NCBI GenBank assembly: GCA_036005065.1
Contig: DASYQW010000050.1
Span: 1-64,000, forward strand
From: Candidatus Methylomirabilota bacterium
GTDB taxonomy: Bacteria; Methylomirabilota; Methylomirabilia; Rokubacteriales; DASRDR01
Reading direction: 5' to 3'
DNA length: 64,000 nt
Shown here: positions 1 through 64,000 of the stretch, piece by piece
How the letters are laid out: each line of letters begins with the position of its first letter
Numbering within the stretch: the stretch's first letter is position 1
The notes under the pieces: generated by a model
Seen by the model: the letters and a program-made list of their open reading frames with translations, nothing else
Databases searched by the model: none
What the model was told of the DNA's origin: nothing
Made by a program: the position numbers and the translations under genes

Positions 1-1
1 C

Positions 2-1150
2 ACCCGCCCCCAGTCCGCGCAGCGGGCGCGGTTCGTCGCCTGGGAGGCGATCGAGAGGGTGGACGACCTCACCGTCCGCGTGCGAACCAAAGCGCCCGAT
101 CCCCGGTTCTTGATCACGCTGGTCCAGGTTCAGGTCATGCCGCCCGGGGTCCTCCGGACGAATCCGGACAGCCTGGCCGAGCGACCGATCGGCACCGGGC
201 CGTTCAAGCTCGTCGAGTGGGTCAAGGGCGAGCGCATCGTGCTGGAAGCCAACGACGACCACTGGCGGGGCCGCCCGAAGATCGACCGGATCACGTTCCG
301 CGCCGTCCCCGAGGCCTCCGCCCGCGTGGCCACGCTGCAGGCGGGGCAGGCCGACCTGGTGCTCAACGTGCCGCCGGAATCGATCCCGCTCCTCGAGCGA
401 GGGGCCAACACCAAGGTGCTGTCGGTGGCCAGCACGCGCAACGTCACCATCATCTTCGACAACCGCACGTCCCCCTTCAGCGACGTCCGCGTCCGCCAGG
501 CGATGAACTACGCGGTCGACAAGGAGAGCCTCAATCGGAACATCCTGGGGGGACGGGCGCTCATCCAGGCCACCCCGTCCCATCCCTTGACCTTCGGGCA
601 CAACGCGGACGTGAAGCCCTACCCGTACGACCCGCAGAAGGCCAGGGACCTGCTGGCCCAGGCCGGCTACCCGAGCGGCTTCACCACCGAGTTCCACCAC
701 CCGACCGGTCGCTGGCTGAAGGACGTCGAGGTCGTGCAGGCGGTGGCCGGGATGCTCGAGAAGGTCGGCGTCCGTAGCAAGCTCCTGACCCGCGAGTACA
801 ACACGTTCTTCTCCACCTGGGCCAAGGGCGAGCTCAAGGGCATGGCGATGATCGGCACGCTCAGCCAGATCGACGCGGACCGCACGGTCCTCCTGTTCCT
901 CCACGCCCAGGGCAGCTTCCCGCACTACTCCCGGGATCCGAAGGTCGACGCCCTCTACGAGCAGGCGCAGACGCTCGACCTGACGCGGCGGGAGCAGATC
1001 CTCCGGGACATGGAGCGATACATCCACGAGCAGGCGCCCTGGCTCTTCCTGTACTTCCAGCCGGATCTCTTCGGGGCGAACAAGAAGCTCCAGTGGGTGC
1101 CCCCGAAGAACGAGCGGCTCGTCCTCTGGGACGCTGACCTGGAGTCGTGA
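2..1150 (+). CDS. Peptide/nickel-type ABC transporter substrate-binding protein (SBP family 5), 5' truncated by window edge
   Basis: The reading frame is open from the first bases of the window, so the true start and the signal peptide lie upstream; about 382 residues are present. The visible part has features of family 5 binding proteins: an IGTGPFKLVEW segment, a region where the ligand-binding lobe lists DVRVRQAMNYAVDKE, and a C-terminal ERYIHEQAPWLFLYF stretch. These proteins capture oligopeptides, nickel complexes or other small ligands in the periplasm and deliver them to a DppBC-type channel. Two permease genes follow directly, which supports the call. The ligand cannot be told from sequence alone. 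Confidence 0.9.
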   Translation, partial: TRPQSAQRARFVAWEAIERVDDLTVRVRTKAPDPRFLITLVQVQVMPPGVLRTNPDSLAERPIGTGPFKLVEWVKGERIVLEANDDHWRGRPKIDRITFRAVPEASARVATLQAGQADLVLNVPPESIPLLERGANTKVLSVASTRNVTIIFDNRTSPFSDVRVRQAMNYAVDKESLNRNILGGRALIQATPSHPLTFGHNADVKPYPYDPQKARDLLAQAGYPSGFTTEFHHPTGRWLKDVEVVQAVAGMLEKVGVRSKLLTREYNTFFSTWAKGELKGMAMIGTLSQIDADRTVLLFLHAQGSFPHYSRDPKVDALYEQAQTLDLTRREQILRDMERYIHEQAPWLFLYFQPDLFGANKKLQWVPPKNERLVLWDADLES

Positions 1151-1275
1151 CCACCCGGCGACCGTGCGGGGGCCTCCGGGAGAGCGCGTCTCCGGGGCCG
1201 CCCCCGGCCGCCGCGGACTCCGGCGGCGGGCGCGCCCGTCGCTCGCCCCGCCGCCTCACCCCGGGCTGACGCGCC

Positions 1276-2193
1276 ATGCGGACGTTCCTCCTGCGGCGCC
1301 TGGTCATGACGGGGATCATGCTCGTCCTGGTGGCGCTGACCGTGTTTCTCCTCGGACACCTCACCGGCGACCCGGTACGGCTCATGGTTCCCGACGAAGC
1401 GACCGAGCCGGAGATGGCGGCCCTCCGCCGGGAGCTCGGCTTCGACCGCCCGCTGTCGGTCCAGTTCGTCGATTTCCTCGCCCATGCGGCCCAGGGGGAC
1501 CTCGGGCGCTCCCTCCGCTACCGACAGCCCGCCCTGGCCCTCGTGCTCGAGCGCATGCCGGCCACCGTCGAGCTGGGCACGGCGGCCATGATGATCGCGC
1601 TGCTGGCGGCGGTGCCGGCGGCGCTCGTCTGTGCCCCGCGCCCGGGCTCCGTCCTCGATGCCCTGGCGTCGACGGCCGCCGCGGTGGGCCAGGCCCTGCC
1701 GCCGTTCTGGATCGGGATCATGCTCATCCTCCTGTTCGCCGTCCACCTGCAGTGGCTCCCGGCGGCCGGACGCGGCGACGTCGGGAGTCTGGTCCTTCCG
1801 GCGATCACGCTCGGACTCTGGCCGATGGCGCGCATGGCGCGGATGCTGCGCTCGAGCCTGCTCGACGTCCTCCAGCAGGACTTCGTCCGCAGCGCGCGGG
1901 CCAAGGGACTGAGCGAGCGGGCGGTGCTCCTCCGGCACGTCCTGCGCAACGCCAGCATCCCAACCGTCACCATGGCCGCCCTCACCTACGGCTCGATCCT
2001 CGGGGGGACCGTCATCACCGAGAGCGTCTTCGCCTGGCCCGGGGTGGGCCGCCTGGCCCTGGAGGCGGTCTACAACCGCGACTTTCCCCTGCTCCAGGCC
2101 ACCGTCCTGGTGGTCGCCTGGATCTTCGTGGTGATCAATCTCGCGCTCGATCTGCTCTACGTCTGGCTGGACCCGCGGATCCGGCTGCAGTAG
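1276..2193 (+). CDS. DppB-type ABC transporter permease
   Basis: This 305-residue inner-membrane protein starts MRTFLLRRL, the usual N-terminus of DppB/OppB proteins, and has about six membrane segments. The EAA loop that contacts the ATPase is seen as the SARAKGLSERAVLLRHVLRNA region near residues 205-225. It ends WLDPRIRLQ, typical of the family. It lies 125 bp after the binding-protein gene and 18 bp before the second permease. A nearly exact copy of its last 130 bp recurs at 7259-7390. Confidence 0.93.
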   Translation: MRTFLLRRLVMTGIMLVLVALTVFLLGHLTGDPVRLMVPDEATEPEMAALRRELGFDRPLSVQFVDFLAHAAQGDLGRSLRYRQPALALVLERMPATVELGTAAMMIALLAAVPAALVCAPRPGSVLDALASTAAAVGQALPPFWIGIMLILLFAVHLQWLPAAGRGDVGSLVLPAITLGLWPMARMARMLRSSLLDVLQQDFVRSARAKGLSERAVLLRHVLRNASIPTVTMAALTYGSILGGTVITESVFAWPGVGRLALEAVYNRDFPLLQATVLVVAWIFVVINLALDLLYVWLDPRIRLQ

Positions 2194-2211
2194 GGACCCG
2201 GAGAGCTGCGC

Positions 2212-3114
2212 GTGACGGGACACGCGGCGGGCCGGACCGCGGTTCCCGGCCCGCCCCCCCGGTGGGCGCGCCTCGGGCGGCGGCTCCAGCGCCTCCCGGC
2301 AATGCTGGCCGTGGTCGTGCTGGTGGCGCTGACCCTCGTCGCCTCGGGCGCGCCGGTCCTGGCGCCCCACGACCCCTTCGCTCAGAACCTGGACGGACGT
2401 CTGGCGCCGCCGGCGTGGGCGGGTGGAACCCCGACCCACTGGCTCGGCACCGACCAGCTCGGCCGCGACATCCTGAGCCGCCTGATCTTCGGCGCCCGGG
2501 TCTCGCTGATCGTGGCCCTCATGGCGGTCGTGATCGCGGGGGTGACGGGCGTGGTGATGGGGCTCCTGGCCGGCTATTACGGCGGCCTGGTGGACGAGGT
2601 GCTCATGCGACTGGCGGACCTGCGCATGGCCCTGCCCTTCATCCTGCTGGTGATCGCCCTGATCGCGGTGTTCGGCCCCAGCCTGGTGCTCGTCATCGCG
2701 ATCCTCGGCCTGACGGGCTGGGTCGCCTACGCGCGTGTCCTCCGCGCGGAGGTGCTCTCGCTGCGGGAGCGGGAGTTCGTGGTGGCCGCGCGCGCGCTGG
2801 GGGCCACCGACCTGCGCCTCGTCTTCCGGCACATTCTCCCCAACGGCATCGCGTCGGCCATCGTCATCGCCTCCCTCGAGCTGGCCCAGATGATCGTCGT
2901 GGAATCGTCGCTCAGCTTCCTGGGGCTCGGCGTGCAGCCCCCCACCCCGAGCTGGGGCAACATGCTGGGGGAAGGACGGGACTACGTCCAGTCCAAGTGG
3001 TGGCTGGCCACGTTCCCAGGCCTGGCCATCGCGCTGACCACGGTCAGCGTGAACCTGGTCGGCGACTGGCTGCGCGACCGGCTCGACCCCCACCTGCAGG
3101 TGTCATCGGGCTAG
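2212..3114 (+). CDS. DppC-type ABC transporter permease
   Basis: This 300-residue membrane protein starts at a GTG codon after a GGAGAG-like ribosome site. It has an N-terminal cytoplasmic stretch, one membrane helix, the HWLGTDQLGRDILSRLIFGAR motif region near residues 78-97 that is diagnostic of DppC/OppC, and the EAA loop around residues 190-210. It pairs with the preceding DppB. No DppD or DppF ATPase gene follows, which is unusual: the next genes are unrelated and of lower GC. Either a shared ATPase is encoded elsewhere or the operon was interrupted. Its first codons are copied at 7408. Confidence 0.92.
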   Translation: MTGHAAGRTAVPGPPPRWARLGRRLQRLPAMLAVVVLVALTLVASGAPVLAPHDPFAQNLDGRLAPPAWAGGTPTHWLGTDQLGRDILSRLIFGARVSLIVALMAVVIAGVTGVVMGLLAGYYGGLVDEVLMRLADLRMALPFILLVIALIAVFGPSLVLVIAILGLTGWVAYARVLRAEVLSLREREFVVAARALGATDLRLVFRHILPNGIASAIVIASLELAQMIVVESSLSFLGLGVQPPTPSWGNMLGEGRDYVQSKWWLATFPGLAIALTTVSVNLVGDWLRDRLDPHLQVSSG

Positions 3115-3130
3115 AGGGAACGCCGGCCCC

Positions 3131-3159
3131 TTGACACCGTGAGGCCTCTCCGCTAATCG
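3131..3159 (+). promoter_or_regulatory. Candidate sigma-70 promoter TTGACA-17-TAATCG
   Basis: A perfect -35 box (3131-3136) and a -10-like box TAATCG (3154-3159) are separated by 17 bp, just after the dppC stop codon. It points to the lower-GC gene at 3377. It may be a second, upstream promoter to the one at 3278. Confidence 0.4.
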
Positions 3160-3277
3160 ACCCGGTTCTTCGCCGCGCGCCCCGCGCCGGCGCCGGGCCA
3201 GGCTCTGCCCCGCCGCGCCGCCAGGGCGGCTTCCCACGTTCAGCCGGCCTGCAGCCACGGCCCGCCGGCCCGCCCGG

Positions 3278-3307
3278 TTGCGAGCCCCAGGCGGGGCGCG
3301 CTACACT
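3278..3307 (+). promoter_or_regulatory. Candidate promoter TTGCGA-18-TACACT
   Basis: A -35-like TTGCGA at 3278-3283 and TACACT at 3302-3307 are 18 bp apart and sit 70 bp upstream of the ATG at 3377, in the form seen at other promoters of this window. Confidence 0.45.
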
Positions 3308-3376
3308 CCAGCCACGCCGGAGAAGAGCCGCCGGGGGGACGAGGGCCCCCGCGGGGCCGAACCGAGGGGTGCAGAA

Positions 3377-4696
3377 ATGCGCTTTGTGCTGCCTGCGTTC
3401 AGAGCGCAGAGGTCACAGTGCAGGCCACAGCTTGGGATCTTCGGCACATTTGACGTAGAGAATTACGGCGATCTTCTGTTCCCGCTGATCGCCGAGGCGG
3501 AGCTGTCGCAGAGACTGGGCCCGGTAACACTGCAGTGCTTCTCCTACGGCCGCAAGACGCCGCCCGACTGGCCATACGACGTAACGTCGTTGACCGAACT
3601 GCCGGCGATGGCGAGCAGTCTCCACGGGGCGATTATCGGCGGCGGCCACATAATCAGATTCGATAAATCGATCGCGCCCGGCTACGCCCCGCCTGTACCC
3701 ACCATCCACCATCCCACCGGCTATTGGCTGACGCCCATCCTGATCGCGCTGCAGCACGGCACACCGGTCGTGTGGAACGCGCCCGGCGTTCACGGCGATA
3801 TCCCGTCATGGGCTGATCCGCTCATGCGGTTGGCCATTGATGGCAGCCGTTATGTTTCGGTACGTGACGAACCGTCGCGCCAGGCCCTGTTACGCTTCAC
3901 CGACACGATCGAAATAAACGTCGTGCCCGACACCGCCTTCGGTATTGCCCGGCTGCTGGATGCGCGACGGCCGTCGTCGGAGTTTATCCGCCTGCGCGAT
4001 GCTAACGGTCTGACTGATCCCTATATCATCATTCAGACGATCGCCGAGCTTCAGCATGTTGCCCGTTTTGTGCGGGCGCAGCAGCAGCCGTTCGAGAATT
4101 ATCGCGTGTTATTACTGCCGATCGGCCCCGTCCTCGGCGATAGTGATGTAGCCTTCGGCAACGATCTGCCCGGAATCGTTCAACTGTCGAGTTGGCCAGG
4201 TCCGCTGTCGATGGCGGAATTGATCGCACAAGCGACGGCAGTTGTCGCCGTCAGTCTGCACCTGTCGATGACGGCGCTCGCCTTTGGCGTGCCGGTATTT
4301 CGACCAGCGCATTGCTTCGGCGGCAAGTATGCGACCCTGTCAGGGTTCGACGGGGTTATCCCGTTTAACGTTCAAGAGGGGATCGATCCGCAACGATTCA
4401 GCGCCAGGCACAGCCGAGACGAGCCCTCACCGGCGATGTCCGCGGTGCTGCGCCAGCTGGACAGCCATTGGGATAGAATTGCCACAGTGTTTCTTTCGGC
4501 GAGCGAGACGCCGTCTACGCTGCCGGCGCTCGGTCGTTTCTGGCAGACGCTGCCGGATTTGCTGGAGGCGCGCGACGAACAAGTCACCGCTCCCGACAAT
4601 ATCGTTCGTGACGATACCGATACCAGGTTATCGAAACCTACCGCGCCGCCCCGGTATTTCGGCTGGCTGCGACGAAGAGCACAAGACGAAACATGA
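3377..4696 (+). CDS. Polysaccharide pyruvyl transferase family protein
   Basis: The protein has 439 residues from the ATG at 3377, which follows a GAGGGG ribosome site; the open frame continues upstream but through the promoter. It begins, after a short leader, with the GIFGTFDVENYGDLLFPLI segment typical of PF04230 proteins, and shows the IIGGGHIIRFD glycine-rich motif, a VSVRDEPSRQAL segment and a late AVSLHLSMTALAFGVPV segment corresponding to the family's H-containing nucleotide region. Such enzymes add ketal pyruvate to cell-surface sugars. Base composition is clearly lower in GC than neighbours and codon use differs (many AT-ending codons), so it is probably transferred DNA. It overlaps the next gene by 4 bp. 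Confidence 0.8.
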   Translation: MRFVLPAFRAQRSQCRPQLGIFGTFDVENYGDLLFPLIAEAELSQRLGPVTLQCFSYGRKTPPDWPYDVTSLTELPAMASSLHGAIIGGGHIIRFDKSIAPGYAPPVPTIHHPTGYWLTPILIALQHGTPVVWNAPGVHGDIPSWADPLMRLAIDGSRYVSVRDEPSRQALLRFTDTIEINVVPDTAFGIARLLDARRPSSEFIRLRDANGLTDPYIIIQTIAELQHVARFVRAQQQPFENYRVLLLPIGPVLGDSDVAFGNDLPGIVQLSSWPGPLSMAELIAQATAVVAVSLHLSMTALAFGVPVFRPAHCFGGKYATLSGFDGVIPFNVQEGIDPQRFSARHSRDEPSPAMSAVLRQLDSHWDRIATVFLSASETPSTLPALGRFWQTLPDLLEARDEQVTAPDNIVRDDTDTRLSKPTAPPRYFGWLRRRAQDET

Positions 4697-5463
4697 TCGA
4701 CCTGACTCAAATCTGCCGCCAGACACTGTCAACTCAGCCGTATGAGTGGGCCTTCGTCGGCAGCCTGTTTGCGCCGCAGGATGCGGCGTCATTGGTGGCA
4801 TCTTATCCGCGCGACCATTTCAAAACGGTCAAGGGCTACGACCGTGAAAAGGGCTATGAATATGAGGCGCGTGCGTTGATCAGTATGGGCGGCGATTCGG
4901 TGTCGAATGCCGACAGCCTAAGTCCGGCCTGGTGGCAACTGGCAAACGATCTGTTGTCTCCTGCCTATCGAGCGGCCATCACGCGACTGACGGGACGCGA
5001 CCTTGCTTCCCTGCCGATGGAGGTCAATGTCTTTCACTACGGACCGGGCGCCTGGCTTGGCCCGCATGTCGACCTGAAGGACAAGACGGTCACACATGTG
5101 TTCTATTTCAACGAGCGCTGGAATGAGGAAGACGGCGGCTGTCTGACCATTCTGCGATCATCGGACGTGGCTGATGCGTTCACCCGCATCGCGCCCGTCG
5201 TCGGCAACTCCGCTGTGCTGGTGCGCTCGGACAAGTCCTGGCACGCGGTATCGCCGGTCGTCAAAAGTTGCCGTCAATCTCGCCTCAGCATGACCGTGAC
5301 CTTCTACACGCCGGGGTCGATTAGCACCATGTGGCCGCCGGGCGATACGACACCCCTGCACCGCTACGACGGAATCAATAACGAGAAGGCGGCGGGCGGC
5401 TCCCTGGGTCTATGGACAAAGCTATACAGAAGAATTCGGGATGAATTATTTAACCCGGAATAA
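4693..5463 (+). CDS. 2-oxoglutarate/Fe(II)-dependent oxygenase (prolyl-4-hydroxylase-like fold)
   Basis: This 256-residue protein starts at an ATGA overlap with the pyruvyl transferase gene. The facial triad is visible: H and D in GPHVDLKDK (about residues 124-126), and the distal H in KSWHAVSPV. The 2OG-binding arginine is likely in the RQSRLSMTVTFY segment that follows. A GGCLTI turn lies between them, as in the family. The substrate is unknown; coupling to the pyruvyl transferase suggests modification of a surface glycan or its lipid or peptide carrier. It shares the lower GC and AT-richer codon use of its partner. Confidence 0.82.
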   Translation: MIDLTQICRQTLSTQPYEWAFVGSLFAPQDAASLVASYPRDHFKTVKGYDREKGYEYEARALISMGGDSVSNADSLSPAWWQLANDLLSPAYRAAITRLTGRDLASLPMEVNVFHYGPGAWLGPHVDLKDKTVTHVFYFNERWNEEDGGCLTILRSSDVADAFTRIAPVVGNSAVLVRSDKSWHAVSPVVKSCRQSRLSMTVTFYTPGSISTMWPPGDTTPLHRYDGINNEKAAGGSLGLWTKLYRRIRDELFNPE

Positions 5464-5608
5464 ATCGCTTCAAGGAGCAGGTGCACGAGCTGTACAGGAG
5501 CGCGAGGATGCCGGGCCTGGCCCACCTCTAGTCGGCGAGGAGGGCGTGGCGTTCGGCGTCTGAGAGGCCCCGCGCCGCGACGACTACCTGGGGCCCGCGC
5601 GACCTTCC

Positions 5609-7145
5609 TCAGGCTCTCCGCCGATCCGCCTGGGTGAGCTGACCGCTGAACTCTTCGACCCGCGTCGGCTTGTTCAAGAGCCGCCAGACCAGATTCCACG
5701 AGTACTTCAACAGTTGCTTGTCGATCTTGAGCCGAGCGAACGGGGATCCCTTCGACCAACCGAGGTCGTCCCAGTGCCAGGACGCAGGGAGTTGCCCGTC
5801 AGCGAGAGACTCCTCGAAGAGCTGGGTGCCGGGGAACGGCTGCACCATAAAGAACTGGCAGCCGATCAAACCCGCATCCATGACCCGCCGCGCGAGCTCG
5901 AAGGTGTTCGTGAGCTCCTCGAGGGTCTCGTCGGGGTAGCCGATCATGAAGTTCCCGTCCGCCACGAGCCCTGCCTTGTTCACCTTCCTCACGAGATCGA
6001 CGACATCGCAGTGCGTGAGATCCCACTTGGCCGACGAGTACTTGTCGATGAGTCGCTGCGTACCCGACTCGAACGGAAGCGAGAGCTTCCGAAAACCCGC
6101 GTGATTCAGCGCTTCCAGCAGCTCCTCGGCGACGACGAGCCTCTCCCCCTGCCGCTTGAACAGGTGGACGATGTTCACGCCATTCACGTCGGCAAGCTTG
6201 AAGCCGTACGCCGGCAAGGTTCGGAGGATGGCGAACACGCGCCTTTTTTTGGCGAGGAAGGAGTCGTCGTTGATGAAGAGGTACCGCACCCCCATGCTCT
6301 TGAGCGTGTCGAATTCCCGTGCGATACGTTCCAGCGAGTGGAAGCGCAGGGCCGCCACCTCGCCGGCCTCGCCGCCGCGCTCCTTCGAGATGTGGCAATA
6401 GGTACAGCGAAAGGGACAGCCCCTGGACGTGAAGACCGCGGCATAGCGGGGCTGCGGATCCCCCTCCATCCACCCCTCTTTGCCGCCCCAGACCCGGCTG
6501 ATCTCCCAATACCGCTCGTTGGGAAGCTTCTCCCGGGAGGGCATCGGGAATTCGTCGAGATCGAGCGTGAGATTCTGCACCGGGGTGGAGACCGTGCGGC
6601 CGTCCTGCCGCCACGCGATGCCGGAGACGTCTACCGGAGCCGCACCTCCCGAGCGCAGGAAGTGCGCGAACTGGACGATCGACTTCTCGCCCTCCGAGAG
6701 AAAGACCGCGTCGAACCCGTGATCGAAGAAGTGCTCTTTGAGACTGCGCGCGTTCACGCCGCCGGCCACCAGGATCTTCTCGGGGTAGGCTTCCCTGATC
6801 AGCCGGCTGACCTCGAAGCAGCGCGACGTCTGTTGCGTGAAGATGGAGGTCACCGCGATCACGTCGAAGCCGGCCACCTCTTCCAGGATGCGCTCCGGTG
6901 ACATCCCGATGCGCACCAGGCTCTTGGGGAGCGGGATCTTGCGATAGAACGTATCCTCCAGCCGGTCTTGGCCCGTCCCGATGCTCGAGGATCTGCGATT
7001 CGAAACCCGCGGCGGTGAGCGCCGCGTCGAGATACGGCAAGGCCAGCGTGCCGTCCGGTCGGATCATCTCGTCGGCGCTATACTGCAGCGGCGGGAAGGC
7101 GAGGAGGAACCGCGGATTCGGGATTCTGCGATTGAGCCGGATCAT
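5609..7145 (-). pseudogene. B12-binding radical SAM protein, split by a frameshift
   Basis: The first about 57 codons (from ATG at 7145, MIRLNRRIPNPRFLL...) and the remaining about 450 lie in different frames. Removing one C around 6971-6973 joins them as ...LEHRDGQDRLEDTFYRK..., which restores a continuous protein of about 511 residues. The downstream frame carries an N-terminal cobalamin-binding-like fold (VAGGVNARSL, FLSEGE) and the radical SAM cluster motif CPFRCTYC, followed by an FINDDSF segment and a MIGYPDET segment typical of the class. The chemistry (methylation or ring rearrangement) is not predictable. The extra base may be a real mutation or an assembly error. It is transcribed convergently to the two genes before it. 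Confidence 0.8.
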
Positions 7146-7258
7146 CGGGTTAACCTGGCGCCGGCGGGATCGGGCCTCGGCTATCCACCGTGGTGTCCCG
7201 TCATGAACATCATGCCAACTGATACAGCGCAGACGACAGTGCCGTCAAGCCTGAAATC

Positions 7259-7503
7259 AGGCGGTCTACAACCGCGACCTTCCCCTGCTCCAGGCCACCG
7301 TCCTGGTGGTCGCCTGGATCTTCGTGGTGATCAATCTCGCGCTCGATCTGCTCTACGTCTGGCTCGATCCGCGGATCCGGCTGCAGTAGGGACCCGGAGA
7401 GCCCGGCGTGACGGGACGCGCGGCGGGCCGGACCGCGGTTCCCGGCCCGCGCCCCTGGCGGCGCCGCCGGCGAGCGCGCCTCGAGCGGTGGCTCCAGCGC
7501 CCC
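7259..7503 (+). pseudogene. Copied dppB 3' end plus dppC 5' end (gene-junction fragment)
   Basis: About 245 bp match 2063-2297 almost base for base: the last 44 codons of DppB with its stop codon at 7387, the same spacer, and the GTG start and first about 30 codons of DppC (MTGRAAGRTAVPGP...). Homology begins abruptly after AGGCGGTC and ends at CTCCAGCGCC, where the dispersed repeat at 7501 starts. There is no upstream or downstream remainder of either gene. Differences are mostly near the end, with small indels, so it is not a simple assembly echo. Confidence 0.9.
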
Positions 7504-7682
7504 CTAACCGGCCCTGAGCCAGGCGGAGCCTTGGGTTCTGGACGCCCCGGGCGGTGGTCCCCGAGGGCGCCGCCACGGGCTCGGCGACCACCCGCCTGGC
7601 ACGCCGCATCCGGGTGGGCTATGCTTGGCCAGGCTGGTGACGCCGTGGGGAGGGACGCGGGCTCGCAAGATTGGCGTTTGGT
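7501..7682 (+). repeat. Dispersed intergenic repeat, copy 1
   Basis: About 180 bp closely match 8632-8815, and the last 65 bp match 31748-31811 more weakly. Shared landmarks are ACCGGCCCTGAGCCAG at the left end, an imperfect CGCCG...CGGCG hairpin, GGGCTATGCTTGG, and GCTCGCAAGATTGGCGTTTGG at the right end. The left end meets the broken dppC fragment. TATGCT at 7620-7625 could be a -10 box for the exported protein at 7780. Confidence 0.8.
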
Positions 7683-7779
7683 GATGTATTTCTGGTAGGT
7701 TCAATCACTCGCGCGCCATCTTCTCGATGTGGCGTGAATTGATCATTCCCGCCTCGACACGAGCCCAAGGAGAATGTCC

Positions 7780-8193
7780 ATGAAAATCCAGCGACTTCTC
7801 GTCACCCTCACCATCATCAACTTCATGCTCCTCGTGTTCCTCCTCGCGCAGATGCGCCCGGTCGCGGCGAACACCGAGTCATCGGTGCTGCGGGGCCGCG
7901 GTCTCGAGATCGTGGATCAACGGGGAAAGGTTCGCGCCAGCATCGCGGTGCAACCGGCCAATGATACGTACCGGATGCCGGACGGCACCATTGGATATCC
8001 CGAGACGGTGATCCTTCGGCTGATCGATCCGAACGGACGGCCCGGCGTGAAGCTCCAAGCGTCCGTGCAAGGCGCGGGAATCGGCCTGGGAGGCGAGTCG
8101 GATCCCACCTATGCCCGGCTGGGAGCGAAAGGCGCGGAGAGCTCACTCCATTTGAGGAACAAGGACGGGCGAGAACAGGTGATCAAGCCTTAG
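7780..8193 (+). CDS. Small exported protein of unknown function
   Basis: 137 residues from the ATG at 7780, chosen over the ATG at 7774 because AAGGAG (7767-7772) is correctly spaced only for the second. The N-terminus is a signal-anchor-like helix (IQRLLVTLTIINFMLLVFLLA). The rest is a short beta-rich domain with VLRGRGLEIVDQRGKVRASI, a pattern I have seen in small conserved proteins of soil bacteria but cannot tie to a function, and a glycine-rich end. It stands alone between two copies of a dispersed repeat. Probably periplasmic or membrane-anchored. Confidence 0.65.
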   Translation: MKIQRLLVTLTIINFMLLVFLLAQMRPVAANTESSVLRGRGLEIVDQRGKVRASIAVQPANDTYRMPDGTIGYPETVILRLIDPNGRPGVKLQASVQGAGIGLGGESDPTYARLGAKGAESSLHLRNKDGREQVIKP

Positions 8194-8337
8194 GCGGAAG
8201 CGCTCTGCGGTTCACAGAAGCGAATCGAGCCGCCAGGTCGACATCACCCGACGCTCGGCGTATCCTCTTCCCCTGGAACACGACTCGCTCGCGCACGCCA
8301 CCGATGGTGACCGGGCGCGAGAAGGCGGACATACGCC

Positions 8338-8574
8338 ATGCGCGATTCCTCGGAGACAGACGAAGCCAATGCGGCGTTACGCCCGCGGTGCGTGACTCGG
8401 CCTGAAGGAGGCCACCCACTCGAGGACTACGCCCGCGCCCTCGAGCGCGCGGGGCTCCTGATCGAGCGGCTGCGCGAGCCGACGGCCGAGGAAGTCTACG
8501 TCGCCGCCTACCCGCAGGCGGCGCGCTGGCGGCGGCTCCCGAACTTCCTCCACGTGCGAGCGGTGAAGCCGTGA
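8338..8574 (+). pseudogene. C-terminal fragment of a class I SAM methyltransferase
   Basis: The 78-codon open frame contains HPLEDYARALERAGLLIERL and ends RWRRLPNFLHVRAVKP, which is the usual C-terminus of small Methyltransf_11/25-type proteins. No SAM-binding GxGxG region precedes it, so only the last quarter of such a gene survives; the codons before about 8398 do not look like the family. Its stop overlaps the start of a second fragment at 8571. Confidence 0.6.
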
Positions 8575-8639
8575 CGTTCAACGAGGACTGGGAGCGCGAG
8601 GCGCCCAACTGGGCCGCCTGGGCACGCGCACCCCCTTGA
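8571..8639 (+). pseudogene. N-terminal fragment of a methyltransferase cut by the repeat
   Basis: A GTG overlapping the previous stop begins 22 codons reading VTFNEDWEREAPNWAAWARA, the characteristic beginning of SAM-dependent methyltransferases of the same family as the preceding fragment. The frame stops at TGA 8637-8639, inside the left edge of the dispersed repeat. It suggests two tandem methyltransferase genes, the second of which lost all but its start. Confidence 0.6.
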
Positions 8640-8815
8640 CCGGCCCTGAGCCAGCCGGAGCCTTGGGTTCTGGACGCCACGGACGTAGTCCCCGAGGGCG
8701 CCGCCACGGGCTCGGCGACCACCCGCCCGGTGCGCCGCGTCCGGGTGAGCTATGCTTCTTGTCTAGGCTGGTGGCCCCGGGGGGAGGGACGCGGGCTCGC
8801 AAAAATGGCGTTTGG
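8632..8815 (+). repeat. Dispersed intergenic repeat, copy 2
   Basis: About 184 bp match copy 1 at 7501-7682 with roughly a dozen substitutions and small indels. The left edge meets a methyltransferase start fragment, just as copy 1 meets a dppC start fragment. TATGCT at 8751-8756 lies 130 bp before the exported protein at 8886. Confidence 0.8.
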
Positions 8816-8885
8816 AGCGCCTGGGTTCATCAGCGCTGTCGGAGTCGCCCCCGCCACATCACGACGTCCTTCTACGGAGGCTTTC

Positions 8886-9317
8886 ATGAGACACGTCCTG
8901 GTCGCGGCCTTCTTCACGGTAGTTCTCGTTGCATGGATGACTGGCGCAGCGTCCGCCCAGTCGGGCGTCCCTGACCTTCGGGGCACGTGGAAAGGCGAGA
9001 GCGAAACGATCGTCTTGGGTGGTGGGAACCCCCATCATCCCCCGACACGGCCGGCCGAGCCGCGGTTGACCAGCGTTCCCTTCACGCTGACCATCGACAA
9101 GCAGGACGGCCGCCGCTTCTCCGGCACGTTCTCGTCGGCCCGGAGCAGCGAGACGGTCATCGGCGTCCTGTCGCGCGCCGGCACGATCCACGTGGTCGAC
9201 GACGACGGCCATAGCTCTGGAACGCTGCTCGCGCCGAACCGCATGGAGCTCTGCTATCACCACTTGTCGCCGGCCTCGCGGATCGCATCCTGCACAGAGC
9301 TGACCAAGCAGCCATAG
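8886..9317 (+). CDS. Small secreted protein of unknown function
   Basis: 143 residues. The ATG at 8886 follows CGGAGG and gives a clear signal peptide (MRHVLVAAFFTVVLVAWM..., cleavage likely after ASA-Q near residue 22). The mature part begins PDLRGTWKGESETI and is a small beta-barrel-like domain of the sort that reads '(V)PDLRGTW.G', with GTFSSARSSETVIGVLS and late cysteines CYHH and SCTE that could form a disulfide. Such proteins are common in Rokubacteria-like and Acidobacteria-like genomes but lack known function. The open frame runs further upstream, through the repeat, and is not expected to be translated. Confidence 0.7.
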   Translation: MRHVLVAAFFTVVLVAWMTGAASAQSGVPDLRGTWKGESETIVLGGGNPHHPPTRPAEPRLTSVPFTLTIDKQDGRRFSGTFSSARSSETVIGVLSRAGTIHVVDDDGHSSGTLLAPNRMELCYHHLSPASRIASCTELTKQP

Positions 9318-9392
9318 GGCCAGCACGGCAAACGGCACGTCGTGAAATCTCCGCCTCGAGACTCGCTCGGACCGCAAAATTCCCCCACTCCC

Positions 9393-9487
9393 CCGAGAAC
9401 GCGAAGATGATGAATACGAGCGAGTTGATCACGACGAGGGACCAGAGTCCGTAGGCAGGGGCGCCGCCCACCGCTCGTGTCCTCCAC
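9393..9487 (-). pseudogene. N-terminal fragment of an isoprenylcysteine-methyltransferase-like membrane protein
   Basis: On the minus strand, GTG at 9487 begins VEDTSG and, after a one-base frameshift around 9468, continues as GAPAYGLWSLVVINSLVFIIFAFS. This is the typical first membrane helix of ICMT/NnrU-type methyltransferase proteins. Homology then ends abruptly and the rest of the gene is missing. I infer a relic from the distinctive helix only. Confidence 0.5.
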
Positions 9488-9508
9488 GGCCGTGTCCCCG
9501 GTGCCGCT

Positions 9509-9892
9509 TCACTGGGGCGCCTTCATCATGTCGGACATGCGCTTCTGCATCTCCGCCATGCGCTCCATCATCTTCGGCATCTCCCCCATCATCGCCGGCC
9601 CCATCTGGCCGCCGGTGGATGCCATGCCGCCCATCATGGCGCCCATCTCCTTCATTAGCTCGCCCATCCGCGCCGTGCGTTCGGGCGGCATCTGGCCGCG
9701 GACCATCATCTCGCCCATCTGCTGCAACATTCCGCCCATCTGCTGCAGCATCCCCATCACCTGCTGGTGCATGCCCATCATCATCCCCGGCGGCATCGAG
9801 CCGGGCCCCATCGGGCCGGGCGCCTGCTGGGCCGCGGCCACCACGGCCAGCGCAAGCCCTACCGCCGCGAGCAGCGTCACGATCATCTTCAT
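9509..9892 (-). CDS. Methionine-rich exported protein
   Basis: 127 residues with an AAGGAGGT ribosome site directly upstream of the ATG. A signal peptide (MKMIVTLLAAVGLALAVVAAA) is followed by a low-complexity mature part in which about 33 of 127 residues are methionine, arranged as MGGM, MMMGM, QQMG and EMM clusters with helical glutamine and glutamate spacing. Methionine-rich periplasmic segments are known to bind Cu(I) or Ag(I) (CusB, CopA/PcoA Met motifs); a metal-buffer role is therefore plausible but inferred. Two further small exported genes follow on the same strand upstream, perhaps one operon. Confidence 0.75.
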   Translation of the reverse strand: MKMIVTLLAAVGLALAVVAAAQQAPGPMGPGSMPPGMMMGMHQQVMGMLQQMGGMLQQMGEMMVRGQMPPERTARMGELMKEMGAMMGGMASTGGQMGPAMMGEMPKMMERMAEMQKRMSDMMKAPQ

Positions 9893-9949
9893 GACCCACC
9901 TCCTTCGATTTGCGTCACCTACCGTTGAAATACCTCCGCGCGGTGTCCG

Positions 9950-10357
9950 TCAGCGCCACTCCCACGCGAACACGCGCTCCGCTACGCCCCCAACCGCCTT
10001 CACCAGGATGTAGGCCGGGCCGGGCTGGCTGAAAGGCGGGAAGACGACGACGGCTTCCCGGTGGTGGCCCGATCCCTTCACCTGCTCGACGGCGGTCGGG
10101 GCGACCTCGACGCCGTCCGGGCCGCGCAACACGACGGCGCTCTCGAACGCGACGCCGTCCAGACCGACCGAATGCGTATCGAGAACGACCCTGGCCTTGA
10201 ACGGCACGCCGACGACTGGGGGCGCGGAGAGGGTCACCGCGACCGTGACCGGACCTTGCCGGTTGGTCTTGGTCAGCTCCTGAGCGTCGGAGATCACCGC
10301 GCCAAGGCTCACCACCAGGACGAGCATGAGACCCAGGGCTCTGATCAGGCGCATCAC
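9950..10357 (-). CDS. Exported YtkA-like domain protein
   Basis: 135 residues with a signal peptide (MMRLIRALGLMLVLVVSLGAV) and a single beta-sandwich-like domain. It shows DTHSVGLDG and a later GSGHHREAVVVFPPF, matching the conserved THSVxLD and GGHHRxGxLxFP pattern of YtkA-like small exported proteins. The paired histidines could bind metal. It lies 57 bp upstream of the methionine-rich gene in the direction of transcription, so both are probably cotranscribed and may act together in metal handling. Confidence 0.6.
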   Translation of the reverse strand: MMRLIRALGLMLVLVVSLGAVISDAQELTKTNRQGPVTVAVTLSAPPVVGVPFKARVVLDTHSVGLDGVAFESAVVLRGPDGVEVAPTAVEQVKGSGHHREAVVVFPPFSQPGPAYILVKAVGGVAERVFAWEWR

Positions 10358-10431
10358 AGGATCCTCCTGACGATGACGGGTTCCGACTGGCCCTCACATC
10401 GAGGGCAGGGAACGGCGCCGGACAGAAGCCC

Positions 10432-10662
10432 TCAGGCTCTGGGGGGCGGAGCGGGGAAATCCGGGCGGAAGAGAGGGGAAGCAAGAGCGACCGGCGGCTG
10501 GGGCGCGCCCGCCAGCGTCAGAATGAACCCGAGCACAGCGACAGGGGTCACCGCCACGAGGGCGGAGCACAGATCCTCGCCCGGCCGCTCACCGGCATCG
10601 AACAGGCACGCGCCCGCGCCGGTGACAAGCACGATGGCGATCAGTGCGACCGCTCGATGCAT
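10432..10662 (-). CDS. Small membrane protein of unknown function
   Basis: 76 residues from the ATG at 10662; a longer frame from 10716 is possible, but the shorter form begins with a clear hydrophobic helix (MHRAVALIAIVLVTGAGACLF). A second helix (ALVAVTPVAVLGFILTLAG) and a proline-rich tail follow. It is the first of three minus-strand small genes, 74 bp before the YtkA-like gene. No family recognised. Confidence 0.45.
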   Translation of the reverse strand: MHRAVALIAIVLVTGAGACLFDAGERPGEDLCSALVAVTPVAVLGFILTLAGAPQPPVALASPLFRPDFPAPPPRA

Positions 10663-10952
10663 GATTGTCGCTGACTCCCCTCTCACCGAGTCACGCAGAA
10701 GCAACGCGCTTGCCAATTCGGTCCGTTTTCAGCCGGATGGTCATGCTCGCGTCACGGCAGGCGTTTTCTTGGCAACCACCCCCCACCGGGCCGGAGCCGG
10801 TCGCCTGAAGTGAGGCAGCGGATCAGCACCTGGGGCACTGCCGCCCCAACGCCGGGAAGCCTAGACATGGGAGAGCACTGGCTGGCGTATCGGTGGCCGA
10901 CGCGCCGGGGACGCGGTCCATGAGGCTTCCGGCGAGGTGACCTCCGAGGCGC

Positions 10953-11342
10953 TCAGCGCGGGTCGTGATCGAGCTCGGCGAACACCTCCTGGGCGAGATG
11001 AAACGCGGAGTTCGCCGCCGGCACGCCACAGTAGATGGCGGCCTGCAGCAGCACCTCCTTGATCTGGTCACGGGTCACGCCGTTGTTGAACGCCGCCCGC
11101 AGGTGGAGCCGTAACTCGTCGCTCCGGTTGAGCGCCACCAGCATCGCGAGGGTGAGGAGGCTGCGGGTCGGCCGTGGCAAGCCGGGCCTGGTCCAGATCT
11201 CGCCCCATGCGTAGCGCGTGATCAGATCCTGGAACTCCTCGGTGAGCTCGCTTCGCCGGGCCAGCGCGCGCTCGACGTGCCGGTCGCCGAGCACCGCCCG
11301 GCGGACGGTCATGCCCTGCGCATGGCGTTCACGTTCGTCCAT
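10953..11342 (-). CDS. pcaC: 4-carboxymuconolactone decarboxylase
   Basis: 129 residues, the normal length of PcaC. It shows RRAVLGDRHVERAL, the WGEIWTRPGLPRPTRSLLTLAMLVAL core and the C-terminal VTRDQIKEVLLQAAIYCGVPAAN segment of the carboxymuconolactone decarboxylase family. Unlike AhpD-type relatives it has no CxxC. It decarboxylates 4-carboxymuconolactone to beta-ketoadipate enol-lactone in protocatechuate degradation. It is the last gene of the pcaHGBC unit, 21 bp after pcaB. Confidence 0.92.
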   Translation of the reverse strand: MDERERHAQGMTVRRAVLGDRHVERALARRSELTEEFQDLITRYAWGEIWTRPGLPRPTRSLLTLAMLVALNRSDELRLHLRAAFNNGVTRDQIKEVLLQAAIYCGVPAANSAFHLAQEVFAELDHDPR

Positions 11343-11363
11343 CGCTGCCCTCCCTCGGCGCGG

Positions 11364-12671
11364 TTACCGGCCGGGCCGGCTGGCGGCGATCGTCCGATCG
11401 ATCAGGGCCGCCACCACGCCGACGTAGTTGACCGGATCGAACAGGCGGTCGAGATCGGCGGGCGCCAGCTGCGCCCGCACTCGCGCATCCTCCGCGAGGA
11501 CGTCGCGCAGGTGCCGCCCCTCTTCGCTCGCCCGGTGGCAGGCTTCCCCGACCAGTCGGTGCGCCGCCAGCCGCCCCAGGCTGGCGCCGAGCGCCATGGC
11601 CACCGCCTCGGCCAGGATCTGACCCCGGGTCGTCTCGAGGTTCTGGCGCATCCGCGCGGCATCGACCTCAAGCCCCGAGACCACGTCCAGCATGTGGCGC
11701 AATGCCCCCGCGGTGAGGGTCACCAGCTCCGGCAGGGTCTCCCACTCCGCCTGCCAGCCCCCGGCGCCTCGCTCGTATTCCTGAACCATGCCGGTGAGCA
11801 TGACCGACACCAGGGCCGGCACCCGGATCGCCGCCGCCAGGCTGGCCACCGAGCCGACGGGATTGCGCTTGTGCGGCATGGTCGACGATCCGCCACGCCC
11901 TTCGGCGGCCGGCTCGAAGACCTCGGCGACGTCGGTCTGCATGTGAAGCGACACGTCGCGCGCGATCTTCCCCAGCGTGCCGACGAGCAGCCCCAGCGTG
12001 GTCCCCACTTCCGCCACCCGATCACGGTGGGAGTGCCACGGGAGATCGGGCAATGCGAGCCCGAGGTCCTCCGCCAGCGCGGCGGCGACGTCCAGACCCC
12101 GAGACCCGAGGGCGGCCAGCGTCCCGACCGCGCCGCCGAACTGGAGCGTCAGCGCGCGAGGACGGATCTCCCGGAGCCGCGCGCGGTGCCGGTTGGTCGC
12201 GTCGAGCCAGCCCGCCGTCTCCAGTCCAAAGGTGATCGGGAGCGCGTGCTGCAGCCAGGTGCGGCCGACGACGGGCGTCAGCCGGTGGTCCCTGGTGAGC
12301 TGGGCGAGGGCCCTGGCGAGCTGGGCCAGATCGGCCTCGATCAGGTCGAGCGCGTCTCGCAGCTGAAGCACCAGCCCGGTGTCGATGGCGTCCTGGCTGG
12401 TCGCGCCCCAGTGGACGAATCGCATGGCGTCCGGCTCGCCCTCGGCCACCAGCGCCGTGAGCTGCTTCACCATCGGAATGGCCGGACTGCCTGCCAGCGC
12501 GGTGGCCCGTGCCAGGGCATCCATGTCGAACAGCTCGGCGCGGCACTTGGCCTCGATCGCGGGGGCGGCCGATGGCGGAATCACGCCGACACGCGCTTCC
12601 GCCCGGGCCAGCGCGGCTTCGAAGTCGAGCATGCGCTGCAGGCGGACGTGGTCCGAAAAGACGACCCGCAT
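11364..12671 (-). CDS. pcaB: 3-carboxy-cis,cis-muconate cycloisomerase
   Basis: 435 residues of the fumarase/aspartase superfamily with the signature GSSTMPHKRNP near residue 265, FVHWGATSQD near residue 85 and RTWLQHALPITFG near residue 140. It converts 3-carboxymuconate into carboxymuconolactone. Homology clearly continues 17 codons upstream of this ATG (TSAPLRLLDPLFAPEA, the usual PcaB N-terminus), but that stretch has no ATG, GTG or TTG; a CTG at 12722 is the only nearby candidate. The upstream part lies against an intergenic repeat, so an original start may have been replaced. Confidence 0.92.
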   Translation of the reverse strand: MRVVFSDHVRLQRMLDFEAALARAEARVGVIPPSAAPAIEAKCRAELFDMDALARATALAGSPAIPMVKQLTALVAEGEPDAMRFVHWGATSQDAIDTGLVLQLRDALDLIEADLAQLARALAQLTRDHRLTPVVGRTWLQHALPITFGLETAGWLDATNRHRARLREIRPRALTLQFGGAVGTLAALGSRGLDVAAALAEDLGLALPDLPWHSHRDRVAEVGTTLGLLVGTLGKIARDVSLHMQTDVAEVFEPAAEGRGGSSTMPHKRNPVGSVASLAAAIRVPALVSVMLTGMVQEYERGAGGWQAEWETLPELVTLTAGALRHMLDVVSGLEVDAARMRQNLETTRGQILAEAVAMALGASLGRLAAHRLVGEACHRASEEGRHLRDVLAEDARVRAQLAPADLDRLFDPVNYVGVVAALIDRTIAASRPGR

Positions 12672-12778
12672 CGCCTCCGGGGCGAACAGCGGGTCCAGCA
12701 GGCGGAGGGGCGCCGAGGTCAGGGCCGTCGATCCGCCGGGACCGGCAGACTCACCGTCGCTCGGCCCCTAGCTTCTTC

Positions 12779-12912
12779 GGGGGGGTCTCGGAACACCCCC
12801 CCGATGCCCCCCCTCGGTTGGGGCGGCACAGCCGCCGCTCGGAGCGCTGCTCGACGCATCGCGCGCTCGGGGCGAGCGGCCGGGTTATTCCGTCGAGGCC
12901 CCCTCCCATGCA
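12779..12912 (-). repeat. Modular intergenic hairpin repeat, copy A (complete)
   Basis: It contains both ends of the repeat: a G-run hairpin (GGGGGGGTCT...ACACCCCCCC, 12779-12802, one mismatch) and, at the other end, GAGGCCCCCTCCCATG touching the pcaG stop codon. The middle has GCCGCCGCTCGGAGC as in copy F. It sits inside the pca operon between pcaG and pcaB, so it may set mRNA stability or partial termination. Confidence 0.75.
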
Positions 12913-13482
12913 CTAGACGTCGAAGAAGACGGTCTCGCCCTCGCCCTGCAGGATGACGTTCCACTCGAGTAGGCCCTCGCTGCCGGCGACCGTCTTCGCG
13001 ATCAGCGTCGAGCGCCGGGGCGGCTCGACCAGATTCAGAACCGGGTCGTCGGCGTTGCTCGGCTCGTCTGGAAAGTAGATCCGCGTGACGAGATGCTTGA
13101 GCAGCCCGCGCATGAACACCGACACCACGACGTGCGGCGCCTGCGGTTGGCCGCCGGGGCCCGGCGCCCGGCCCGGCTTGATGGTCGCCAGGCGGAACAC
13201 GCCGTTCTCGTCGGTCGCCACCCGTCCGAATCCCTTGAACCCCGGCTCCAGAGGCTTGTCGTGTTCGTCCCCCGGGTGGGCGTATCGGCCATGGGCGTCC
13301 GCCTGCCAGATCTCGATCATCGCATCCCCGACCGGCTTGCCGTCTCCGTCGAGGACGCGACCCTCGATCGTGACGCGCTCCCCGCTCATGCCGGGACCGG
13401 CCAGCTTGTCGACGTAGAGCCAGCTGAAGCCCAGGTGGAAATAGGGCCCTACCGTTTGAGACCCGGTCGCGCGCAGGCTCAT
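12913..13482 (-). CDS. pcaG: Protocatechuate 3,4-dioxygenase alpha subunit
   Basis: 189 residues from the ATG at 13482, one base after the pcaH stop. It begins SLRATGSQTVGPYFHLG, the PcaG N-terminus, and has the intradiol-dioxygenase sandwich with IEIWQADAHGRYAHP and APHVVVSVFMRGLLKHLVTRIYFPDE. The alpha subunit lacks the full set of iron ligands, as expected. With PcaH it forms the non-haem Fe(III) enzyme that opens protocatechuate between its hydroxyl groups. Confidence 0.93.
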   Translation of the reverse strand: MSLRATGSQTVGPYFHLGFSWLYVDKLAGPGMSGERVTIEGRVLDGDGKPVGDAMIEIWQADAHGRYAHPGDEHDKPLEPGFKGFGRVATDENGVFRLATIKPGRAPGPGGQPQAPHVVVSVFMRGLLKHLVTRIYFPDEPSNADDPVLNLVEPPRRSTLIAKTVAGSEGLLEWNVILQGEGETVFFDV

Positions 13483-13483
13483 G

Positions 13484-14188
13484 TCACCTCTCCATCGGCG
13501 TGGCGTCCCGACCCCGGAGGACGATGTCGAACCGGTAGCCGAGCGCATGTTCGGGAGTCGTGTTCTCCCAGTCGAACGCCGCGATCAGGCGATCGCGGGC
13601 GATCGGGTCGGGGATGGCGTTGAAGATCGGGTCGAACGGGAGCAGAGGATCACCCGGAAAGTACATCTGGGTGACGAGCCGGGTCAGAAAGGACGGGCCG
13701 AACAGCGAGAGGTGAATGTGCGCGGGCCGCCAGGCGTTGTGGTGGTTCCGCCAGGGATACGCCCCTGGCTTGATCGTGACGAACCGGTAGCGCCCGTCGG
13801 CGTCGGTGAGCGTGCGGCCGCCCCCGGTGAAATTGGGATCCAGCGGCGCCTCGTGCTGGTCGACCTTGTGCCGATACCGGCCGGCGGCGTTCGATTGCCA
13901 GAGCTCGATCAGCGTAAAGGGCACCGGCCGGCTGTTCTCGTCGAGCACGCGTCCGGTCAGGATCATGCGCTCGCCGATCGGGTCGCCGGCGTGCTGCCGG
14001 GTCAGGTCGTTGTCGTTGGGGCCGACGTCGTCGTGTCCGAACAGCGGCCCGGTCACCTCGGATAGCGTGTGCGGCAGCACGACCAGCGGCTTGGTCGGCG
14101 ACCGCCGTTGACTGGATCCGTAGGTGGGGTGGAGGTAGCTGGGCTGGGTACCCCAATGAGGCCGTCGGTAGCCCGTGATTTCTGCCAT
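13484..14188 (-). CDS. pcaH: Protocatechuate 3,4-dioxygenase beta subunit
   Basis: 234 residues with an AGGAGG site before the ATG. The four Fe(III) ligands are recognisable: Tyr in AGRYRHKV, Tyr in GAYPWRNHH, and two His in RPAHIHLSLFG. The YHPTYGSS-like start and LIELWQSNAAGRY are classical PcaH features. It is the catalytic subunit of the ring-cleavage enzyme and the first pca gene, 152 bp downstream of the transporter genes on the same strand. Confidence 0.95.
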   Translation of the reverse strand: MAEITGYRRPHWGTQPSYLHPTYGSSQRRSPTKPLVVLPHTLSEVTGPLFGHDDVGPNDNDLTRQHAGDPIGERMILTGRVLDENSRPVPFTLIELWQSNAAGRYRHKVDQHEAPLDPNFTGGGRTLTDADGRYRFVTIKPGAYPWRNHHNAWRPAHIHLSLFGPSFLTRLVTQMYFPGDPLLPFDPIFNAIPDPIARDRLIAAFDWENTTPEHALGYRFDIVLRGRDATPMER

Positions 14189-14340
14189 CAGGTCTGCCTC
14201 CTAGCGCCACGTCTGGCCGCCGGGTCAGTCCGCGGAACGTCGGTCCCCTGGCTTCGTCGCAGATGCCCTCCAGCGTGCCACGGTTGAAAAGCCGCATCAA
14301 GAGCCACCGCGGCCGCCGGCCGGGCAGCGCCGCGCGGACA

Positions 14341-15165
14341 TCAGAAGAAGAGTCCTGGTTCCGCGGACACGCGCCGGTGAGGGGTCAGGCGGCCGAGGAG
14401 ACAGCTCAGAGCCCCGTTGATCGCGGCGGCGATCAAGAAGATCACGAGGAACAGCGAGTACATCTCGGCGATCCTGAACTGGCCGTAATAGCTGATGGCC
14501 AGGAACCCCAGCCCGGCCTGGGCGAGCTTCGTCTCCGCCAGCAGCGCGCCGGTCACCGCGGCCCCCAGACCGATCCGCAGCCCCCCCACGATGTACGCCG
14601 TCACCGCCGGCAGATAGACCCGGGTGGTGATCTTCCACCGCGTCGCGCCGACCCCGCGGGCGACCGCGAGGTAGACCGGCTTCACTTCGCGCATGCCGGC
14701 CATCGTCAGGAGCGAAATGGGAAAGAAGGCCGCCAGCGCCCCCACCGCGAGCTTCGAGTGGACTCCGATCCCCAGGAAGAGGATGAAGACCGGCAGGACG
14801 ATGATCTTGGGGATCACCGCCAGGTAGAGGATCAACGGCTCGGCCACGGCGATGAGGGCGGGCCGGCTCCCGACGGCCAGGCCGACGGGTATGCCCAGGA
14901 CGGCGCCGATGACCACGCCTCCCCCCACTTCGTAGAGGCTGGCGGCCAGGTGGGGAAGGAGGACCGGAGTGCTCACGTGGAGCCAGAAGGCGCGGCCGAT
15001 CGCCGCCCAGGAGGGGAAGAGGTCCGGCACGAAGAGACCCGTCCGGCCGATCAGCTCCCAGCCGAGGGCCGCCCCCAGGATCAGCAGGCCCGGGATCGCC
15101 ACCGGGCTTCGCCGTGGTCGCGCGATCCACCGAGCGGCGTCGCGGCTCGCGCCGGCCGCGGCCAC
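14341..15165 (-). CDS. NitT/TauT-type ABC transporter permease (second)
   Basis: 274 residues from GTG at 15165, two bases after the preceding permease stop. It has about six membrane helices and the conserved SsuC-like segments ELIGRTGLFVPDLFPS near the start and GVGATRWKITTRVYLPAVTAYIVGGLRIGLG (the EAA-type loop) near residues 175-205. It forms a heterodimeric channel with the next gene upstream. Position before pcaHG suggests import of an aromatic acid or related anion. Confidence 0.9.
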   Translation of the reverse strand: MAAAGASRDAARWIARPRRSPVAIPGLLILGAALGWELIGRTGLFVPDLFPSWAAIGRAFWLHVSTPVLLPHLAASLYEVGGGVVIGAVLGIPVGLAVGSRPALIAVAEPLILYLAVIPKIIVLPVFILFLGIGVHSKLAVGALAAFFPISLLTMAGMREVKPVYLAVARGVGATRWKITTRVYLPAVTAYIVGGLRIGLGAAVTGALLAETKLAQAGLGFLAISYYGQFRIAEMYSLFLVIFLIAAAINGALSCLLGRLTPHRRVSAEPGLFF

Positions 15166-15167
15166 CG

Positions 15168-15944
15168 CTACCTCCGCACCCACCCTTCGGCCCGGTTGAT
15201 CACGTACAGGAACCCGACCGACAGGACAACGGCTCCCGCCAGTCCCGCGTAGACCTGCCCGATGTCGAACCGGTAGGCGGAATCGGAGATCCACATCCCC
15301 AGACCACCCACCTGCACGACGTACTCGAGCCCGATGACCGACTTCAGGATGTAGGTCAGGCCCAGCCGGCATCCGCTGAAGACCGTCGGCGCGGCCGCCG
15401 GGATCACGATGTGGCGGAAGGTCTGCCGGGACGAGAGGCTCAGGCTGCGTCCGACCCGGAGCAGGACCGGGCTGATGTGCTCGAACGCGCCCTTGGTATT
15501 GATGGCGATCGGGATGAAGCCGAACACGGCCGAGAGCGTGATGATCGCGGCGCTCGTCCGCCCGAAGAGGACGAGAAAGATCGGATAGGTGAGGATCACC
15601 GGCGAGGCGAAGAGCGCGCCCAGCAGGAGCTCGGTGCTCCGCCCCAGCGCCTGATGCTTCCACAGGAAAAAGCCGGCCAGGAGACCGGCGACCGTCGCGG
15701 CCAGCAGAGCGGCGGCGATCTCGTAGAGGGTGACCAGGATCATCGTCGACACGCGCCCACTCACGACCTCGCGCCAGAGAATCTGAAGCGCCTGGGACGG
15801 GGCGGCCAGGAAGAACGGATCGATCCACCGGCTCCGGACGACGCCCTCGACGAGAAGCAGGCCGCCCAGGACGATTGCCAACCGCGCGATCGAGAGCCGG
15901 GCGCCTTCGCCACGCAGCCGTCGGATCAACCGCGCGCAGGGCAT
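15168..15944 (-). CDS. NitT/TauT-type ABC transporter permease (first)
   Basis: 258 residues from the ATG at 15944; the longer frame to 16004 would run into an intergenic repeat. Membrane helices alternate with the family loop SLSSRQTFRHIVIPAAAPTVFSGCRLGL near residues 165-195. Two different permease genes in tandem indicate a heterodimeric channel, less common than the SsuC homodimer. Confidence 0.9.
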   Translation of the reverse strand: MPCARLIRRLRGEGARLSIARLAIVLGGLLLVEGVVRSRWIDPFFLAAPSQALQILWREVVSGRVSTMILVTLYEIAAALLAATVAGLLAGFFLWKHQALGRSTELLLGALFASPVILTYPIFLVLFGRTSAAIITLSAVFGFIPIAINTKGAFEHISPVLLRVGRSLSLSSRQTFRHIVIPAAAPTVFSGCRLGLTYILKSVIGLEYVVQVGGLGMWISDSAYRFDIGQVYAGLAGAVVLSVGFLYVINRAEGWVRR

Positions 15945-15957
15945 GACCGAACCGCCG

Positions 15958-16066
15958 CGCTCGCGCTGGTCCACTCCGAGCGCGGATTTCGCCCGCGGGC
16001 CCACCCGCCCAGCCCGAGAGGTGGAGAGGTCACTGGGAGCGGGCCGTCGAGGGCCCCTCCCATGAG
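15958..16066 (-). repeat. Modular intergenic hairpin repeat, copy B (one end plus middle)
   Basis: Read on the minus strand it follows the binding-protein stop codon with CTCATGGGAGGGGCC-CTCGA-CGGCCCGCTCCCA, a long imperfect hairpin, then GGGCGAAATCCGCGCTCGGAGTGGA as in copies D and E. It separates the highly expressed binding-protein gene from the permease genes in the same operon. Confidence 0.75.
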
Positions 16067-17053
16067 CTACGGGACATACCGGAGATCGATCAGCTTGTCC
16101 AGCTCGGCCTGGCCGAGGGGCTGGGTGAGGAATTTGAACTTGATGGCGTCCTCCACGGTGGCGGGGATCCCCTTGATGGGCTTCAGCGCAACCGACGCGC
16201 GGGGATAGAAGTCGATGGCCTTCACGGCGGTCGCCTCCGAGATGTCGAGCTTGCCGTGCTGGATCCAGATTCTCGCCGTCTCCGCACGGTTCGCGAACAT
16301 GTAGTCCATGGTCTTGCCGTATGCCCTCAGGAAGGCGCGCACCGTTTCGGGGTTCCGCTCCGCCCAGTCGCGGCGGGCAAAATTGACCCGGACCGTCACC
16401 TCCCGGAGCTTCTCGATCTCCTGTCCCTTGAAGACGATCTGGATCTCTCCCTTTTCGAGCCGATCCATGAACAGCGGAACGGCGGCGAATCCCGCTTCGG
16501 CCTGGCCGGTCTTGATGGCCGTGAAGATGTCGGGCATCCGGCCGAGCGCCACGGGGTACGGCCCCGGGAGTCCCCTGGCCTTGAGCTGATCGACGACCGC
16601 CAGCACGGCCTGGTGGCTCGAGGAGCCCGGGTTACTGAACGCGATGCGCTTACCGGCGATGTCTTCCATCCTTCGATAGGGGGTGGTGGCCATCGAGTAC
16701 CAGTACAGGTCATCGGCCCCGGTCATCTCGGCGGAGATGATCCGGACCGGCGCGCCTTTCTGGAAGGCGCTCATGACCGCGAGCGTCCCGGTGCCGATCG
16801 CGATCTGGACGCTGCCGGAGACGACCGCCTGGACGTTCTCGCCGCCCCCGGCCACGATCACGGTCTCGACGTCGAGCCCGACCTCCTTGAAGAACCCCTT
16901 CTCCTTCGCCACCGCGAAGATGAGACCCGTATCGAAGAGCACGGCGTGCGGGGACGCCACCACCAGCTTCGTCTCGGCGGCGGCCAGACGCCACGGGAGG
17001 ACCGCCAGGAGCGCGACCACCAGCACCTCGGCCGCCCATCCGGATCTCGTCAT
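16067..17053 (-). CDS. NitT/TauT-type ABC transporter substrate-binding protein
   Basis: 328 residues with a signal peptide (WAAEVLVVALLAVLPWRLAAA). It is of the SsuA/THI5-like fold: FAVAKEKGFFKEVGLDVETV near residues 45-65, SVQIAIGTGTLAVMSAFQKGAPVRII, and the ligand-lobe segment GKRIAFSNPGSSSHQAV. The start overlaps the ATPase stop by 4 bp. Ligands of this class are sulfonates, nitrate, thiamine precursors or aromatic carboxylates; pca genes downstream favour the last. Confidence 0.9.
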   Translation of the reverse strand: MTRSGWAAEVLVVALLAVLPWRLAAAETKLVVASPHAVLFDTGLIFAVAKEKGFFKEVGLDVETVIVAGGGENVQAVVSGSVQIAIGTGTLAVMSAFQKGAPVRIISAEMTGADDLYWYSMATTPYRRMEDIAGKRIAFSNPGSSSHQAVLAVVDQLKARGLPGPYPVALGRMPDIFTAIKTGQAEAGFAAVPLFMDRLEKGEIQIVFKGQEIEKLREVTVRVNFARRDWAERNPETVRAFLRAYGKTMDYMFANRAETARIWIQHGKLDISEATAVKAIDFYPRASVALKPIKGIPATVEDAIKFKFLTQPLGQAELDKLIDLRYVP

Positions 17054-17862
17054 CGTCGACCCCCCTCCGTGAAGGAGCGCTCCGTCTCGTGGAATCCCTT
17101 CAGGGACTCCGTCCTCAGGGTGCCCCAGATGCGCCCGACCAGCTTGCCGAAGCGGTCCGAGGCGATGATCGTCGAATCTCGAGGCCGCGGCAACTCGATG
17201 GCGACGGTCTCCTTGATCCGTCCCGGCCGCGCCGTCATCACCACCACGCGGTCCGAGAGCTGGACGGCCTCGTTGATGTTGTGGGTTACGAAGAGCACCG
17301 TCTGGCGAAGCCGCTCCTGGAGTCGGAGCAGCTCTTCGCCCAGGATGATGCGCGTCTGCTCGTCGAGCGCACCGAACGGCTCGTCCATCAGCAGGATCTT
17401 CGGCTCCATCACCAGCGCGCGGGCGATGGCGACCCGCTGCTTCATCCCGCCCGAGAGCTCGGCGGGGTATCGATCGGCGAAGTCGGACAGCCCGACCAGC
17501 CGGATCATGTCGAGGGCCTTCTGCTCCCGCTCGGCTCTCGGCACGCCTCTCATCTCGAGGCCGAACGCCACGTTGCCGAGCGCGGTGCGCCAGGGGAACG
17601 TGGATTCCTCCTGGAACACGACGCCGATGGCCGCCTGGGGCCCCCCAACCCGCTGCCCGTCGACGTGCACTTCGCCCGCGTCACTCCGGACCAGCCCTCC
17701 CGCGATGCCGAGGAGCGTGGACTTGCCGCAGCCCGAGGGGCCGATGATGGAGACGAACTCTCCCTCCGCGACTTCCAGGGAGATCTCCGAGAGCGCCCGC
17801 ACCGGACGCGCGTCGTCGTCGGAAGAGCCGAAGGTCTTGCTGACGCCCTCGACGACGAGCAT
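17050..17862 (-). CDS. NitT/TauT-type ABC transporter ATP-binding protein
   Basis: 270 residues from the ATG at 17862. Walker A GPSGCGKST lies at about residues 41-49, the Q-loop FQEESTFPW near 90, signature LSGGMKQRVAIARAL near 140, Walker B ILLMDEPFGALD, and the switch His in FVTHNINEA. It energises the two permeases downstream. The open frame upstream of this ATG overlaps the aldolase gene and lacks family sequence. Confidence 0.93.
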   Translation of the reverse strand: MLVVEGVSKTFGSSDDDARPVRALSEISLEVAEGEFVSIIGPSGCGKSTLLGIAGGLVRSDAGEVHVDGQRVGGPQAAIGVVFQEESTFPWRTALGNVAFGLEMRGVPRAEREQKALDMIRLVGLSDFADRYPAELSGGMKQRVAIARALVMEPKILLMDEPFGALDEQTRIILGEELLRLQERLRQTVLFVTHNINEAVQLSDRVVVMTARPGRIKETVAIELPRPRDSTIIASDRFGKLVGRIWGTLRTESLKGFHETERSFTEGGRR

Positions 17863-17929
17863 CGCGCGTCCGGGAAGGGCGCCGGCCGGCACGAACGCGC
17901 TCAGGCCCGGGCGGCGGCGGCCGGCGCCG

Positions 17930-18637
17930 TCACCGCGCCGCCACCCTCCGCTTCCAGAGCTCCCACGCACGCTCGAAGGACCCGATCGTCGCCTCGGCCT
18001 GCCGCGCCTCCTCCCCGGCCAGGTACGTCACGTCGCCGCCCAACGCGATCGCCTGGGCCTGAAGCCGGGCGTTCAGCTCCATGTAGATGGCGCGGCCCAC
18101 GGCGTGGGGCAGCGAGGTCCCGGTCACCACCGCGCCGTGGCCCCGCATGAGGGCGGCGCCATGGGTCCCGACGACCCGGGCGAGCGCGCGGGCGAGCTCC
18201 GGAGTCCGGACGAGCATGTCCGTCATCCCGCCGGCCTGGCGGATCTCGAAGACCGGCACCCCCTCGCCCAGGAACGCGCTCATGTGATAGAGCGCGCGCA
18301 GGGAGATCGTGCTGGCCGCGAACGGGATGACCGACGGCGAGTGGTGGTGGACGACGGCGCCGACGTCCGGCCGGGCCCGGTAGATCTCACCGTGGATGAA
18401 CCGTTCGAGGTACAGGCGCTGTTCCCGCCCGCCCTCCAGAGGGTTGCTGTCGAGGTCGAACTCGAGCACGTCGTCGGTGGTCACCAGCTCCGGCGCCCGG
18501 GAGCGCGCGAGGAGATAGCGCTGGGCGTCCCCGGCCTGCCGAACGCTCACGTGACCGTATCCGTCGAGCACTCCCTGGTCGGCCAGGATCCGGTTCGCGG
18601 CCACCAGCTCCTCGATCGACTGCGGGTCGACGGCCAT
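17930..18637 (-). CDS. Class II aldolase/adducin-family protein (possible dihydroxyphthalate or related decarboxylase)
   Basis: 235 residues from the ATG at 18637. Family features are ANRILADQGVLDGYGHVSVR at the start, GAVVHHHSPSVIPFA carrying the metal-binding histidines near residue 95, and LMRGHGAVVTG near residue 160. Members include fuculose-phosphate aldolase, hydroxy-dicarboxylate lyases and 3,4-dihydroxyphthalate decarboxylase, which makes protocatechuate. Because the gene heads an operon that ends in protocatechuate cleavage, a decarboxylase role is attractive, but this is inference from context. Confidence 0.8.
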   Translation of the reverse strand: MAVDPQSIEELVAANRILADQGVLDGYGHVSVRQAGDAQRYLLARSRAPELVTTDDVLEFDLDSNPLEGGREQRLYLERFIHGEIYRARPDVGAVVHHHSPSVIPFAASTISLRALYHMSAFLGEGVPVFEIRQAGGMTDMLVRTPELARALARVVGTHGAALMRGHGAVVTGTSLPHAVGRAIYMELNARLQAQAIALGGDVTYLAGEEARQAEATIGSFERAWELWKRRVAAR

Positions 18638-18807
18638 GCCACACCTCCGGGTCGACGGTGCGCGCCTGCTAACCCCAATCGGTAAATTGCCGAAGCGCGT
18701 CTGCCCCAATTTCCCTCTCCCCCACCACGTCGCGACATTTGCCGATCAGGGCTAACATACACCAGCGCCGGCGCGGGGAGCCATCGACCGCGCGGGGAGC
18801 GGGGTCC

Positions 18808-18836
18808 TTGACCGTCCCCGGAGGGCGGGCTACTCT
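18808..18836 (+). promoter_or_regulatory. Promoter TTGACC-17-TACTCT
   Basis: The -35 box is 18808-18813 and the -10 box 18831-18836 with a 17 bp spacer, 52 bp before the LLM oxidoreductase start. It lies in the divergent region with the aldolase gene. A near-palindrome CGGTAAATTGCCG further left (18679-18691) could be an operator for either gene. Confidence 0.6.
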
Positions 18837-18888
18837 GACCGCACGGCTCGCCGGCCGGCTTGCCTACCGCCTCCCAGGGGAGAACGCG

Positions 18889-19950
18889 ATGAAGTTCGGG
18901 ATCGACTACTTCCCCGACGCCCAGCCCGACCGAGTGTCCGGCCAGCAGTACTTCGCCGACGTCCTCGATCTGGCGGAGTACGCCGACGGGCTCGGGTACG
19001 ACAGCGTGAAGATCGTCGAGCACTACTTCACCTCCTACGGCGGCTACAGCCCGGACCCGTGCCTGTTCCTGGCCGCCTGCAGCCAGCGGGCGCGGCGCCT
19101 GCGGATGGTCACCGGCGCCGTGCTGCCGGTGTTCAATCATCCCCTGAAGCTCGCCGGTCAGCTCACCATGCTGGACGCCATCAGCGGCGGCCGGCTCGAC
19201 GTCGGCATCGCGCGCGCCTTCCTCCCCTACGAGTTCGACGCCTTCGGGATCTCGATGGAGGAGAGCCGGGCGCGCTTCGAAGAGGGGATCGAGGCGCTCC
19301 TCCGCTTGTGGACGGAGGAGAACGTCACCTTCGAGGGAAAGTTCCACCGATTCAGGAACGTCACGTCGCTCCCGCGACCGACCCAGCAGCCTCACCCCCC
19401 GATCTGGATCGCCGCCGTGGTCAGCCCCGAGTCGTTCGCGTGGACGGGCCAGCGCGGCTACAACATGATGGTCGTCCCCTACCTCGGCGAGCACCACGAG
19501 CTGGCCGAGAAGCTCGACCTCTACCGCCAGAACTACCGCGAGCACGGACACGAGCCACACCGGGGGCCGGGCGAGGTCATGATGGTGCTCCACCTCTACG
19601 TGGCGCCGACTCGCCAGGCGGCGCGCGAGGAGTGCCGGCCCTACATGGAGCAGTACCTCCGGAACTTCAAGGCGTCGGCCCGGTCCTGGACGGGGCGGCA
19701 GTCGGGGCAGTACAAGCAGTACTCCGCGCTGGAGCAGATGCTGGACGAGATCACCTACGAGCGGGTGCTGGCCGAGACCCGGGCGTTGATCGGCGACCCG
19801 GACGACGTGGCGCGACAGCTCACCTACATCCGCGACACCTTCGGCGAGGTCTACCCGAGCTTCCAGATCAACTTCGGGATGATGGAGCAGGCCAAGGCGC
19901 GCCGGAGCATCGAGCTGTTCGCCCGGCACGTCATGCCCCACTTCCGCTGA
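18889..19950 (+). CDS. LLM-class flavin-dependent oxidoreductase (bacterial luciferase-like)
   Basis: 353 residues from the ATG at 18889, after AGGGGAG. It has the luciferase-like TIM-barrel features: KIVEHYFTSYGGYSPDPCLFLAA, LGTGAV-like RMVTGAVLPVFNHPLKLAGQLTMLDAISGGRLDVGIARAFLPYEF, and a late PPIWIAAVVSPESF. Such enzymes use reduced FMN or F420 to hydroxylate or cleave small substrates. It begins a plus-strand unit with ring-cleavage genes and could be the upstream monooxygenase that prepares their substrate. Confidence 0.88.
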   Translation: MKFGIDYFPDAQPDRVSGQQYFADVLDLAEYADGLGYDSVKIVEHYFTSYGGYSPDPCLFLAACSQRARRLRMVTGAVLPVFNHPLKLAGQLTMLDAISGGRLDVGIARAFLPYEFDAFGISMEESRARFEEGIEALLRLWTEENVTFEGKFHRFRNVTSLPRPTQQPHPPIWIAAVVSPESFAWTGQRGYNMMVVPYLGEHHELAEKLDLYRQNYREHGHEPHRGPGEVMMVLHLYVAPTRQAAREECRPYMEQYLRNFKASARSWTGRQSGQYKQYSALEQMLDEITYERVLAETRALIGDPDDVARQLTYIRDTFGEVYPSFQINFGMMEQAKARRSIELFARHVMPHFR

Positions 19951-19963
19951 CGGGAGAGTCGTC

Positions 19964-21064
19964 ATGGAGAGCCGTCCGACCGCGACCCCCACGCCGACCG
20001 CGGAGGCGCAGGCCTTCCACAAGGAGCTGGAGCGGAACCACCTGGTGGCGCTCTGGACCGTGACCCGGAACCTCCTGCCCAAGGAGCCGAAGAGCCGGTG
20101 CCTGCCGCATCTGTGGCGCTGGGATACCGTGCTGCCCCTGGTCAAGCAGGGAGCGGAGCTCACCCCCCTGAGCCGGGCGGCCGAGCGGCGGGTCCTGGGC
20201 TTCATCAATCCCGGGCTGCCCGACCGGTACGGCGCGACCCACACGCTGTGGGCCGGGTTCCAGTACGTGCTGCCCGGTGAGGTGGCGCCGGCGCACCGGC
20301 ACTCTCCGGCGGCGATCCGGTTCGTCATCGAGGGTGAGGGCGCCTTCACGACCGTGGAGGGCGACAAGTGCGTGATGGCGCGGGGGGACCTCGTCCTGAC
20401 GCCGCCCTGGACGTGGCACGACCACGGCAACGAGTCCGCCGACCCCATGCTCTGGCTCGACGGCCTCGACCTGCCCATGGTCGGGGAGCTCGAGGGGCAG
20501 TTCTACGAGCCGTTCGTCGCCGACGTCCAGCCGGTCGGGAAGCCGGTCGGGGACTCCGAGCGCCGGTACGGCGTCGGCCAGCTCCGCCCGACCTGGGAGC
20601 GATGGACCGGTCCCCACTCGCCGCTCCTCAACTACAAGTGGGCCCGGACCGAGGAAGCCCTCCGCCGCCTGGCGACCGTCGACGCGAGCGCCTTCGACGA
20701 CGTGGCGATGGAGTACATCAACCCGCACACCGGCGGCCCCCTCATGCCGACCCTCGCGTGCTGGATCCAGCTCATCCGTCCCGGCGCCCGGACCCGTGCC
20801 CACCGGCACACCGGCAGCGCCGTCTACCTGGTCTTCGAGGGCCGCGGCGAAAGCGTGATCGACGGCCAGCGCTTCGACTGGCGGAAGGGCGACCTCTTCG
20901 TGGTGCCGACCTGGGCCTGGCACGAGCACGCCAGCGCCGGCGGCGAGGCGATTCTCTTCTCGGTCCAGGACACGCCGATCATGCAGGCCCTCGGGCTCTA
21001 TCGGGAGCAGGCCTACCCGGAGCACGACGGGCACCAGCCGGTCACGCGCGTGTTCGAAGGCTGA
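19964..21064 (+). CDS. Gentisate 1,2-dioxygenase-like bicupin protein
   Basis: 366 residues, the normal length of gentisate or 1-hydroxy-2-naphthoate dioxygenase. Two cupin domains are visible, the first with PAHRHSPAAIRFVIEG and WTWHDHGN (near residues 108-155), the second with RAHRHTGSAVYLVFEG and WAWHEHAS (near 275-325). The histidines of the first cupin should hold Fe(II). It cleaves gentisate to maleylpyruvate. The FAH-family hydrolase gene follows 23 bp later, in agreement. Confidence 0.88.
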   Translation: MESRPTATPTPTAEAQAFHKELERNHLVALWTVTRNLLPKEPKSRCLPHLWRWDTVLPLVKQGAELTPLSRAAERRVLGFINPGLPDRYGATHTLWAGFQYVLPGEVAPAHRHSPAAIRFVIEGEGAFTTVEGDKCVMARGDLVLTPPWTWHDHGNESADPMLWLDGLDLPMVGELEGQFYEPFVADVQPVGKPVGDSERRYGVGQLRPTWERWTGPHSPLLNYKWARTEEALRRLATVDASAFDDVAMEYINPHTGGPLMPTLACWIQLIRPGARTRAHRHTGSAVYLVFEGRGESVIDGQRFDWRKGDLFVVPTWAWHEHASAGGEAILFSVQDTPIMQALGLYREQAYPEHDGHQPVTRVFEG

Positions 21065-21087
21065 GGCGGCTCCGACCGGGACACGCG

Positions 21088-21936
21088 ATGCGACTCGTCG
21101 TCTACGACGACAGCCGGCTCGGGCTCCTCCGCGACGAGACCGTCGTGGACGTGAGCGATCTGGTCGGCGCCGGTGGAGCCGGGTGGCCGCCGGTGTTCCT
21201 CCTGCACGCCATCGCCGGATTCGACCGGCTCCGGCCCCGGCTCGAGGAGGCGCTCGAGCGCCGCCGCGGCGTGCCGCTCGAGCGGGTGCGGCTCGGCGCC
21301 CCGGTCGTCTGCCCGAGCAAGGTGATCGCGGCGCCGGTGAACTACCGGCTCCACATCGAGGAGATGCGACCGCTGGTCAAGGGCGACCTGCACGCCATCG
21401 AACGCTACGGCGTCTTCCTGAAGGCGCCCTCGTCGGTGGTCGGTCCCGGCGCCACCATCGAGCTGCCGTTCCCCGACCGCCGAACGGATCACGAGGTGGA
21501 GCTGGGCGTCGTGATCGGGCGAACGGCCCGCGACGTGCCGGCGGCGGCCGCCATGGACTACGTCTTCGGGTACACGGGCGTGATGGACATCACCGTGCGC
21601 GGCGACGAGGACCGCTCGACTCGCAAGTCCTTCGACACCTTCACGCCGGTGGGACCCGCGCTGGTGACGGTCGACGAGATCCCCGATCCCCACGCCCTCC
21701 GGCTCCAGCTCTGGGTCAACGGCGAGCGGCGCCAGAACGGCCACACGGGGGACATGATCTGGAAGATCCCGAAGCTCATCGAGTACGCCTCGCACGTGAT
21801 GACGCTGTACCCCGGCGACCTCTTCTCCACCGGCACCCCCGACGGCGTGGGCCCCCTCAGGCCGGGCGACGAGGTCACCATCGACATCGAGCGCATCGGC
21901 AGGATGTCGGTGAGGGTCGAGCTGCGAAAACGCTGA
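21088..21936 (+). CDS. Fumarylacetoacetate hydrolase family protein (likely maleyl/fumarylpyruvate hydrolase)
   Basis: 282 residues from the ATG at 21088. The metal-binding E-x-E is in HEVELGVVIG near residue 137 and the third acid in YTGVMDITVRGDED near 165; GDLFSTGTPDGVG is the conserved C-terminal loop. The N-terminal about 60 residues form the usual small lid domain. It would hydrolyse maleylpyruvate or fumarylpyruvate made by the preceding dioxygenase to pyruvate and a C4 acid. No maleylpyruvate isomerase is seen nearby. Confidence 0.88.
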   Translation: MRLVVYDDSRLGLLRDETVVDVSDLVGAGGAGWPPVFLLHAIAGFDRLRPRLEEALERRRGVPLERVRLGAPVVCPSKVIAAPVNYRLHIEEMRPLVKGDLHAIERYGVFLKAPSSVVGPGATIELPFPDRRTDHEVELGVVIGRTARDVPAAAAMDYVFGYTGVMDITVRGDEDRSTRKSFDTFTPVGPALVTVDEIPDPHALRLQLWVNGERRQNGHTGDMIWKIPKLIEYASHVMTLYPGDLFSTGTPDGVGPLRPGDEVTIDIERIGRMSVRVELRKR

Positions 21937-21949
21937 CCAGGGAGGGCGC

Positions 21950-22396
21950 ATGCTGTACCGGCTCGCGGGCGCGGAGCGGTGGGCGGTGGTCATCCTGCAA
22001 CTCTTCCTCGGCTTCATCTTCGTGATGCACGGGGCTCAGAAGCTCTTCGGGCCCGCCTTCTACGGGTTCCCCTGGGAGGGCTACGTCGGCTACTTCAACA
22101 AGCTCGGCATCACGCCGGCGCCCTTCTGGGTGTGGGTCGTGACGATCACGGAGTTCTTCGGCGGCATCTGCCTGTTCTTCGGGTTCCTGACGCGCGTCTG
22201 GGCCGCCGGGCTGGTGATCGACATGACCGTGGCCATCCTCAAGAATCACATCAAGATCGGGTTCTTCTGGCTGACCCCGGGGGGCGGCCTGGAGTTCCCC
22301 CTGACGCTCGGCGTGCTGGCGCTGGCCGTGTTTCTCCTGGGTCCCAGCTTCCTCTCGGTGGACCGGGCCATCGGCCTGGAACGGCGCAATGCGTAG
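21950..22396 (+). CDS. DoxX family membrane protein
   Basis: 148 residues with four membrane helices. The family start LGFIFVMHGAQKLFG near residues 20-35, GYFNKLGITPAPFWVWVVTITEFFGG and FLTRVWAAGLVIDM are typical DoxX/DUF417-like features. Preceded by AGGGAGG. These proteins are linked to thiol-quinone electron transfer or oxidative-stress complexes; here it may pass electrons or remove by-products for the neighbouring oxygenases, which is inference. Confidence 0.85.
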   Translation: MLYRLAGAERWAVVILQLFLGFIFVMHGAQKLFGPAFYGFPWEGYVGYFNKLGITPAPFWVWVVTITEFFGGICLFFGFLTRVWAAGLVIDMTVAILKNHIKIGFFWLTPGGGLEFPLTLGVLALAVFLLGPSFLSVDRAIGLERRNA

Positions 22397-22406
22397 GAGG
22401 ACAGGG

Positions 22407-23645
22407 ATGATCCAGTCGAGACGGATGCCCGCGATTCTGCTCGCGTTCGCCATCGGGCTCTGGCTCTCCGGATCGGTCGAGGCCCAGCGCCCCGACCGCA
22501 TCAAGGTCGGCGGCACCGTGGCCGTCACCGGCCGATTCTCGAGCGACTGGGGCCCGGGCATCATCGAGTTCATGAAGGGCTGGGAGAAGCTCGTCAATGC
22601 CGAGGGCGGCGTGTTCGTCAAGGAATACAACGCGAAGCTCCCCATCGAGCTCACGCTCTACGACGACGAGTCGAGCCCCGAGAAATCCGTCGAGCTGTAC
22701 GAGAAGCTGGCGGCCGTCGACCGTGTGCACCTCTTCCTCGGTCCCGGCTCGAGCCCCATCACCCTCCGGGCGTCCACCGTGGCCGAGCGGCTCAAGATCC
22801 CGATGATCCTGGTGGAGGCCAACAGCCCGGTCATCTATGCCCGGGGGTTCCAGTGGATCGCCGGGGTGGACCGGCCGGCCCAGTACTGGTCGATCCCCTA
22901 CTTCGACCTGATGCGGGAGCTGCGGGACAAAGGTGTCGTCAACTACCGGACCATCGCCTTCCTGATCGAGGACAATCCGCACACCAAGGACGTCGCCGAG
23001 GGCGCGCTCGAGCTGGCCAAGAAGGCCGGGCTGGAGGTCGTGGCCGTCGAGTCGGTGCCGTTCCAGACCAGCGACTTCTCGGCGGTGATCGCGAAGTTCA
23101 AGCAGCTCAACCCGGACATCGTCTACTCGTCGGGCTGGACGGTGACCAGCGTCCCGTTCGTGAAGCAGATGAACGAGCTGGGACTCAAGCCCAGGGAGCT
23201 CCACGTCATCCACCTGGTGCCGGAGTTCGCCCAGCAGGTAGGGGCGCGGCTGTCGGAGGGCGTGACCGGCGAGACCCACATCGCGCGGAAGCACCTGGAC
23301 CAGCGCTACCTGACGATCCTCAAGCAGCTCAACGTGGACGATCCGTATCCGTTCAAGTCGCTCGTGCTGCCCATCCGCTACCTCGCGCTGGAGACGGTGC
23401 GGCGCGGGATCGAGGCGGCGGGGACCCTCGACCGCGAGAAGTTCATGGCCGCGCTCCGGACCCTCCAGTTCGACACCCCGCATGGCCCCCACCGGTTCAA
23501 TTACAACGTGAAGCTTGGCAACCGGGTCCTCAACGGGATGGGGGAGAAGTACCTGTACGCGGCCCAGTTCCAGAACGGGAAGGTCGTCATCATCGCGCCG
23601 GCCGCGGCGGCGGACGGCCCGTACCGGCCCGCCCCGCGCCAGTAG
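22407..23645 (+). CDS. Branched-chain amino-acid-type ABC transporter substrate-binding protein
   Basis: 412 residues from the ATG at 22407, which follows AGGAGGACAGGG. Signal peptide MPAILLAFAIGLWLSGSVEA within the first 30 residues. It is a periplasmic-binding fold of the LivJ/AmiC type: KVGGTVAVTGRFSSDWGPG, LYDDESSPEKSVELYEKLAA, LFLGPGSSPITL. In Rokubacteria-like genomes such proteins often take aromatic acids rather than amino acids. It heads a full G-F-H-M set. Confidence 0.9.
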   Translation: MIQSRRMPAILLAFAIGLWLSGSVEAQRPDRIKVGGTVAVTGRFSSDWGPGIIEFMKGWEKLVNAEGGVFVKEYNAKLPIELTLYDDESSPEKSVELYEKLAAVDRVHLFLGPGSSPITLRASTVAERLKIPMILVEANSPVIYARGFQWIAGVDRPAQYWSIPYFDLMRELRDKGVVNYRTIAFLIEDNPHTKDVAEGALELAKKAGLEVVAVESVPFQTSDFSAVIAKFKQLNPDIVYSSGWTVTSVPFVKQMNELGLKPRELHVIHLVPEFAQQVGARLSEGVTGETHIARKHLDQRYLTILKQLNVDDPYPFKSLVLPIRYLALETVRRGIEAAGTLDREKFMAALRTLQFDTPHGPHRFNYNVKLGNRVLNGMGEKYLYAAQFQNGKVVIIAPAAAADGPYRPAPRQ

Positions 23646-23663
23646 CGGCGGGGCGCGGGCCTG

Positions 23664-24410
23664 GTGGCCCTGCTCGAGGTCCAGCACCTTGCCAAGCGGT
23701 TCGGCGGCGTCCGGGCCCTCGACGACGTCAGCCTGGAGGTCCAGGCGGGGCAGATCGTCGGCCTGATCGGCCCCAACGGCGCGGGAAAGACCACCGTCTT
23801 CAACGTCGTCTCCGGGGTCCTTCGCCCCGACAGCGGGCGGGTCCTCTTCCGCGAGCAGGACATCACGGGCCGCCCTCCCCACGCCGTCTGTCGCGCGGGG
23901 ATCGCCCGGACCTTCCAGGTCGTCCAGCCCTTCGCGCGCCTCACCGTGGCGGAAAACGTTGCCGCCGGCTGGCTCTTCGGGCGCCGGGGCGCCGACGCGC
24001 GGATCAGCCGGGCCGCCGCCGAGGCCCGGGCGCGCGAGCTCCTGGACTACGGCAAGCTCGGCGGCAAGGCCGGCCATCCGGCCGGCACCCTGACGCTGTC
24101 GGAGCGCAAGCGCCTGGAGATGGTACGCGCCCTGGCCACGGGCCCCGACCTCCTGCTCCTGGACGAGGTCCTCGCCGGCCTCAATCCCCAGGAGACCGAG
24201 GAGATGAGCGCGATCGTCCGGCGGCTCGTCCGCGATCTGGGGCTGGCCATCCTCCTCATCGAGCACAACGTGCGGGCCGTGCTGGCGCTCTCCGAGCGCG
24301 TCGTCGTCCTCAGCTACGGCACCGTGATCGCGCGCGGCGAGCCGGCCGTGGTGGCCCGGGACCCCGGGGTGATCACCGCGTATCTGGGCGAGCGCCGCGC
24401 GCCGGGCTGA
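23664..24410 (+). CDS. LivG-type ABC transporter ATP-binding protein
   Basis: 248 residues from GTG. Walker A GPNGAGKTT at residues 36-44, the signature LTLSERKRLEMVRAL near 148, Walker B LLLLDEVLAGL and switch LLIEHNVRA. LivG features include a long insert with GIARTFQVVQPFARLTVAENV. It is one of two nucleotide-binding subunits of the transporter encoded here. Confidence 0.92.
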   Translation: MALLEVQHLAKRFGGVRALDDVSLEVQAGQIVGLIGPNGAGKTTVFNVVSGVLRPDSGRVLFREQDITGRPPHAVCRAGIARTFQVVQPFARLTVAENVAAGWLFGRRGADARISRAAAEARARELLDYGKLGGKAGHPAGTLTLSERKRLEMVRALATGPDLLLLDEVLAGLNPQETEEMSAIVRRLVRDLGLAILLIEHNVRAVLALSERVVVLSYGTVIARGEPAVVARDPGVITAYLGERRAPG

Positions 24411-24420
24411 GGCGTGGTCC

Positions 24421-25158
24421 TTGTCTGAGCCCGGCCCAGTCCTGCTCGAGGTGCAAGACCTCCGCGTCTCCTACGGGGACCTCCGCGTCCTCTGGAGCGT
24501 CAGCTTCACGGTCGCGGCCGGCGAGGTCGTCGCGCTGATCGGGCCGAACGGGGCCGGCAAGAGCACCACCCTCAAGGCCATCGCCGGCCTGATCCCGGTC
24601 GAGGCCGGCCGCGTCACCTTCGACGGCGCGTCCCTGCTCGCCGAGCCGCCCTATACGCGGATCCGGCGGGGACTTTCCCTCGTCCCGGAGGGACGCGGCC
24701 TCTTCCCGGCCATGACGGTCCAGGAGAATCTCGAGCTGGGCGGCTTCGCGGCGCCGCCCCCCGAGGGGCTCCGGGCGGCCCTCGACCGGATGTGCGGGCT
24801 CTTCCCCGTCCTGGCCGCCCGTCGCGGTCAGCTGGCCGGCACCCTGTCGGGGGGCGAGCAGCAGATGCTGGCCATCGCGATGGCGCTCTTGTCGCGGCCC
24901 CGGCTCCTGGTGCTGGACGAGCCGTCCCTCGGCCTGGCCCCGCTCGTCGTGGACCACCTCTACCAGACCGTCGCCCGCCTCAAGCGGGATGGGCTCACGA
25001 TCCTCCTCGTGGAGCAGCAGGTCTACCTCGCGCTCGAGCTGGCGGACCGCGCCTACGTGCTGGAGACCGGACGGATTCGGCAGGAGGGAACGGGACGGGC
25101 GCTGCTCCGGGACGCCCACGTCCAGGAAGCCTACCTCGGGATGGCCGCCGCCGGATGA
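24421..25158 (+). CDS. LivF-type ABC transporter ATP-binding protein
   Basis: 245 residues, beginning at a TTG that gives MSEPGPVLLEVQDLRVSYG. Walker A GPNGAGKST at residues 41-49, the LivF hallmark SLVPEGRGLFPAMTVQENLELG, signature LSGGEQQMLAIAMAL and Walker B LLVLDEPSLGLAP. Its stop overlaps, in ATGA fashion, the vestigial start of livH at 25155. Confidence 0.92.
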   Translation: MSEPGPVLLEVQDLRVSYGDLRVLWSVSFTVAAGEVVALIGPNGAGKSTTLKAIAGLIPVEAGRVTFDGASLLAEPPYTRIRRGLSLVPEGRGLFPAMTVQENLELGGFAAPPPEGLRAALDRMCGLFPVLAARRGQLAGTLSGGEQQMLAIAMALLSRPRLLVLDEPSLGLAPLVVDHLYQTVARLKRDGLTILLVEQQVYLALELADRAYVLETGRIRQEGTGRALLRDAHVQEAYLGMAAAG

Positions 25159-25223
25159 CGCCGCAGACGGCGCTGGACCTGCTGCTCGGCGGCATCTCGC
25201 TCGGCGGAGCGCCGTGCCGATAA
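25155..25223 (+). pseudogene. Vestigial first start of livH
   Basis: An ATG overlapping the livF stop by 4 bp opens a 22-codon frame MTPQTALDLLLGGISLGGAPCR. Its codons for ALDLLLGGISLGG are repeated base for base at the intact livH (25363). It is evidently the original livH start, cut off by the DNA that now lies at 25207-25362. Confidence 0.8.
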
Positions 25224-25408
25224 CCTTCGCATCCCGTCGTCCTCGGTCGTCGGCGCGCCTCAACGTATGCGGCATACGCCTCGGCGCGCCTCCTCCCTGC
25301 GTCCTAGGGCTGCTCGGTTCTCGGCCCGGCGCACGTTGCCGCGATAGCGCCACAGGTAAGGAATGCAAATAGCGCTGGACCTGCTGCTCGGCGGCATCTC
25401 GCTCGGCG
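25169..25408 (+). repeat. Direct repeat of livH codons flanking a palindromic insert
   Basis: About 36-38 bp (25170-25206) recur at 25372-25408. Between them (25207-25362) is an insert containing CGTATGCGGCATACG, flanked on both sides by TCGGCGCGCCTC; together these form a nested near-palindrome reminiscent of small repeated elements. The insert ends with TAAGGAATG, which supplies the present livH start. Confidence 0.75.
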
Positions 25409-26250
25409 GCATCTACGCGCTCGTCGCCTTCGCCCTCTCCCTGTCGCTGGCCACCACCCACGTGCTGAACGTCGCCCATGGGACCTTCATGGTCCTGGGG
25501 GCCGCGCTGGCCACCCTCCTCTTCCGCGTGTCGCCGGTGGCGTGGCCCCTCGGCGTCCTGGCCCTGCTGCTGGCGTTCGCCCTCCTCGGTCTCGGCTTCG
25601 AGGCGGCCTTCGTGCGGCCGTTCGCGGCGAAGTCCCCGGATCAGATCCTGGTCGGGTCCATCCTGGTGACGTTCGGCTTCGCGCTCGCCGTGGAGGCCCT
25701 CCTCGGCTACTACTGGGCGCGGTGGGTGGACCCTCAGCCGGCCTTCTCCCTGGCCTTTCCCCTCGCGCGCATCACCGTGCTCGGCGTCGCGGTCTCCGGC
25801 ACCCGGCTGACGATCCTGCTGGCCGCCGCCGGCGCCATCGCCGGCTTCCACCTCTTCCTCCGCAAGAGCGCGCTCGGCCGGGCGATCCGGGCGGTGGCCC
25901 AGAACTACGCCGGCGCCGTGATCCTGGGCGTGAACCCCCGGCGGGTGTCGCGGGTGATCTACCTGGCCGGGATCGTCGCGACCGCCGGCGCCGGCGTCCT
26001 GCTGGCGCTGGCCATTCCGCTCGAGCCATATTCGGGCTTGCGGCTGACGCTGGTGGCCATGACGATCGTCGTGATCGGCGGCGTCGGCAGCCTGCCCGGC
26101 GCCCTCCTGGGTGGAGGTCTCCTGGGAATGGCCGAGGTCCTCACCGCCTACGCGCTCGGCTCCGTCTGGTCGCCCGTGGTCTCGTTGCTCGTCTTCTTCT
26201 CGGTGCTGGTGGTGCGCCCGGAGGGGCTGTGGGGCCGCCGCCCCGGGTAG
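25363..26250 (+). CDS. LivH-type ABC transporter permease
   Basis: 295 residues, eight or so membrane helices. Family features: LLLGGISLGGIYALVAFALSLSL at the start, THVLNVAHGTFMVLGA, AVAQNYAGAVILGVNPRRV loop near residue 180 and VIGGVGSLPGALLGGGLLG near 235. The original start has been lost (see 25155); the ATG at 25363 has AAGGA only two bases away, so initiation may be weak or may use coupling from upstream. Confidence 0.9.
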   Translation: MQIALDLLLGGISLGGIYALVAFALSLSLATTHVLNVAHGTFMVLGAALATLLFRVSPVAWPLGVLALLLAFALLGLGFEAAFVRPFAAKSPDQILVGSILVTFGFALAVEALLGYYWARWVDPQPAFSLAFPLARITVLGVAVSGTRLTILLAAAGAIAGFHLFLRKSALGRAIRAVAQNYAGAVILGVNPRRVSRVIYLAGIVATAGAGVLLALAIPLEPYSGLRLTLVAMTIVVIGGVGSLPGALLGGGLLGMAEVLTAYALGSVWSPVVSLLVFFSVLVVRPEGLWGRRPG

Positions 26251-27191
26251 CGTGGGCCGCGGCCGCGCTCGGCCTGGTGGCGGCGCTCGCGATCCCGCTG
26301 GTCGGGACGCGGGACCTCGTGACGGCGGCGTTCTTCACGTTCCTCTACGTGGTCCTCGCGCTCAACTACGACATCCTCGGCGGCTTCCTGGGGTACATGA
26401 ACCTCGGACAGGGGGCCTTCTTCGGTCTGGCCGCCTACGTGACCGTGCTCCTGCTCAACAGCGCCTGGCTCGACCGCCTCGGTCCCGCCGACATGCCGGT
26501 GGCCATCCTGATCGCCGCCGCCGTCACCGCCGCCGTGGCCCTCGCCTTCGCCTATCCCCTCTTCCGGCTGAGCGGCGCCTACTTCGCCATGGCCACCTTC
26601 GCCATGGTCCTCCTGATTCGCCACCTCATCCTCAACCTCCCGGACCTCACCGGCGGCTCCTACGGCGTCTACGTCAGCCCCCGCCACTACCTGAGCCTGC
26701 CGGTGGCGTACGCGCTCGCCCTCGGGCTCCTGCTGGCCTCGATCGCGCTGAACCGCGCCATCGCCCGGAGCCGGCTCGGCCTGGCCGTCACCGCCATCCG
26801 GGAGAGCGAGCTGGCCGCCTCCACCATCGGCCTCGACCTCTTCCGGGTGAAGCGCCGGGTGCTGGTCCTCAGCGCGGTCCCCTCGGCCCTGGCCGGCGGC
26901 GTCTTCGGCCTGCAGGCGGGCTACATCGACGTCGACGCGGCCCTCGGCGTGGACAAGACGCTCCTCCCGGTGATCATGGCGCTGATGGGCGGGAGCGGGC
27001 GAGTGGCGGGGCCGGTGGTGGGAGGGCTCCTGGTGCGCGGGGTCGACGTGGTCCTGAAGAACTACCTCCACCTGACCGTGCCGGCCCTGGCGATCTACGG
27101 GCTGATCCTCCTCGGCATCGGCCTCCTGCTCCCGGAGGGGCTCCTGAACTACGCGGGGCGGCGCCGGCGGTGGGCCGGGCGTCCGGCCTGA
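26229..27191 (+). CDS. LivM-type ABC transporter permease
   Basis: 320 residues from GTG at 26229, which overlaps livH by 22 bp and has GGAGGGG just ahead; a later GTG at 26277 is possible. It shows ALNYDILGGFLGYMNLGQGAFFGLAAY near residues 40-65, PLFRLSGAYFAMATFAM, and AIRESELAASTIGLDLFRVKRRVLVLSA, the conserved LivM cytoplasmic loop near 200. It completes the transporter begun at 22407. Confidence 0.9.
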   Translation: MGPPPRVAWAAAALGLVAALAIPLVGTRDLVTAAFFTFLYVVLALNYDILGGFLGYMNLGQGAFFGLAAYVTVLLLNSAWLDRLGPADMPVAILIAAAVTAAVALAFAYPLFRLSGAYFAMATFAMVLLIRHLILNLPDLTGGSYGVYVSPRHYLSLPVAYALALGLLLASIALNRAIARSRLGLAVTAIRESELAASTIGLDLFRVKRRVLVLSAVPSALAGGVFGLQAGYIDVDAALGVDKTLLPVIMALMGGSGRVAGPVVGGLLVRGVDVVLKNYLHLTVPALAIYGLILLGIGLLLPEGLLNYAGRRRRWAGRPA

Positions 27192-27204
27192 CCCCACACC
27201 TTTC

Positions 27205-27292
27205 GACCCTGGGCGTGGACGGCGCGGGCCTGCCGGAGCTCGGGCGGGCGCAGCAGGCTCCCGACGTGATCGGCGCGATACCGGGCAGCCAC
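27205..27292 (-). pseudogene. N-terminal fragment of a MetE-like (cobalamin-independent methionine synthase C-domain type) protein
   Basis: On the minus strand a GTG at 27292 starts AARYRADHVGSLLRPPELRQARAVHAQGR, the very typical beginning of MetE-C/UROD-type enzymes of the '5-methyltetrahydropteroyltriglutamate-homocysteine methyltransferase' group. Similarity stops after about 30 codons where the livM end lies. The remainder of the gene is absent. A promoter is still present upstream (27299-27328). Confidence 0.65.
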
Positions 27293-27298
27293 GGCGCT

Positions 27299-27328
27299 AC
27301 CGTAGCGACGCGGCGGGAAGAGCGTCAA
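27299..27328 (-). promoter_or_regulatory. Relic promoter TTGACG-18-TACGGT
   Basis: On the minus strand, -35 TTGACG (27328-27323) and -10 TACGGT (27304-27299) are 18 bp apart and end 7 bp before the start codon of the MetE-like fragment, so the transcript would be nearly leaderless. Confidence 0.45.
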
Positions 27329-27352
27329 GGGCGTCGAGAGGAACCACCTCGG

Positions 27353-27381
27353 TTGACAGGAGGGGATTCTCCCGCTAGTTC
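27353..27381 (+). promoter_or_regulatory. Promoter TTGACA-17-TAGTTC
   Basis: Consensus -35 at 27353-27358 and a -10-like TAGTTC at 27376-27381, 92 bp before the next gene and divergent to the relic promoter at 27299. Nothing else is seen in 27382-27472 except a GGAGG ribosome site. Confidence 0.55.
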
Positions 27382-27472
27382 TTCGGAGGAGAGCGGGCGC
27401 TCCCTCCGACTCCAACCCTGGAGGCGCTGATGATGGTGAAACGGCTTCTGTGGTAGGGAACGGAGGCGGCCG

Positions 27473-28462
27473 ATGCGCAAGGTCCCCCTGACCCTCGCCA
27501 TCAGCGACTACGACCACGTCCGCGAGCTCACCTCGGGCGCGATCGCGCCTGAGGGGATCGAGCTGACGTGTCTGAACCTGACGGTGGAGGAGATCTTCTA
27601 CCGCTTCGTGAGCTTTCGCGAGTGGGACGTGTCGGAGCTGTCGATGGCGAAGTACGTCGCGCTCGTCTCCCAGGGCGACGCCTCGCTGGCCGCCATTCCC
27701 GTCTTTCCGTCACGCATCTTCCGGCACTCGGCGATCTACGTCCGCCGTGACGGCGGCCTCCGCCAGCCGACCGATCTCGCCGGCCGCCGGGTCGGCGTGC
27801 CCGAGTGGGCGCAGACCGCCGGCATCTACACCCGCGGGGCGCTGATGCACCAGTACGGCCTCCGCCTGGAGGACGTCGACTGGTACCAGGCCGGCGTCAA
27901 CCAGCCGGGGCGCCAGGAAAAGGTCGACCTCAGGCTGCCGCCGGGCGTGCGGCTCACCCCGGTGCGCGATCGGACCCTCGACCAGATGCTCCTGGCCGGT
28001 GAGCTGGCCGCGGTCATCACCGCCCACCCGCCGACGAGCTTCAAAGCGCAGCATCCGGACGTCGCGCGGCTCTTCCCGGACGTCGTGTCGGTGGAGGAGG
28101 CGTACTGGCGCGCCACCGGCATCTTCCCGATCATGCACGTGGTGGCCATCCGGCGAGACGTGCTGGCCGCGCATCCCTGGGTCGCGATGAACCTCTACCG
28201 CGCCTTCGAGGAAGCCAAGCGCCGGAGCATGGCGCGGACCCTCGACTGGAGCGCGCCACGCTTCCCCGTTCCCTGGGTCACCGAGCACGCGGCCCGGAGC
28301 CGCGCGCTGTTCGGCGAGGACTTCTGGCCGTACGGCGTCGACGCGAACCGCCCGACGCTCGAGGCCTTCCTCCGCTTCGCCTGCGAGCAGGGCGTGGCGC
28401 ACCGGCCGGTCGGCGTGGACGAGCTGTTCCCGCCCGAGGTGCGCAGCACGTTCCGGGTATGA
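27473..28462 (+). CDS. 4,5-dihydroxyphthalate decarboxylase-like protein
   Basis: 329 residues, no signal peptide. It begins KVPLTLAISDYDHVRELTSG and contains LNLTVEEIFYRFVSFREWDVSELSMAKYVAL, GRRVGVPEWAQTAGIYTRGAL and FPIMHVVAIRRDV, all found in proteins annotated as Pht5-type 4,5-dihydroxyphthalate decarboxylases, which share the periplasmic-binding-protein fold but act in the cytoplasm. If so it would release CO2 from 4,5-dihydroxyphthalate to give protocatechuate, the substrate of PcaHG. Many family members are of unproven activity, so the reaction is tentative. Confidence 0.75.
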   Translation: MRKVPLTLAISDYDHVRELTSGAIAPEGIELTCLNLTVEEIFYRFVSFREWDVSELSMAKYVALVSQGDASLAAIPVFPSRIFRHSAIYVRRDGGLRQPTDLAGRRVGVPEWAQTAGIYTRGALMHQYGLRLEDVDWYQAGVNQPGRQEKVDLRLPPGVRLTPVRDRTLDQMLLAGELAAVITAHPPTSFKAQHPDVARLFPDVVSVEEAYWRATGIFPIMHVVAIRRDVLAAHPWVAMNLYRAFEEAKRRSMARTLDWSAPRFPVPWVTEHAARSRALFGEDFWPYGVDANRPTLEAFLRFACEQGVAHRPVGVDELFPPEVRSTFRV

Positions 28463-28532
28463 GGTTCCCATTCCCGGGCCGCCTCCCGGGCGTGGCGCGG
28501 ATCGTGGGTGAGGCCTGCCCTCGGGGAGACAC

Positions 28533-29582
28533 ATGAGCAAGCTCCTCTTCGTCGGCGCCGGAGCCATCGGCAGCTACCTCGGCGCGTTCCTGTCCCGCGC
28601 CGGTCACGACGTGACGCTGATCGATCCGTGGGCCAATCAGGTCGAGACCGTCCGCCAGCGCGGCATCCGGGTGGCGGGACCGCACGAGCCCTTCGAAGCG
28701 CGACCGGCGGCGGTGCATCTCCACGAAGCGGCGCGCCTGGCGCGTGATTACGACATCGCGTTCGTCGCCGTGAAGGCCTATGACACGGCGTGGGCGACTC
28801 AGCTGGCGCTCCGGCATCTGGCGCCCGACGGCTATGCCGTGGCCGCCCAGAACTGCTGGCCGGACCCGGTGGTGGCAGCCATCGTCGGGGCTTCGCGGGC
28901 GGTGGGGCTGGTCATGTCCAAGATCGGCGTGGCCCTGTGGAAGCCCGGCCACGTGGAGCGCGGGGTGGAGACGGGGCAGAGCCAGGGGCACGACGTCTTC
29001 CGGGTCGGGGAGCACGATGGGCGCATCACCCCGCGCGTCGAGGAGCTCGCCCGCATGCTCTCGGTGGTCGACGGCGCCCGCGTCACCGACAACCTGTGGG
29101 GCGAGCGCTGGGCCAAGCTCTGCCAGAACGCCATGAGCAACCCGCTCCAGGCCCTGTCCGGGCTGGGCACGCTCGAGATCGTCTCGAGCGAGGTCGGACG
29201 GATCCTCACGATCCACCTGGGGGCAGAGTCGGCGCGGGTGGGGCTCGCCCTCGGCCACCGCGTGCCTCCGTTCACCGGCGCCAGGGCCGAGCAGTGGGCC
29301 GAGGCCGACCGGCCCGAGGCCTACCAGACCCTGGACCGGATGCTGACGCCTACCTCGGCGAGTCGCCGCACCTGGCGAGCCTCGATGGCCCAGGACGTGG
29401 CCAAGGGCCGTCTCACCGAGATCGACTACATGAACGGCTATGTGGTCGCGCAGGGTCGCCAGCGTGGCGTCCCCACGCCCGTCTCGGGCGCCGTGGTCGA
29501 GACGGTCCACGAGGTGGAGGGCGGGATCCGCGAACCGGCGCCGCGGAATCTCGAGCTCGCGCTGCGCCGCGCGGGTCTTTGA
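28533..29582 (+). CDS. Ketopantoate reductase family (ApbA/PanE-like) 2-dehydropantoate 2-reductase
   Basis: 349 residues. A Rossmann GxGxxG is at the start (LLFVGAGAIGSYLGAFL, residues 4-20), followed by VKAYDT near residue 85 and an ApbA C-terminal domain with WAKLCQNAMSNPLQALSG and GRLTEIDYMNGYVV. NADPH-dependent reduction of a 2-oxo acid is expected. It is longer than E. coli PanE and stands outside a pantothenate cluster; next to a dihydroxyphthalate decarboxylase-like gene it may reduce another oxo acid. Confidence 0.85.
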   Translation: MSKLLFVGAGAIGSYLGAFLSRAGHDVTLIDPWANQVETVRQRGIRVAGPHEPFEARPAAVHLHEAARLARDYDIAFVAVKAYDTAWATQLALRHLAPDGYAVAAQNCWPDPVVAAIVGASRAVGLVMSKIGVALWKPGHVERGVETGQSQGHDVFRVGEHDGRITPRVEELARMLSVVDGARVTDNLWGERWAKLCQNAMSNPLQALSGLGTLEIVSSEVGRILTIHLGAESARVGLALGHRVPPFTGARAEQWAEADRPEAYQTLDRMLTPTSASRRTWRASMAQDVAKGRLTEIDYMNGYVVAQGRQRGVPTPVSGAVVETVHEVEGGIREPAPRNLELALRRAGL

Positions 29583-29701
29583 TGGGAGGGGGCCTCGACG
29601 GCCCCCTCCCACACCCACCCCCGGGACGAGGTTGCCCGGGCGAAACCCGCGCTTGGAGTGGAACGAACCGGCGGTGGCTCGCCGCGGCGCGTGGTTACTC
29701 C
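29583..29701 (+). repeat. Modular intergenic hairpin repeat, copy D
   Basis: It begins on the base after the stop codon at 29580-29582 with a perfect 12-bp stem (29583-29594 with 29600-29611, loop TCGAC), then GCCCGGGCGAAACCCGCGCTTGGAGTGGAAC and CGCGTGGTTACTCC, as in copy E. Positioned between convergent genes, it could stop transcription from the left; there is no U-tract. Confidence 0.75.
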
Positions 29702-29718
29702 GACGGGCTTCTCACAGC

Positions 29719-30249
29719 TCATCCGGCGTCGGTCTCCTGGGGCCGCTTGAGCTTGCCGCCCGGCCGGAGGTTCACGATCGCTTCGGGGAAGAGCTCGGCG
29801 AGCCACTGGACGATGTCGTTCACGGTCATGACCCCGATCGGGCGCCGCTCCGCGTCCACCAGCGGGAGGGTCCGGTAGCCCGCGTTGTGGAGGCGGTTGA
29901 TGGCGTAGCAGATGAGATCGCCGGCAACCAGGGCTTCGGGATCGCGCGTCATCACCTCGCTGAGCCGCGTCTGGCGGGGGTCCCGGCCCGGCACCGCGAC
30001 CCGGCGGAGCAGGTCACGCTCCGTGAAGATCCCGCTCAAGCGGCCGTCGGCGTCGACGACCACCACGGCCGCCCGGCGCTTCTCCGCCATCTGGGCGATC
30101 GCCTCGTGGACGGTGGCGTGCTCGGGCAGCTTGATCGGCTCGCTGGGGGCGAGCAGCTTGACGGTGTCGCTGACGAAGGCCCCCTCCAGCTTCCGAAAGT
30201 CGGTCTCGAGGGACTCGGAATACTCGTCGTGGAACTCGCTGAGGCTCAT
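29719..30249 (-). CDS. CBS-domain-pair protein
   Basis: 176 residues: an N-terminal acidic stretch (SEFHDEYSESLETDF) followed by two CBS domains, about residues 32-92 (TVHEAIAQMAEKRRAAVVVVD, IFTERDLLRR) and 97-158 (VMTRDPEALVAGDLICYAINRLHNAGYRTLPLVD, IGVMTVNDIVQWL). CBS pairs sense adenine nucleotides. With no attached enzyme or channel domain its target is unknown. Confidence 0.88.
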   Translation of the reverse strand: MSLSEFHDEYSESLETDFRKLEGAFVSDTVKLLAPSEPIKLPEHATVHEAIAQMAEKRRAAVVVVDADGRLSGIFTERDLLRRVAVPGRDPRQTRLSEVMTRDPEALVAGDLICYAINRLHNAGYRTLPLVDAERRPIGVMTVNDIVQWLAELFPEAIVNLRPGGKLKRPQETDAG

Positions 30250-30421
30250 GACTCAGCCCTCCGAGGGACGGATCGCCTGAGGAGACTCTAAGCCGGCCGG
30301 GGGCGCGGGTCAACGCGGTCCGCGGGGGCACCTTTTTCGTGGGGCCGGAGTCGGGCCTCCTCCTACAATGCACTGGCGTGAGATCTCCCCACAGGCGGGC
30401 GGCGGCGGCCGAGCACCCGTG

Positions 30422-31057
30422 ATGACCGAGCCCGACGTCACGCTGACCGACTACGGCCTGGCCGCGGAGTGCGCGCTGCTCGCGTACCTCGTCGGCCGTC
30501 TGGATCGCCCGCGGGCGGCCCTCCGGCAGCGGTTCGTCCTCTTCTTCGGCTCGGCCGGCCTGGCGGCGCTCCTCGGCGGGACGGTCCACGGCTTCTTCCT
30601 CGACCCGACGACGGCCAGCGCCCGCCTCCTGTGGCCGGCCACCCTGCTCGCGGTCGGCCTCAGCGCGCTGGCGGCCTGGGCGATCGGCGCCCGAATGCAG
30701 TTCACCGGCGCCGTCGCCCGGCGCCTCGAGGCGGTCGCCGCCGTGGAGTGGCTCGCCTACGCCCTGGCCGTCGTGCTGGGGGGCGCCCAGGCGTTCGCCT
30801 TCGTGATCCTCAACTACCTGCCGGCCGCCGTCTTCCTCTTCGTCGCGTTCGTGCTCGCCTACCGGCGGACGGGAGCGCAGCCGCTCCTCGTCGGCACGCT
30901 CGGGCTCGTCGGGACGTTCGTCGCCGCCGCGGTCCAGTATGGCCGGCTCGCGCTCCACCCGGTCTACATGAACCACAACGCCCTCTACCACGTGATCCAG
31001 GCCGGGGCCCTGCTCCTCCTCTACCAGGGGGCCCGGGCAGCGCGCGAGCGATGCTGA
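30422..31057 (+). CDS. Integral membrane protein, DUF6962/ceramidase-superfamily-like
   Basis: 211 residues from ATG at 30422, with about seven membrane helices. A histidine in GGTVHGFFLD near residue 60 and the C-terminal YMNHNALYHVIQAGALLLLYQ recall the metal-binding histidine pattern of alkaline-ceramidase-like membrane hydrolases and of DUF6962 proteins. Function is unproven. A TACAAT box at 30364-30369 may be its -10. It overlaps the next gene by 7 bp. Confidence 0.6.
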   Translation: MTEPDVTLTDYGLAAECALLAYLVGRLDRPRAALRQRFVLFFGSAGLAALLGGTVHGFFLDPTTASARLLWPATLLAVGLSALAAWAIGARMQFTGAVARRLEAVAAVEWLAYALAVVLGGAQAFAFVILNYLPAAVFLFVAFVLAYRRTGAQPLLVGTLGLVGTFVAAAVQYGRLALHPVYMNHNALYHVIQAGALLLLYQGARAARERC

Positions 31058-31641
31058 CCCGGCGGCAGTTCCTGATCGGCGGCGCGGCACTCTACTACCT
31101 CTCCACGTCGGGCCAGCTCTACTGGTCGGACACCCACCCGCTGAGCGTGTACATCGGCGATTACCATCGGGCACTCGACCGGATGCTCGGCGCCACCGGG
31201 CGCGCCACCGAGATGATCTCCGAGATCTACGTGCCGCGGGGGGCGCTGGTCCGGTTCCTGGCCGACGCTCGCGCCGACTTCCGGGCTCATGAGGTCGACG
31301 TGATCTACGGGACCATCCGGCTGATCGAGCGGGACGACGAGAGCTTGCTGGCCTGGGCTCGGGACCGGTGGGCCTGCGTGATCTTCAACCTGCACGTCGT
31401 CCACAGCCCGGAGGGGCTCGCGCGGGCCGCCGCCGCCTTCCGCCGCCTCATCGACCTCGCGGTCCGCTTTGGCGGCAGCTACTACCTCACCTACCACCGG
31501 TGGGCCACCCGGCGGCAGGTCGAGGCCTGCTACCCGCAGTTCGCGGAATTCCTGCGCCTGAAGCGGCGATACGACCCCGAGGAGCGCTTCCAGTCCGAGT
31601 GGTACCGCCACTACCGGGCGATGTTCGCCGACGCCCTCTGA
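31051..31641 (+). CDS. FAD-linked oxidoreductase remnant: Tat signal fused to C-terminal domain, FAD domain deleted
   Basis: 196 residues. The first 13 (MLTRRQFLIGGAA) look like the start of a twin-arginine signal; they continue directly into LYYLSTSGQLYWSDTHPLSVYI and the C-terminal half of an FAD_binding_4-type oxidase (VRFLADARADFRAHEVDVIYGTIRLIERDD, YLTYHRWATRRQVEACYPQF, RYDPEERFQSEWYR). The about 250-300 residues that should hold the PCMH FAD-binding domain are missing, in frame. It is open and could be made, but should not bind FAD; best seen as a decayed gene. Confidence 0.75.
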   Translation: MLTRRQFLIGGAALYYLSTSGQLYWSDTHPLSVYIGDYHRALDRMLGATGRATEMISEIYVPRGALVRFLADARADFRAHEVDVIYGTIRLIERDDESLLAWARDRWACVIFNLHVVHSPEGLARAAAAFRRLIDLAVRFGGSYYLTYHRWATRRQVEACYPQFAEFLRLKRRYDPEERFQSEWYRHYRAMFADAL

Positions 31642-31747
31642 CGTACACGACGAGGGGCCGGCCCGCGCGTCGGGACACCGCCGGAGCCCGGTCACCACGT
31701 CCACCAGACACCGGCGTGACTCCGACACGCCCCATGGCGCGCCAAGC

Positions 31748-31811
31748 CGGGGTTGGCTATGCTTGGCGATGCAGGTGGCGGGCCAGTCCGCCGCCAAGAT
31801 AGCATTTGGAC
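31748..31811 (+). repeat. Dispersed intergenic repeat, copy 3 (right part only)
   Basis: Matches the right-hand third of the copies at 7501 and 8632: CCGGGGTTGGCTATGCTTGGC, then, after a short gap, CCAAGATAGCATTTGGA. As with the other copies, broken genes adjoin: the deleted FAD oxidoreductase upstream and an aldo/keto reductase end downstream. Confidence 0.6.
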
Positions 31812-31872
31812 TGCCTACGTGCTCGCTACTGCCAGGCGCAGGCGATCCAGTTCACGCCCGGCCGGGCCTAGG

Positions 31873-32019
31873 GCCATCGTGGGCGCCAGCCGTCCCGAGC
31901 GGCTCCCCGCCACGCTGGCCGGCCCGCAGATGTCGCTCGATGCCGAGGAGCGCGCGGAGCTCGACGAGGTCTGGTACCGGCTGCCACGGGTCAGGCCCGG
32001 CTCGGGCCTCGTGCGCTAG
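31873..32019 (+). pseudogene. C-terminal fragment of an aldo/keto reductase
   Basis: The last 48 codons of this frame read AIVGASRPERLPATLAG then SLDAEERAELDEVWYRLP, matching the usual aldo/keto reductase C-terminus ('PIVGARTPEQLEDNLAA...LSAEELARLDE'). No TIM-barrel part or catalytic Tyr is found upstream, where the dispersed repeat lies. Ends at a TAG 17 bp before the next gene. Confidence 0.6.
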
Positions 32020-32036
32020 GGGATCTCGCCCGCGCC

Positions 32037-34043
32037 GTGGTCGCTACTCTCGCCGTCCTCCTGACCGTCGGGGAGGTACTGGCGATCACAGCCTACGGTG
32101 TCGTGCTCCTGCAGAGCGCCGGGTACGGGCCGCGCCAGGCCCTGCCCGTCGCGCTGACGGCCACCCTGGGACTGCTCTCCTTCGTCGCGCAGTCGGTCTT
32201 CCTCCTCGGCGTCCCGTCGCTGCTGCCCGTGATCGAGGTGTCGATGCTCGTGGCGGGCGCCGTCCTCGCCAGGCCACACTGGCGTGGCGGGCGGCGGTTC
32301 CTCGAGTCGTGCCGCGCGCACCTCCGGGAAGAGTGGAGGACCTGGGTGTGGGTCGCGCCGGCGTGGGCCTACCTCGGCGCCGCGTCGATCCTCATCCCGG
32401 AGGGGAACTTCGACTCGATGCGCTACAACCTGGCGCGGGTCCTGCTTTTCGAGCAGGAGGGCACCCTCCTTCCCACGCACTTCTCCGAGTTCAACCAGGT
32501 GGTGTTCCCCGTCGGGGGAGACATCTTGCGGCACTTCGTGCTCCGCTACGGCACCGACTTCGGCATCGCGTTTTTCAGCCTGCTGGCCCTCCTCAACATC
32601 GCCGCGAGCAACTACGCGCTCGCCCGGGCCGTCGCCTCGCGCGCTTCCGCCCTCACCGCGACCTTGATCGTGTCCTCGGCGCCGCTGCTGGTCTACCAGG
32701 CCACCGGAACGAAGCCCGACATCCTGGCGGCGGCCGTGGCGTCGACCAGTTTGCTGCTGGCCTTCCGCATCCACCAAGGCCCGCGCGCTCTCGACCTCCT
32801 CCTGTTCGTGCTCGCGCTCTCGTTCGGCCTGTCCGTCAAGACCACCTATCTCGCTTTCGGACTGCCGCTGGCCTTGGCCGTGGTGGCGCACCTGGTGCGC
32901 CATCCGCCTGCTCCGGGATCCCTGCGCATCGGCTGGCAACGGGCCGGAATCGCGATCGTCATGGTGGCGGTCCTCTCGCAATCGTGGCTGTTCGTCCACA
33001 ACTGGCGCCGGTGGGGGAACTGGGCCGGCCCGAAGGAATTCGCCGCCACCTACACCCACACGGACGGGGCCGTCGGCGCCGGCGCCAATCTCGTCCGGTA
33101 TGCGGTGCAGTCCATTCAGGTGCTGTCGTCCACGGACGAGGTCGCCCGCGTGATGACCGGCCACACGCCGAGCGCCGCCGTCGAGGGCGTGTATCGGAAG
33201 ACCCTCGAGCCCCTTCTCGGCCTCAAGGGAATGAGCTCGAGCCGCGGGATCTCCCGGCTGGAGATCACCCCTCGCCGATGGGGCGACGGCGAGAACGGCG
33301 CCTGGTTCGGTCCCCTGGGCTTCCTGATCGTGTTTCCTTCCCTGGCGTTGGCGATCGCCCGCGGCCGTTCGCTCGCGCGGCTGGCCGGCCTGGTGGTGGC
33401 CGCCTCGGTCCTGCTGATCGCCCGCTTCGTGGCCTGGATGCCCTGGAACGGCCGTTTCTTCGCCATGTCCTTCGCGGGCTGTGGACCTTGCGTGGCGTTC
33501 GCCATCGAGCGATACGCGCCGGGCAGGCGCACGCAGACCGCGTTGCGGGTCCTCGCGTGCGGCGTGCTCTATTACGGGTGTTGCTTCAACACGGCGAAGG
33601 ACCTCCTCAGCCCTCGCGACGTGCTCGAGAGCATCCAGGCCGCTCGGCCGCTGCCCGGCCTCCTCCGCGACAGCATCTGGTACCGGACCCGCGGCGGCCA
33701 GGACCGGGACTTCTACAGCCGACGCCACTTCAGAGACGACCGGGTCGCGATCGTGAGCCGTGAGCTCCAGGCGGGCTCACGCGTGGCGGTGGTGGTGGGA
33801 GCGAACGCCTGGGTCTATCCCTTCATGCAGAAACGCCCTGACGTGCGCTTCCTGCTGGTAGGCCACGGGCAGGAGCCGCCGGCGTCCGTCGATTACGTGC
33901 TCTGTGTGAACGTGGCCTGCACCAGGGACCGGTTGCCGCCCGACGCGGAGATCCTGTGGTCGGCCAGCGGATCGCCCGCGGGGCGGGTAGGCGCCCTGGC
34001 CGCCCTGGGCTGCCCGCGCGGCAAAGGCTGCCCTGGCAGTTGA
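32037..34043 (+). CDS. Multi-pass membrane protein, glycosyltransferase family 39-like
   Basis: 668 residues from GTG, with roughly 11-13 membrane helices and a soluble C-terminal domain from about residue 560. The segment ASILIPEGNFDSMRYNLARVLLFEQEGTLLP (D and R/Y in the first outer loop), VYQATGTKPDILAAAVASTSLL and WMPWNGRFFAMS are the sort of features found in dolichyl/undecaprenyl-phosphate sugar-using ArnT- and PMT-like enzymes. No exact family signature is certain. It would act at the cytoplasmic membrane on lipid-linked sugars. Confidence 0.6.
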   Translation: MVATLAVLLTVGEVLAITAYGVVLLQSAGYGPRQALPVALTATLGLLSFVAQSVFLLGVPSLLPVIEVSMLVAGAVLARPHWRGGRRFLESCRAHLREEWRTWVWVAPAWAYLGAASILIPEGNFDSMRYNLARVLLFEQEGTLLPTHFSEFNQVVFPVGGDILRHFVLRYGTDFGIAFFSLLALLNIAASNYALARAVASRASALTATLIVSSAPLLVYQATGTKPDILAAAVASTSLLLAFRIHQGPRALDLLLFVLALSFGLSVKTTYLAFGLPLALAVVAHLVRHPPAPGSLRIGWQRAGIAIVMVAVLSQSWLFVHNWRRWGNWAGPKEFAATYTHTDGAVGAGANLVRYAVQSIQVLSSTDEVARVMTGHTPSAAVEGVYRKTLEPLLGLKGMSSSRGISRLEITPRRWGDGENGAWFGPLGFLIVFPSLALAIARGRSLARLAGLVVAASVLLIARFVAWMPWNGRFFAMSFAGCGPCVAFAIERYAPGRRTQTALRVLACGVLYYGCCFNTAKDLLSPRDVLESIQAARPLPGLLRDSIWYRTRGGQDRDFYSRRHFRDDRVAIVSRELQAGSRVAVVVGANAWVYPFMQKRPDVRFLLVGHGQEPPASVDYVLCVNVACTRDRLPPDAEILWSASGSPAGRVGALAALGCPRGKGCPGS

Positions 34044-34053
34044 CGCGCGCCGC

Positions 34054-35785
34054 TCAGTGGATCTCGGGCTCGGGGATCGGGGCCGTACCCTCCAGGAAGT
34101 CGAAGTCGCACCCCTTGTCGGCCTGGGTGACGTGACGGGTGAAGAGGGCCCCGTACCCGCGCGGGTACCGGGGCGCGGGCGCGATCCAGGCGGCCCGCCG
34201 GCGGTCCAGCTCGGCCTCGTCGACCTTCAGCGTGAGACGCCGGGCGGGGACGTCGAGTTCGATGAGGTCGCCGTCCCGCACGAGGGCGAGCGGGCCGCCC
34301 ACGAACGATTCGGGAGCGACGTGCAGCACGCAGGTGCCGTAGCTGGTGCCGCTCATGCGAGCGTCGGAGATCCGCACCATGTCCCGCCCGCCTTGCCGGA
34401 GCAGCTTGGCCGGAATCGGCAGCATGCCCCACTCCGGGAAGCCCGCCGAGGGGGCCCGCGTTGCGGAGGACCAGCACGGAATCGGCGTCGACCGGTAGCC
34501 GCTCGTCGTCGACCCGGTGCTCCATGTCGTTGTAATCCTCGAACACGACGGCCGGCCCGGTGTGGGTGAGGAACCGGGGGTCGCAGGCGCTGGTCTTGAT
34601 GACCGCGCCATCGGGGGCGAGGTTGCCGCGCAGCACGGCCAGCCCGCCGTCCGGCTTCAGCGCGCTCTTCGGTGAGCGGATCACGTCGGGGTCGACGACT
34701 TCTGCCCCCGCGATGCTCTCGCCGAGCGTCTGGCCGGTGACCGTCCGCTCCTCGAGATGAAGGTAGGGCGCCAGCTCGCCCAGCATCGCCCGGAGTCCGC
34801 CCGCGTAGTAGAAGTCCTCCATCAAGTAGGTGCCCGAGGGCCGCAGATTGCAGAGCAGCGGCGTCCGCCGCGAGATCTCGTCGAAGTCGTCCAGGGTGAG
34901 CGCCACCCCCGCCCGCCCGGCCATCGCGAGCAAGTGCACCACCGCGTTGGTGGAGCCCCCGAGCGCGATCAGAAGCGTGATGGCGTTCTCGAAGGCCCGC
35001 CGGGTGAGGAGCTCGCGCGGCCGGAGATCCTCCCACACCATCTCCACGATGCGGCGCCCGCAGGCGGCGGCCATCCGGCTGTGGGCGGCGTCGACGGCGG
35101 GGATGGACGACGACCCCGGCAACGCCAGGCCGAGGACCTCGACCAGGCTCATCATGGTGGCCGCCGTGCCCATGACCATGCAGGTTCCGGCCGACCGGGC
35201 GATGGCGCCCTCGATCTCCCGCCATTCACAGTCGGTGATGCGGCCGGCGCGGAGCTCGGCCCAGTACTTCCAGACGTCGCTGCCGCTGCCGAGGACCTGG
35301 TCGCGCCAATGGGCCTTCAGCATGGCCCCGGCCGGGAAGTAGATGGTCGGGAGATTCGCGCTGGTAGCCCCCATGATGACGCCCGGGGTGGTCTTGTCGC
35401 AGCCCCCCATCACCACGCAGCCGTCGACCGGATGGGAGCGCAAGATCTCCTCCGTCTCGAGCGCCAGGAGATTCCGGTACAGCATCGTTGTCGGCTTCTG
35501 GAAGATCTCCGACAGCGAGATTGCGGGCAGCTCGAGCGGGAAGCCTCCGGCCTGCCACACCCCCCGCTTGATCTCTTCGGACCGCTGGCGGAAGTGGCTG
35601 TGGCAGGGGTTGATGTCACTCCAGGTATTGATGACGGCGATCACCGGCTTATCGGCGTATTCCTCCCGCTCGTAGCCCATCTGCGCGTTCCGGGAGCGAT
35701 GGCCGAAAGCCCGCAGCGACTGGGCCCCGTACCACCGGTGGCTGCGCAGCTCGGCCGGCGTCTTGCGATTCGCGCGCTCCGGCAT
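34054..35785 (-). pseudogene. IlvD/Edd-family sugar-acid dehydratase with a frameshift
   Basis: From the ATG at 35785 (PERANRKTPAELRSHRWYG) the frame carries the family features: AFGHRSRNAQMG, NTWSDINPCHSHF, VVMGGCDKTTPG (an Fe-S cysteine), [14 protein letters not shown] and [12 protein letters not shown]. Near 34443-34450 the conserved GPKGGPG(M/F)PEW loop is shortened to GPLGG|FPEW and the frame changes; the last 130 codons (GMLPIPAKLL...RISDARMSGTSYGTCVLHV...) continue in the other frame to 34054. Intact it would be about 577 residues, like L-arabinonate or gluconate-type dehydratases. The missing bases could be a deletion or an assembly error. Confidence 0.88.
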
Positions 35786-35792
35786 GGCCGAC

Positions 35793-36731
35793 TCAGGCCA
35801 CGGCGGCCGCGCCGAGCGCCCGATCGGCCTCGAGCAGCGCGACGGCTGCCTGGCGGACGCGCTCGTGATGCTCGGCCTCGAGGTTCGACAGGAGCGGGAG
35901 AATCGGCCCCATGTCGGCGATGCCGGCGAGGGAGACCGCCTCGTGCAGGACGCGGATCGGGGAGTAGGCATCGCGGCAGTCCTCGAGCGGCAGGTACCGC
36001 GCCCGGATACGCGCGGCCGTCTCCCAGTCCTTGCGCTGGCAGGCTTCGAGCAGCCGCGTCGATCCTCGGGGCGCCACGCAGACGGAGCCGGAGGTGAATC
36101 CGTTCAGCCCGAAATCGCGCAGGTGCGCGACCGCGGGCCGCTCGCCGATGCCGCTGACGATGGAGCGGGGATCCATGAGGTCCGTGAGCCGTGTGAGGAA
36201 CGCGTCCTGGGCGGGATCCGACCGGACGATCGCATACTTGATCCCGGCCACCAGCCCGTCGTCGACGAGCATCTTCACCGCCTCGGGGGTCAGGTAGGCC
36301 TCGGCTTTGACGTAGACGATGATGGGCCGGGCGAGCGCCTCGGCCAGGCGCCGGAGACCCGTCGCCACGCCCGCCACCGTCGCCGGGAAGGTCAGGGGCA
36401 GGGCCATGGCGGTCGGGAAGCGCGACCCTCGCAGCAGCCGGGCCTGGTCGAGCATCTTGCCGAAGTCGGGCCCGACGGAGGGGATGATCCACGTGTCGGG
36501 CGCCGCCAGGCCGGTCAGCGCCTCCAGGATCTCGGCGTACTCGTAGAGCCCGATGTTGTAGAAGTTCGCGTTGCCTCCGTAGAGCAGGGTCGTCACCCCG
36601 CCGGCCTCGAGATGCCGGATGAGGGCGGCGTTGGCGGCGGGGTTGAACGACAGGTCGGCGTGACGGGCGAGCGGTGGCACCGCCATCACCGAGGCGGCCA
36701 GGTCATCACACGTGATCGATCGCGTCCTCAC
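35793..36731 (-). CDS. Dihydrodipicolinate synthase/N-acetylneuraminate lyase family aldolase
   Basis: 312 residues from GTG at 36731, behind AAGGAGGG. DapA-family barrel with GGVTTLLYGGNANFYNI (the usual GTTGE position is GGNAN here), an IIVYVKAEAYLTP strand, and the Schiff-base lysine in AGIKYAIVR near residue 167. Together with the dehydratase gene 7 bp downstream it suggests a 2-keto-3-deoxy sugar-acid route: dehydration of an aldonate, then aldol cleavage. The altered GGNAN loop means substrate may differ from known members. Confidence 0.8.
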   Translation of the reverse strand: MRTRSITCDDLAASVMAVPPLARHADLSFNPAANAALIRHLEAGGVTTLLYGGNANFYNIGLYEYAEILEALTGLAAPDTWIIPSVGPDFGKMLDQARLLRGSRFPTAMALPLTFPATVAGVATGLRRLAEALARPIIVYVKAEAYLTPEAVKMLVDDGLVAGIKYAIVRSDPAQDAFLTRLTDLMDPRSIVSGIGERPAVAHLRDFGLNGFTSGSVCVAPRGSTRLLEACQRKDWETAARIRARYLPLEDCRDAYSPIRVLHEAVSLAGIADMGPILPLLSNLEAEHHERVRQAAVALLEADRALGAAAVA

Positions 36732-36817
36732 GAATCCCTCCTTGGTTGGCCGGGAGTTTCACCCGGTCCGCCCGGGCCCCGCGCCGTGTCAGCACCGCGC
36801 TCGCGGCCTCGCGACCT

Positions 36818-36847
36818 AACGTACGGGCGGCCTCTCGACCGTGTCAA
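36818..36847 (-). promoter_or_regulatory. Promoter TTGACA-18-TACGTT
   Basis: On the minus strand, consensus -35 TTGACA (36847-36842) and -10 TACGTT (36823-36818), 86 bp before the aldolase start. It would drive the aldolase and dehydratase genes. Confidence 0.6.
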
Positions 36848-36938
36848 TCCCGTCCTGGCGGCGCGTGGCCGCCGATGTGCTCGCGATCACCGCATGACGG
36901 TGTGGGGGTCGTCGCGCCCTGGGCGCACGGCGCCGGGC

Positions 36939-36968
36939 TTGCCGACCGCGTCCCGGCTCGCTTACCCT
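36939..36968 (+). promoter_or_regulatory. Candidate promoter TTGCCG-18-TACCCT
   Basis: Boxes at 36939-36944 and 36963-36968 with 18 bp spacing lie just before the hydroxyisourate hydrolase start at 36985, leaving a very short leader. Confidence 0.4.
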
Positions 36969-36984
36969 GGTTCCGGCTTTGCAC

Positions 36985-37323
36985 ATGATCACCACTCACG
37001 TCCTGGACACGTCGCGCGGACGCCCGGCGGACGGCGTGCCGGTGCGGCTCGACGCCCGAGACACGGCCGGCGTGTGGCGCGAGGTGGCGCGCGGTGTCAC
37101 CGATGATGACGGCCGCTGCCGGGGGCTCGTGCCGGATGCATCGAAGCTGCTGCGCGGCGTCTATCGCCTCACGTTCGACGCCGGGCAGTATTTCGACCGC
37201 GCGCGTGTCCCGGCGTTCTATCCCGAAGTCACGGTCGTGTTCGAGATCCGGGATCCGGCCGAGCACCATCACGTGCCGCTGCTGCTCAGCCCGTACGGCT
37301 ACTCGACGTATCGCGGAAGCTGA
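36985..37323 (+). CDS. uraH: 5-hydroxyisourate hydrolase (transthyretin-like)
   Basis: 112 residues. The start ITTHVLDTSRGRPADGVPV holds the conserved His and the family motif, and it ends in the diagnostic YRGS tetrapeptide (YGYSTYRGS). The middle DAGQYFDRARVPAFYPEVTVVFEI is also typical. It hydrolyses 5-hydroxyisourate in uric acid breakdown. No uricase or OHCU decarboxylase is seen in the window, so it stands alone. Confidence 0.93.
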   Translation: MITTHVLDTSRGRPADGVPVRLDARDTAGVWREVARGVTDDDGRCRGLVPDASKLLRGVYRLTFDAGQYFDRARVPAFYPEVTVVFEIRDPAEHHHVPLLLSPYGYSTYRGS

Positions 37324-37386
37324 GGTGATGCTCACTTGGCGGTCGATCTCACGCCGTTCGGTGACGCGTGCATCCGATGTGCCACC

Positions 37387-37416
37387 TTGACCGCTTCCGG
37401 GCGGGGTTCCTATACT
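37387..37416 (+). promoter_or_regulatory. Promoter TTGACC-18-TATACT
   Basis: Strong boxes at 37387-37392 and 37411-37416, 54 bp before the ABC binding-protein gene. It is the clearest promoter of the window. Confidence 0.7.
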
Positions 37417-37469
37417 CGGAGCACCATCCCCGCCGAGACTCAGGGGCTCGACCCCCAGGAGGTTCGCCG

Positions 37470-38498
37470 ATGACCAGCCGCTGGCTCCAGTCCGTCCTGA
37501 CGACGACCGCCGTGGCCACCCTCGCCCTCGGCGCCAGCCTCACCGCACGAGCTCAGGGCGACGCGCTACGCGCGCCGCTCCCGGCGCCGGTCAAGGTGAA
37601 GCAGGGCATGCTGAACGTCCCGGCCCTCTCGCCCCTCTATCTCTTGCCCGACGAGGCGAAGAAATACAACATCCAGATCGAGACGATCATGTTCCAGCGC
37701 TTCGCCGATGAGCGGACGGCGCTCGCCTCGGGCGACCTCGACATCGCCGCGTTCGGGCCACAGGACATCTCGCTGGCCGCGAGCCAGGGGGTCAAGAGCC
37801 TGGTGGGGGTCGCGGGCGTCGGCTCGGGGAACGACTGCCTGATGATCCGCAAGGGCGAGGACATCAAGGCCTGGCCCGAGCTGTTGGGCAAAGGGATCGG
37901 CGTCGGCGCGGGCTCGATCTCATGGCTCAAGTTCACGGCCTCCGTGACCGAGAACGGCGTGGACTACCGGAAGCTCAAGATCGTCAACATCATGGGCGGC
38001 GGCGCGAGCTACCTCAAGGCGCTCCAGGCGAAGGAGATCGACATCGCCGTCGTCTGGCAGCCGTTCTGCGCCCAGGCGATCACCGAGGGCTGGGGGGCCT
38101 ACCCGACCATCAACCACAACAACTCCAAGACCGTCGGCGGCCAGCTCGGCGTCTTCGCCGTCAACCGGGCGTTCCTGGACAAGCACCCCGACGCCGTCCA
38201 GCGGATCGTGATCGCGTACGTCGACACCCTCAAGCTCGCCCAGGGGAACATGGGCAAGTGGGCCGAGATCTACGCGCAGAAAGCGGGGCTTCCCCTGCCG
38301 GTGGCCCAGGAGTCGATCCGGATCACCAAGCTCGACTCGACGCTTCCGCTCGAGACCATCAAGCGGATGACCCGGTTCCTCGCCGAGACCGGGATCGTCC
38401 AGAAGGACATCTCGGGCGAGATCGCCCAGTTCTACACGTACGACTTCCTGGCGAAGGCCACGGGGAAGAGCCCGACCGAACTGGGGCTCAACCAGTAG
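37470..38498 (+). CDS. NitT/TauT-type ABC transporter substrate-binding protein
   Basis: 342 residues from the ATG at 37470 with AGGAGG ahead. Signal peptide (LQSVLTTTAVATLALGASLTARA). Binding-fold features: VKQGMLNVPALSPLYLLPDEAKKYNI, ERTALASGDLDIAAFGPQDISLAASQGVKSLVGVAG, and VWQPFCAQAITEG near residue 195. Ligand unknown; sulfonates, nitriles or aromatic acids are usual for the class. First gene of a three-gene transporter operon. Confidence 0.9.
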   Translation: MTSRWLQSVLTTTAVATLALGASLTARAQGDALRAPLPAPVKVKQGMLNVPALSPLYLLPDEAKKYNIQIETIMFQRFADERTALASGDLDIAAFGPQDISLAASQGVKSLVGVAGVGSGNDCLMIRKGEDIKAWPELLGKGIGVGAGSISWLKFTASVTENGVDYRKLKIVNIMGGGASYLKALQAKEIDIAVVWQPFCAQAITEGWGAYPTINHNNSKTVGGQLGVFAVNRAFLDKHPDAVQRIVIAYVDTLKLAQGNMGKWAEIYAQKAGLPLPVAQESIRITKLDSTLPLETIKRMTRFLAETGIVQKDISGEIAQFYTYDFLAKATGKSPTELGLNQ

Positions 38499-38525
38499 GC
38501 CCGAGGCGAGCCCGGGCGGACATCG

Positions 38526-39395
38526 TTGGACGCGGCCACCCGAGCCGTTCCACGCCCCGACGTCGCCCCGCCCGCGCGCCCGGCGCCCGCGCCGGAGGGC
38601 CGCCGGCTGGGGCGGGTCGTCCTGGCCGGGCTCCTCCCGGCCGCGTTCATCGCGCTGTGGGCCGCGTCGGTCCGGTACCACTGGGTTCCGGAGGGGATCG
38701 TGCCGTCCCCATACCAGGTCGTCCGGTCGTGGCACGTCTGGATCGTCGGCGCCAGTGGCTTCACGCTCTCGCCCTACTCCGGGACCTGGCTCGACACCGT
38801 GCTCTTCTCGGGGCGCCGCGTCATCCAGGGCTTCGGCCTCGCCGCGGCCGTCGGGATCCCCCTCGGCATCCTCATCGGGTGGAACCGGCTCGTGCGGAAC
38901 GTCGTGGACCCGTCGATCCAGATGCTGCGCCCGATCCCGATCACCGCGTGGCTCCCCTTCTCCATCGCGGTCTTCGGCATCTACGACGCCTCGGCGCTCT
39001 TCCTGATCGGGCTCGGCGCGTTCTACCCGATCGTGGTGAACACGACCCACGGCGTCCGGGACACGAGCCGCCTCCTGATCCGCGCGGCCCAGATGCTCGG
39101 CGCCGGCGAGGCGACGATCCTCTTCAAGGTCGTGTTCCCCTCGGCCTTGCCCGCGATCTTCACCGGGCTCCGGCTCGGCGTCGGGATCGCGTGGACCGCG
39201 GTGATCGTGGCCGAGATCGTGGCGGTCAAGTCCGGGCTGGGGTACGTCCTGTGGGACGCCTACTACGTGAGCCGCATGGACATCTGCGTGGCGGCGATGA
39301 TCAGCGTCGGGATCCTCGGGTTCCTGTCGGACCGGATCATCTCCGCCGTCGCCCGCCGCCTCCTGCGGTGGCGGGCCCTCGAAGCGCACACCTGA
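38526..39395 (+). CDS. NitT/TauT-type ABC transporter permease
   Basis: 289 residues from a TTG start; a proline/alanine-rich cytoplasmic leader of about 30 residues precedes the membrane part. Six helices, with GIPLGILIGWNRLVRNVVDPSIQMLRPIPITAWLPF and the EAA-type loop RAAQMLGAGEATILFKVVFPSALPAIFTGLRLG near residues 185-220. Works with the neighbouring genes as a homodimeric channel. Confidence 0.9.
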   Translation: MDAATRAVPRPDVAPPARPAPAPEGRRLGRVVLAGLLPAAFIALWAASVRYHWVPEGIVPSPYQVVRSWHVWIVGASGFTLSPYSGTWLDTVLFSGRRVIQGFGLAAAVGIPLGILIGWNRLVRNVVDPSIQMLRPIPITAWLPFSIAVFGIYDASALFLIGLGAFYPIVVNTTHGVRDTSRLLIRAAQMLGAGEATILFKVVFPSALPAIFTGLRLGVGIAWTAVIVAEIVAVKSGLGYVLWDAYYVSRMDICVAAMISVGILGFLSDRIISAVARRLLRWRALEAHT

Positions 39396-39399
39396 CCCC

Positions 39400-40185
39400 G
39401 TGGCTCAACAGGCGAAGGTCGTCCTCGAAGACGTCGCGAAGGAGTTCGCCACCGGCCGCCAGCCGGTCGTCGCGGTCGACGGGATCACCCTGACGATCCA
39501 CGACCAGGAGTTCGCCTGCCTCCTCGGGCCCTCCGGCTGCGGCAAGTCCACCGTCCTCAACCTGGTCGCTGGCTTCGAGCGCCCGACGCGTGGGCGGGTC
39601 GCGGTCGGCGGCGTGTCGGTCACGCGGCCGGGGCCCGACCGCGCCGTGGTCTTCCAGGAGCCCGCGCTGTTCCCGTGGCTGTCGGTGCTCGACAACATCA
39701 CCTTCGGGCCCAAGACCCAGGGGCAAGCCGCGGAGCTCTACCAGCCGCTCGCCCGCCAGTACGTCGACCTCGTCGGTCTCACCGGCTTCGAGGGTCGTTA
39801 CCCGGCCGAGCTGTCCGGCGGCATGAAGCAACGGGTCGGGATCGCCCGGGTGCTCGTGCTCCGTCCGGCGGTGCTCTTGATGGACGAGCCCTTCGGCGCG
39901 CTCGACGCCCAGACGCGGAGCCTCATGCAGGAGCTGCTCCTCCGGGTCTGGGAGCAGGCGCACCAGACCGTGCTCTTCATCACCCACGACGTGGAGGAGG
40001 CGCTCCTCCTCGCCGACACGGTCTACGTCATGACGGCCCGCCCGGGGCGGGTCAAGCGACGGCTCCGGGTGGACCTGCCGCGCCCGCGGACCCTCGAGGA
40101 GACGACGTCGGCGACGTTCAACGCGCTGAAGCGCGAGGTCCTGGCCTTGATCCGCGAGGAAAGTCTCAAGGCCGCCCGCGCCTGA
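39400..40185 (+). CDS. NitT/TauT-type ABC transporter ATP-binding protein
   Basis: 261 residues from GTG. Walker A GPSGCGKST at about residues 43-51, Q-loop FQEPALFPW, signature LSGGMKQRVGIARVL, Walker B LLMDEPFGALD, switch ITHDVEEA. Four bases after the permease gene. Ends the operon begun at 37470; convergent to the toxin-antitoxin pair. Confidence 0.93.
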   Translation: MAQQAKVVLEDVAKEFATGRQPVVAVDGITLTIHDQEFACLLGPSGCGKSTVLNLVAGFERPTRGRVAVGGVSVTRPGPDRAVVFQEPALFPWLSVLDNITFGPKTQGQAAELYQPLARQYVDLVGLTGFEGRYPAELSGGMKQRVGIARVLVLRPAVLLMDEPFGALDAQTRSLMQELLLRVWEQAHQTVLFITHDVEEALLLADTVYVMTARPGRVKRRLRVDLPRPRTLEETTSATFNALKREVLALIREESLKAARA

Positions 40186-40205
40186 CGCGGGCCACCCGCA
40201 CCCGC

Positions 40206-40640
40206 TCACGTCACCAGAGGGTTGCGCACGGTCAGGTCCGGGAAGCGCCCGAAATCTCGGTCTGCGGTCCACAGCTCGCGCACCCCGTGGAGACGGCAGA
40301 GCGCGGCGACGCGGGCGTCGTGTACCTGGGCGCCGACCACGCGGCCGGTCTCGACCGCTACTCGGAGGGCAGGCCAGTACCGTTCGGCTTCGGCCAGCAG
40401 GACCAGGCTCGGGGCCTCGAGCCAGGCCTCGACTTGATCAAGCGCCGCGGCCAGAGGGCTCGGCGGGGCGAAGATCCTCGGGTGCGTCACGATGGCCAGG
40501 AACTCGTGCAGGCACGGCCACGGGATCGCCCAGGGGGCGCGTCCCTCGGCCAGCTCTGCCAGGCGGGTGTAGGCGGGCTCGTGCCAAGGCGAGTCCTCGC
40601 GGTGGGCGTAGACGAGAAGGTTCGTGTCGACGGCGATCAC
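40206..40640 (-). CDS. VapC-like PIN-domain toxin
   Basis: 144 residues. PIN-domain acids are in AVDTNLLVYAHRED (D5), CLHEFLAIVTHP (E), VHDARVAALC (D) and WTADRDFGRF (D), which should hold Mg for RNase action. The GTG start overlaps the antitoxin stop by 4 bp (GTGA), the usual coupling in vapBC operons. It probably cleaves a tRNA or rRNA site when the antitoxin is degraded. Confidence 0.88.
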   Translation of the reverse strand: MIAVDTNLLVYAHREDSPWHEPAYTRLAELAEGRAPWAIPWPCLHEFLAIVTHPRIFAPPSPLAAALDQVEAWLEAPSLVLLAEAERYWPALRVAVETGRVVGAQVHDARVAALCRLHGVRELWTADRDFGRFPDLTVRNPLVT

Positions 40641-40882
40641 GCCCCTCGGCCTTCGTAGGCCGTGTCACGCATGCGGCCCCAGGGCGCACCGACGAAGTCT
40701 GGCTGGAGCCCCTGACCCTTGAAGGTGGCCCTCCGCAGCCGGAAGTCGGCGGCCCCCTTACGCTCGGCAAGCAGCCGGCGCAGGCCTTCCTCCACCAGCG
40801 CCCTGACGGTCGTGCCCTCCCGGGCGGCCAACCGCCGTGCCTCCTCGAGGAGCGAGTCGGGAATCTCCACGGTTGTCTTCAT
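40637..40882 (-). CDS. VapB-like antitoxin
   Basis: 81 residues. An N-terminal ribbon-helix-helix start (MKTTVEIPDSLLEEARRLAAREGTTVRALVEEGLRRLLAE) is followed by an arginine- and aromatic-containing tail that would bind the toxin (FKGQGLQPDFVGAPW). It should repress its own promoter. Partner of the gene at 40206. Confidence 0.85.
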   Translation of the reverse strand: MKTTVEIPDSLLEEARRLAAREGTTVRALVEEGLRRLLAERKGAADFRLRRATFKGQGLQPDFVGAPWGRMRDTAYEGRGA

Positions 40883-40889
40883 ATGGGTA

Positions 40890-40919
40890 GATGTATCATG
40901 AGAGACGGCTAGATGTCAA
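40890..40919 (-). promoter_or_regulatory. vapBC promoter TTGACA-18-TACATC with TAGATGT repeats
   Basis: On the minus strand, TTGACA (40919-40914) and TACATC (40895-40890) with 18 bp spacing end 7 bp before the antitoxin ATG, so the transcript is nearly leaderless. On the plus strand TAGATGT occurs twice, 21 bp apart (about two helical turns), covering both boxes; these are good candidates for ribbon-helix-helix operator half-sites. Confidence 0.65.
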
Positions 40920-40966
40920 CCCCGTGAGACAGCCGTCTGACGCGCCGAGGGTCGACCCAGGGCGTC

Positions 40967-41746
40967 TCAGCCCCGCTCGCGGGTCCAGAACCCGTCCGGG
41001 TCGAAGCGGCGGATAACCGCCAGCTCCTCGGCCGTCGGGGCCGGCGTCTCGGTCACCGGGGGCGCGCAGGCCAGCGACCAGCCGGTCTGGGCCCGGACCT
41101 GGGCCACGGTCACGCCCGGATGGGTGCTGGCCAGGGCCATCTCCCGCGTCGCCGGATCGAACCGGAAGACGCCGAGCGTCGTGATCACGGCCGCCGGCCC
41201 TCCGCCGGGCAGCCCGACCCGCCCCCGCCAGTCGCCGCCCTCGCCGAACCCGGGCGAGGTGACATAATCCACGCGCTCGACGAAGCGCCGCCGCTGGTGG
41301 GTCATGATGATGACGTGGCGCCGCGCGAGGCACGCGATGTCCCCGCCCCCGCCCGACCCCGGCAGGCGCGTCAGGCGATCCGGTGGCCCCACGTAGCCGG
41401 TGTTCAGGTTGCCGAAGCGATCGATCTGGGCGCCGCCGATGAAGCCGAGATCGACGCGCCCGGCCTGGAGGAGCCCCATGATGTCCCGCATCTCGGTGCA
41501 CCAGAGGGCGCCGGCGACGTTGGGGCCGTCCGAGATCGTCACCACGAAGTCGCGGGCCGGGCTGTCGCGGACGACGCCGTTCTCGAAGAGGCCGATCGCG
41601 GAGGGCGCGTGGGTCGAGCGCGCCAGGCAGAAGGCGAGGATCGGCAGCCGCATCCCGACGAAGACCACCTCGCCGTCGTGGATCTCCCGGGCGGCGACGG
41701 CGACCATCAGCTCGCCGGGCGTGTAGTGGAGCGCCTCAGAACCCAT
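40967..41746 (-). CDS. CoA-transferase, beta subunit (glutaconate CoA-transferase/IpdB-like)
   Basis: 259 residues from ATG at 41746, overlapping the alpha-subunit stop by 11 bp. Contains YTPGELMVAVAAREIHDGEVVFVGMRLP at the start, DLGFIGGAQIDRFGNLNTGYVG and GSGGGGDIACLARRHVIIM, all typical of the B subunits of family I CoA-transferases and of IpdB-type ring hydrolases. The catalytic Glu of true CoA-transferases is not obvious, so a hydrolase role like IpdAB is an alternative. Confidence 0.82.
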   Translation of the reverse strand: MGSEALHYTPGELMVAVAAREIHDGEVVFVGMRLPILAFCLARSTHAPSAIGLFENGVVRDSPARDFVVTISDGPNVAGALWCTEMRDIMGLLQAGRVDLGFIGGAQIDRFGNLNTGYVGPPDRLTRLPGSGGGGDIACLARRHVIIMTHQRRRFVERVDYVTSPGFGEGGDWRGRVGLPGGGPAAVITTLGVFRFDPATREMALASTHPGVTVAQVRAQTGWSLACAPPVTETPAPTAEELAVIRRFDPDGFWTRERG

Positions 41747-42650
41747 AGTCCACGGGAGCCGCGAGCTGAGAGGTCTTCGGGCGCAGGGCCCCGAGCCGCG
41801 CCGGCCCGAGCTTCGCCAGGTAGCCCGCGTGATCGCCGACATCCACCACCCACTCGTGGAGCCAGGCCCGCGTGCCGTCGAGAGTCGCCGAGCGCCCGTG
41901 GTAGTCGGTATAGACGGCGTGGTCGCGGTTGTAGTGGCCCTGGACCGGCGAGGGGTGCGCGCCCCAGGGCAGATGTACCACCGCGCTCACCAGGAACCCC
42001 GGCACCAGCGTGCGGTTGGGATCGCTGCGGATCACCTCGGGCGGAACCAGCTCCTCGCAGATCACGACGACGGCCCGGCTCGCCTTGGCCGCCGCCGCCG
42101 TGACGCCGGAAGCGCCCCAGGCGTGGCAGCTCCCGTCGGCGTCGGCGCGCTGGACGTGGAGGATCGCCACGTCCGGCACCAGCGCCGGCACCAGGACGAG
42201 GGGCTGGCCGGTGAACGGGCAGGGCAGCTGGCGGAGGCGCGCGTTCCTGGCGAGGATGTCCGTGCCGAGCAGGGTGCGGGTCGGCACGTACGGCACCCCC
42301 AGGGCGGCGGCCTCGAGCGAGAGCGCCAGGGTGAAGTTCGAGTGGTCTTCGACGTCGATCGGGTGCGGGATGCCCTGTTCAACCGCCCGCCGGAAGCCGT
42401 AACCCGACCCGTGCTGGACGTTGCCGACCCACGAGGCCACCACGCGGCGAGCGCAGCCGGCGGCGATGAGCTGATCGAAGCAGACGTCCGAGATGGGGCC
42501 GATCAGCGTGAGATCCCGCCGGCGCTGGCGGATCAGCTCGTGCGCCGCCGCGAACGGGATGAGCGCTTCGAGGGCGGTTCCGAGCACGATGGCGGCGCCG
42601 TCCGGCACGTGGCGCGCCATCGCATCACGGAGGGGGACGACCTTGCTCAC
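41736..42650 (-). CDS. CoA-transferase, alpha subunit (glutaconate CoA-transferase/IpdA-like)
   Basis: 304 residues. Features SKVVPLRDAMARHVPDGAAIVLGTALEALIPFAAAHELIRQ, RDLTLIGPISDVCFDQLIAAGCARRVV and HVQRADADGSCHAWGASG. Pairs with the downstream beta subunit. Transcribed divergently from a TetR regulator, whose operator palindrome lies between them, so it may belong to the same regulon as the LivHMGF and ligase genes. Confidence 0.85.
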   Translation of the reverse strand: MSKVVPLRDAMARHVPDGAAIVLGTALEALIPFAAAHELIRQRRRDLTLIGPISDVCFDQLIAAGCARRVVASWVGNVQHGSGYGFRRAVEQGIPHPIDVEDHSNFTLALSLEAAALGVPYVPTRTLLGTDILARNARLRQLPCPFTGQPLVLVPALVPDVAILHVQRADADGSCHAWGASGVTAAAAKASRAVVVICEELVPPEVIRSDPNRTLVPGFLVSAVVHLPWGAHPSPVQGHYNRDHAVYTDYHGRSATLDGTRAWLHEWVVDVGDHAGYLAKLGPARLGALRPKTSQLAAPVDYGF

Positions 42651-42703
42651 GTCAGGATTCTACCGCGGCTCGCCGAGTCGCCGGCGGCGGCCGCGCCCGG
42701 GGC

Positions 42704-42733
42704 TTGACCGGGCGGCCGTTCTCGCGCTAGAAG
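42704..42733 (+). promoter_or_regulatory. Promoter TTGACC-18-TAGAAG for the TetR operon
   Basis: Boxes at 42704-42709 and 42728-42733 with an 18 bp spacer. The operator palindrome follows 4 bp downstream, where a bound repressor would block clearance. Confidence 0.55.
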
Positions 42734-42737
42734 GAAC

Positions 42738-42755
42738 CTACCGAACGTTTGGTAG
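42738..42755 (+). promoter_or_regulatory. 18-bp palindromic operator CTACCGAACGTTTGGTAG
   Basis: The two 9-bp halves are exact inverted repeats except one pair (G at 42743 against T at 42750). The ACCGAACGTTYGGT core resembles known TetR/FadR-type operators. It lies 9 bp before the TetR start codon, so autoregulation is very likely. Confidence 0.75.
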
Positions 42756-42764
42756 AGAGAGCCC

Positions 42765-43367
42765 GTGGCCCGTCACGAGGACATCCTGGAGCGGGCGGCC
42801 GAGGTCTTCAACGAGCTCGGCTACCGGGGCGCCTCCGTCGAGGAGGTGGCCCGCCGCGTCGGGCTGCGCAAGGGCAGCCTCTACCACCACGTCAAGAGCA
42901 AGGAGCAGCTCCTCGCCGAGGTCCTGCTGCGCGGCATGGAGCTCCTCCGGAGGGGCCTCCCCGGCGCCGACGACGCGCGCCTCTCTCCGGGCGAGAAGAT
43001 CCGGGCGGCCATCGCCTTCCACCTCGACTGGATGGCGACCGAGCCCCACGTCACCGGCGTGTTCCTCCGCGAGCTGCCCAGCCTTCCGCCGCGCCTCCGC
43101 CGGCGTCTGATGGGGGAGATCGAGGAGTTCGAAGCCCGGTGGCGCGCCCTGGTGCGGGAAGGGGTGGCGGCCGGCGCCCTCCGGGCGGACCTGGATCCGG
43201 ACGTCACCGTCTACGCGATCCTGGGGCTCGTGAACTCGGTCCACCGGTGGTACCGACCGGACGGCCGCCTCTCCATGAAGCGGATCGCCGAGCAGTGCGC
43301 CGACCTCGTGCTCGACGGCCTGCGGCCCCGCGCGGACGGCATTCCGCCACGGGCCCGACACCGGTGA
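42765..43367 (+). CDS. TetR/AcrR family transcriptional regulator
   Basis: 200 residues from GTG. The N-terminal helix-turn-helix is clear (ILERAAEVFNELGYRGASVEEVARRVGLRKGSLYHHVKSKEQLLAEVL, in parts, residues 6-55). The C-terminal ligand domain contains FHLDWMATEPHVTGVFLRELPSLPP and ends with a TetR_C-like segment. Being placed before the Liv transporter and CoA-ligase genes, its inducer is probably an aromatic or fatty acyl-CoA formed by them. Confidence 0.9.
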   Translation: MARHEDILERAAEVFNELGYRGASVEEVARRVGLRKGSLYHHVKSKEQLLAEVLLRGMELLRRGLPGADDARLSPGEKIRAAIAFHLDWMATEPHVTGVFLRELPSLPPRLRRRLMGEIEEFEARWRALVREGVAAGALRADLDPDVTVYAILGLVNSVHRWYRPDGRLSMKRIAEQCADLVLDGLRPRADGIPPRARHR

Positions 43368-43412
43368 CCGACGGCCCGGGCCCCCGGCGGAACGGACGCT
43401 GAGCGGCCCTCG

Positions 43413-44282
43413 ATGCTGCTGCAGCAGCTCGTCAACGGCCTGATGCTGGGATCGAGCTACGCGCTCATCGGGGTGGCGTTCACCCTCCTCCTCGGCATCT
43501 TCGACATGCTGAACATCGCCATCGGCGAGGTCTTCATGCTGGGCGCCTTCTTCGGCCTGACCCTCGTCGCCGCCGGGGTGCCCTTCCTGCCGGCCCTCCT
43601 CGTCGCCATGGTCCTCGCGGGACTCGTGAACCTCGTCGTCGAGCGCTTTGCCTTCCGGCCCCTCCGCGGGACGCCCCCCGTGATCCCGCTGCTGAGCAGC
43701 ATCGGCTTCTCGATGCTGCTCCAGGACACCGCCGTCAACATCTGGGGGTCGGAGCGGACCCAGTTTCCCCCCTCGATGCGCGTCGTCACCTTCGAGCTCG
43801 GCCCCGTCCTGGTCTCGTCCGTCCAGCTCGCCATCCTGGGCACGGCCGTCGTCCTGATGGTCACTCTCCACCTGCTGGTGCAACACACCAAGATCGGGCG
43901 CGGGATGCGCGCGGTGGCCGAGAGTCCCGACACGGCGAGCCTCCTCGGCGTCGACGCCGGTCGCGTCATCGTCGCGACGTTCTTCGTCTCCGGAGCCCTG
44001 GCCGGGGCGGCCGGGATCCTGGTCGGGCTCACGTTCTCGGTCGTCTCACCGTTCATCGGGATCGAGATCGGCCTCAAGGGCGTGGCCGCCATGGTGGTCG
44101 GCGGGGCCGGCAACCTCCAGGGCGCGATGCTGGCCGGGCCCCTCCTGGGGATCGCCGAGGTGCTGAGCGTGGCCTACCTGGGGGCGGCGTACCGGGACGT
44201 CGTCGTCTACGGGCTCCTCATCCTGACCCTGGTCGCACGGCCCCAGGGGCTCCTCGGCGCAGTCGAGCGCGCCCGCGTCTGA
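43413..44282 (+). CDS. LivH-type ABC transporter permease
   Basis: 289 residues, about eight membrane helices. LLQQLVNGLMLGSSYALIGVAFTLLLGIFDMLNIAIGEVFMLGAF at the start is the LivH signature region; AESPDTASLLGVDAGRVIVATFFVSGALAG is the cytoplasmic loop near residue 170. It differs clearly from the LivH at 25.4 kb (first helix GIFDMLN instead of ATTHVLN). First gene of an H-M-G-F series; the binding protein is probably that at 52497. Confidence 0.9.
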   Translation: MLLQQLVNGLMLGSSYALIGVAFTLLLGIFDMLNIAIGEVFMLGAFFGLTLVAAGVPFLPALLVAMVLAGLVNLVVERFAFRPLRGTPPVIPLLSSIGFSMLLQDTAVNIWGSERTQFPPSMRVVTFELGPVLVSSVQLAILGTAVVLMVTLHLLVQHTKIGRGMRAVAESPDTASLLGVDAGRVIVATFFVSGALAGAAGILVGLTFSVVSPFIGIEIGLKGVAAMVVGGAGNLQGAMLAGPLLGIAEVLSVAYLGAAYRDVVVYGLLILTLVARPQGLLGAVERARV

Positions 44283-44295
44283 GCGCCCGGCGACC

Positions 44296-45147
44296 ATGCT
44301 GAGCGATTATCAGCAGACCCTGCTCCTCCTGACCGGCATCAACGTCCTGCTCGGGTGGAGCGCCTACCTCCCCCTGGCCACCGGACAGCTGTCGCTCGGC
44401 AACGCGGGCTTCATGGCGGTCGGCGCCTACGCCGCCTCGCTCCTCACCGTCCAGCCCCGATGGCCGCTCCTCCCCGCCCTGGTGGCCGGGGCCCTCCTGG
44501 CCGGGGCCCTCGGCCTCCTGGTCGGCTTCCCGGCCCTCCGGCTCCGCGGCATCTATCTGGCGATCGCCACCCTCGGCTTCGGCGAGATCGTGCGCACGTT
44601 CTTCCTCAACTTCGAGCCGACGGGCGGGCCCATGGGGATGCGCGGCATGAGCGGGACCACCCCGGGGCTCGTGTGGGCCTGGGTGGGCCTCTGCGGGCTC
44701 GGCCTCTTCGCCCTCGCCCACTCACGCCTCGGCCTGGCCCTCGACGCCGTCCACGACGACGAGGTGGCGGCCGAGCTCAGCGGCCTCGACATCACCGCGC
44801 TCAAGGTAGGCGCCTTCGGCGCCGGCGCCGCGCTGGCCGGACTGGGTGGCGGCCTCTACGCGCACTACATCCTGTTCATCGAGCCGGGGACGTTCAACTT
44901 CCTCGAGTCGATCACGATGATCCTCTTCGTCCTGCTCGGCGGGATGCGCACCTTCTGGGGCACGCTGATCGGCGCCGCCGTGTTCACCATCCTGCCCGAT
45001 CTGCTGCGAGGGCTCCAGGACTGGCGCGGCGCCTTCTTCGGCGCCCTGCTGGTGGCCATCCTCATCGTCCGCCCGTGGGGACTCCTGCCGCGGGAGACCC
45101 TGCGGATCCCCCTTCGCCGCCTGGCCGGCGCCGGTGAGAGGCCCTGA
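44296..45147 (+). CDS. LivM-type ABC transporter permease
   Basis: 283 residues. Features GWSAYLPLATGQLSLGNAGFMAVGAYAASLL, GFPALRLRGIYLAIATLGFGEIVRTFFLN and AVHDDEVAAELSGLDITALKVGAF, the LivM loop near 165. Preceded 13 bp upstream by livH. It forms the heterodimeric channel with it. Confidence 0.9.
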   Translation: MLSDYQQTLLLLTGINVLLGWSAYLPLATGQLSLGNAGFMAVGAYAASLLTVQPRWPLLPALVAGALLAGALGLLVGFPALRLRGIYLAIATLGFGEIVRTFFLNFEPTGGPMGMRGMSGTTPGLVWAWVGLCGLGLFALAHSRLGLALDAVHDDEVAAELSGLDITALKVGAFGAGAALAGLGGGLYAHYILFIEPGTFNFLESITMILFVLLGGMRTFWGTLIGAAVFTILPDLLRGLQDWRGAFFGALLVAILIVRPWGLLPRETLRIPLRRLAGAGERP

Positions 45148-45211
45148 CGGAATTGATGCGTGACGTGGCCGTGCCGGCACGACGAGAAGCAGCAGCCTGC
45201 TGCTCATAACG

Positions 45212-45949
45212 ATGCTGGAAGTCCGCGGGGTCTCGAAGCAGTTCGGCGGCCTCCAGGCGGTCTCCACTCTCACGCTCACGGTGCCGGCCGACGAGATCAC
45301 GGGTCTGATCGGCCCCAACGGCGCGGGGAAGACCACGGTCTTCAACCTCATCACCGGCCTCTACCGGCCCTCGGAGGGCTCCATCCGGTTCGAGGGCACC
45401 GAGCTCCGCGGGCGGCGCCCCCATGCCATCGCGCGCCTGGGGATCGCGCGGACCTTCCAGACCGCCCGGCTCTTCCGGACGATGAGCGTGTGGGAGCACG
45501 TGCTGGTGGGGCAGCATCACCGGGCCGGGCGCGGCCCGGGGCTCTGGTGGGGCGGCCCGCGGACCCGCGCGCTCTTCGCCGAGGCGCGCGAGCCCCTCGA
45601 GCTGATGGGGCTCTGGGCCCAGCGCGAGCTGCCGGCGCTGGCCCTCTCCTACGGGGACCAGCGGCGGCTCGAGATCGCGCGGGCGCTCGCGGCCCGGCCG
45701 CGGCTCCTGCTCCTGGACGAGCCATCGGCGGGGATGAACCCGGCCGAGTCCGAGGCCCTCGTCCGGACCCTCGAGAAGGTCCGGGCGTCCGGGGTGACGC
45801 TCCTGCTGATCGAGCACGACATGTCGGTGATCATGACCCTGTGCGACCGCGTGGCCGTGCTGAACTTCGGCCGGAAGATCGCCGAGGGGAGTCCGGCCGA
45901 GGTGCAGGCGGATCCCGGAGTCCTCGAGGCCTATCTCGGGCGGGACTGA
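45212..45949 (+). CDS. LivG-type ABC transporter ATP-binding protein
   Basis: 245 residues. Walker A GPNGAGKTT at residues 34-42, the GIARTFQTARLFRTMSVWEHVLVGQ segment of LivG, signature LSYGDQRRLEIARAL and Walker B LLLLDEPSAGMNP. The 64 bp before it hold a small AGCAGCAGCCTGCTGCT hairpin (45189-45205) that may tune translation. Confidence 0.92.
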   Translation: MLEVRGVSKQFGGLQAVSTLTLTVPADEITGLIGPNGAGKTTVFNLITGLYRPSEGSIRFEGTELRGRRPHAIARLGIARTFQTARLFRTMSVWEHVLVGQHHRAGRGPGLWWGGPRTRALFAEAREPLELMGLWAQRELPALALSYGDQRRLEIARALAARPRLLLLDEPSAGMNPAESEALVRTLEKVRASGVTLLLIEHDMSVIMTLCDRVAVLNFGRKIAEGSPAEVQADPGVLEAYLGRD

Positions 45950-45953
45950 CGCC

Positions 45954-46688
45954 GTGCTCCAGGTGAGCGCTCTCCGATCCGGATACGGGCAGGCCGAGGT
46001 GCTGAAGGGCGTGTCGATCGAGGTGCGGCAAGGGGAAATCGTGACCCTCATTGGCGCCAACGGGGCCGGTAAGACGACCCTCCTCAAGACGCTGGCGGGT
46101 CTGCTTCCGACCCGCGGCGGCCGCGTCACGTACGACGGCGAGCCGATCGAGCGCCTCCCGCCCCCCGTCCGGGTCCGCCGGGGCCTGATCCTCGTCCCCG
46201 AGGGCCGCGGCATCCTCCAGCGGATGACGGTGCGGGAGAATCTCCAGATGGGCGCCTACGCCCGTCCCGCGAGGGCCGACGTCGAGGCCGACCTCGCGGC
46301 AGTGGTCCGGCGGTTCCCCGTCCTGGCCGAGCGCGCGACCCAGCCGGCCGGCACCCTCTCGGGCGGGGAGCAGCAAATGCTGGCCATCGGCCGGGCGCTC
46401 ATGGCCCGCCCTCGGCTCCTGATGGTCGACGAGCCGTCGCTCGGGCTCGCGCCGCTGCTCGTCCGGGAAATCATGCGGATCCTCGCCGAGCTGCGCGCCC
46501 GGGGGATCACGATCCTGCTGGTGGAGCAGAACGCGCGCCAGGCCCTCCAGCTCGCCGACCGCTGCTACATCCTGGCCTCCGGCCAGATCGTCGCCGGCGG
46601 GGAGGCGCGGGCGATGCTGGCGAGCCCCGAGGTGCAGGCCGCCTACCTCCGGGGCGCCGTCGCCGAGGGTTCGAGGACGCGCCCGTGA
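45954..46688 (+). CDS. LivF-type ABC transporter ATP-binding protein
   Basis: 244 residues from GTG. Walker A GANGAGKTT at residues 34-42, LILVPEGRGILQRMTVRENLQMGAY, signature LSGGEQQMLAIGRAL, Walker B LLMVDEPSLGLAP. Its stop overlaps the next start (GTGA), coupling uptake to CoA activation. Confidence 0.92.
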   Translation: MLQVSALRSGYGQAEVLKGVSIEVRQGEIVTLIGANGAGKTTLLKTLAGLLPTRGGRVTYDGEPIERLPPPVRVRRGLILVPEGRGILQRMTVRENLQMGAYARPARADVEADLAAVVRRFPVLAERATQPAGTLSGGEQQMLAIGRALMARPRLLMVDEPSLGLAPLLVREIMRILAELRARGITILLVEQNARQALQLADRCYILASGQIVAGGEARAMLASPEVQAAYLRGAVAEGSRTRP

Positions 46689-48220
46689 ACCTGGCGAGCC
46701 TCCTCGTCGATACCCACGTCGCGGAGGGCCGCGGCGCGCGGCCCGCCGTCGTCTGCGACGGACGGTGCCTCAGCTATGGCGAGCTGCTCGTGCTGGTGAA
46801 TCAGACGGGCGGGGTCCTGCGCGCGCTCGGTGTCGAGCCAGAGCAGCGCGTGGCGCTCCTGCTGCCCGACGGGCCGGAGTTCATCGCGGCCTTCCTCGCG
46901 ACCGCGAAGATCGGGGCGGTCGCCGTACCGTGCAACACGCTCCTCAAGGCGGACGAGCTGGCCTTCATCCTGAATCACAGCCGCGCCCGCGTCGTGGTGG
47001 CGCATGAGGCGACCGCGGGGGAGCTGCGCCGGGCCCGCCCGACGCTCCGGGCGCTGCGCCACGTGGTCGTGGTCGGCGCCCCCGGCCCGGGCGAGCGCGC
47101 GTACGCGGAGGCCGTCGCCGCGGCGCCGTCGACGCTCGATCCCGAGCCGGTGGATCCGGACGACGCCGTCCTGTGGGCGTACAGCTCCGGCAGCACCGGC
47201 GTCCCGAAGGCCGCGGTCCACTCCCACGAGACCCTCGCGGTGGCGAGCCGCCTCTTCCCGGACGACGTCCTCCAGATCGGGCCGGCGGACCGGTCCCTGG
47301 CCGTGCCGAAGCTGTTCTTCACCTTCGGGCTGGGGGCGAGCCTCTACATCCCGCTGCGGGCGGGCTCCACGGTCATCCTCAATCCGCGCCCGCCGGCGGC
47401 GGAAGGCATCCTCGAACTCATCGACCGCGAGCGCCCCACGCTCTTCTACGCGGTCCCCACCCATTACGTTCGCATGCTGGCGGCGCCTGATGCGGGGCGG
47501 CGCTTCGACCTCTCCTCGCTCCGGCTCTGCTTCGCCGGGGGCGAGCCGCTGGCTCCCGACGTCTACCGGCGCTGGCGGGAGACCTTCGGGCTGGAGATTC
47601 TGGAGGTGCTCGGCTCGAGCGAGGCGCTGTTTCTCTACCTCTGCAACCGCCCGCGGCGGGCCCGGCCGGGCAGCGTCGGCCGGCCCATGCCCGGCTATTC
47701 GCTTCGGCTGGTCGACGGCGACGACCACGACGTCCCGGTCGGCGAGCCGGGGACCCTCGCCATCCAGGGCCCCACCCTCTTCCACCACTATGCCCGGCGG
47801 CCCGACCTGACCCGGCGGGCCTTCCGGGGCCCGTGGTTCCTCACCGGAGACCAGTTCCGCCAGGACGAGGACGGCTACTACTGGTTCCTCGGGCGCACCG
47901 ACGACATGCTGCGGGTGGCGGGAACGTGGGTCTCGCCGGCCGAGGTCGAAGCCGTGCTGATGGCCCACCCCGCCGTGTTCGAGTGCGCGGTCGTCGGCGC
48001 CCCCGACGGTCAGGGCACCACGCGCCCCAAGGCCTACGTCGTGCCGCAGCCGGGGAACGCCTCGGCCGACGACGCCCTCCGCGCCGAGCTCGTGGCCTTC
48101 GCCCGGGAGCGGCTCGCCGCCTACAAGGTGCCCCGGTGGGTGGAGTTCGTGACCGACCTCCCCAAGACCGCGACCGGCAAGACACAACGCTTCAAGCTCC
48201 GCGCGAGCTCTCCGCCATGA
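46685..48220 (+). CDS. Benzoate-CoA ligase family protein (AMP-forming)
   Basis: 511 residues, the usual length of benzoate-CoA ligases. The AMP-binding P-loop is YSSGSTGVPKAAVHS near residues 166-180; VPKLFFTFGLGASLYIPLRAGSTVIL, LFYAVPTHYVRML, FLTGDQFRQDEDGYYWFLGRTDDMLRVAGTWVSP and the C-terminal KTATGKTQRFKLR are all close to BclA/BadA. It would convert benzoate or a related ring acid imported by LivHMGF into its CoA thioester with ATP. Confidence 0.88.
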   Translation: MNLASLLVDTHVAEGRGARPAVVCDGRCLSYGELLVLVNQTGGVLRALGVEPEQRVALLLPDGPEFIAAFLATAKIGAVAVPCNTLLKADELAFILNHSRARVVVAHEATAGELRRARPTLRALRHVVVVGAPGPGERAYAEAVAAAPSTLDPEPVDPDDAVLWAYSSGSTGVPKAAVHSHETLAVASRLFPDDVLQIGPADRSLAVPKLFFTFGLGASLYIPLRAGSTVILNPRPPAAEGILELIDRERPTLFYAVPTHYVRMLAAPDAGRRFDLSSLRLCFAGGEPLAPDVYRRWRETFGLEILEVLGSSEALFLYLCNRPRRARPGSVGRPMPGYSLRLVDGDDHDVPVGEPGTLAIQGPTLFHHYARRPDLTRRAFRGPWFLTGDQFRQDEDGYYWFLGRTDDMLRVAGTWVSPAEVEAVLMAHPAVFECAVVGAPDGQGTTRPKAYVVPQPGNASADDALRAELVAFARERLAAYKVPRWVEFVTDLPKTATGKTQRFKLRASSPP

Positions 48221-48281
48221 TGTCCCGGGCGCTCCCGCTCGCCCTGGCGGTCGGTCTCGGCGTGTGAGCGGAGAGGATCGC

Positions 48282-49127
48282 ATGGAAACTGTGAGGATCA
48301 GTCCGGCCGAGGAATTCCCTCCGGACATGCAGCGCATGTTCGAGGGGGTGAAACGCTGGTTCGGCATGCCGTTCGTGCCGAAGATGAACCGCGTCACGGC
48401 CTGGGATCCCCACTTCTGGGCCGGCTTCGGCCGATGCGGCAAGCGGGCCATGGCCGACGGCGCGCTCCCCCGCGACTTGAAGGAGATGATCGCCGTGGCG
48501 ATCAGCGCCGTGAACGCGTGCGACTACTGAGTCGTCGGCCACACGGCAGCCGGGAAGCTGCTGGGACGGACCGAGGACGCCGTCTGGTACGAGGTGGCCT
48601 ATCTGGTGGGGGCCGTGCACGGGATGAACGGGGTGGCGGACGGCCTGCGCATCCCGCTGGACTTCACGCCGGACCCGACCCGGGTCCCGCTGATGCCGCT
48701 GGTCGATCCGGCCGCGGCCGAGGGGCCGGTCAAGACGCTCTTCGACGAGATCGCCGTGTTCTTCGCGATGCCCACCCCCCCGAACCTCTACCGGGTGCTG
48801 GCCTGGGACCCCGGGTACGCGGGGGACCAGTGGCGCTATGTCCGCTATCTGTTCTCCGATGGCCAGCTCGACCGTCTGTCGAAGCACGTCGTCGCGCTGG
48901 CCGCGTCGATGGCGGCGCGGTCGGCCTACGGCATCGACTTCCACCATCGCGAGACCCGGCGCCTCGGGCTATCCGACGAGGCGATGCGAGAGGTGGTCTT
49001 CGTCACCGAGCAGTTCAACGCGGTGAACAAGATCGGCGCCTGCCTCCAGCTCGAGCCCGACATGCAGGCGGGGCTCAGCCGGCCCGGGCGAGCCGCGGGC
49101 GGCGGCGCGGCGCCCGAGTCGCCCTGA
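48282..49127 (+). CDS. Predicted selenoprotein: AhpD-like/carboxymuconolactone decarboxylase-like protein with CxxU (TGA 48528-48530 read as Sec)
   Basis: Read through one TGA, the frame gives 281 residues. The ATG at 48282 has GGAGAGG ahead. The N-terminal AhpD-like domain ends in SAVNACDY-U-VVGHTAAGK: Cys80, Sec83, His87, exactly the CxxC...H redox motif of AhpD with Sec replacing the second Cys. A second AhpD-like domain (about residues 150-275) lost its cysteines (SAYGIDFHH). The TGA is followed by a bSECIS-like hairpin at 48544-48563. A paralogue at 53752 has the same arrangement. The codons after the TGA are homologous to those of the paralogue, so a nonsense mutation is unlikely. Expected role: thiol/selenol peroxidase or disulfide reductase. 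Confidence 0.85.
48544..48563 (+). promoter_or_regulatory. Predicted bacterial SECIS hairpin
   Basis: Starting 13 bases after the TGA, CGGCAGC pairs with GCTGCTG (one G-U) around the six-base loop CGGGAA at 48551-48556; the loop begins 20 bases after the TGA. Bacterial SECIS elements sit in this range and need G in the apical loop. The same loop and inner stem are found at the second gene. Confidence 0.65.
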
Positions 49128-49142
49128 GCAGGAAGGAGCGCG

Positions 49143-50270
49143 ATGGCCAGGCGAGTGTCCGAGCCGACGACCCGGGTGGTGGGGCCGCTGCGGCGCATCG
49201 ACCAGCGGCAAGAGCTCCATACGCAGGCGGCCATCGGGGGCCTGGGCCCGCGCGTTCAGGAGCGGTGGACGTCCGAGTCGGTCGACCCTTTCCGCCGCAT
49301 CTTCTACCCTGAGACACGCCCGCAGAACGTCCCCATGCGGTCCTGGCGCGACATCGCCGACGGGCCGGTGAACCCGAAGCGGGTCGAGGTCAAAAACCCC
49401 GCGCGGATGGCCGAGATCATCAAGGGAGTGGCGCGCTTCCTGGGCGCCGACCTCGCCGGCATCTGCCGGCTCAACCCGGCCTGGGTCTTCACCCACCACG
49501 GCCTCCGGATCGACTTCCACAAGGGCAAGGCCGGCCAGCCGGTCGAGCTCCGGCACGCGTATGCCATCGCGCTCGGTCTCGAGATGGACCATGCCAACTT
49601 CGCCAACTCCCCCGACTTCATCGACAACGCCGCCGTGGGCAAGGGGTACCTCGAGGCCGCCAAGGTGGCGGTGTCCCTGGCCGCCTGGATCCGGGAGATC
49701 GGCTGGCCGGCCAAGGCCCACTTCTTCATCAGTGAGGAGGTCATCCACATCCCCATCGCCGTGGAGGCCGGCCTCGGGGAGCTGGCGCGGAACGGGTCCG
49801 TCATCACCCGGGAATTCGGGCCCCGGGTGCGCTTCGCCACGGTGACGACCGATCTGCCGCTGGCCGTGGACGCCCCGATCGACATCGGCGTCCAGGCGAT
49901 GTGCACGGACTGCAACAAGTGCGCGGTGAACTGCCCGGCCCAGTGCATTCCGTACGGACCCAAGGTGATCGAGCACAACGTCGAGAAGTGGGCCCTCGAC
50001 AACAAAGCGTGCATGACCTTCTGGGTCGCCAATCGCGAGCGCTTCAACGACTGCGCGCGCTGCATCACCACCTGCCCCTGGAACCTGCCGAATACCTGGT
50101 GGGCTCGCGTCGTGACCTGGGGCATTCCCCGGTGGCGCTGGTGGCGGAAGGGGCTGGTCTTCATCGACGACCTGATCCGGGGGAAGAAGCCGAACCCGAC
50201 GCGCCGCTGGCTCTACTACAAGGCGCCGGGCCCCAAAGAGGGGTGGACGATCCCCCCGGTGATCGAGTAG
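49143..50270 (+). CDS. Reductive-dehalogenase-like cobalamin/Fe-S protein, cytoplasmic
   Basis: 375 residues with no Tat signal. The N-terminal half contains FLGADLAGICRLNPAWVFTHHG and the C-terminal half two ferredoxin clusters: CTDCNKCAVNCP (Cys254, 257, 260, 264) and CARCITTCP (Cys304, 307, 311, with Cys290 nearby). These match RdhA-type reductive dehalogenases and their epoxyqueuosine-reductase-like relatives, which hold a corrinoid between the domains. RdhA membrane anchor RdhB is absent, as in catabolic (non-respiratory) members. It lies 15 bp after the selenoprotein gene and could share electrons or a substrate with it. Halide removal is not proven. Confidence 0.78.
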   Translation: MARRVSEPTTRVVGPLRRIDQRQELHTQAAIGGLGPRVQERWTSESVDPFRRIFYPETRPQNVPMRSWRDIADGPVNPKRVEVKNPARMAEIIKGVARFLGADLAGICRLNPAWVFTHHGLRIDFHKGKAGQPVELRHAYAIALGLEMDHANFANSPDFIDNAAVGKGYLEAAKVAVSLAAWIREIGWPAKAHFFISEEVIHIPIAVEAGLGELARNGSVITREFGPRVRFATVTTDLPLAVDAPIDIGVQAMCTDCNKCAVNCPAQCIPYGPKVIEHNVEKWALDNKACMTFWVANRERFNDCARCITTCPWNLPNTWWARVVTWGIPRWRWWRKGLVFIDDLIRGKKPNPTRRWLYYKAPGPKEGWTIPPVIE

Positions 50271-50339
50271 AGGCGTGGAGAAGCGGAATCGCGCTTCTTC
50301 CCGTGAGCGGGCCTCCGTTCGGGCCGAACTGGAGGTGCG

Positions 50340-50498
50340 ACCTACGTCGACAGGATCCTGAAGGGCGCCAAACCCGCCGACCTGCCTGTGGAGCAGCCCA
50401 GGGAGTTCGAGCTGGTCGTCAACCTCAAGACTGCGAAGGCTCTCGGTCTCACGATTCCGCAGTCGGTCCTCCTCCGGGCGGACGGGGTGCTCCAGTAG
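50340..50498 (+). pseudogene. C-terminal fragment of an ABC_sub_bind (PF04392-type) binding protein
   Basis: 52 codons [20 protein letters not shown]...[26 protein letters not shown], ending GVLQ and TAG. This is the universal C-terminus of 'ABC transporter substrate binding protein' PF04392 members. Nothing of the other about 270 residues is present upstream, where the dehalogenase-like gene ends. Confidence 0.75.
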
Positions 50499-50510
50499 GG
50501 CCGGCGAACC

Positions 50511-50538
50511 TTGACCGTCTGAGGAGTATCTGTAAGAG
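50511..50538 (+). promoter_or_regulatory. Candidate promoter TTGACC-16-TAAGAG
   Basis: Boxes at 50511-50516 and 50533-50538, 34 bp ahead of the antitoxin-like gene. Confidence 0.4.
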
Positions 50539-50571
50539 TGTGTGCGACGTCGGGGCTCTCGAGGAGAGAAT

Positions 50572-50775
50572 ATGCTGCTGATGAGTCTTTCCATCGACGA
50601 CAAATTGCTCCAGCAAGCCATCCGGCTCGGAGGACATCGAACCAAGCGGGCGACGATCAAAGAGGCGCTGCAAGAATACATTCAGCGTCGCAAGCGTCTC
50701 CGGGCTCACGCGGCCTTCGGGACGATCGACTTCGATCCGAAATACGACTACAAACGGGCCCGTAGGAAGCGGTGA
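50572..50775 (+). CDS. Orphan VapB-family antitoxin-like protein
   Basis: 67 residues from ATG at 50572 (ATG at 50581 also possible). MSLSIDDKLLQQAIRLGGHRTKRATIKEALQEYIQRRK is typical of VapB (VapB_antitoxin, MraZ-unrelated), with a basic tail FDPKYDYKRARRKR. No PIN-domain toxin follows; an acyl-CoA synthetase gene does. It may be a leftover or an antitoxin acting on the VapC of another locus. Confidence 0.75.
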   Translation: MLLMSLSIDDKLLQQAIRLGGHRTKRATIKEALQEYIQRRKRLRAHAAFGTIDFDPKYDYKRARRKR

Positions 50776-50859
50776 TCTTTCTCGCAAGGTCGGCGAGCAT
50801 GGTAGCGCACAACCGTTGGGTCGCGTCTCGGGTCGGCTGACCGGGTCCAACGCTGCCCG

Positions 50860-52500
50860 ATGCCGCTCATCGTCCCGAGGCCGATCCCGCCCGAGGTGGC
50901 CCGCGTGTACCGGGCCCAGGGGTGGTGGCTCGACCTGACGCTCACGGACGTGCTCCGCCGGCACGCGGCGGCCCGGCCGGGGGCGCCGGCCGTCATCGCG
51001 GCCGATCGCACGCTCACCTTCGCCGACCTGGAGCGCGAGAGCGCGCGGGTGGCCGCCGGCCTGGCCGCCCTCGGCGTCGGACGCGGAGACGTGGTGTCGT
51101 GCCAGCTCGCCAACGTGCCGGAGTTCCTGATCCTCCACCACGCGGCCGCCCGGCGCCGGGCCATCTTCAATCCGATTCACCTCGCCTATCGGACCGCCGA
51201 GGTGGAGTCGATCCTGCGCTTCGCCGAGAGCCGGGTGCTGGTCGTGGGTCCGCCGCACCGCGGATGGAGCTTCGCGGAGATGGCACGCGGGCTCCGGGCG
51301 CGGCTGCCCGCGCTCCGGCACGTCGTGATGGTGGGCGAGGCCGACCGGCCCGACGTGCTCCCCTTCGAGACGCTCCGGGCGGGTGACGCGCACGCCGCCG
51401 AAGGTTCGGCCCACCCGGACGACGCCTTCCTGCTCCTCTTCACCTCCGGCACCACGGCGAGTCCCAAGGCCACGCTGCACACCCACCGCCTGCGGATGGG
51501 AGCGGCCCGGGCGAGCGGCGAGGCCATCGGGTTCCGCCCGACGGATCGAGTGGTGTCCATCGCCCGCTTCAGCCACATGTGGGGAATCTTCGCCTACTGG
51601 ATGGCGCTCGGGGCCGGCGCGGCCCAGGTGCTCCTGGAGCACTTCTCCCCGGACGGGTTCCGGGACGTGGCCGGCCGGTGCCACGCCACCGTCGCCATCG
51701 GCGCGCCTCCCCACGCGGCCGACCTGCTCGCCTCGATCCCGGCGGGTGGACGGGCGCTCCCGGGCCTCCGCCTCTTCGCCCTCTCCGGGAGCGTCTGTGC
51801 CCCCGCGCTCGTCCGCGCGCTCCGCGACACCCTGAGATGCGCGCCCCTGATGCTCTGGGGCATGACGGAGACCGCCGCGGGCCTCTTCACCCGGCCGGAC
51901 GATCCGCCCGACGTGATCGAGCAGACGGTGGGCCGCCCGGCGCCGGGGTGCACGGTGGGCGTCCTCGACGACGCGGGCCGAGCCCTGCCTGCGGCCACGG
52001 AGGGCGAGCTCGTGATCCGGAGCCCCTTCGTGTTCGAGGGCTACGTGAACAACCCCGAGGCGACGGCCGCGAGCTTCACGGCGGAGGGCTGGTTCCGCAC
52101 GGGAGACCTGGCGAGCCTCGACCAGACGGGCCGCGTCCGCATCCTCGGGCGGCGCACCGAACAGATCAACCGGGGCGGCGTGAAGTTCCACCCCGGCGAC
52201 GTGGAGGATGTCCTCCTCCGCCATCCCGCGGTTCAGATGGCGGCCCTGGTCGGGATGCCCGATGCCCGCCTCGGCGAGCGCAATTGCTGCTTCGTGGTGC
52301 CCCGGCCCGGCGCGCCTGCCCTCACCCTGACGGACCTCACGGCCGCGCTGGCCGAAGCCGGGATCGCCAAGTTCAAGTGGCCCGAGCGCCTGGAGGTGGC
52401 TGACGCGCTTCCTCTCACGCCGACCGGTAAAGTCCAGCGTGCCCTGTTGCGGGAGCGCCTTCGTCAACAGCTCGATGTCCAATGGAGGGTCGACCCATGA
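50860..52500 (+). CDS. Acyl-CoA synthetase (AMP-binding, cyclohexanecarboxylate-CoA-ligase-like)
   Basis: 546 residues. P-loop LLFTSGTTASPKATLHTH near residues 188-205, LMLWGMTETAAGLFTRPDD, WFRTGDLASLDQTGRVRILGRRTEQINRGGVKFHP and C-terminal LTPTGKVQRALLRERL with the catalytic Lys. It activates a carboxylic acid (ring acid or medium-chain) to a CoA thioester. Overlaps the binding-protein gene by 4 bp, linking uptake and activation. Confidence 0.88.
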   Translation: MPLIVPRPIPPEVARVYRAQGWWLDLTLTDVLRRHAAARPGAPAVIAADRTLTFADLERESARVAAGLAALGVGRGDVVSCQLANVPEFLILHHAAARRRAIFNPIHLAYRTAEVESILRFAESRVLVVGPPHRGWSFAEMARGLRARLPALRHVVMVGEADRPDVLPFETLRAGDAHAAEGSAHPDDAFLLLFTSGTTASPKATLHTHRLRMGAARASGEAIGFRPTDRVVSIARFSHMWGIFAYWMALGAGAAQVLLEHFSPDGFRDVAGRCHATVAIGAPPHAADLLASIPAGGRALPGLRLFALSGSVCAPALVRALRDTLRCAPLMLWGMTETAAGLFTRPDDPPDVIEQTVGRPAPGCTVGVLDDAGRALPAATEGELVIRSPFVFEGYVNNPEATAASFTAEGWFRTGDLASLDQTGRVRILGRRTEQINRGGVKFHPGDVEDVLLRHPAVQMAALVGMPDARLGERNCCFVVPRPGAPALTLTDLTAALAEAGIAKFKWPERLEVADALPLTPTGKVQRALLRERLRQQLDVQWRVDP

Positions 52501-53741
52501 TGAGCCGTCGCGACCACCCCGCCGCCCTCTGGACGCGCCGCCAGGCACTGGCCGGCCTCGGGAGCGGAGTCGCCCTCGCCTCCCTGCCCCGCGTGCTCTC
52601 GGCTCAGGCTCGGCTGGCCGGCGCGGAGGTGAAGCTGGGCGCCGCCTTCCCTCTCACCGGCATCTGGTCCGAGTGGGGCAAGAAGGACAAGGTCGCCCTC
52701 GACATGGCCGTCGAGGAGATCAACGCCGCTGGCGGCGTGGGGGGGGTCCCCGTGCGCTACGCCATCTACGACACGGCGAGCAAGCCGCCCGACGCGGCCG
52801 CCCTGGTGCGACGCCTGGCCAGCGACGACAAGGTCCTCGCCATCCTCGGGCCGTTCTCGAGCTCGGAGTGTGAGGTCGCCTTCCCCGTCGGCGTCCAGCT
52901 CAAGATCCCCATGATCGCCCAGGCCTCCTCCAAGCCCGGCATCGGCGCCGCGAACCGCCCCTGGGCGTTTCGGATGAACGTCGACGAGGGGCGCATGGCC
53001 CAGCCGGCCGTGAAGTTCTGGGTCAAGCACTACTCCGTGAAGACCGCCGCCGTCGTCCACGACGTCAAGGACGCTGTCGGGCAGATCCTGGGCTCGCGCG
53101 TGCTCCCGGCGGTGGCCAAGCAGAACGGCGTCGCCCTGGTCAACGAGGGCGATTTCGTCACCTTCCAGACCAAGGACATCGACTTCAGCCCCCAGGTCAC
53201 GAAGCTCCGGGGCCTCCGGTTCGACGGGCTGATCTTCGGTGGGGCGTTCCCGGACGCCATCAACTTCGTGAAGGAGGCGCGGCGGCAGGGCTTGCGCCAG
53301 CCCATCGTGGGCGGCAACCCCCTGATGCACGAGAACTTCGCCCGCAACACCGGCGAGGCGGGCGAGGGCGTGGTGGCCCCCACCCCGTGGAACCCGTCGC
53401 TCCCCGACGAGCGCGTCCAGGCCTTCGTCCGGAAGTTCGCCGAGCGGGCGCAGGCGGCGGGACTCCCGCCGACGCCCGAGATGGTGAACGTGAACGTCTA
53501 CGAGACCGTGTCTCTCCTCAAGGACATCGTCGAGCGGAAGGGGGCGACGAACCGGCCGGAGGACCTCGCCCGGGATCGCGAGCGGATCATGCAGGGCCTC
53601 ACGGAGACCGCGTCGTTCCCGGGGCTCGCCGGCAAGTTCGGGTTCAACCAGGAGGGCGACGGCGTCAAGGACGTGTATGTCATGATGGTCAAGAACGGCC
53701 GGTGGGCCCAGGTCGACTTCGCGCCCGCCCAGGCCCGATGA
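52497..53741 (+). CDS. Branched-chain amino-acid-type ABC transporter substrate-binding protein
   Basis: 414 residues from ATG at 52497. A twin-arginine-like signal (WTRRQALAGLGSGVALASLPRVLSA) leads into a LivJ-type fold: VKLGAAFPLTGIWSEWGKKDKVALDMAVEEINAAGGVGG, ILGPFSSSECEVAFPVGVQLKIPMIAQ. It is likely the receptor for LivHMGF at 43.4-46.7 kb, which lacks its own. Confidence 0.9.
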   Translation: MMSRRDHPAALWTRRQALAGLGSGVALASLPRVLSAQARLAGAEVKLGAAFPLTGIWSEWGKKDKVALDMAVEEINAAGGVGGVPVRYAIYDTASKPPDAAALVRRLASDDKVLAILGPFSSSECEVAFPVGVQLKIPMIAQASSKPGIGAANRPWAFRMNVDEGRMAQPAVKFWVKHYSVKTAAVVHDVKDAVGQILGSRVLPAVAKQNGVALVNEGDFVTFQTKDIDFSPQVTKLRGLRFDGLIFGGAFPDAINFVKEARRQGLRQPIVGGNPLMHENFARNTGEAGEGVVAPTPWNPSLPDERVQAFVRKFAERAQAAGLPPTPEMVNVNVYETVSLLKDIVERKGATNRPEDLARDRERIMQGLTETASFPGLAGKFGFNQEGDGVKDVYVMMVKNGRWAQVDFAPAQAR

Positions 53742-53751
53742 GGAGGCCCCG

Positions 53752-54573
53752 ATGGAGATCGTACGCATCCCCGAAGTCCACGAGCTCGAGCCGGAGGACC
53801 AGCGGTTCATGGAGGCCACCAAGGCCTGGTTCAAGATCGACTTCGTCCCGAAGATGAGCCGCGTGCTCCGGACCATCCCCGAGTTCGGGCGCCCCTACAA
53901 CCGGGCCGGACGGCGCGCCATGCAGGACGGGGCGCTCACCCGGGGCCAGAAGGAGCTGATCGCGGCGACGGTGAGCGCCATCAACGTGTGCGAATACTGA
54001 ACGGTCGCCCACAGCGCAGCCGGGAAGCTGCAAGGCTTCGGTGACGACCTGATCTGGTACGAGCTCGCGTACGTGGCCGGGGTGACCCACGGGCTCAACT
54101 CGGTCGCCGACGGCCTCCGCCTCCCGCTCGACTTCTCGCCATCCTCCCGCGTCCCGCTCGGGCCGCTGGCCGACCCGGACAGCGCCTCGCCCGAGGTCGA
54201 GGCGACCTTCCACGACATCAAGACCTTCTACGCAATGGACCGGCCGCCGGCCGTGTTTCGGTGGCTGGCCCGGGATCCCGGCTTCCTCAAGGACTACTGG
54301 GGGGCCACGCGGGAGGCCTTCGTGGACCGGAAGCTCGATCGGCTGACCAAGGAGATCCTGGCGCTGGCCGCCTCGCTCACCGCCAAGTCGGACTACGGCG
54401 TCGATCTCCACCTCCGCGAGGTCCGGCGGCTGGGACTCTCGGAGCAGGGCCTCACCGAGGCGGTCGAGACCGTCCAGCTGTTCAACACGGTGACCAAGAT
54501 CGCCGACGCCCTCCAGCTCCAGCCCGACTTCGACCCGCAGCCGTCTCCGGCGGCCGGGCCCGGCGGCGCGTGA
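53752..54573 (+). CDS. Predicted selenoprotein: second AhpD-like CxxU protein (TGA 53998-54000 read as Sec)
   Basis: Read through one TGA, 273 residues. ATG follows GAGGAGG. The motif is SAINVCEY-U-TVAHSAAGKL: Cys80, Sec83, His87, at the same residue numbers as in the gene at 48282. After the TGA comes the same GCAGC-CGGGAA-GCTGC hairpin, its loop again 20 bases away. The second AhpD-like domain is cysteine-free (SDYGVDLHL). N-terminal halves of the two paralogues are only moderately alike (FVPKM, RAM.DGAL conserved), so conservation of the TGA shows selection. Its stop overlaps the coxL-like start (GTGA), so it is in the same operon. Confidence 0.85.
54016..54031 (+). promoter_or_regulatory. 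Predicted bacterial SECIS hairpin (second gene)
   Basis: GCAGC (54016-54020), loop CGGGAA (54021-54026), GCTGC (54027-54031), with the loop 20 bases after the TGA. Outer AGC...GCT pairs may extend it. Identical inner stem and loop to 48546-48561 in spite of protein divergence. Confidence 0.65.
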
Positions 54574-57017
54574 CGACGACCGGGCGCGCGGTCGGGCAGC
54601 CCCTGAAGCGCGTGGAGGACGCGCGCCTCCTGGCGGGCAAGGGCACCTTCATCGATGACCTTCCGTTCCACAACCTCCACCACGCCGCGATCCTGCGCTC
54701 GCCCCACGCCCACGCCCGCATCGGCGCCATCGACGGTTCGGCGGCGCTGAAGGCGCCGGGCGTGGTCGGGATCGTGACCGGCGAGGATGCCGAGCGCCTG
54801 ACCCGCCCGTTCTCGGTCGGAGTGACGACGCCGGCCCGCTACTACTGCCTGGCCGTCGGCAAGGCGCGCTTCGTCGGCGAGCCGGTGGCGGTCGTCGTGG
54901 CCCGGAGTCGCTACCTCGCCGAGGATGCCCTCGACCTGATCCGGGTGGAGTACGAGCCGCTCCCCGCCGTGGTCGACCCCGAGCAGGCCCTCGCGCCCGA
55001 AGCGCCCGTCCTCCACGACGCCGTCGGCACGAATCTCGCGTGCCACCGCCACCTGGTCTACGGCGACCCGGAGCGCGCCTTCCGGGAGGCGGACGTGGTG
55101 ATCAGCGAGCGCTTCCGCTTCCCCAAGTTCTCCTCGACGCCGATCGAGACCTACGGGATCGTGGCGAGCTTCGACCCGGGGAGCGGCGTCCTGACCGTCT
55201 GGTCGAACTTCATGGGCCCGTTCATCATGCATCCCCTGGTGGCGCGAGCCCTCGGCGTCCCCGAGAACCGGCTCCGGTTCATCGTCCCGCCCGACATCGG
55301 GGGGAGCTTCGGCATCAAGACCAGCATGTATCCCTACCTCGCCCTCCTGGGCCTCACGGCCATGCGGACGGGGGTGGCCGTCAAGTGGATCGAGGACCGG
55401 CGTGAGCACCTCCTCGCGGCCTCCAGCGGCACCGACCGCGTCGCCTATCGCGACCTGGCGGCGAAGAAGGACGGCACCGTGCTGGCCATGCGGAACCGCT
55501 GGTTCGACAACGTCGGGGGGTACATCCGGAGCCCCGAGCCCGGCTGCAGCTTCCGGCCCATCGGGAACTGGGTCGGGCCCTACCGGTTCCAGCACCTCGA
55601 GGTCGACGCCTCGGTGGTGATGACCAACAAGTGCCCGACCGGCCCGAACCGCGGCTACGCCTGCGGCCACCTCTACTTCGAGACCGAGCGCATGATGGAT
55701 CTCCTGGCCGAGCGCCTCGGCCTCGACCCGGCGGAGGTGCGCCGCCGGAACTTCATCCAGCCCGGGGAGTTCCCGTACCGCACGCCCACCGGCGGCCTCT
55801 ACGACTCCGGCGACTATCCGGCCGCCTTCGCGAAGGCGCTCGAGCTCGCGCGCTACACCGAGCTGCGGCGCGAGCAGGCCCGGGCCCGCGCGGAGGGGCG
55901 CCTGTTCGGCATCGGCCTGGCGGTGTGCGTGGACCCCTCGGTCTCGAACATGGGCTACGTGACGATCGCCCTCGACCCGCAGTTCCGGGCCAAGCCCGAG
56001 TACCTCCCGAAGTCCGGCGCCATCGAATCGGCCACCTGCAAGATCGACCCGCTGGGGAAGGTCCTCGTGATCATGAACAGCACGCCCCAGGGCCAGGGCC
56101 ACCAGACGATCGTCGGCCAGATCGTCGCCGACGAGCTGGGGATCGCACCCGACGAGGTGCAGGTGGTCGACGAGATGGATACCTTCACCCGCGTCTGGGG
56201 AATCTCGTCGGGGACGTACTCGAGCCGCTTCGGCTCCGTGGGGACGAGCGCCGCCGCCCTCGCCGCCCGGAAGCTCAAGGCGAAGCTCGTCCAGTACGGC
56301 GCCCACCTCATGAGCCTGCCGGCCGACGGCCTGGAGGTGCGCGACGGGATGGTGACGCCGAAGACGGGCACGGGCCCGTCGTACTCGCTGAAGGACATGG
56401 CCGGACGGGCCCACTGGCACACCGAGTCGCTCCCCGACGGCATGGAAGCCGGGCTCCAGGCCACCGCCGTCTTCAGCTTCCCCCAGGCCGACGCCCCCGA
56501 CCTCCAGGACCGCGTCAACTCGTCGAACACCTACGGCTTCATCGCCGAGGTCATGGCCGTCGAGGTGGACCCGGAGACGGGCGCCGTGAAGATCCTCCGC
56601 TACGTGACCGTCCACGACGCCGGGACGATCATCAACCCGATGATCGCCGAAGGCCAGATCTACGGCGGCGCGCTCCACGGGCTCGGCGGCGCGCTCTACG
56701 AGGAGCTCGCCTACGACCAGGACGGCCAGCTCCTGACGGGGACGTTCATGGATTACCTGGTCCCCACCGCCAGCGAAGCGCCGACGCTCGACATCGCCCA
56801 TGTGGTCTCGCCGTCCCCGTTCACCACGCTCGGCGCCAAGGGCCTCGGGGAAGCCAGCTCGATGACCGCCCCGGCGGTGGTGGCCAACGCGGTGAGCGAC
56901 GCCCTGGCGCCGCGGGGCCTTCGGATCCGCGAGCTGCCGGTCACTCCGACGCGTCTCTGGGAGCTGCTCGAGACCGCGCCGGGAGGCCGTGCCGGTGGCG
57001 CGGCGGCCCGGACATGA
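54570..57017 (+). CDS. Xanthine dehydrogenase-family molybdopterin-binding subunit (CoxL-like large subunit)
   Basis: 815 residues from GTG overlapping the preceding stop. Aldehyde oxidase/xanthine dehydrogenase a/b hammerhead at the start (VGQPLKRVEDARLLAGKGTFIDDL) and molybdopterin-binding segments DIGGSFGIKTSMYPYLALLGLTAM, NRGYACGHLYFETERMMDLLAE, QGQGHQTIVGQIVADELGI and the catalytic-Glu region AKGLGEASSMTAPAVV. The AYRCSFR copper loop of true CO dehydrogenase is not present, so it is a hydroxylase of a ring or aldehyde substrate (perhaps a hydroxybenzoyl-CoA-reductase-like activity). Confidence 0.9.
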   Translation: MTTTGRAVGQPLKRVEDARLLAGKGTFIDDLPFHNLHHAAILRSPHAHARIGAIDGSAALKAPGVVGIVTGEDAERLTRPFSVGVTTPARYYCLAVGKARFVGEPVAVVVARSRYLAEDALDLIRVEYEPLPAVVDPEQALAPEAPVLHDAVGTNLACHRHLVYGDPERAFREADVVISERFRFPKFSSTPIETYGIVASFDPGSGVLTVWSNFMGPFIMHPLVARALGVPENRLRFIVPPDIGGSFGIKTSMYPYLALLGLTAMRTGVAVKWIEDRREHLLAASSGTDRVAYRDLAAKKDGTVLAMRNRWFDNVGGYIRSPEPGCSFRPIGNWVGPYRFQHLEVDASVVMTNKCPTGPNRGYACGHLYFETERMMDLLAERLGLDPAEVRRRNFIQPGEFPYRTPTGGLYDSGDYPAAFAKALELARYTELRREQARARAEGRLFGIGLAVCVDPSVSNMGYVTIALDPQFRAKPEYLPKSGAIESATCKIDPLGKVLVIMNSTPQGQGHQTIVGQIVADELGIAPDEVQVVDEMDTFTRVWGISSGTYSSRFGSVGTSAAALAARKLKAKLVQYGAHLMSLPADGLEVRDGMVTPKTGTGPSYSLKDMAGRAHWHTESLPDGMEAGLQATAVFSFPQADAPDLQDRVNSSNTYGFIAEVMAVEVDPETGAVKILRYVTVHDAGTIINPMIAEGQIYGGALHGLGGALYEELAYDQDGQLLTGTFMDYLVPTASEAPTLDIAHVVSPSPFTTLGAKGLGEASSMTAPAVVANAVSDALAPRGLRIRELPVTPTRLWELLETAPGGRAGGAAART

Positions 57018-57889
57018 AACCGCCCCCGTTCGAATACCACGCGCCGCGCTCGCTCGAGGAGGCGCTCACGCTGCTCCAGGGCTACGGGGAGGAGGCCAAG
57101 CTCCTGGCCGGCGGGCAGAGCCTGGTGCCGCTCCTGAACTTCCGGCTGGCGCGTCCGGCCGCCCTCGTGGACCTCAACCGGATCCCCTCTCTCGCCGGGA
57201 TCCGCGAGGAGGACGGCCGCCTCCGGATCGGGGCGATGACCCGCCAGCGCACCCTCGAGTTCGCGCCGCTCGTCCGGGATCGCCTGCCGCTCCTCCAGGA
57301 GGCGACGACCCTGGTCGGCCATCTGCCGATCCGCACCCGCGGCACCATCGGCGGGAGCCTGGCCCATGCGGATCCCGCCGCCGAGTATCCGGCGGTGGTG
57401 GCGGTGCTGGATGGCGAGCTCGTCGTGCGCGGCCCGGCGGGTGAGCGGATCCTTCGTCCCGCCGAGTTCTTCGTGAGCTATCTCACGACCGCGCTCCGGC
57501 CGGACGAGGTGCTGGTCGAGGTCCGGCTCCCGATGGCCCCGGCGGGGAGCGGGTCCGCCTTCGAGGAGTTCAGCCGCCGCGCCGGAGACTTCGCCATCGT
57601 CGCCATCGCCGCCCTGGTCCAGGCCGACGGCGACCGCTGCCACCTGGCGCGACTCGCGGCGGCCGGGGCCGGCCCCACCCCGATCCGGCTGCAGGCGGCC
57701 GAGGAGATCCTCGAGCGTGACGGGCTCTCGGACCGGACCCTCCAGGCGGCGGCCGAGCGGGCCGCCGAGCTGGTCGAGCCGGAGAGCGACATCCACGCCT
57801 CGGCGGCGTACCGCCGCCAGCTCACGCGCGTCCTGACGCGGCGGGCGCTGCTCCGTGCGCGCGCGCGCAGCCAGGGCAACCCGACATGA
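57014..57889 (+). CDS. FAD-binding medium subunit of molybdenum hydroxylase (CoxM-like)
   Basis: 291 residues starting at an ATGA overlap. FEYHAPRSLEEALTLL, LLAGGQSLVPLLNFRLARP and TRGTIGGSLAHADPAAEYPAV are the FAD_binding_5 motifs. It passes electrons from the 2Fe-2S subunit to the acceptor. Confidence 0.92.
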   Translation: MKPPPFEYHAPRSLEEALTLLQGYGEEAKLLAGGQSLVPLLNFRLARPAALVDLNRIPSLAGIREEDGRLRIGAMTRQRTLEFAPLVRDRLPLLQEATTLVGHLPIRTRGTIGGSLAHADPAAEYPAVVAVLDGELVVRGPAGERILRPAEFFVSYLTTALRPDEVLVEVRLPMAPAGSGSAFEEFSRRAGDFAIVAIAALVQADGDRCHLARLAAAGAGPTPIRLQAAEEILERDGLSDRTLQAAAERAAELVEPESDIHASAAYRRQLTRVLTRRALLRARARSQGNPT

Positions 57890-57948
57890 GTGAGCCCGGG
57901 CCGGACCCGATCACGCTGCCATTCCAAAGGTCCCGACATGAGTGAGCC
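57880..57948 (+). repeat. 17-bp direct repeat at the coxM/coxS junction
   Basis: CCCGACATGAGTGAGCC occurs at 57880-57896 and at 57932-57948, 35 bp apart. The first copy contains the old ATGA overlap of the coxM stop with a start codon; the second provides the present coxS start. The first start now reads only 50 bp further in frame with coxS (in-frame extension), so either could be used. Confidence 0.7.
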
Positions 57949-58432
57949 GCAGCGGATCGCGCTGACGGTGAACGGCGCGGCCCGGGCCGGGCACGCCGAG
58001 CCGCGGAAGCTGCTCGTGGACTTTCTCCGGGAGGACCTGGGCCTCACCGGCACCCACGTGGGCTGCGAGCACGGCATCTGCGGGGCCTGCACGATCCTCG
58101 TGAACGGCGAGGCGACGCGCGCCTGCCTGATGCTGGCCGTCCAGGCCGACGGCGCCGAGCTCCTGACCGTCGAAGGGCTCGCCACGGACGGCCGGCTCCA
58201 TCCGCTCCAGGAGGCCTTCCGGGAGCACCACGGGGTCCAGTGCGGGTTCTGTACGCCCGGCATGCTCCTCACGGCCTATGATCTGCTGCGCGTCAACCCG
58301 TCCCCGACCGAGCAGGACGTGCGAGCCGGGCTCTCGGCCGTGCTCTGCCGGTGCACGGGCTACCAGGGCATCGTCGAGGCCGTCGCGGCCGCGGCCGAGC
58401 GGATCCGCGGCGCGCGCGGGACGCCCGCGTGA
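57938..58432 (+). CDS. 2Fe-2S small subunit of molybdenum hydroxylase (CoxS-like)
   Basis: 164 residues from ATG at 57938; an upstream in-frame ATG at 57887/57890 would add about 16 residues. N-terminal ferredoxin cluster C-E-H-G-I-C-G-A-C near residues 42-50 with a later Cys (TRACLM), and a C-terminal helical cluster CGFCTPG and CRCTGYQGI near residues 105-145. Confidence 0.93.
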   Translation: MSEPQRIALTVNGAARAGHAEPRKLLVDFLREDLGLTGTHVGCEHGICGACTILVNGEATRACLMLAVQADGAELLTVEGLATDGRLHPLQEAFREHHGVQCGFCTPGMLLTAYDLLRVNPSPTEQDVRAGLSAVLCRCTGYQGIVEAVAAAAERIRGARGTPA

Positions 58433-58872
58433 AGCTCGAAGGCCACTACGACCTGCCGGCGGGCCGCGACCGGGTGTGGCAGGCCCTCCTCGATCCCGCC
58501 CAGCTCATCAAGGCGATCCCGGGCTGTGAGCGGCTCGCGCCGGCCGGGCCGGAGGAGTACAAGGCCACCCTCAAGGTGGGCGTCGCCGCCGTGAAGGGAA
58601 CCTTCGAGGGGAAGGTCCGGCTGTCGGACCTCGAGCCGCCGCACCGGTACCGGATGGGCGTCGAGGGAATCGGCGGACCGGGGTTCGTCCGCGGGTCAGC
58701 CGTGATGGAGCTGTCAGAGGTGGAGGGCGGCACGCGGGTCACCTACTCGGCCGACGTCCAGGTCGGTGGCCTCATCGCCAGCGTGGGGCAGCGGATGCTC
58801 GGCGGAGTGGCGAAGATGATGCTGGACCAGTTCTTCACCCGCATGACGGAGCAGCTTCGAGAGGGGACGTGA
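58429..58872 (+). CDS. CoxG-like SRPBCC protein
   Basis: 147 residues from GTG, overlapping coxS by 4 bp. KLEGHYDLPAGRDRVWQALLDPAQLIKAIPGCERL is the CoxG signature; the fold is a START/SRPBCC-type cavity. CoxG is needed for membrane attachment or maturation of the hydroxylase in CO dehydrogenase systems. Confidence 0.88.
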   Translation: MKLEGHYDLPAGRDRVWQALLDPAQLIKAIPGCERLAPAGPEEYKATLKVGVAAVKGTFEGKVRLSDLEPPHRYRMGVEGIGGPGFVRGSAVMELSEVEGGTRVTYSADVQVGGLIASVGQRMLGGVAKMMLDQFFTRMTEQLREGT

Positions 58873-60203
58873 CGTCCGCCGCCAGCCGCTACCTCGAGCC
58901 GGAGATCGAGACGGCCCCGCGGGAGACGCTGACGCGGCTCCAGACCGACCGGCTCCGGGTCCAGATCGAGCACGCCTCCCGGCAGAGCCCCTTCTATCGG
59001 CGCAAATTCGAGGCGGCCGGCGTCAAGCCCGAGCACATCCGGACGCTCCAGGACCTCGGCCGCCTGCCTTTCACCACCAAAGACGAGCTGAAGCAGAGCC
59101 AGGCCGATCACCCGCCGTGGGGCGACTTCCTGGCCGTTCCCCTGGACGAGTGCCTCCGCGTCCACATGACCTCCGCGACCACCGGGCGACCGCTGGCGGT
59201 TCTCGATACCCGTGATGACTGGCACGGCTTCTACCATTCCTACGCCCGATCGCTCCACGCCTTCGGGGTCCGCCGGGCGGACATGGTGATGGCGGCCTTC
59301 TCCTACGGGCCGTGGATCGGCTACTGGTCGGGCTTCTACGCGGCGCAAGACCTCGGCGCGCTGGTCTTCCCCGCCGGGGGCCTCTCCACCGACCAGCGCA
59401 TCGACGCGCTGTCGACCTACCCGATCACCGTGCTCGGCTGCACGCCGTCCTACGCCCTCTTCCTGGCCGAGCAGGCGGCCCGGAAGGAGATCGATCTGGC
59501 CAAGGCCACGCGGATCCGGATCACGTGGCACACGGGAGAGCCGGGCGCCTCCATCCCTGCGACCAAGGCCAAGATCGAGGCCGCGTTCGGCGCCCGCGCC
59601 TTCGACTTGCCGGGCCTCACCGAGATCGCCGCCTGGGGCTTCGAGTGCGACGCGGGGGCCGGGCTCACCCACGTCCACGAGGACTACTGCTACCCCGAGG
59701 TCCTCGACGAGCACGACCGCCCCGTGAAGCCCGGTGAGAAGGGGGAGCTGGTCTTCACCAGCCTCTACCGGAAAGCGATGCCGCTCGTCCGGTACCGGAC
59801 CCGCGACATCGTCCAGCTCGCCGATCGCCCCTGTCCCTGCGGCCGGACGCTGGTGGCCTTCGAGGGCGGCGTGCTGGCCCGGGTCGACGACATGAAGAAG
59901 GTCCGCGGGATCGTCGTCTATCCGCGGCGCGTGGAAGAGATCGTCCGCGGCCACGCCGGGGTCGACGAGTTCCAGATCGTCTTCCGCCGCGTGGAGGGAC
60001 TCGACGACATCCTCGTCCGCATCGACCCGGCCCCGGCGCTCTCGGCCGATGAGCGCGCGCGGATGCACGCGGCCCTGGCCGAGGCGTTGCGCATCGGCCT
60101 GGGAATCCGCGTGAGCCTGGAGCTGACGGAGTGCGGCGGCTTGCCCCGCTGGGACCACAAGGCCCGGCGCGTCAGGGACGAGCGCACCGAGGTGCCCTTT
60201 TAG
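58869..60203 (+). CDS. Phenylacetate-CoA ligase family protein (PaaK-like)
   Basis: 444 residues from GTG overlapping coxG by 4 bp. HASRQSPFYRRKFEAAGV near residue 40, LPFTTKDELKQSQ, MTSATTGRPLAVLDT P-loop, GLTEIAAWGFECDAGAGLTHVHEDYCYPE, RTRDIVQLADRPCPCGR. These are class hallmarks. Third CoA ligase of the cluster, which suggests several acid substrates or steps. Confidence 0.9.
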   Translation: MTSAASRYLEPEIETAPRETLTRLQTDRLRVQIEHASRQSPFYRRKFEAAGVKPEHIRTLQDLGRLPFTTKDELKQSQADHPPWGDFLAVPLDECLRVHMTSATTGRPLAVLDTRDDWHGFYHSYARSLHAFGVRRADMVMAAFSYGPWIGYWSGFYAAQDLGALVFPAGGLSTDQRIDALSTYPITVLGCTPSYALFLAEQAARKEIDLAKATRIRITWHTGEPGASIPATKAKIEAAFGARAFDLPGLTEIAAWGFECDAGAGLTHVHEDYCYPEVLDEHDRPVKPGEKGELVFTSLYRKAMPLVRYRTRDIVQLADRPCPCGRTLVAFEGGVLARVDDMKKVRGIVVYPRRVEEIVRGHAGVDEFQIVFRRVEGLDDILVRIDPAPALSADERARMHAALAEALRIGLGIRVSLELTECGGLPRWDHKARRVRDERTEVPF

Positions 60204-60257
60204 GCATTCCGGGGGGGGCCGAGCCCTCTCCGAGAGCAGGCACGAGAGGCGGGCCTC

Positions 60258-61292
60258 ATGAAGGCGGCCTACTTCAGCGAGCACGGCGGGCCCGAGAAGC
60301 TCGTCTACGGCGGCTACAAGGACCCGGTCGCGGGGCCAGGAGAGGCCCTGGTGCGGGTGCACGCCTGCGCGCTGAACCACGTGGACCTGCTCCTCCTCGA
60401 TGGCCGCTTCCCGCCGCCGGGCGGGCTCCCCCACGTGAACGGCTGCGAGGTCGCGGGCAGCCTCGCCGTGGCGGGGCCCGACGTGTCGGGCGTCACCGTC
60501 GGGCAGCGGGTGCTGATCTTCCCCGGGTTCTCCTGCGGCCACTGCGAGTACTGCCTCCGCGGCCAGCGCACGGTCTGCCTCCGCTATGGCTACCTCGGGG
60601 CCCACCGGGACGGCGGCTACGCCGAGCTGGTCAAGGTGCCCGCCGAGAACCTCCTCCCGCTTCCCGAGGCGATCAGTTTCGAAGCCGGGGCCGCCATCCC
60701 GCTCGCCATGCTCACCGCTTGGCACGCGCTGGTGGCCCAGGCCGACCTCCGCCCGGGCCAGACCGTCCTCGTCCAGGCCGCCGGGAGCGGCGTGGGCAGC
60801 GCCGCCATCCAGATCGCCCGGCTGCTCGGCGCCCGCGTCATCACGACCGTCGGCTCGGACGACAAGGTCGACTTCGCCCGCGCGCTCGGCGCCGAGGCGG
60901 TGGTCAACTACCGGAGGCAGGATTTCGTCGACGCGGTGAAGCGGTGGACCGACCGCCGGGGTGTCGACGTGGTGATCGAGCACATCGGCGCCGACACCTT
61001 CGAGCGGAGCATCTACTGCCTGACCCGCCTGGGGATCCTGGTCAGCATCGGCTCCCACGCCGACCACTGGGCCCGGATGGATCTCCGCCACGTCTACTCG
61101 AAGAACCTCCGCATCCTCGGCACCAACCTGGGCTCGATCCTCGAGCTCCGCGCGCTCCTGGGGTTCGTCGAGACCGGCGCCCTCCGCCCGGTGGTGGACC
61201 GCGTGTTCCCCCTCCGGGACGCCCGGGCGGCGGTCCAGCACCTCTGGGATCGCCGGAACCGCGGGAAGGTGATCCTCCTCCCCGACGCGTAG
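60258..61292 (+). CDS. Zinc-binding quinone oxidoreductase / alcohol dehydrogenase (MDR family)
   Basis: 344 residues. Structural zinc cysteines CGHCEYCLRGQRTVC near residues 95-110, catalytic region VNGCEVAG, nucleotide-binding VQAAGSGVGSAAIQIARLLGARVI near 170. NAD(P)H-dependent reduction of an enone or quinone is expected. Followed directly by intergenic repeat copy F. Confidence 0.88.
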   Translation: MKAAYFSEHGGPEKLVYGGYKDPVAGPGEALVRVHACALNHVDLLLLDGRFPPPGGLPHVNGCEVAGSLAVAGPDVSGVTVGQRVLIFPGFSCGHCEYCLRGQRTVCLRYGYLGAHRDGGYAELVKVPAENLLPLPEAISFEAGAAIPLAMLTAWHALVAQADLRPGQTVLVQAAGSGVGSAAIQIARLLGARVITTVGSDDKVDFARALGAEAVVNYRRQDFVDAVKRWTDRRGVDVVIEHIGADTFERSIYCLTRLGILVSIGSHADHWARMDLRHVYSKNLRILGTNLGSILELRALLGFVETGALRPVVDRVFPLRDARAAVQHLWDRRNRGKVILLPDA

Positions 61293-61300
61293 GTCATTTC

Positions 61301-61400
61301 GGGGGGTCTCGGAAGACCCCCCCGATGCCCCCCCGTCGTGGCGGCGGCGAAGCCGCCGCTCGGAGCACTCCTCGATGCACCACGCGCTCGGTGGTCGGCG
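61301..61400 (+). repeat. Modular intergenic hairpin repeat, copy F (G-run end plus middle)
   Basis: Eight bases after the stop codon, GGGGGGTCT-CGGA-AGACCCCCC (61301-61322) forms a perfect 9-bp stem; CCGATGCCCCCCC, then GCCGCCGCTCGGAGCACTCCTCGATGCACCACGCGCTCGG (in parts) follow as in copy A. The other end of the unit is absent. Confidence 0.75.
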
Positions 61401-61415
61401 CTGAGACCGGAAAGC

Positions 61416-61445
61416 TTGACCGGCGAAGGCCGATGATGCTACTAC
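61416..61445 (+). promoter_or_regulatory. Promoter TTGACC-18-TACTAC
   Basis: Boxes at 61416-61421 and 61440-61445, 43 bp before the transglycosylase start. Confidence 0.5.
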
Positions 61446-61488
61446 TCTAGGCGTTCCCGTTGGTCGCCGTTCATCTTCGGGATGCCTC

Positions 61489-62277
61489 ATGCCGGCTGCC
61501 GTCTACGGTCGAACCTTCGCCCGCTCCCGGAGCGACCCTCGTCGTCGAGGGTCGCTGCGGTCGCTCCGTCTCGCCGGGTTCGCCGTCCTCGTCATCGGCG
61601 TCTTCTTCGTCGTCAACTGGGCCTACCACGTCGTCCGCAAGCCGACGGAGCTCCTGGCCCCGGTGAGCCCGGCCTTCGCCAAGAGTCCCCGCTCGACCTG
61701 GCTGGCCTACGGTCATCTCTTCCGCGAGCATTCTACGAAGGTCATCTCGCCGGAGCTCCTGGCGGCCCTCGCTCAGGTGGAAGCGAAAGGCAACCCCATC
61801 GCCGGCACCTACTGGCGCTGGCAGTGGACGCTGAACCCGTTCGAGATTTACCGTCCCGCCTCCAGCGCCGTCGGCTTGTTCCAGATCACGGACGCCACGT
61901 TCAGAGGGGCCAGACGGCTCTGCATTCATGAGCACACGGTGGCCAGGGAGGGTCCGTGGTACGAGCCGCGGTCCTGCTGGTTCAACAGTCTCTACAGCCG
62001 GGTCGTACCGAGCCACGCCGTCGAGCTGACCGCCGGGTACCTGGACCAGGCCGTCGCCGACACGTTGGGGCCGCGCCACCTCGCCCGGGCGACCCGCCAG
62101 CAGACGCAGGACCTCGCCGCCGTGATCCACCTCTGCGGGCCGAGGCGGGGGCTGGCGTTCGTGAGGCGGGGCTTCAGCCTGGTGCCGGGCGAACGCTGTG
62201 GGGATCACAGCCTGCGCGGTTACGTCGATCGCGTGAATGCCATGACCCGACAGTTCGCGCGCATCATGACCGACTAG
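61489..62277 (+). CDS. Lytic transglycosylase (SLT-domain) protein, membrane-anchored
   Basis: 262 residues. One N-terminal membrane helix (LRLAGFAVLVIGVFFVVNWAYHV, residues 27-49) then a lysozyme-like domain: catalytic Glu in LLAALAQVEAKGNPIAG near residue 105 and the SLT motif SSAVGLFQITDATF near 138. It cleaves peptidoglycan in the periplasm. CxxH and paired cysteines (RRLCIHEH, SCWFNS) might form a disulfide. Confidence 0.82.
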   Translation: MPAAVYGRTFARSRSDPRRRGSLRSLRLAGFAVLVIGVFFVVNWAYHVVRKPTELLAPVSPAFAKSPRSTWLAYGHLFREHSTKVISPELLAALAQVEAKGNPIAGTYWRWQWTLNPFEIYRPASSAVGLFQITDATFRGARRLCIHEHTVAREGPWYEPRSCWFNSLYSRVVPSHAVELTAGYLDQAVADTLGPRHLARATRQQTQDLAAVIHLCGPRRGLAFVRRGFSLVPGERCGDHSLRGYVDRVNAMTRQFARIMTD

Positions 62278-62459
62278 GTCATTTCGGGGGGGTCTCGGAA
62301 GACCCCCCCGATGCCCCCCGTCGACACTCCCGGAGTAACCGCGCGCCAACGCCCCGCCTAGCTGCCGCGGGTCGGTGTTCCACTCCGAGCGCGGGCTTGC
62401 CCGCGCAACCCTCCCGGGGGAGGGTCTGGGAGGTGGCCGCGGAGGCCCCCTCCCATGAT
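62278..62459 (+). repeat. Modular intergenic hairpin repeat, copy E (complete, fills whole convergent gap)
   Basis: The entire gap between two convergent stop codons is repeat: G-run hairpin GGGGGGGTCT-CGGA-AGACCCCCCC (62286-62309, perfect 10-bp stem), then CCGGAGTAACCGCGCG, GTTCCACTCCGAGCGCGGGCTTGCCCGCGC (in parts), and TGGGAGGTGGCC-GCGGA-GGCCCCCTCCCA (62427-62455) two to four bases from the MFS stop. A natural bidirectional terminator. Confidence 0.8.
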
Positions 62460-63704
62460 CTAGCGGATGATGCCGAGCCGCTCATAGATCGGTCGCACCA
62501 GCGCCCGGAGCCGGGACAGCTGGGTGGCGAACACCAGGGACCCCAGGACGGAGACGAGACCGCCCAGCCCGATGGTGCCCGGCGCGCCGATCAGGCTCGC
62601 CAGGGTCCCCGCCAGCAGGCTCCCGAGCGGCATCGCGCCGAGAAACGCCATCGAATACAGGCTCATGACCCGGCCACGCTTGTCCTCGTCGACGATCGTC
62701 TGGAGAATCGTGTTGCTGGCCGCCATGTGGACCATCATGCCGAACCCCGTGACGACCAGCGTGAGCACCGAGAGCCAGACTGTCCGGGACAGGGAAAAGG
62801 CGACGAGTCCGAGGCCGAAGAGGCTGGACGCGACGACGATCAGCCGGCCGAGTCCGAGCACCGTGCGTCGCGAAGCGAGGTAAAGCCCGCCGGCCAGGGC
62901 CCCGAGGCCGGTGGCGGCCATGAGGATCCCCAGGGTGTGAGGCCCTCCGTGCAGCACCTCGCCGGCGATCACCGGCATGAGGACCGTGTACGGCATTCCC
63001 ATCAGGCTCACCAGCGCGACCAGGATCAGGACGGCCCGGATCGGGGCGAACCCGAGGGCGTAGGCGAACCCTTCCACGAGCTGCCCCATGACGGCCGGCC
63101 GGCTCAGCCCGTACGGTCTAGGTGAGACCTGTATGGCGAACAATGCCGCCAGCACCGCCACGTAGCTGATCCCGTTCAAGAGGAAGCAGATGCCCTCGCC
63201 CACCAGGGCGATGATGACCCCGGCCAGGGCCGGCCCGATCAGCCGCGCTCCGTTGAACATCGACGAGTTGAGCGCGATGGCGTTCGCCAGATCCTCCTTC
63301 CGTTCCACCAGCTCGGCCAGGAACGCCTGGCGGGTGGGGATGTCGAACCCGTTGACGACGCCGATGACGGCGCTGAGCACCAGGATCGTCGGGACGTCGA
63401 TGAGGTCCCGGAGCACGAGAAAGGCCAGCACGAACGCCTGGAGCATGGCCACGGTCTGCGTCACCAGCAAGATGCGATGGCGACTCTGCCGATCCGCGAG
63501 CACCCCGCCGAAGGGGGCGATGACGAAGCCCGGAAGCTGGCCCAGGAAGCCGACCAGGCCCAGGACGAACGCGGAGGACGTGAGGCGGTAGACGAGCCAG
63601 CTCATGGCGACCTGCTGGATCCAGGTGCCGGTGAGCGAGATACACTGGCCAAGGAAGAAGAGTCGGAAGCTCCGGGAGCCGAGCGCTCGCCAATCTCGCT
63701 TCAT
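62460..63704 (-). CDS. MFS transporter, EntS/MFS_3-type exporter
   Basis: 414 residues from ATG at 63704 (MKRDWRALGSRSFRLFFLGQCISLTGTWIQQVAMSWLVYRL, in parts), the exact beginning of MFS_3 family proteins. Twelve helices; FVIAPFGGVLADRQSRHR is the conserved loop 2-3. Expected to export siderophores, drugs or metabolites. Convergent to the transglycosylase gene. Confidence 0.9.
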   Translation of the reverse strand: MKRDWRALGSRSFRLFFLGQCISLTGTWIQQVAMSWLVYRLTSSAFVLGLVGFLGQLPGFVIAPFGGVLADRQSRHRILLVTQTVAMLQAFVLAFLVLRDLIDVPTILVLSAVIGVVNGFDIPTRQAFLAELVERKEDLANAIALNSSMFNGARLIGPALAGVIIALVGEGICFLLNGISYVAVLAALFAIQVSPRPYGLSRPAVMGQLVEGFAYALGFAPIRAVLILVALVSLMGMPYTVLMPVIAGEVLHGGPHTLGILMAATGLGALAGGLYLASRRTVLGLGRLIVVASSLFGLGLVAFSLSRTVWLSVLTLVVTGFGMMVHMAASNTILQTIVDEDKRGRVMSLYSMAFLGAMPLGSLLAGTLASLIGAPGTIGLGGLVSVLGSLVFATQLSRLRALVRPIYERLGIIR

Positions 63705-63758
63705 AGGGCCACTCGCCAGATCATGGTACAGCGACCCGGCATCCGGTGGAGCAGGCGC

Positions 63759-63787
63759 GCTGGACAGGCCGGCGCGTGAGTTATACT
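63759..63787 (+). promoter_or_regulatory. Candidate promoter with TATACT -10 box
   Basis: TATACT at 63782-63787 with a weak -35 (GCTGGA/TGGACA at 63759-63766, spacing 15-17). It points to the exported protein at 63923; the MFS gene starts to the left on the other strand. Confidence 0.45.
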
Positions 63788-63922
63788 GAGGGCCCCTGCC
63801 AGTGAAGCGCGCGGGCCGAGTTATCGACCGGTCCCGGCCGGGACGGGACGGTGACATCGCTCCGAGGCGCGCGTCGCCGGCGTCTCGTGAGGCCTTTGCG
63901 TACGTCCAAGGAGGTACAGGCG

Positions 63923-64000
63923 ATGACGGTGAGGAGGCAGTTCGTGATGGCGGCGGCCCTGGCAGTCGCGGTGGCGACGGGGGTGCTCGGCGACGATCCC
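63923..64000 (+). CDS. Exported protein, 3' truncated by window edge
   Basis: Only 26 codons are inside the window. AAGGAGGT stands at the right distance from the ATG. TVRRQFVMAAALAVAVATGVLG is a signal peptide, with RR near the start allowing Tat export. Given the genome it may be another transporter binding protein, but nothing of the mature domain is seen. Confidence 0.7.
   Translation, partial: MTVRRQFVMAAALAVAVATGVLGDDP

Follow-up and report, generated by a model that had tools for sequence, protein, structure and literature searches.

The presence of a TGA codon inside the redox motif of an AhpD-like gene raises the question of whether this codon ends the protein or is read as selenocysteine (Sec) and, in the latter case, which chemistry the product performs. 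The gene (gene 1) lies in a 64-kb stretch of DNA, here called the window, together with a paralogue 5 kb away (gene 2) on which the first-pass annotation was silent; the features of both are collected in Table 1. Judging from the sequences compared, gene 1 almost certainly encodes a Sec-containing AhpD-like protein. Sec encoding, the constraint on a downstream hairpin, the predicted fold and the relay residues are supported by computation, and a peroxidase or thiol-oxidoreductase chemistry is probable from family membership.

Table 1. Coordinates (in the window) of the two genes and of their coding and RNA features
Feature	Position	Strand	Description
Gene 1, two-unit AhpD/CMD-like selenoprotein gene (predicted)	48282..49127	+	281 codons, TGA83 as Sec, stop TGA
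Sec-encoding TGA of gene 1 (predicted), codon 83	48528..48530	+	motif C80-D-Y-U83-V-V-G-H87
First AhpD unit of gene 1	48282..48671	+	residues about 1-130; relay E68, C80, Y82, U83, H87
Second AhpD unit of gene 1	48675..49070	+	residues about 132-263; both redox residues lost, His221 kept
Predicted bSECIS of gene 1	48531..48578	+	folded within 48529-48580
Apical hairpin of gene 1	48544..48563	+	arms CGGCAGC (48544-48550) and GCTGCTG (48557-48563), loop CGGGAA (48551-48556)
Gene 2, paralogue of gene 1 (predicted)	53752..54573	+	same architecture; 273 codons, TGA83 as Sec, stop TGA
Sec-encoding TGA of gene 2 (predicted), codon 83	53998..54000	+	motif CEYU-TVAH
Apical hairpin of the predicted bSECIS of gene 2	54016..54031	+	arms GCAGC and GCTGC, loop CGGGAA; same loop and spacing as gene 1

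The interrupted reading frame and its homologues

The translation of gene 1 is open from its start to its terminal TGA with the single interruption at codon 83, and the flanking residues, NACDY-TGA-VVGHTAAGK, are exactly those described by the first-pass annotation; ordinary annotation (table 11) cuts the gene into two ORFs of 88 and 177 aa. In the six frames of the window only four TGAs are flanked by long open coding-like sequence; those at 43365 and 57887 are ordinary gene ends and the remaining two are codon 83 of gene 1 and codon 83 of gene 2, so that the pattern seen in gene 1 is more than chance would give.

Of 95 genomes searched in the phylum, 37 contained matches. The sequence extends across the motif column in 39 loci (34 genomes), gene 1 and gene 2 included, and the column is TGA in all 39, with no other internal stop in any of them; this count leaves aside three loci (L062, L063 and L064) whose best match stops short of the motif. 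Outside the phylum, a scan of GTDB genomes added three members that likewise have TGA, from Tectomicrobia (L072), the MAG JZ-2 (L067) and the chromosome of a Dehalococcoidia bacterium (L086). Ca. Rokubacteria is the name on the majority of the remaining close records, from which the host of gene 1 and gene 2 is apparently a member of this group (Methylomirabilota). An exchange between Cys and Sec at residue 83 had been proposed as a check: TGA occupies the site in 42 of the 42 family members covering it (39 in the phylum and three outside) and Cys in none, or in 40 of 40 close relatives when gene 1 and gene 2 are excluded, whereas all 36 motifs scored in distant relatives (Pseudomonadota, Methanoperedens, Actinomycetota and others) have Cys in this column. 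The Cys-bearing relatives differ in architecture from the two-unit Sec proteins. Plasmids yielded only distant CMD proteins, none of which reached 80% query coverage.

The sequence 3' of the TGA is kept at the protein level: pN/pS lies at about 0.1-0.4 in the majority of close pairs, slightly above the upstream values and well below 1, and the second AhpD unit is well kept across homologues. One of the covered loci (L057, 1157-1896, genome G073) has the halves of its homologue in two separate frames, which may reflect a broken copy or a fault of the assembly.

A tree of 65 sequences unites all the Sec rows in one clade (support 99/99), although some deep joins are unsure owing to long branches. 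Gene 1 and gene 2 are about 51% identical; the former is a lone branch and the latter falls within a subclade whose sister is the Tectomicrobia/JZ-2 pair, so the two are old paralogues, as opposed to a tandem duplicate of recent date. The genome assembly yielded no third copy. The Dehalococcoidia copy (L086, 5001-5771, chromosome OX638353.1) is nested in the main Rokubacteria group, a position that suggests horizontal transfer of the selenoprotein gene. Other AhpD-like genes that carry TGA at the CxxU site lie outside the clade of gene 1 and gene 2 (L071, about 6482-7135, and L064, with CNF-TGA-LTVH and CRY-TGA-LQVH), so several families of AhpD selenoproteins seem to be present in Rokubacteria.

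Selenocysteine machinery and the predicted bSECIS element

The source assembly (5.6 Mb, 419 contigs, 97.9% complete, 4.4% contamination) contains all the genes for Sec insertion whose presence had been made a check of the proposal. In particular, selA (E 8e-155), selB (E 2e-108) and tRNA-Sec (76 bits, anticodon TCA) are found together within 5 kb on contig C299, and selD (E 3e-116) on contig C222; given the fragmentation and contamination of the assembly, these genes are tied to the contig of gene 1 and gene 2 by binning only. The selD gene (L066, G000 C222:26823) is itself a selenoprotein gene, with TGA in HGAG-U-ACK (the HGAG-U-xCK site). In the phylum, selB scores above cut-off in 83 of the 95 genomes examined, and 63 selenoprotein genes have been predicted in one MAG of Methylomirabilota (PMC13188914). 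The first-pass annotation had named a lack of sel genes or an unconserved downstream region as grounds for abandoning the selenoprotein; both points were looked at, and the sel genes are present and the downstream region is conserved.

The hairpin with a CGGGAA loop announced after the TGA is present, its loop starting 20 nt past this codon. Folding of 48529-48580 gives -26.8 kcal/mol (z -3.3), a value matched by none of 200 shuffles. A published bSECIS model (loop of 3-9 nt with an early G, stem of 4-16 bp, spacing of 16-37 nt, MFE <= -7.5; PMC13188914) was applied to the hairpin alone by a purpose-written script; gene 1 agrees with it (loop CGGGAA, 7 bp, 20 nt, -10.1 kcal/mol for the hairpin alone), as do 28 of the 39 TGA genes, versus three of the 36 Cys relatives. 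The other 11 TGA genes, gene 2 among them, retain this loop with a stem of five pairs and do not reach the limit, at -5.9 to -6.6 without a lower stem; the hairpin of gene 2 alone (5 bp, -6.6 kcal/mol) thus falls short of -7.5, and its 50-nt region reaches -20.6 with the lower stem, with no clear gain over shuffles (z -1.2). An Rfam scan of 41000-57000 returned only sub-threshold chance matches.

The inner 16-nt core, GCAGCCGGGAAGCTGC, is identical in nearly all homologues, is common to the three members outside the phylum set and occurs in none of the 36 Cys relatives. As the inner stem hardly varies, covariation is uninformative and synonymous constraint was used instead. Ala89 is encoded by GCA in 36 of 38 sequences, a codon that accounts for 4.4% of Ala codons in these genes; sequences with Thr88 nearly always use ACT for it (background 7%); and the codons of Ala90 (GCC), Gly91 (GGG), Lys92 (AAG) and Leu93 (CTG) are invariant. 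The synonymous excess of codons 88-93 (+0.455) is the highest of the 247 six-codon windows in the gene (mean 0.069, sd 0.076), a value to be read as a ranking and not as a probability because related sequences are not independent. The bSECIS check gives a bSECIS-like hairpin after the TGA whose codons are synonymously constrained.

Two other readings of the codon have to be weighed against Sec. If the TGA were a true stop, due to a pseudogene, a truncation or a sequencing error that splits an ordinary Cys gene, the two ORFs of the default annotation would be the expected outcome, and gene prediction alone does not distinguish a Sec TGA from a stop; however, TGA stands in the same column in two genes here, in 37 other loci of the phylum and in three outside it, the sequence 3' of it evolves as coding and the hairpin codons are frozen, which makes a true stop extremely improbable. 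Translation of the TGA as another amino acid, e.g., Trp through near-cognate read-through or code reassignment, agrees with the open frame and with nothing more, and hardly any likelihood is left to it: TGA terminates other genes of the window as well as gene 1 and gene 2 themselves, the column is Cys in the 36 distant relatives, and tRNA-Sec is present with selA, selB and selD. The description of gene 1 as a real selenoprotein is thus supported by the conservation of the TGA, the sel genes, the hairpin constraint and the coding character of the downstream region.

Architecture, predicted catalysis and gene context

The product of gene 1 is a tandem of two AhpD units of about 130 residues. Its scores are above cut-off for PF02627 (Pfam CMD, 79.9 bits vs 23) and for TIGR00778 (AhpD core, 64.6 bits vs 27.8), while the proteins of both genes miss all the NCBIfam models more specific than the AhpD core. 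The units are recognisable as duplicates: unit 1 of gene 1 shares 29% identity with unit 2 of gene 2 in an alignment of 117 residues. Residues E68, C80, Y82, U83 and H87 are invariant in 30 sequences and have the spacing of the relay of PA0269, the AhpD of P. aeruginosa (Glu36-Cys48-Tyr50-Cys51-His55; PMC3141380), with Sec replacing the second Cys. An AlphaFold model with Cys for Sec is all-helical (pLDDT 93, pTM 0.89); the top PDB matches in Foldseek are the AhpD-like peroxidase-related structures 2pfx, 3c1l, 6k40 and 2prr, and a single unit superposes on 2ouw at 1.5-1.8 A. The second unit (window 48675-49010) also has a weak profile match to (R)-2-haloacid dehalogenases (5gzx, E 6e-6), with a poor whole-chain superposition.

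On these bases a mechanism can be proposed in which SelB and Sec-tRNA would decode UGA83 as selenocysteine, the codon being flagged by the mRNA hairpin whose apical loop starts 20 nt downstream. Unit 1 carries the full proton relay (Glu68, Cys80, Tyr82, Sec83 and His87), and unit 2, devoid of redox residues, is a scaffold. With His87 and Glu68 activating it, the selenol would most likely attack a peroxide or another oxidised substrate; Cys80 would then resolve it by forming an Se-S bond with Sec83, which a thiol or a cellular dithiol donor may reduce. The attacking role is assigned to Sec83 because its place relative to the His, four residues ahead of His87, is that of Cys133 in Mtb AhpD, the presumed attacking residue of that enzyme. 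The first-pass annotation had placed the TGA at the C-terminal Cys of the CxxC in the AhpD motif, which is correct, and had called this residue the resolving cysteine, a label made doubtful by the attacking role; in Mtb AhpD a Cys in this place, beside the catalytic His, is more likely to attack than to resolve.

The neighbourhood of gene 1 offers several metabolic associations. A benzoate-CoA-ligase family gene precedes it, and directly downstream a gene on the + strand (49143-50270) encodes a reductive-dehalogenase-like (RDH-like) Fe-S protein (156.6 bits for TIGR02486, cut-off 160.35). The stretch 41736-57886 also includes a CoA-transferase, a TetR regulator, a LivHMGF-type transporter with its binding protein, a second acyl-CoA ligase and the large subunit of a molybdenum hydroxylase; from these gene assignments it is possibly a locus for organic-acid or aromatic catabolism. 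The window neighbours do not recur around the homologues, besides scattered weak matches to common families, and no RDH-like gene was found near the 38 loci examined (E 1e-15, flank up to 5 kb); since the neighbours are not kept in relatives, no function can be read clearly from gene context. A RidA-like gene often adjoins the AhpD-like selenoprotein gene in the main Rokubacteria group (11 loci, among them L080, L083, L088 and L090), and the clustering of flanking ORFs gave two more recurrent neighbour families in this group.

Two readings of the protein depart from the probable peroxidase. The Sec enzyme might act as a selenol-based reductive dehalogenase or as another oxidoreductase in aromatic-acid catabolism, as its place between the benzoate-CoA-ligase family gene and the RDH-like gene would allow; moreover, the Foldseek matches include a D-2-haloacid dehalogenase and Bmp8 (6ohi/6ohj), a debrominase with the AhpD fold. 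This function is unlikely, as the nearest matches in both sequence and structure are peroxidase-related AhpD proteins, the superposition on the haloacid dehalogenase is poor (TM about 0.25), and the neighbourhood is not kept, with an RDH-like gene found at E 1e-15 near none of the 38 loci examined, over flanks of up to 5 kb. By analogy with Bmp8 and with the Sec-containing deiodinases, a Sec-only two-unit AhpD subfamily extending from Rokubacteria to Tectomicrobia and Chloroflexota could be imagined to use its selenol for a non-peroxide reaction such as reductive dehalogenation, an extension that we consider quite improbable. The two AhpD units, one of them active, also recall the sestrins, and a bacterial fusion of sestrin type near the ancestry of the eukaryotic proteins might be read into a weak match of gene 1 to Pfam PA26 (E 1.3e-4, 21.5 bits) and into the fused AhpD-like protein on record for Rokubacteria (PMC11429811). 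However, the PA26 score is under the cut-off (29.4) for gene 1, the match is absent for gene 2, and sestrins appear neither among the 50 best PDB fold matches in Foldseek nor in the PDB sequence search, which makes such an origin very improbable. The preferred reading remains a Sec-containing AhpD-like protein, probably with peroxidase or thiol-oxidoreductase activity.

Comparison with known systems

AhpD-like selenoproteins with a CxxU motif had been cited as already known, and in fact peroxidase-related CxxU proteins of the TIGR01926 class have been described since 2005 from the Sargasso Sea (PMC1088965), and several CxxU AhpD-like families are listed in a 2026 review (PMC13188914). As in the TIGR01926 class, the AhpD core of the two window proteins contains CxxU, most homologues have Cys instead and a predicted bSECIS follows closely; the two proteins differ from this class in their scores (54.9 and 62.4 bits, below the cut-off of 81.8) and in having two full AhpD units in about 270-280 residues versus a model of 178 residues. 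NF041238 (AhpD_rel_CFYUT) is likewise a family of CxxU AhpD-related selenoproteins, for which the two proteins reach 24.9 and 50.2 bits, below the cut-off of 175; their residues 56-89 map to positions 212-245 of its 357, so that the CxxU is late there and early here. Other (seleno)protein families, i.e., the GSU3128 family (NF041047), the YciW-related GroundWater_YciW (NF053654), ArsM/AhpD (NF041537) and MduS (NF045649), align partially and far below cut-off.

Mtb AhpD and PA0269 have the five-residue relay Glu-Cys-His/Tyr-Cys-His with the same spacing (PMC3141380), but with Cys and not Sec at the second position; being shorter (145-177 residues), they have no tandem of two complete 130-residue units. 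Sestrins resemble the window proteins in their two AhpD-like units, one of which is redox-active, and differ from them in that here Sec stands in a bacterial protein, the Pfam score is under cut-off and the best fold matches include no sestrin. The Rokubacterium fused protein has a sestrin-like architecture and may be the protein described here; the word selenocysteine is absent from its report (PMC11429811).

The literature on Rokubacteria selenoproteins, in a coverage without PMC12013261 (Haft and Tolstoy 2025), gave nothing on this family, and this well-supported subfamily of two-unit, Sec-only proteins whose Sec lies in unit 1 appears neither among the NCBIfam models nor in the literature examined. 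The two genes support the use of selenium in redox enzymes of Rokubacteria, and their compact, almost sequence-invariant bSECIS core provides a handle on what the SelB of this phylum recognises. What is new with respect to the known CxxU AhpD-like selenoproteins is a two-unit branch that standard gene calling splits in two and that, among the sequences examined, always has Sec and never Cys, the latter being found only in distant relatives.
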